Assembly: GCA_017549665.1 (NCBI GenBank)
Contig: JAFYUD010000232.1
Location: forward strand, 1-13,044
Direction of reading: 5' to 3'
DNA: 13,044 bases
Source: Clostridia bacterium
GTDB lineage: Bacteria; Bacillota_A; Clostridia; Oscillospirales; Acutalibacteraceae
Positions 1 to 13,044 of the stretch are shown here, piece after piece (the first letter of the stretch is position 1; each line of letters opens with the position of its first letter). The translations under genes and the position numbers were made by a program. The notes beneath the pieces are model-generated. The model was given only the letters and a program-made list of their open reading frames with translations, was not told the DNA's origin and searched no databases.

Positions 1-1207
1 TGAAATAACCGTCAAGTGAGAAATATTTGAGGATGTCATTCATCCAGCCCATATTCCACTTGAAGTTGAAGCCGAGTCCTCCCACAGCGGTAGGCTTTGT
101 GACAAGAGGCCATGCTGTGCTTTCTTCAGCAATAACAAGCACTTCGGGATGCTCACGGAAAACGATTTCATTGAGCTTTCTCAGGAATGCAACTGCTTCG
201 AGATTTTCTCTGCCGCCTTTTTCGTTGGCAACCCACTGCCCGTTATCCCTGCCGTAGTCAAGGTAGAGCATGGATGCAACCGCATCAACACGAAGACCGT
301 CAATGTGATATTCCTTCAGCCAGAATTCAGCGCTTGAAAGAAGAAAGCTTCTGACTTCATTTCTGCCGTAATCGAAAATGCGTGTACCCCACTGGTAATG
401 CTCGCCCTTTCTGGGGTCAGCATACTCGTAACAGGGTGTGCCGTCAAATTCATAAAGCCCCATTGCATCCTTGGGAAAATGAGCAGGCACCCAGTCAAGA
501 ATAACACCGATGCCGTTTTTGTGACACTCATTGATAAGATAAGCAAAATCTGCAGGTGTACCGTAACGTGATGTGGGAGCAAAATATCCTGTTACCTGAT
601 AACCCCATGAGCCGTCAAAGGGATATTCCGTAAGGGGAAGAAACTCAATGTGAGTATATCCCATTTCCTTGACATAAGGAATAATGGAATCAGCAAGGTC
701 ACGGTATGAATAGAAATTACCGTCATCGTGCTGTCTCCATGAGCCTGCGTGCACTTCATAGATATTGACGGGTGAAGCATACACCGAGCGCTGACGCTTT
801 GCAGACTGCCATGCATCATCATCCCATTCAAAAGCACCGATATCATAAATCTTTGATGCTGTGCCGGGTCTTGTTTCGGTATGGAAGCCGTAGGGGTCAG
901 CCTTCATGCACAGCTTTCCGTTTTTGCCCGTTACCGCATACTTATATGTGTCGTAATTCTTAAGACCTGATACTGTAGCCTCCCATATAGCACCGCCGTC
1001 TATACGTGTCATGGGATTTGCATCAGCACTCCAGCCGTTAAAATCACCCGAAACAGCCACACTCTGAGCATTGGGTGCCCACACACGGAATACAACATCA
1101 CCGTTATCCTTCCTGTGTGCACCTAAAAACTCATAAGCACGTGCGTTACTGCCCTCATGGAAGAGATACATCGGTACGTGGTATTCATCTCTGATTTTAT
1201 TCTCCAT
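1..1207 (-). CDS. glgB: 1,4-alpha-glucan branching enzyme GlgB, N-terminal 402 codons (partial)
   Basis: Branching enzyme of glycogen synthesis: it cuts alpha-1,4-glucan chains and re-attaches them as alpha-1,6 branches in the cytoplasm. Only the first 402 codons are present; the frame is open at the left edge, and family members are usually 630-730 residues. The N-terminal CBM48-like module shows [17 protein letters not shown] near residues 43-59. The GH13 barrel follows, with [10 protein letters not shown] (region I), [11 protein letters not shown] with nucleophile D308, and VIAEEST with acid/base E361. The 53-residue spacing between these two equals that in E. coli GlgB (D405/E458). The region carrying the HDEV motif lies outside the window. 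ATG at 1205-1207 is preceded by GGAG eight bases away; a GTG directly before it (1208-1210) is an alternative start. A clear promoter lies 39 bases upstream and a terminator separates it from the phage operon, so it is an independent transcription unit. Confidence 0.96.
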
Positions 1208-1245
1208 CACGGCAACTCCTTCTGTGTCTAAAGTCATATATAGTT

Positions 1246-1274
1246 ATTTTATCAAATTATTTTTCGTTTTTCAA
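1246..1274 (-). promoter_or_regulatory. sigma-A promoter of glgB
   Basis: Read on the minus strand, the -35 box is TTGAAA (1269-1274) and the -10 box is TAAAAT (1246-1251), with a 17-base spacer. It lies in AT-rich sequence 39 bases upstream of the glgB start. The rest of the 1208-1378 gap shows no other gene or obvious structure. Confidence 0.75.
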
Positions 1275-1378
1275 GATGTTTTTTGAGTATATTGCAAGAG
1301 TGTTTACTAATTATTTTTGTTATAGTTTGTATATATTGCACAAACAGACACATTCTAAACATAATCAACACGCTTTAT

Positions 1379-1417
1379 AAAAAAATCTGAGGACCTCCTT
1401 TTTCAAGGAAGCCCCCC
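1379..1417 (-). terminator. Intrinsic terminator closing the phage head operon
   Basis: On the minus strand a 12-pair stem (1405-1416 with 1389-1400, including a few G-T pairs) closes a GAAA tetraloop. It is followed three bases later by seven T residues (1379-1385). It begins six bases after the stop codon of the last head gene and stops transcription before the glgB promoter. Confidence 0.85.
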
Positions 1418-1422
1418 GTATA

Positions 1423-1869
1423 TTATTCAAAAACGAACGGCTCAGGATAATCCGTACCCTTATAAAGCGTTTCCGTAACAGTGAAAATCAGATTCATAAA
1501 AAGTGAATCAGGATTGCGCACATACACGGTTTCCGTTGCTGTGATTTTACTTATTTCAAGCGATGTATTAAAAAGCAGCTGGTCGGCAATTCTTGAAAGA
1601 ATATAATTGCAATAAGCACCGCCTTTATTCAGAGGCACATATATACCAACTGAAAATTCTTCATTCACCTTACGGCTTTCAGACTCAGGCAGAACAATTT
1701 CATCAGACTGAGTTTCTATACCGTTAAGTCCGAAAACAACAACAGGCTTCATAAGAGGTGTTTCCTTCACCTGCGAAGGGAACTGCGTACAGAATGAGCA
1801 GTCGGAAAATTCATACATATCAGAAAACCACTCGCACAATCTGTCAGGCAATGATGTTATATATGACAT
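1423..1869 (-). CDS. Phage-type head completion/tail-terminator-like protein (last gene of head operon)
   Basis: A 148-residue protein with no motif I can assign with certainty. Size, position as third small gene after the major capsid protein, and mixed alpha/beta composition with alternating hydrophobic stretches fit the tail-completion or tail-terminator proteins that sit on the head-tail interface of siphophages and myophages. That role is inferred from gene order only. The N-terminal part has three closely spaced cysteines (CEW, CSFC). ATG at 1867-1869 has a strong AAGGAGGG site seven bases upstream. It follows the preceding gene by 12 bases and ends six bases before a strong terminator. 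No tail gene follows, which is unusual, because this protein would normally be the bridge to the tail module. Confidence 0.7.
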   Translation of the reverse strand: MSYITSLPDRLCEWFSDMYEFSDCSFCTQFPSQVKETPLMKPVVVFGLNGIETQSDEIVLPESESRKVNEEFSVGIYVPLNKGGAYCNYILSRIADQLLFNTSLEISKITATETVYVRNPDSLFMNLIFTVTETLYKGTDYPEPFVFE

Positions 1870-1881
1870 ATCTGTCCCTCC

Positions 1882-2244
1882 TTATCTGAAATGATTATAG
1901 ACAGGATAGCTGTCATCATTTTTCTCTCTGAGCACCGCCCAGACATACAGAACATCTGAGCCGAAATATATTTCATCACATCGGTCAACATGATAATGTC
2001 TGTTGCCTGCAACTATATATCCGTACTCCCCCATTGCAGTTTTGTCAAACCACGGTGGCGCAATGAGAAGACAATATCCCGAGTGGTCAAAACCGATATC
2101 CGTAGGCGTATCCTGCATATACATCTTATTTTTATATCTCAGAGGCTGAATAAAGCAGTTCATTTTCTGCACCACCTTACCACGCACATCGCACACATCT
2201 ACACTTCTGCCGTAGCGGTTTATATATTTCTCCGTATAAAGCAT
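1882..2244 (-). CDS. Probable phage head-closure/connector protein
   Basis: A 120-residue protein rich in tyrosine and aromatic residues, with no recognised catalytic motif. It begins MLYTEKYINRYGRSVDV and has a beta-rich middle. In the canonical order (capsid, adaptor, head-closure or stopper, tail completion) it falls in the stopper slot, so a role in sealing the portal channel after packaging is a reasonable guess but is positional inference. ATG at 2242-2244 has the ribosome site GAGGTGATGT directly upstream. It starts eight bases after the previous gene and ends 12 bases before the next, consistent with one polycistronic message. Confidence 0.7.
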   Translation of the reverse strand: MLYTEKYINRYGRSVDVCDVRGKVVQKMNCFIQPLRYKNKMYMQDTPTDIGFDHSGYCLLIAPPWFDKTAMGEYGYIVAGNRHYHVDRCDEIYFGSDVLYVWAVLREKNDDSYPVYNHFR

Positions 2245-2252
2245 ACATCACC

Positions 2253-2615
2253 TCATATTGCAGCAAATATAAATGCCGTATCAATCAGAAGCTCACGCAC
2301 ATCCGAAAGTGTTTCCCTGCAGAATTGCTCTGCTCTTTTCATTGCCGCATTGCTGTCCTTTCTGACGGTAACGTCACCTGCCTTGAGTGAAACCATATCG
2401 GCATCCTCATCGCACAATGCCTGAAGATATCTGAAACGGGCAAGGGCAGCAGTTGCGAGAATAAGCCTTCTGTCTGACGCATCGGCATCAGGCTTCAATC
2501 TGTGATTCATCGTAGCAACAGCCGCCTCACAGAAAAATCTCAGCTTCTCTGACGACTGCTCATCGGCAGAAACAAGCTCTGCCGTCTGAGCAAAAACATC
2601 ATCAAATGAAATCAT
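2253..2615 (-). CDS. Probable phage head-tail connector (adaptor, gp6-like)
   Basis: A 120-residue protein that looks almost entirely alpha-helical, with LILATAALARFRYLQAL near the middle and AMKRAEQFCRETLSDVRELL near the end. All-helical proteins of this size directly after the major capsid gene are typically adaptors that dock under the portal ring (HK97 gp6-like). I infer the role from size, helicity and position. Its ATG overlaps the capsid stop as TGATG, so translation is probably coupled. An AAAGGTG site lies 13 bases upstream inside the capsid gene. Confidence 0.72.
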   Translation of the reverse strand: MISFDDVFAQTAELVSADEQSSEKLRFFCEAAVATMNHRLKPDADASDRRLILATAALARFRYLQALCDEDADMVSLKAGDVTVRKDSNAAMKRAEQFCRETLSDVRELLIDTAFIFAAI

Positions 2616-3628
2616 CAGAGTGAAAGCACCTTTGTTGCGTCAGGGAAGATTTTTGAAAATCCTGCAGTGCATGTGACTGCAGCTCTTTCAAGCTGTCTGT
2701 CAATAAGCTTGTCATACTCGGTAACAATACCGCCTGCCTCCACAAGCTCAAGAGCACATGACTTGTCGAGACCTACAAGCATATCAGAAGGTGCATCTGC
2801 ACAGCGCACAAGTGATGCACCGAGAGGTGTGATCATTTTGCCCGTACCGTGGAAATTGAGACCTGCCGCAGAATCCTTGAACTCGGGAATATTCATAAGC
2901 TTTTCTGTCATATCCTTTGAGGCAACGATTGTAGACAAGTCATAGGGTGAAAAGCTGTTCCAGAATTTAATAAGATCTGAGTATGAAAGCTCCCCTGCAT
3001 TTGCTGCAGCGATAATTTCAGCAGCGTTATTGTTGCCGTCACCGTTGATAAGCACATCAACAGCATCCTTAAGCTGACTTCTTGCAATATAAAGACCGAT
3101 CTGTCTGAGAGTGACAGTAAAAAGATCAAGATGCTGATATCTGATTGCCTCGTAAGAAGAAACAAGCATTCTTCCTCTCTTGTGAAGAGTTACAAGATTT
3201 TCCTGAGTTCTGATTGTGGTCTGAGGAATTGAAGCACCCTCTGCAACAACCTTAAGCTCCTTATCATCTGTTGAAGGAACAGATGTGATTGAACGGTAAT
3301 CAAGACCGCTGATACGTGTTGTGGAAGCAACAAGACCGCTGAGCACATCAGCCTCCTCCATACCCTGTCTCACTGCACGTGAAATATATTCAGGGAAAAG
3401 AGCCGCTGAATCTGTAGTCTGAAAAAACTTGTCCACAACATCAGAGCCTTTACCGCTTACTCTGATATCAAATCTTTTGAGCTGACGCTGAAATGCATCG
3501 AGGTTTTCAAGAGGAGTGCCTTTATAGTTTTCCGAAGGGTCAAGCTCTTCAAGAGTTGCAGTGAATCCCTTTGAAGATGCATACATACCTTTTTCAAGCC
3601 TGATATTATCAAAATTTGCCATTGTCAT
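2615..3628 (-). CDS. Phage major capsid protein (HK97-fold type)
   Basis: A 337-residue shell protein, the structural subunit of the icosahedral head. Recognisable features are an N-terminal arm, the central stretch LVTLHKRGRMLVSSYEAIRY followed by a long amphipathic helix (LDLFTVTLRQIGLYIARSQLKDAVDVLINGDG), and an ALELVEAGGIVTEYDKLIDRQ beta region near the C-terminus. Together these fit HK97-fold capsid proteins. There is no long scaffold-like N-terminal delta domain, so scaffolding may come from the protease C-terminus. ATG at 3626-3628 has AAAGGA four to five bases upstream; an in-frame ATG two codons later is possible. It is preceded by the decoration protein and overlaps the next start by one base. 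The frame is intact, with no sign of decay. Confidence 0.88.
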   Translation of the reverse strand: MTMANFDNIRLEKGMYASSKGFTATLEELDPSENYKGTPLENLDAFQRQLKRFDIRVSGKGSDVVDKFFQTTDSAALFPEYISRAVRQGMEEADVLSGLVASTTRISGLDYRSITSVPSTDDKELKVVAEGASIPQTTIRTQENLVTLHKRGRMLVSSYEAIRYQHLDLFTVTLRQIGLYIARSQLKDAVDVLINGDGNNNAAEIIAAANAGELSYSDLIKFWNSFSPYDLSTIVASKDMTEKLMNIPEFKDSAAGLNFHGTGKMITPLGASLVRCADAPSDMLVGLDKSCALELVEAGGIVTEYDKLIDRQLERAAVTCTAGFSKIFPDATKVLSL

Positions 3629-3646
3629 ATCATCCTTTCTGTTTTA

Positions 3647-3988
3647 TCAGAGTATAATTCCGACTTTTTTATTTTCTGTATCAATGTCAGTTACGATATA
3701 CTGTCTGCCTGAATCCGCAACACGCACACCGCCGTTACCGTCAGCAACAAGACCATTAAGACCTGCTGAGGGAATACTGCCCGAATATGTAAACTGAACA
3801 TATCCGTCAAGCTGCACGCAGGCATATTCACCCTTTGAATTGAGCATGCAACCGATGAAGTCCTCACCGTCTTCACAGGCTCTGACAGTCATCGATGAGT
3901 GCATACTGACAGGAATACCCTTTTCTGCAACACCTGACAGACAGAATGTTGCCGCATTTTCGCCGTAACCTTTAAGTGTAGTTTTCAT
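3647..3988 (-). CDS. Small capsid decoration/stabilisation protein
   Basis: A 113-residue, beta-rich, glycine-rich protein (KGYGENAATF at the start, LDGYVQFTYSG in the middle, LVADGNGGVRVADSGRQYIVTDID near the end). It resembles the small trimeric decoration or DUF2190-type proteins encoded beside phage capsid genes, which clamp the mature shell against internal DNA pressure. The family call is by resemblance and gene position between protease and capsid. ATG at 3986-3988 has GAAAGGA upstream at usual spacing. It follows the protease by 20 bases and precedes the capsid gene by 18 bases. A dedicated decoration protein suggests the head is expected to withstand full DNA packaging, unlike an empty nanocompartment. 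Confidence 0.78.
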   Translation of the reverse strand: MKTTLKGYGENAATFCLSGVAEKGIPVSMHSSMTVRACEDGEDFIGCMLNSKGEYACVQLDGYVQFTYSGSIPSAGLNGLVADGNGGVRVADSGRQYIVTDIDTENKKVGIIL

Positions 3989-4008
3989 TTTTATCGTCCT
4001 TTCTGTTT

Positions 4009-5016
4009 TCAGATTCTGAACTGTGAATTGTCATTGAAATTTTTGATTGTTTCCGCACTCAGGTCGGGGCTGAAGGCATTGACATCCTCAGCCTTTAAAT
4101 TCAAAGCCTTTCTGAGCATGAAGATTTCTTCATTATCAAGCTTTCCGAGAATCCCCTTTAGTACGGATGTATCAGCATCGGGCAGTACAAATGCCGCAAG
4201 TGATACAATTTCATTATGTGCTTCGTTTCTCGCTTCTCTTCCCGAGCCGGCATCTGATTCCATAGCTGCCACATATCTTGCAACAGCCTTCATCTGTGAT
4301 ACACTGAGCACAATATCATTTCCGGCGGATGAAACCGACTTAAGAATCTCCGTCGGGTCATCGGAATCAATTTCCACCGCTTTGCTTTTCAGCTTTGCAT
4401 TTTTTGAAACACCTGCATTTTTCTGAGCAGGCACAGCAACAAAAGACCATTCGTAAGCATCCGTGGGGTCAGTAAGAATGGCATGACAGACTCTGCCGTC
4501 AATCATATCCCTCTGCACATGCGTACACTCATGGCTGCGCATATCATTTCCGCATACCGAGCAGATTTTTCTGCTGACACTGCAGCTGATGCTGACTTCT
4601 TTTTTAATACCTGCATCGATTTCCCTTATAAGCTCTGCATTTTTATCTGACCTGAGCATATAACACCATGCTTTCAGACAGGTATACACTTCACCGCAAG
4701 ATGTAATTCTGCCGTCAGCAACAACAACCTGAGTCCTGTACACTCTCGCAGTCTGATCGGAGCTTTTCATGCTGTGGTCAAAAATCCCCGTAACACCCTC
4801 AAACATGGGTGCAAGTGCATTGATGGCACTCAGGGAAAAACGCTCACAGTCACGATCAACCTCATTGTCACAGAGTGTCACCGTAAAAGTATATATATCC
4901 TCTGCGCTGAGCTTCTTACGGGTATAGCGTGAAATCAGCTCCAGGTCTTTTTCGTCGGGTGTTCCCGCTTCTGCAGCTGAATTTTCAGCGCTTTTTGAAA
5001 TTCTCATTTCGTCCAA
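4009..5016 (-). CDS. Prohead maturation protease with helical C-terminal (scaffold-like) extension
   Basis: A 335-residue protein whose N-terminal 200 residues look like an HK97-type (U35/S78) prohead protease, which trims capsid and scaffold during head maturation. Candidate catalytic residues are H81 (FDHS) and S142 (KEVSISC), followed by the family-typical DAYEWSFVAVPAQ (186-198). Between them is a cysteine/histidine-rich insertion (C152, C155, C164, H166, C177, H178) resembling a zinc-binding loop. Residues about 215-335 look helical and acidic and could act as a fused scaffold; that is inference. The best start is TTG at 5014-5016: AAAGGAG lies eight bases upstream, overlapping the end of the portal gene, while the next ATG is 17 bases from that site. 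It starts three bases after the portal stop. Confidence 0.8.
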   Translation of the reverse strand: MDEMRISKSAENSAAEAGTPDEKDLELISRYTRKKLSAEDIYTFTVTLCDNEVDRDCERFSLSAINALAPMFEGVTGIFDHSMKSSDQTARVYRTQVVVADGRITSCGEVYTCLKAWCYMLRSDKNAELIREIDAGIKKEVSISCSVSRKICSVCGNDMRSHECTHVQRDMIDGRVCHAILTDPTDAYEWSFVAVPAQKNAGVSKNAKLKSKAVEIDSDDPTEILKSVSSAGNDIVLSVSQMKAVARYVAAMESDAGSGREARNEAHNEIVSLAAFVLPDADTSVLKGILGKLDNEEIFMLRKALNLKAEDVNAFSPDLSAETIKNFNDNSQFRI

Positions 5017-5019
5017 GAA

Positions 5020-6180
5020 TTATTCTCCTTTCTGAGCCTCGGCACGGAGCTTCTCCGCCTGAGCATTATAATAATTAGCCTTTGCCTGCTGAGTTTCATC
5101 AAGCAAAGATATATCATCCCATACAACGGTACAGCCTGAGCTTATACCGTTCATTCTCAGAAACATTGTGCAGATTTTTGTAATAACGGGTGTGAGAATC
5201 CGTCTGTAGTGATATAATTCACCCGTCAGGATATCCGTCTGCTGCTGAGCCATTCTTTCTGTTGTTGACCAGTTGAGACCAAGCATGAAAGGCGGCAGAC
5301 CTGTCTTTGCAACAATCTGCTCCATCATCTGTCTGACGGGTATCTCACTGTCAAGAATCTGATTGTCAGCACCGATGACCCTGATATCAACATCACCTAC
5401 TGCAACAAAATCCCTGACCTCACCCGATGATTTCATCGCTTCGCTCCAACCCTTTGCAATCTGCATTGCCCTGTCCTTTGCGTAAGCCTTTTCCATGGCA
5501 TCATTCTGAGGTCTGTATGTAACTGCATATCTGAGATTACCAAGTCTCTCCCAGTTTGTGCCGATGGATTCAAAAATCTGAAGAAGCACCGCACTTACAA
5601 AGGGAAGACCTTTCAGCAGTGAATTGCCGTGAAGCTTTCCGGCATCAGGATCAAGCACTGAAAGAAGCAATGCCCCCTGATTTCTGACAGGTACTGCATC
5701 ACCTGCACCCGACAGACATACATCTATTTTCATGGGATTGTTTTTATTACGACGAAGCACAACATCATTAAGCTCACCGTTATAAAGTGAAATAGACCGT
5801 CTGTCTTTATTGAGTACCATTTCACCCACAGCAGTACCGTATGTAAGAAGCTGCGAAAGGTAAAGGTCTGCAAAGGACTGTACACCCTGCATATTGCCGC
5901 CAACGCAGACATTGGCAACAAAATCATCCAGCGCAGTCTGAATACTCTTATCATCAGCAACAACCGAAAAGCCTCCCGTCAGACGGACAATCTTTGAAAT
6001 AGCACAGTCAATTACGGGTACGGAATTTTTCAGATTTTCATAAAGCTGTCTTTCGGCAAAGAAGCTTTTCGTTTCACCTGAAGCTGCAAATTTTCTCTGC
6101 ACTGTCTGAGGCACACCCACGGCAGCAACCTCAGAATTATAAGTCTGTTTCTTTTTTCTTGAAGGTCTGATATTATTCAC
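5020..6180 (-). CDS. Phage portal protein
   Basis: A 386-residue protein in the portal slot directly after the large terminase. The portal is the dodecameric ring at one head vertex through which the terminase pumps DNA. Family-like features are the DLYLSQLLTYGTAVGEMVLN segment, a stem-like region, LPPFMLGLNWSTTERMAQQQ, and a long C-terminal helix (GELYHYRRILTPVITKICTMFL) ending in a charged, alanine-rich tail. It is somewhat shorter than many portals (400-550 residues) but appears complete. The start is GTG at 6178-6180, overlapping the terminase stop as GTGA; AAAGGA is only one or two bases upstream, too close for a normal site, so translation is probably coupled to the terminase. Confidence 0.85.
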   Translation of the reverse strand: MNNIRPSRKKKQTYNSEVAAVGVPQTVQRKFAASGETKSFFAERQLYENLKNSVPVIDCAISKIVRLTGGFSVVADDKSIQTALDDFVANVCVGGNMQGVQSFADLYLSQLLTYGTAVGEMVLNKDRRSISLYNGELNDVVLRRNKNNPMKIDVCLSGAGDAVPVRNQGALLLSVLDPDAGKLHGNSLLKGLPFVSAVLLQIFESIGTNWERLGNLRYAVTYRPQNDAMEKAYAKDRAMQIAKGWSEAMKSSGEVRDFVAVGDVDIRVIGADNQILDSEIPVRQMMEQIVAKTGLPPFMLGLNWSTTERMAQQQTDILTGELYHYRRILTPVITKICTMFLRMNGISSGCTVVWDDISLLDETQQAKANYYNAQAEKLRAEAQKGE

Positions 6181-7430
6181 TTCCTTTCTGCCGCAAGAAC
6201 GATAAACGGATCGTCACATCCGCCGTAAAGGACGGTTGACACAAAATACCGCATATCGTCCATTGCGTGATCATGTTCTTTTCTGGGGGTATCCTTCGCT
6301 GTACTCTGATCCCAGCGGTAAAGTCCGAATTCTCTTATAATGTCCTTACATGAAGCCGTGATTTTAAGTCTGCCGCATTTAAGAGCTTCGGAAACTCTTC
6401 TGATACCGTCGGCAACATCATTTTTTGCAGGAATAACCCTGAATCTTCCGTGACGGCGTATACATTCAATAAAGCTGACAGCAGACGGGTCAACAATGAC
6501 ACTTTCAATCTGTCTGTCACCTGCCAGAATTTCAAGCTGTTGGTAATATTCCTCATCAGTCTTCTGACTTCCTTCCTGCCTTGATGCCCAGTAATATTCA
6601 TCAACTCTGTACCACACGCCGTCTGAATACCCCCACAGACCGAGAGAAAATGGATTCACAGTGCCGTAGTCACATGAAATATAATATTCACTGCAACGGG
6701 GCACTTTATCGGTAACATGAGCATCATGCGAAAAGAACGGATACACAAGTCCTTCAGCAGCAACCCATTTTCCCTCAACAAACCTTTCATAGAACGCACC
6801 GCTGTAAAGCGAACGGTAACGTTCTATGATGGCACGGGAAAGGGAGGGATTATCCTCCATGACAAAATGCAGATATAGACAGTTTTTATCCTGAGCTTTC
6901 TCTATCCACTCCTTATGAAACCAGTGCAACGGATTTTCAGGATTACAGTTAAACCAGAGCTTTGAACCACCGAGCGAACATCTCGCAACAGCCTGTTCAA
7001 CAAATGAACGTGGCATAAGCGCAACCTCATCAAGCAGAACACCTCCGAGTGTGAGTCCCTGAATGAGTGATGCAGATGACTCATCTCTGCCGCCGAATAA
7101 ATAAAAACGGTTTTTAATTCTGCCGTATTCAATTTCTACAAGACTCTGTGAAATTTTCTCACGACAGGTAAAACCAAGGTCGGTAAGAACAGGCAGCAGC
7201 GGAGTAATGAGATTCCGCCTCAGCGACGTCACCGTCTTTCCGCACAACGCAAAAGACGTATCGTCAAAATTATTCATAGCCCATGCAACAAACGAAACAG
7301 ACATGCACAGCGTTTTTCCGCTTCTGACTGCGCCGTCGCATATAATGCCGTCAAAGTCACGAAGCTCACTGCTTCTGCACCACCAGTTGAGAACCGTCAG
7401 CTGTTTTGCAGAAAATGTACTGAACTTCAT
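6177..7430 (-). CDS. Phage terminase large subunit (ATPase and nuclease)
   Basis: A 417-residue DNA-packaging motor that hydrolyses ATP to translocate DNA into the prohead and cuts the concatemer. The N-terminal ATPase shows Walker A GAVRSGKT (33-40), Walker B VLLDE (131-135) with catalytic E135, and a coupling motif NCNPE (161-165). The C-terminal RNase H-like nuclease has D254 (CDYGTVNPF), D314 (VDPSA) and D387/D391 (HDHAMDDMRY). Every key residue I look for is present, so the enzyme should be active. It resembles the PBSX-type large terminases of Firmicutes phages. It overlaps the small subunit gene by four bases (ATGA) and the portal gene by four bases, as expected for a translationally coupled packaging operon. 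Confidence 0.95.
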   Translation of the reverse strand: MKFSTFSAKQLTVLNWWCRSSELRDFDGIICDGAVRSGKTLCMSVSFVAWAMNNFDDTSFALCGKTVTSLRRNLITPLLPVLTDLGFTCREKISQSLVEIEYGRIKNRFYLFGGRDESSASLIQGLTLGGVLLDEVALMPRSFVEQAVARCSLGGSKLWFNCNPENPLHWFHKEWIEKAQDKNCLYLHFVMEDNPSLSRAIIERYRSLYSGAFYERFVEGKWVAAEGLVYPFFSHDAHVTDKVPRCSEYYISCDYGTVNPFSLGLWGYSDGVWYRVDEYYWASRQEGSQKTDEEYYQQLEILAGDRQIESVIVDPSAVSFIECIRRHGRFRVIPAKNDVADGIRRVSEALKCGRLKITASCKDIIREFGLYRWDQSTAKDTPRKEHDHAMDDMRYFVSTVLYGGCDDPFIVLAAERK

Positions 7431-7906
7431 CCGTTATCACCCTGCTTCATCGCACTTTTTTCCAATGCCTCATAAAATGAAGCACAAGCAGCTTTTTCAG
7501 CAGTGTCAGACTCCGTTATATCACCGAGCTTTTCAAGTGCCTTGATACGGTCAAAAAATTTAATTTCTATTCCTCCGCCTTTCGGCTTCTTGATTTCAGC
7601 AACATTAAAAAGGTCAAGCTTTTCAGGGTCAATCTCCTGCCCCTCCTGACAGAGAATCAGCTTTACCGCATCTGCCGAGGAAGAGAATGCTATACGTCTG
7701 AGCCCCGCCTTTACTTCACTGAGCGTAACTGTCATCTCCTGAGAATACCTTTCAATCGTTTCCCTGATAAGATGTCTCGCAAGCAGTTTTCTTGAATTCA
7801 TTTCGGGACAGACCGTATAACCTGATTTCACAGCCGCTTCCCGTCCGTTACGGCAGTAAGCGTACATTCTGCAGAAAAGCTCTTCACGGGCGGTAAGTTT
7901 TTTCAT
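7427..7906 (-). CDS. Phage terminase small subunit
   Basis: A 159-residue DNA-recognition subunit that selects the DNA to be packaged and recruits the large terminase. The N-terminal LTAREELFCRMYAYCRNGREAAVKSGYT (residues 4-31) is typical of the Terminase_2 helix-turn-helix region, followed by a helical oligomerisation region and an acidic, lysine-containing C-terminal part. ATG at 7904-7906 has AAAGGA eight to nine bases upstream. This is the first gene of the head operon. The region upstream holds paired palindromes that may be operators or, as in some phages, recognition sites near the small terminase gene; that is inference. Confidence 0.9.
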   Translation of the reverse strand: MKKLTAREELFCRMYAYCRNGREAAVKSGYTVCPEMNSRKLLARHLIRETIERYSQEMTVTLSEVKAGLRRIAFSSSADAVKLILCQEGQEIDPEKLDLFNVAEIKKPKGGGIEIKFFDRIKALEKLGDITESDTAEKAACASFYEALEKSAMKQGDNG

Positions 7907-7925
7907 TTCATCATCCTTTCTTTTG

Positions 7926-7944
7926 ATTGCAATTCATTGCAATT
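7926..7944. repeat. Two ATTGCAATT direct repeats, one helical turn apart
   Basis: ATTGCAATT occurs at 7926-7934 and again at 7936-7944. Each contains the perfect 8-bp palindrome ATTGCAAT, and the copies are offset by exactly 10 bases, so a protein could bind both on one DNA face. They lie about 20 bases upstream of the small terminase start, in the untranslated leader or just below the promoter. They could be an operator or a terminase-recognition site; no direct proof. Confidence 0.5.
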
Positions 7945-7990
7945 TCTGATCGGCTTTCCATCCTTGACCCAAACAAGCAGAAAACAAGAC

Positions 7991-8019
7991 ATAAAATCGC
8001 AGAAAAAAGAAGAAAACAA
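7991..8019 (-). promoter_or_regulatory. Possible weak promoter of the head operon
   Basis: Best candidate on the minus strand: -35 TTGTTT (8014-8019) and -10 TTTTAT (7991-7996) with a 17-base spacer. Both boxes are poor matches, so the operon is either weakly expressed or needs an activator. The -35 overlaps one of the CAAA(C/T)ATTTG palindromes. Confidence 0.3.
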
Positions 8020-8051
8020 ACATTTGTTTACAAAAAGTTCACAAATATTTG
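8014..8051. repeat. Paired CAAA(C/T)ATTTG palindromes in the divergent control region
   Basis: CAAACATTTG at 8017-8026 lies in a longer inverted repeat (AAACAAA and TTTGTTT, two bases apart, 8014-8029). CAAATATTTG at 8042-8051 is a perfect palindrome. The two differ by one base and start 25 bases apart, between the ydbC promoter and the candidate head-operon promoter. They look like a pair of operators for one dimeric regulator, although the AT-rich context raises the chance of coincidence. Confidence 0.45.
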
Positions 8052-8082
8052 CTTTCTGATGATGAAATATTATAAAAAAGTA

Positions 8083-8111
8083 TTGATTTTTAATTATATC
8101 AATATTATAAT
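8083..8111 (+). promoter_or_regulatory. sigma-A promoter of ydbC
   Basis: TTGATT (8083-8088), a 17-base spacer and a consensus TATAAT (8106-8111). The start codon lies 31 bases further on, and GGGAGG is at 8130-8135. Confidence 0.85.
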
Positions 8112-8142
8112 ATAACTAAATAAAGTTACGGGAGGTAACAAC

Positions 8143-8367
8143 ATGCCTGAGTTTACTTATGAAATCGTGAAAACATTCGGCGTTATATCAGAAGGTGCCG
8201 GCGGTTGGGCAAAGGAGCTTAACCTTATCAGCTGGAACGGAAAAGAGCCCAAATACGATATCCGTGACTGGGGTCCCGATCACGAAAAAATGGGTAAGGG
8301 TGTTACTCTTACAGCTGCTGACGCAAAGGCACTCAAAGAGCTTCTTGCAGAAATCGATTTCGAATAA
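8143..8367 (+). CDS. ydbC: YdbC-family PC4-like single-stranded-DNA-binding protein
   Basis: A 74-residue protein matching the YdbC family of Firmicutes, which has the fold of the eukaryotic coactivator PC4 and whose Lactococcus member binds single-stranded DNA as a dimer. Recognisable segments are YEIVKTFGVISE (6-17), GWAKELNLISWNGKEPKYDIRDW (21-43), DHEKMGKGVTL (46-56) and a C-terminal helix ADAKALKELLAEI. The length is that of the family. ATG follows a strong GGGAGG site by seven bases, and the gene has its own promoter and terminator. It is transcribed away from the phage head operon and shares the 236-base control region with it. Its cellular job is not settled; replication, repair or transcription roles are possible. 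Whether it serves the head cassette is an open question. Confidence 0.93.
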   Translation: MPEFTYEIVKTFGVISEGAGGWAKELNLISWNGKEPKYDIRDWGPDHEKMGKGVTLTAADAKALKELLAEIDFE

Positions 8368-8387
8368 TCACAGCACAGCAAATACAT

Positions 8388-8417
8388 AAAAAAATAACCC
8401 CTGTCTTCTGACAGGGG
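8388..8417 (-). terminator. Intrinsic terminator of the putP-pyrophosphatase unit
   Basis: CCCCTGTC (8398-8405) and GACAGGGG (8410-8417) form a perfect 8-bp stem with a 4-base loop. Read on the minus strand it is followed, after TTA, by seven T residues (8388-8394). Confidence 0.85.
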
Positions 8418-8432
8418 AATGATTTATTGACG

Positions 8433-8468
8433 TCTTCGTTCCTTAAAGTGAACGGAGATTATTTTTTA
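8433..8468 (+). terminator. Intrinsic terminator of ydbC
   Basis: TCTTCGTTC (8433-8441) pairs with GAACGGAGA (8450-8458), nine pairs with one G-T, around an eight-base loop. It is followed by TTATTTTTTA on the plus strand. The T tract overlaps the last codons of the convergent pyrophosphatase gene. Confidence 0.7.
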
Positions 8469-8794
8469 TCCTGAAGCATGATGATTTCACTTTCAAAATA
8501 CTGCTCCTGAAAATGAAGAGCTGCTTTAATTTCCTCGGCTGTTAATTCTGTCCCTTCAGGCACAGCAACCCACTTATCCTCGTTATCATTGAATCTGTGA
8601 ATAACAGCCGTGACGATGCCGTCAAATTCTGTGACAGGTTCATTTATACCAAGAATATATACATCCTGCTCCTCACCGTCACCGCCCGTGACGCCTTGAG
8701 CATATCCGTAATTCACAGGATAGATCATATCATATTCAGGATGCTTGCTCCCCAACGGTCTGTCCACTGTAACCTTAACTCTGAATCTTTCCAT
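8459..8794 (-). CDS. Compact inorganic pyrophosphatase (family I)
   Basis: A 111-residue member of the short clostridial branch of soluble family I pyrophosphatases, which hydrolyse diphosphate to two phosphates and so pull biosynthetic reactions forward. The core reads VTVDRPLGSKHPEYDMIYPVNYGYAQG, then GGDGEEQDVYILG, corresponding to the family's metal-binding DxDxxD region, and DNEDKWVAVPEG. Standard enzymes are 160-220 residues; here the N-terminus and the loop with the second metal-binding aspartates are shortened, so activity should not be assumed. I chose ATG at 8792-8794 because GGAG lies five bases upstream. An upstream ATG at 8887 would overlap the end of putP, lacks family-like sequence and is unlikely. 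It lies 55 bases after putP and probably shares its message. Confidence 0.82.
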   Translation of the reverse strand: MERFRVKVTVDRPLGSKHPEYDMIYPVNYGYAQGVTGGDGEEQDVYILGINEPVTEFDGIVTAVIHRFNDNEDKWVAVPEGTELTAEEIKAALHFQEQYFESEIIMLQDKK

Positions 8795-8819
8795 ATTATC
8801 TCCGTTCATAATAACAAAT

Positions 8820-8839
8820 GGGACTGTCTGAACAGCCCC
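8820..8839. other. Hairpin between putP and the pyrophosphatase gene
   Basis: GGGACTGT and ACAGCCCC form an eight-pair stem (one G-T) around a four-base loop. On the minus strand the downstream sequence is only moderately T-rich, so it could be a leaky terminator or mRNA-stabilising hairpin that lowers expression of the second gene. On the plus strand it has a good T-rich tail but no gene to terminate. Confidence 0.5.
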
Positions 8840-8849
8840 ATTTTTATTT

Positions 8850-10349
8850 TTATTCGTCGTCTGAATCTTTTGCAGTTGCCTTTTCAAAAATGCTTACAAC
8901 CTCAGCAGAGGGAGCCTTATCGATAAGAGAAACAACAAGGCAAAGAACAAGACATACTACGAAGCCGGGAAGAAGCTCGTAAACACCTGTCTTCTCTGCA
9001 GATGAAAGTCCGAGAGCAATCCATGCGATTACAGTTGAGCCGCCGCCGATGATACCTGCGATAGCACCCTTGTATGTAAAGCGCTTCCAGAAAAGTGAAA
9101 GGATGATTACGGGACCGAATGCAGCACCGAAACCTGCCCATGCATTTTCAACAAGGCCCATAATTGTACCTGCGTTGGGATTTGCTGCAATAAAGTATGC
9201 AACAACAGCAAGAACGATAACTACTGCTCTGCCTACCCAGAGAATTTCTTTTTCTGAAGCATTCTTTCTGAATACAGGCTGGTAGATATCACTTGTAAAT
9301 GATGAAGATGCAACGAGAAGCTGTGAGTCAGCTGTACTCATAGCAGCAGCAAGAATAGCTGAAAGAAGGATACCTGCTACGAATGTGGGGAAGAGTTCAC
9401 GTACAAGAACAATGAAAATTGTTTCCTGAGTGCCTGCTTCAATAAGTTCAGGATGAAGCATTCTGCCAAGGAAAGCAATTACGATTGCTGAACCAAGTGA
9501 AAGAATAACCCAGATAATAGCAACTGTAGCAGACTTCTTGATAAGGCTTGCCTTCTTGATTGACATGAATCTTACAAGAATGTGAGGCATACCGAAGTAT
9601 CCCAGACCCCATGCCAGGCCGGAAACGATATCCTGCCAGCTTGATTCAAAGGGATTTACAATAAACTCATTTGCTGAACCGACAAAGCCTTCGTTGATAA
9701 GAGAAACATCAACATTCTTTGTCATAAGGATTACGATAGGAACAGTGATGATAGCAATAAGCATCATAAGCCCCTGGAAGAAGTCTGTCCAGCAAACAGC
9801 CTTGAAGCCGCCTGTGAATGTGTATGCAATGATGATAGCTGCAAAAATAAGAGTAGCTGTGCTCTGCTCAAGATTGGGAATAACCATTGAGAAAAGTGTG
9901 CCGCCTGCCTTGAAGCTTGATGCAACGTAAACTGTAAAGAACACTGCAAAAACAATAGCACAGATAATTCTGAGTGCAGGATTTTTACTTGCAAATCTGT
10001 TTGACAGATACTCAGGAATTGTGATTGCATCATTTGCCGCAACAGAGAATCTTCTGAGTCTCTTTGCAACAAGCAACCAGTTGAGAATTGTGCCGGCTGC
10101 AAGACCGATACCAATCCACATTTTGCCGAAGCCGAATGCAAGAATACTGCCGGGGAAGCCCATGAGCAACCATCCGCTCATGTCAGATGCCTGAGCACTC
10201 ATTGCTGTAACATAAGGTCCCATGCTTCTTCCGCCAAGGAAATAATCCTTTGCACCGCCACTTGTCTTTTTATCTTTGAAAAAGAAAACAAATCCGATAC
10301 CGAGCATTAACAACAGATATAATACAAATGCCAATACTTCTAAATTCAT
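8850..10349 (-). CDS. putP: Sodium/proline symporter PutP
   Basis: A 499-residue membrane transporter of the sodium:solute symporter family (LeuT fold, about 13 transmembrane helices) that imports proline with sodium. It aligns by eye with E. coli PutP over its length: YFLGGRSMGPYVTAMSAQASDMSGWLLMG (36-64) includes D56, equivalent to sodium-site D55; TFTGGFKAVCWTDFFQG follows; AAAMSTADSQLL carries the serine/threonine pair of the sodium site. The C-terminus is a short charged cytoplasmic tail. I prefer ATG at 10347-10349, because GAGAGGA is nine bases upstream of it but almost touches the ATG at 10358. It has its own extended -10 promoter, with a large inverted repeat just upstream, and is followed by the pyrophosphatase gene. 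Confidence 0.93.
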   Translation of the reverse strand: MNLEVLAFVLYLLLMLGIGFVFFFKDKKTSGGAKDYFLGGRSMGPYVTAMSAQASDMSGWLLMGFPGSILAFGFGKMWIGIGLAAGTILNWLLVAKRLRRFSVAANDAITIPEYLSNRFASKNPALRIICAIVFAVFFTVYVASSFKAGGTLFSMVIPNLEQSTATLIFAAIIIAYTFTGGFKAVCWTDFFQGLMMLIAIITVPIVILMTKNVDVSLINEGFVGSANEFIVNPFESSWQDIVSGLAWGLGYFGMPHILVRFMSIKKASLIKKSATVAIIWVILSLGSAIVIAFLGRMLHPELIEAGTQETIFIVLVRELFPTFVAGILLSAILAAAMSTADSQLLVASSSFTSDIYQPVFRKNASEKEILWVGRAVVIVLAVVAYFIAANPNAGTIMGLVENAWAGFGAAFGPVIILSLFWKRFTYKGAIAGIIGGGSTVIAWIALGLSSAEKTGVYELLPGFVVCLVLCLVVSLIDKAPSAEVVSIFEKATAKDSDDE

Positions 10350-10384
10350 CAGTATCATTCCTCTCTGAAAAAATTACAAATGCA

Positions 10385-10413
10385 AGTATAACATATTCAG
10401 AACAAGAATGCAA
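10385..10413 (-). promoter_or_regulatory. Extended -10 sigma-A promoter of putP
   Basis: Minus strand: -35 TTGCAT (10408-10413), 17-base spacer, -10 TATACT (10385-10390) preceded by TG one base upstream, which makes an extended -10. The inverted repeat at 10420-10449 ends six bases above the -35. Confidence 0.8.
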
Positions 10414-10419
10414 TACAGA

Positions 10420-10449
10420 ATAAAGTACAGACCGCAGTCTGTACTTTAT
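10420..10449. repeat. Perfect 13+13 bp inverted repeat upstream of putP (operator or terminator)
   Basis: ATAAAGTACAGAC (10420-10432) and GTCTGTACTTTAT (10437-10449) are exact reverse complements with a four-base centre. The size and perfection fit the operator of a dimeric regulator such as the TetR protein encoded immediately upstream. The repeat abuts the -35 of the putP promoter. On the minus strand only a short T run follows, so it is a weak candidate for a terminator of the TetR gene; both roles are possible. Confidence 0.8.
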
Positions 10450-10510
10450 ATAGTAATATTAATTTAATTCCCTATATTCCACGTTTTGCAAACAAGAACG
10501 GATTCTATAC

Positions 10511-10530
10511 TATTTTTCAGACGAAAAATA
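10511..10530. repeat. AT-rich inverted repeat just after the TetR gene
   Basis: TATTTTTC (10511-10518) and GAAAAATA (10523-10530) are perfect complements around AGAC. It lies four bases after the TetR-gene stop and lacks a T tail of its own, so it may be a weak hairpin at the mRNA end or a second binding site. Confidence 0.45.
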
Positions 10531-10533
10531 TAC

Positions 10534-11118
10534 TTAATTTTTTATACGGGTCATAAAGAAGGGCATCATTTTTGATGCAGAATCACTGAGTGAATAGTCA
10601 CCGTTACAAAGACACCAGTCATAAATTATCGCTCTTTCACAGAATGCATAATACTTGACTATCTCATTGACAGACATTTTCTTTGTTATCTGATCTCTTT
10701 CCTGACCAGCAATAACAATTTTTCTCAGCAGTCTGTAATAAACCCTGTTATGGTCAAGAAGCTGTTTTTCGTTTTTTGTAATGAGCTGAGTCGAATAAAG
10801 ACGTTTGATAAGCTCAAGGTCAACAGTATTCTCGATCATTTCAAAAAGCTTACGGTTAAGATAAAGCAAGGTCTCAACACAGTCATCAGAAAGATAGATT
10901 TCGTTTTCAAGATCTTCATATTTTTCATCGAAAAGATAAGCAAGCGAACCGAGAAGAGCATCCTTACTTTCAAAATAATGATAAAACGAGCCTTTTGAAG
11001 TGCCTGATTCAAATATTATATCTTCTATTGTGGTATTATCATAGCCATTATCATAAAACAGCTTCCATGCTGCTGAAACAATTTTACTTTTTGTATTTCG
11101 TCCGTTTTTCTTAGCCAT
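10534..11118 (-). CDS. TetR/AcrR-family transcriptional regulator
   Basis: A 194-residue one-component repressor type. The N-terminal DNA-binding domain is clear: SKIVSAAWKLFYDNGYDNTTIEDIIFESGTSKGSFYHYFESKDALL (11-56), with the recognition helix GTSKGSFYHYF. The rest is a helical ligand-binding and dimerisation domain with no recognised ligand pocket. A perfect consensus promoter places the transcript start near the GG before the start region, so ATG at 11116-11118, with GGTGA five bases upstream, is the likely start; the leader is then only about ten bases. An upstream in-frame GTG (11128-11130) would begin at the transcript 5' end. It lies directly upstream of putP on the same strand, and the 13+13 bp palindrome in between is a plausible target. 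The regulated genes and ligand are unknown. Confidence 0.92.
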   Translation of the reverse strand: MAKKNGRNTKSKIVSAAWKLFYDNGYDNTTIEDIIFESGTSKGSFYHYFESKDALLGSLAYLFDEKYEDLENEIYLSDDCVETLLYLNRKLFEMIENTVDLELIKRLYSTQLITKNEKQLLDHNRVYYRLLRKIVIAGQERDQITKKMSVNEIVKYYAFCERAIIYDWCLCNGDYSLSDSASKMMPFFMTRIKN

Positions 11119-11134
11119 TTCACTCACCACAATT

Positions 11135-11163
11135 ATTATATATCAGGTAAAAGGAAATGTCAA
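11135..11163 (-). promoter_or_regulatory. Consensus sigma-A promoter of the TetR gene
   Basis: Minus strand: TTGACA (11158-11163), 17-base spacer, TATAAT (11135-11140), a perfect match at both boxes. Expected start is about seven bases downstream, leaving a very short leader. GAAAT and ATTTC five bases apart (11154-11168) overlap the -35, a weak operator candidate. Confidence 0.9.
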
Positions 11164-11175
11164 ATTTCACATTTT

Positions 11176-12417
11176 TTACGCTCTGACAAAAACATAATAA
11201 TTAGTATCAAACCCGCCGAAACGATAATCTCCGCTTTTCCATTCGATAATCATATATTCAATTCCGTTATGAATTCTGACTTCATACTCACATGCAGACC
11301 AGTTCCACTTGCGCAAAAGATAATTTTTCGTCCAGCAGATTTGCTCCTTGCCCTCAAAAACAGCATCCTCATAAACACATCTGCATTCTCCGTCGGGGAA
11401 AAAATCAATTTCTTTAAAATACAGATCATCAGGACTTTCTTCATCTGCGGGAAATTCTGATTTCTTTCCAAGGAAGGCATACGCACGCCATTTTCCGATA
11501 ATTTTCTCATCAGTTACAAACGGCTTATCCGTATCATCCTTACGTGCAATCATTTCAGGAGTATATCGTTCGCCGTCAACTTTACGTAACGCAAGAATTG
11601 TCGGCTGTCCGCCGCGTGTTGATTCAAATTCACGAAGACTGACAACCATATAAACCCCGTCCGGCTTATATACCAGCTCATACTTATTATAAATAGGATT
11701 TATCATGTAGCCATCAATTATCAAATAATTTTTAGTCCAGCTGTAACACCAATACTTTTCACCCGCAGGCAAAAACCACAGATATTTGATATCATTTCCG
11801 TAAAAAGTCATATTGCAGAAAACATTATTATCGAAATCTTCCCTGACAGCATAATTGCCTACTATTTCCCACTTACCTATAACTTCCGGATCATCTTCAA
11901 ATGGAAGTATCGGGTCGTTAATTATTTCTTCATCACCCAGCTTTAAGATCCTGCATGATATTTCCGATTCACCGACAGAAAAAGGAGAAATTCTTTGACA
12001 ATCGGCATTTTTTATATAAGAATCAAGCTGACAGCATAAATCATATTTATCGTCATTTTTACTTGCCTTGATTTTTGCATAGTTATTTTCAAAAAATACA
12101 TTTAATTCTGCCATAATATTTTCAGCCTCCTTAAGATTTTTTATAGCTTCATTCAGCTCATCCGATTTTTTTCTGAACATGTTTTTGATTTCAATCTCAT
12201 CTGCAGAAAAAGAAATGATTTTTTTAATATCAGACAAAGAAAAACCGGCTTTTTTCAATGCAGTAATTCTTTCAAAAGTGACCTTTTGCATGGGAGAATA
12301 ATATCTGTAGCCGGTAAAAATATCAGTAAATTCGGGCACAAGCAGATTTTGTTTATCATAATGTCTGAGAACAGTTATCTTTGTATTGCAGAACTTTGCA
12401 AATTCTCCGATTTTCAT
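11176..12417 (-). CDS. MerR-family regulator with tandem C-terminal lipocalin-like repeats
   Basis: A 413-residue, unusually long MerR protein (typical 130-280). Residues 1-70 are the winged helix-turn-helix: MKIGEFAKFCNTKITVLRHYDKQNLL, GYRYYSPMQ and RITALKKAGFSLSDIKKI. A coiled coil for dimerisation follows at about 75-118. After a linker come two related C-terminal domains: the first runs from IGKW (180-183) through SWTKNYL (226-232) to LRKVD (277-281), the second from IGKW (307-310) through CWTKNYL (361-367) to the end. They look like small beta-barrel ligand sensors; that is inference from pattern and hydrophobicity. ATG at 12415-12417 has AAAGGATGTG upstream. The promoter has the 19-base spacer and dyad of MerR-controlled promoters, so the protein probably regulates itself. 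No effector gene is co-transcribed; the TetR gene 57 bases downstream has its own promoter. Confidence 0.9.
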   Translation of the reverse strand: MKIGEFAKFCNTKITVLRHYDKQNLLVPEFTDIFTGYRYYSPMQKVTFERITALKKAGFSLSDIKKIISFSADEIEIKNMFRKKSDELNEAIKNLKEAENIMAELNVFFENNYAKIKASKNDDKYDLCCQLDSYIKNADCQRISPFSVGESEISCRILKLGDEEIINDPILPFEDDPEVIGKWEIVGNYAVREDFDNNVFCNMTFYGNDIKYLWFLPAGEKYWCYSWTKNYLIIDGYMINPIYNKYELVYKPDGVYMVVSLREFESTRGGQPTILALRKVDGERYTPEMIARKDDTDKPFVTDEKIIGKWRAYAFLGKKSEFPADEESPDDLYFKEIDFFPDGECRCVYEDAVFEGKEQICWTKNYLLRKWNWSACEYEVRIHNGIEYMIIEWKSGDYRFGGFDTNYYVFVRA

Positions 12418-12445
12418 TTTTTCACATCCTTTTTAACACAATATG

Positions 12446-12476
12446 ATTATAAACCTCAAGTTAAGGTCAGAGTCAA
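12446..12476 (-). promoter_or_regulatory. MerR-type promoter/operator with 19-base spacer
   Basis: Minus strand: -35 TTGACT (12471-12476), -10 TATAAT (12446-12451), spacer 19 bases. The spacer holds an imperfect dyad, ACCTTAACTTGAGGT (12453-12467), six of seven arm positions paired, centred almost exactly between the boxes. This is the classic architecture in which a MerR dimer untwists over-long spacer DNA, pointing to autoregulation by the downstream gene. Confidence 0.85.
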
Positions 12477-12485
12477 GAGATAAAT

Positions 12486-12512
12486 AAAAAAAAGTGGCAT
12501 TACAAATGCCAC
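12486..12512 (-). terminator. Intrinsic terminator of the dCMP deaminase gene, overlapping its stop codon
   Basis: On the minus strand GTGGCATT (12505-12512) pairs perfectly with AATGCCAC (12494-12501) around a three-base loop, followed directly by eight T residues (12486-12493). The stop codon at 12500-12502 lies at the loop and 3' arm. Confidence 0.88.
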
Positions 12513-12979
12513 AAAAGCTTTTCTGCAGGAATAATTTCATATTCTTCCGCATTTTCTCCGACACGGATGTACACATTTTTAATTCCTGATTGAATTATTA
12601 ATCTGGCACAGACAGGACAGGGTCTTGACTTATAAACGGAGTTATCACTGCTTACGCCTGCAAGAAAAATTTCCGCACCAATTGTCAGATCGCGAGCACA
12701 ATTGAGCAGTGCGTTCTGTTCAGCATGAACAGCCTTGCACATACCGTAACCTTCACCCTGATGCATGTTCTGCTTAATTCTTTCACATTCACCGATATCA
12801 CAGCAGTTTTCAAAACCTCGCGGCGATCCGTTATAACCCGTAGAAACAACTATATCATCTTTTACAATCACAGCACCGTATTTTCTTTTAAGACATGTAC
12901 TTCTGTATGCAAAGGTTTCTGCAACATTCAGATAAGTATCGATTTTTGAGATTCTGTGCTTTCCCTCAGGCTTTACCAC
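12500..12979 (-). CDS. dCMP deaminase / ComEB-family cytidine deaminase
   Basis: A 159-residue zinc enzyme that deaminates dCMP to dUMP, the precursor for dTMP synthesis; the Bacillus homologue is called ComEB. The zinc and catalytic residues are present: H85-A86-E87 (VHAEQNALLNCA), where E87 is the proton shuttle, and PCPVC with C121 and C124. The N-terminal RSTCLKRKYGAVIVKDD and GYNGSPRG segments are typical of the family, and further cysteines (C59, C60, C65) in the inserted loop may bind a second zinc as in some relatives. Length is normal. The start is GTG at 12977-12979, with AGGAGGG six bases upstream. It has its own -10 box and terminator and is a single-gene unit. Confidence 0.93.
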   Translation of the reverse strand: MVKPEGKHRISKIDTYLNVAETFAYRSTCLKRKYGAVIVKDDIVVSTGYNGSPRGFENCCDIGECERIKQNMHQGEGYGMCKAVHAEQNALLNCARDLTIGAEIFLAGVSSDNSVYKSRPCPVCARLIIQSGIKNVYIRVGENAEEYEIIPAEKLLWHL

Positions 12980-13017
12980 AACGCACCCTCCTCTATAAAT
13001 GAGTTAATAACAAACAT

Positions 13018-13023
13018 ATTATA
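13018..13023 (-). promoter_or_regulatory. -10 element of the dCMP deaminase promoter
   Basis: Minus strand TATAAT preceded by TGG, an extended -10. The -35 would fall at the right edge of the window and cannot be fully read. Confidence 0.6.
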
Positions 13024-13044
13024 CCATTATTATAATATTCTACA

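Follow-up and report, generated by a model that had tools for sequence, protein, structure and literature searches.

A conserved phage head and packaging operon in Clostridia as a candidate domesticated DNA-packaging particle

The head and packaging operon and its chromosomal site

We analysed a 13,044-nt stretch of DNA (hereafter the window; Clostridia bacterium, assembly GCA_017549665.1, contig JAFYUD010000232.1, positions 1-13,044, forward strand) from what is probably a gut bacterium. The ORF listing of the window revealed nine uninterrupted open frames between positions 1423 and 7906, all of them on the minus strand, in agreement with an initial annotation that had claimed an intact nine-gene head and packaging operon. 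The same annotation described gene starts overlapping by 1-4 bases; this holds for three of the eight junctions (4, 4, and 1 bases), whereas gaps of 3 to 20 bases separate the genes elsewhere.

The operon begins with the small terminase subunit, TerS (7427..7906, 159 aa), which matched PF03592 (2.7e-13, profile positions 1-129 of 141) and phrog_51. Because this Terminase_2 profile was matched over nearly its full length, TerS has not visibly lost its N-terminal part, which we take to be the DNA-binding domain in Terminase_2 small subunits. In the large subunit, TerL (6177..7430, 417 aa; PF03237, 3.3e-13; phrog_2, 7e-45), the ATPase and nuclease residues previously described as intact are indeed present, and the corresponding columns are kept in all 148 to 150 aligned sequences covering them. 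The portal protein (5020..6180, 386 aa) was recognised through phrog_30703 (1e-125), with a Pfam portal match under the cut-off. The next gene encodes a 335-aa protein (4009..5016) that matched phrog_16951 (2e-94); as this is a family of unknown function, a head protease/scaffold-like role was assigned from its position. The proposed head order of the nine genes stands as regards order and frames, the protease being a position-based assignment. A decoration-like virion protein (3647..3988, 113 aa; phrog_4588, 2e-27) and the major capsid protein (2615..3628, 337 aa; PF25209, 6.5e-17; phrog_3922, 5e-104) complete the head genes.

The last three genes encode the connectors cn1 (2253..2615, 120 aa), cn2 (1882..2244, 120 aa), and cn3 (1423..1869, 148 aa), for which Pfam and PHROG profile searches gave no significant family match. 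Both cn1 and cn2 are open frames conserved in relatives and are, by position, adaptor-like and stopper-like, respectively. An AlphaFold model of cn3 (mean pLDDT 75.9) matched phage necks and gpU when compared with the PDB by Foldseek, and a tail-terminator/neck fold is predicted for the protein, which is a short form without a fibre-like domain. The operon is closed by the terminator that had been noted at its end, an intrinsic hairpin with a T run on the minus strand (1389..1416; dG -22.5 kcal/mol, z -3.86).

Ordinary chromosomal genes lie on both sides, as had been proposed. The downstream neighbour is glgB, encoding glycogen branching enzyme and cut by the window edge (2..1237, minus strand; PF22019, PF02922), and the upstream neighbour is a divergent PC4/YdbC-like gene (8143..8367, plus strand; PF02229, 7e-11), beyond which a sodium:solute symporter, TetR, MerR, and deaminase follow. 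Profile searches recognised no integrase, replication, or lysis genes among the window genes scanned, and there are no tail genes within the 13 kb. When the glgB-ydbC interval was compared across close relatives, a check suggested by the initial annotation, the cassette was found to be kept at this site. The ydbC-side neighbour is common to six of the seven nearest relatives mapped, glgB also adjoins the cassette in relatives L007 and L031, and none of the close relatives mapped there carries a complete prophage at the ydbC/glgB site.

Distribution, inheritance, and selection

We searched 150 genomes of the related family for the capsid gene and found it in 94, always as one copy with no internal stops. 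The cassette is thus not confined to a single strain; such confinement had been named as evidence against its retention. In an order-wide sample of 295 genomes, which overlaps with the family sample, the capsid was likewise single-copy and stop-free in each of 43 positive genomes. No capsid match was obtained in 56 of the 150 family genomes and 252 of the 295 order genomes, suggesting that the cassette is dispensable or often lost, with draft gaps contributing to these numbers.

The cassette tree and the host rpoB tree had 31 of 55 splits in common (shuffles: mean 0.27, maximum 3), and their distances were correlated with a Mantel r of 0.736, a value as high being reached in 0 of 5000 permutations. 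The cassette tree recovered 23 of the 29 strong rpoB splits and contradicted two. In addition, cassette GC follows host GC (r 0.94, n = 123). Inheritance of the cassette is near-vertical within an order of Clostridia.

The dN/dS values of TerL (0.06-0.10) and the capsid (0.08-0.15) are comparable with those of host glgB (0.08-0.10); the small cassette proteins evolve faster, with some pairs above 1. Relaxed selection, also listed beforehand as contrary evidence, was not what we observed, selection on the cassette being mostly purifying. Together with the occurrence in many genomes and the lack of a prophage at the site, these data support the core of the initial annotation, namely that a head-only cassette is kept by selection. 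The marks of a decaying prophage, that is frameshifts, stops, relaxed selection, and sporadic presence, were not encountered apart from a few exceptions: in the profile scan of relatives, L210 lacked the TerS and TerL labels and L371 had only the protease and capsid labels left, and a TAG lies inside 3 of the 112 hits of a second family.

Comparison with phage records gave 1297 matches for TerL and just six for the portal. Five of the six are faecal contigs without annotation, named 'Bacteriophage sp.', and the other is a Microcystis phage sharing 28% identity. These portal matches indicate that no isolated phage in that collection is a close relative. A plasmid collection contained no near match to the cassette. 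Among the 120 matches listed for a Ruminococcus-type capsid profile, the names Ruminococcus sp. and Oscillospiraceae occurred and Faecalibacterium was absent. We found no prior description of the cassette family in the open-licence literature.

Tail loss among relatives and likeness to known systems

The loci of relatives were annotated by profile scans of six-frame ORFs, where picking the longest ORF gave false antisense genes in GC-rich DNA. The 'tube' and 'cn2' labels are not cleanly separated, because the underlying cluster was joined by single linkage, and we recounted long and short connector forms by length, since the 'fus' label also falls on some short connectors. The relatives present a reduction series that begins with a short contractile tail lacking an ordinary tape measure, passes through a baseplate only, and ends with a head only. 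The window's clade has 53 members with the same head set throughout, none of them with a baseplate, and head-only relatives have kept terminase, portal, and neck. In the sister clade, a fibre-like domain is fused onto the neck protein, of which Foldseek placed only the neck half with confidence. Neither a fibre-like domain nor a lysis gene was seen in the window's sub-clade.

Searching draft, incomplete genomes with profiles of limited reach, we did not find the cassette family's BaseplateJ in 47 of the 49 genomes whose cassette had none nearby, nor the PF10145 tape measure in 27 of the 32 genomes searched. Borrowed tails therefore look unlikely. Baseplate loci elsewhere in L381 and L382 were considered as a second operon and rejected; they have other tail genes alongside and look like ordinary prophages.

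The cassette shares with gene transfer agents (GTAs) an intact chromosomal cluster of structural and packaging genes, with no replication or integration genes recognised, and vertical inheritance under purifying selection. Classical GTAs possess a tail or other delivery device, but we found no tail gene in the window, and the relatives searched were likewise mostly without. RcGTA and related alphaproteobacterial GTAs are vertically inherited, single-copy, intact phage structural clusters without replication genes, features that the cassette has in common with them. By description, the siphovirus-like tail of RcGTA sets it apart from the contractile-type module of the cassette family, which is tail-less in the window's lineage. 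PBSX-type defective prophages of Bacillus are fixed in the chromosome, package host DNA, and form particles that kill. The cassette family resembles them in its chromosomal fixation and in having a contractile tail module of similar gene order (XkdK-XkdU in PBSX). It differs in that the window has neither the full tail nor the lysis genes found in PBSX.

Going by the description available, FpGTA of Faecalibacterium is the nearest published system. Borodovich et al. (2026; PMC12946183) report that gut members of the Ruminococcaceae and Oscillospiraceae package short host DNA in a GTA-like manner, with 4.6 kb packaging seen in Ruminococcus callidus, and the candidate operon offered is for Faecalibacterium only (FpGTA I; capsid RCH50849.1, portal RCH50851.1). 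The particles look tail-less, measure 40 nm, and contain ~9 kb of host DNA. A second, distant operon for baseplate, fibre, and lysis is reported in some strains only, with the head operon alone detected in seven of twelve strains (PMC12946183). As far as this text describes them, FpGTA and the window both have a chromosomal single-locus head operon with TerS, TerL, portal, scaffold, and capsid, in related gut families. Compared by description only, they differ in size (nine genes in 6.5 kb for the window, ten ORFs in 10.5 kb for FpGTA I). As to a second operon, relatives of the head-only type showed no related baseplate locus in 47 of the 49 genomes mentioned above. Moreover, the TerS of FpGTA is said in that text to be without a DNA-binding domain, whereas that of the window spans nearly all of the Terminase_2 profile.

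A proposed packaging particle and its alternatives

Over deep evolutionary time, relatives of the window have retained this gene set and passed it on in one copy, suggesting that cells use the cassette, probably for packing and spreading pieces of their own DNA; it is no stray remnant. The initial annotation had offered three examples of what such a cassette might be, and a domesticated DNA-packaging particle fits best. We consider it probable that the cassette encodes a GTA-like particle of this kind, reduced to head and neck, which would take up and deliver host DNA. Some cells would express the operon, and capsid, scaffold/protease, and portal would form a small procapsid, which the terminase may fill with a piece of cell DNA whose length is limited by the head. 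The connectors cn1-cn3 would then close the neck, and particles would exit through lysis encoded elsewhere. Delivery would proceed without a tail and, in the window's sub-clade, without even a fused fibre-like domain.

More tentatively, and with slightly less than even confidence, we propose that this is a tail-less, head-only transfer agent, widespread and vertical in gut Clostridia, which consists of a DNA-filled head closed by the neck. It would descend from a contractile-tailed ancestor that lacked an ordinary tape measure and was reduced in steps, the sister lineage fixing a receptor-binding-like domain on the neck and the window's lineage dropping it.

A domesticated head could also pack DNA or other cargo and never deliver it, serving in DNA disposal or a stress response or as a particle that kills or acts as a decoy. 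The window's sub-clade has neither a tail nor a recognisable fibre domain, so that we see no means of delivery there, and PBSX, as discussed in the paper on FpGTA, is a precedent for a particle that packages DNA without injecting it (PMC12946183). We regard a non-transfer use as unlikely, as terminase, portal, and neck are all retained and the sister sub-clade preserved a fibre-like domain through fusion to the neck, suggesting that target binding mattered.

It is improbable that GTA heads are completed by tails from another locus or a resident prophage, a second example given by the initial annotation. The baseplate and tape-measure searches, negative in most of the draft genomes covered, weaken this example, even though the predicted tail-terminator-like fold of cn3 would fit a tail and the baseplate and lysis genes of FpGTA are reported from a separate operon far from the first (PMC12946183).

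A decaying prophage whose head module was left by chance would explain why tail, lysis, integration, and replication genes are gone and why L371 and L210 are reduced further. This explanation is very improbable, given nine intact genes, 94 of 94 family capsids stop-free and in single copy, low dN/dS, a cassette tree congruent with the host tree, and the same head set across the 53-member clade. Capsid-forming PICI satellites have their own heads and packaging genes and no tail genes, and in this they resemble the window. That the cassette is such a satellite, fixed in the chromosome and using the tails of a helper phage, as in the third example, is scarcely credible, since no integrase, island regulator, or replication gene was recognised in the 13 kb, the cassette is present as one copy per genome at a common site with near-vertical inheritance, and a tailed-phage tape measure occurs in few carriers.

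The cassette family provides a concrete single-copy candidate for host-DNA packaging in many related genomes, some of them named Ruminococcus. The natural series from a short contractile tail through a baseplate to a bare head offers a direct way to examine which components of a phage particle are required for gene transfer. Finally, at least 332 contigs in a viral catalogue contain the capsid gene, so that this catalogue may list some host genes as viral.

Gene content and constraint of the head operon

Nine intact genes occupy positions 1423–7906 on the minus strand, in the order of a phage head operon, as the initial annotation had described. Pfam or PHROG profiles back the assignments of TerS, TerL, portal, decoration protein, and major capsid; the gene between portal and decoration matches a PHROG whose function is unknown, and its name, protease/scaffold, comes from its position. 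Of the three connectors that follow the capsid, cn1 and cn2 gave no significant family-profile match in Pfam or PHROG. The third, cn3 (148 aa), has a predicted fold like that of phage neck and tail-terminator proteins: its model (alignment of 36 sequences; mean pLDDT 75.9) resembled the Milano neck, the pyocin R2 and diffocin collars, and lambda gpU in a structure search. The gene junctions are tight, as had been claimed, but the starts overlap at only three of eight. The operon ends in a hairpin of 12 pairs with a T run, in keeping with the predicted terminator.

The flanks proved to be chromosomal, as proposed: glgB lies on one side, and the opposite side carries genes for a PC4/YdbC-like protein, a sodium:solute symporter, regulators, and a deaminase. 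Because glgB directly follows the cassette, the window was counted as head-only (lacking tail or baseplate genes) at its own site despite the contig edge.

The TerL catalytic residues, reported earlier as intact, are conserved among relatives. The Walker A, Walker B, and nuclease positions are unchanged in the 148–150 sequences covering each column, apart from a Thr-to-Ser substitution in Walker A in six. Comparing the window with six related loci (L002–L007) gave dN/dS values of 0.06–0.10 for TerL, 0.08–0.15 for capsid, and 0.09–0.23 for portal (glgB reference, 0.08–0.10), with looser values of 0.2–0.5 for decoration and connectors; dS was high or saturated in many of these pairs. Among the closest head-only pairs, dN/dS in L037–L032 was 0.105 for TerL, 0.016 for capsid, 0.071 for portal, and 0.106 for the fused neck; in L052–L054 it was 0.026 for TerL, 0.036 for cn2, and 0.024 for cn3, with 0.252 for capsid and 0.286 for TerS. 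Over all head-only pairs with dS of 0.1 to 1, the lowest median was 0.02 for cn3, based on a single pair, and the highest 0.39 for cn2; single pairs for cn1 and the fused neck exceeded 1. Selection is mostly purifying, not relaxed as in the refuting outcome named by the initial annotation; against L002–L007, TerL and capsid have ratios like those of glgB, and the small proteins are looser. In loci with linked baseplate genes, cn2, cn3, and the wedge protein had medians near or above 1, probably because small proteins were misaligned and their dS was saturated.

Distribution and inheritance

All 8000 candidates scored in a protein-collection search were capsid relatives, the best at 95–100% identity on several contigs. 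Among species genomes, at least 571 capsid-encoding stretches turned up; for the best 80, which were retained, the record titles give Clostridia, Clostridiales, Ruminococcaceae, Oscillospiraceae, and Ruminococcus, often with a ruminant or human gut source (host groups are named solely from record titles or protein names). IMG/VR held at least 332, and again the best 80 were retained. The cassette is not confined to one strain, a possibility raised at the outset. In the family of the genome carrying L004, 94 of 150 genomes had a capsid match, exactly one each and without internal stops, one being truncated by a contig end; an overlapping order-wide sample gave 43 of 295, again single-copy and without stops. 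A second family, entered via a Ruminococcus-like genome and named "Ruminococcus sp.", had matches in 112 of 247 genomes. Eight of these were weak (E 9e-19 to 6e-4), five genomes had two matches, mostly fragments, and three matches carried one in-frame TAG (G485, G489, and G540), which may reflect decay, an assembly error, or recoding. Loci were inspected in six of the eight weak-match genomes: five loci in four genomes lacked a capsid of the cassette family, and two loci in the other two had only a partial head set.

We compared an rpoB tree with a TerL, portal, and capsid tree for 58 genomes. The two were congruent (Mantel r 0.736, a value reached by none of 5000 permutations) and had 31 of 55 splits in common, against a mean of 0.27 and a maximum of 3 in 500 shuffles. 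Among 29 strongly supported rpoB splits, 23 were recovered in the cassette tree and two were contradicted. Across 123 loci, cassette GC followed flank GC (31 to 66%) with r 0.94, averaging 3 points higher. Six of the seven nearest mapped relatives also carry the YdbC-like gene upstream (L002, L003, L004, L006, L007, and L215, not L005). Directly downstream, glgB recurs in L007, where the genes were checked by Pfam, and in the more distant L031; it is upstream in L002 and L220, and local rearrangements have therefore occurred. Overall, glg genes were within the fetched flank of 17 of 160 loci. The rpoB congruence and the position shared near the window bear out near-vertical descent of an inherited cassette, which behaves like a host gene.

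Besides glg, a second neighbor recurs: several distinct lineages have an antisense ABC-transporter pair (PF00664/PF00005) immediately upstream, in some loci with a MarR regulator (L017, L019, L022, L042, L047, L052, L054, L074, L195, L197, L198, and L200).

Sheath, baseplate, and head-only loci

We scanned 91 of the 94 family loci and the window with profiles built from the same loci, including those behind the labels tube, cn2, cn3, and fus (the fused neck). Four had sheath and baseplate, 48 baseplate without sheath, and one a partial set; 29 were head-only with more than 6.5 kb downstream, and 10, the window included, were head-only near a contig end. The relatives can be arranged as a reduction series, from a sheathed tail through a baseplate to the bare head. 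All six core labels (TerS, TerL, portal, protease, capsid, and cn1) were present in 90 of 92; L210 lacked TerS and TerL labels but had a baseplate set, and L270 (4-kb contig) lacked four. In relatives, Pfam confirmed sheath (PF04984 and PF17482), BaseplateJ (PF04865), Gp48 (PF10076), and LysM (PF01476), a sheath-initiator match falling slightly under its cut-off. Between the capsid end and the LysM gene, the median distance was 3.8 kb in the 14 loci that have a sheath and 1.6 kb in the 67 that lack it. Order-wide, 11 of 20 further loci taken from the 43 matches had a sheath.

At the expected tape-measure place, sheath-type L209 encodes a 96-aa protein just before the LysM gene (L209:13442–13729), and sheath-less L036 (L036:12503–12661), L195, L203, and L205 encode proteins of 41–52 aa. 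Both forms are possibly the vestigial tape measure of a near-zero-length tail; an ancestor of this kind could have built only a very short tail. The 41–52-aa proteins have a recurring ...E.L..D.RRY-like stretch.

In a second reduced lineage, likewise named "Ruminococcus sp.", the head set is accompanied by only one or two baseplate labels, hub and sometimes LysM (L343–L348, L361, L362, L367, L372, and L373); capsid/protease order is altered in L345 and L367. L371 (genome G525) has only protease and capsid labels, flanked by ABC-transporter labels; partial cassette loss is possible there and in L210 (G141).

In a FastTree phylogeny of 149 loci, the window falls in a 53-member clade (SH-like support 0.845) in which 41 loci are head-only, 12 lie at a contig edge, and none is of the baseplate type; the remaining head-only lineages have separate origins. 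In the larger sub-clade of 34, the last connector is long (272–357 aa, stop to stop) in all 30 visible cases; in the window's sub-clade of 19, it is short wherever complete. L042 has 252 aa stop to stop, with a gene of ~160 aa. Connector length over 66 head-only loci was long in 34 and short in 27, with none recognized in five. Over its final ~120 residues, the long form can be aligned with the fibre-like gene at the end of baseplate clusters, and therefore the fibre domain appears to have been transferred to the neck protein while the tail was lost. AlphaFold modeled this domain with pLDDT above 90 across most of its length; Foldseek against the PDB returned no confident fold for it and matched the first half of the long form to tail terminators. 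Of 16 genomes from the window's sub-clade searched for the domain at other positions, 15 had no match (E 0.005 in the sixteenth; both controls positive).

Unlinked tails, suggested by the initial annotation, were sought in relatives' draft genomes, mostly fragmentary, with profiles of limited reach. The cassette family's own BaseplateJ profile had no match in 47 of 49 genomes without linked baseplate genes (41 with enough downstream sequence and eight near a contig end; control genome positive), and 27 of the 32 head-only genomes searched had no match to tape measure PF10145. Of 14 further genomes, all with reduced cassettes, four had BaseplateJ elsewhere, in at least two within prophage-like regions.

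Putative particles and viral records

Our results show an intact, conserved, single-copy head and packaging module, near-vertically inherited and head-only across its whole clade. From its gene content and a report of short host-DNA packaging (PMC12946183), we infer that it would make particles packaging cell DNA. According to that report, host DNA is packaged in short pieces by gut Ruminococcaceae and Oscillospiraceae, of 8.4–8.9 kb in Faecalibacterium and Gemmiger and of 4.6 kb in Ruminococcus callidus; a candidate packaging operon is given only for Faecalibacterium, and in seven of 12 strains its head operon alone was detected. The cassette resembles this Faecalibacterium gene transfer agent (FpGTA) in gene content as described there. 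For a tail-less particle of the fused lineage, the obvious candidate delivery device would be the fibre domain carried on the neck; in the window's lineage, neither the cassette nor the fibre-domain search of sub-clade genomes revealed a candidate.

Chromosomal cassettes may also be filed as viruses. The same cassettes are stored in IMG/VR as viral contigs (L082–L161), many ~10–14 kb long, and a 46.7-kb faecal "Bacteriophage sp." record (L001, MT835508.1) has the same cassette neighbors as chromosomal locus L047.
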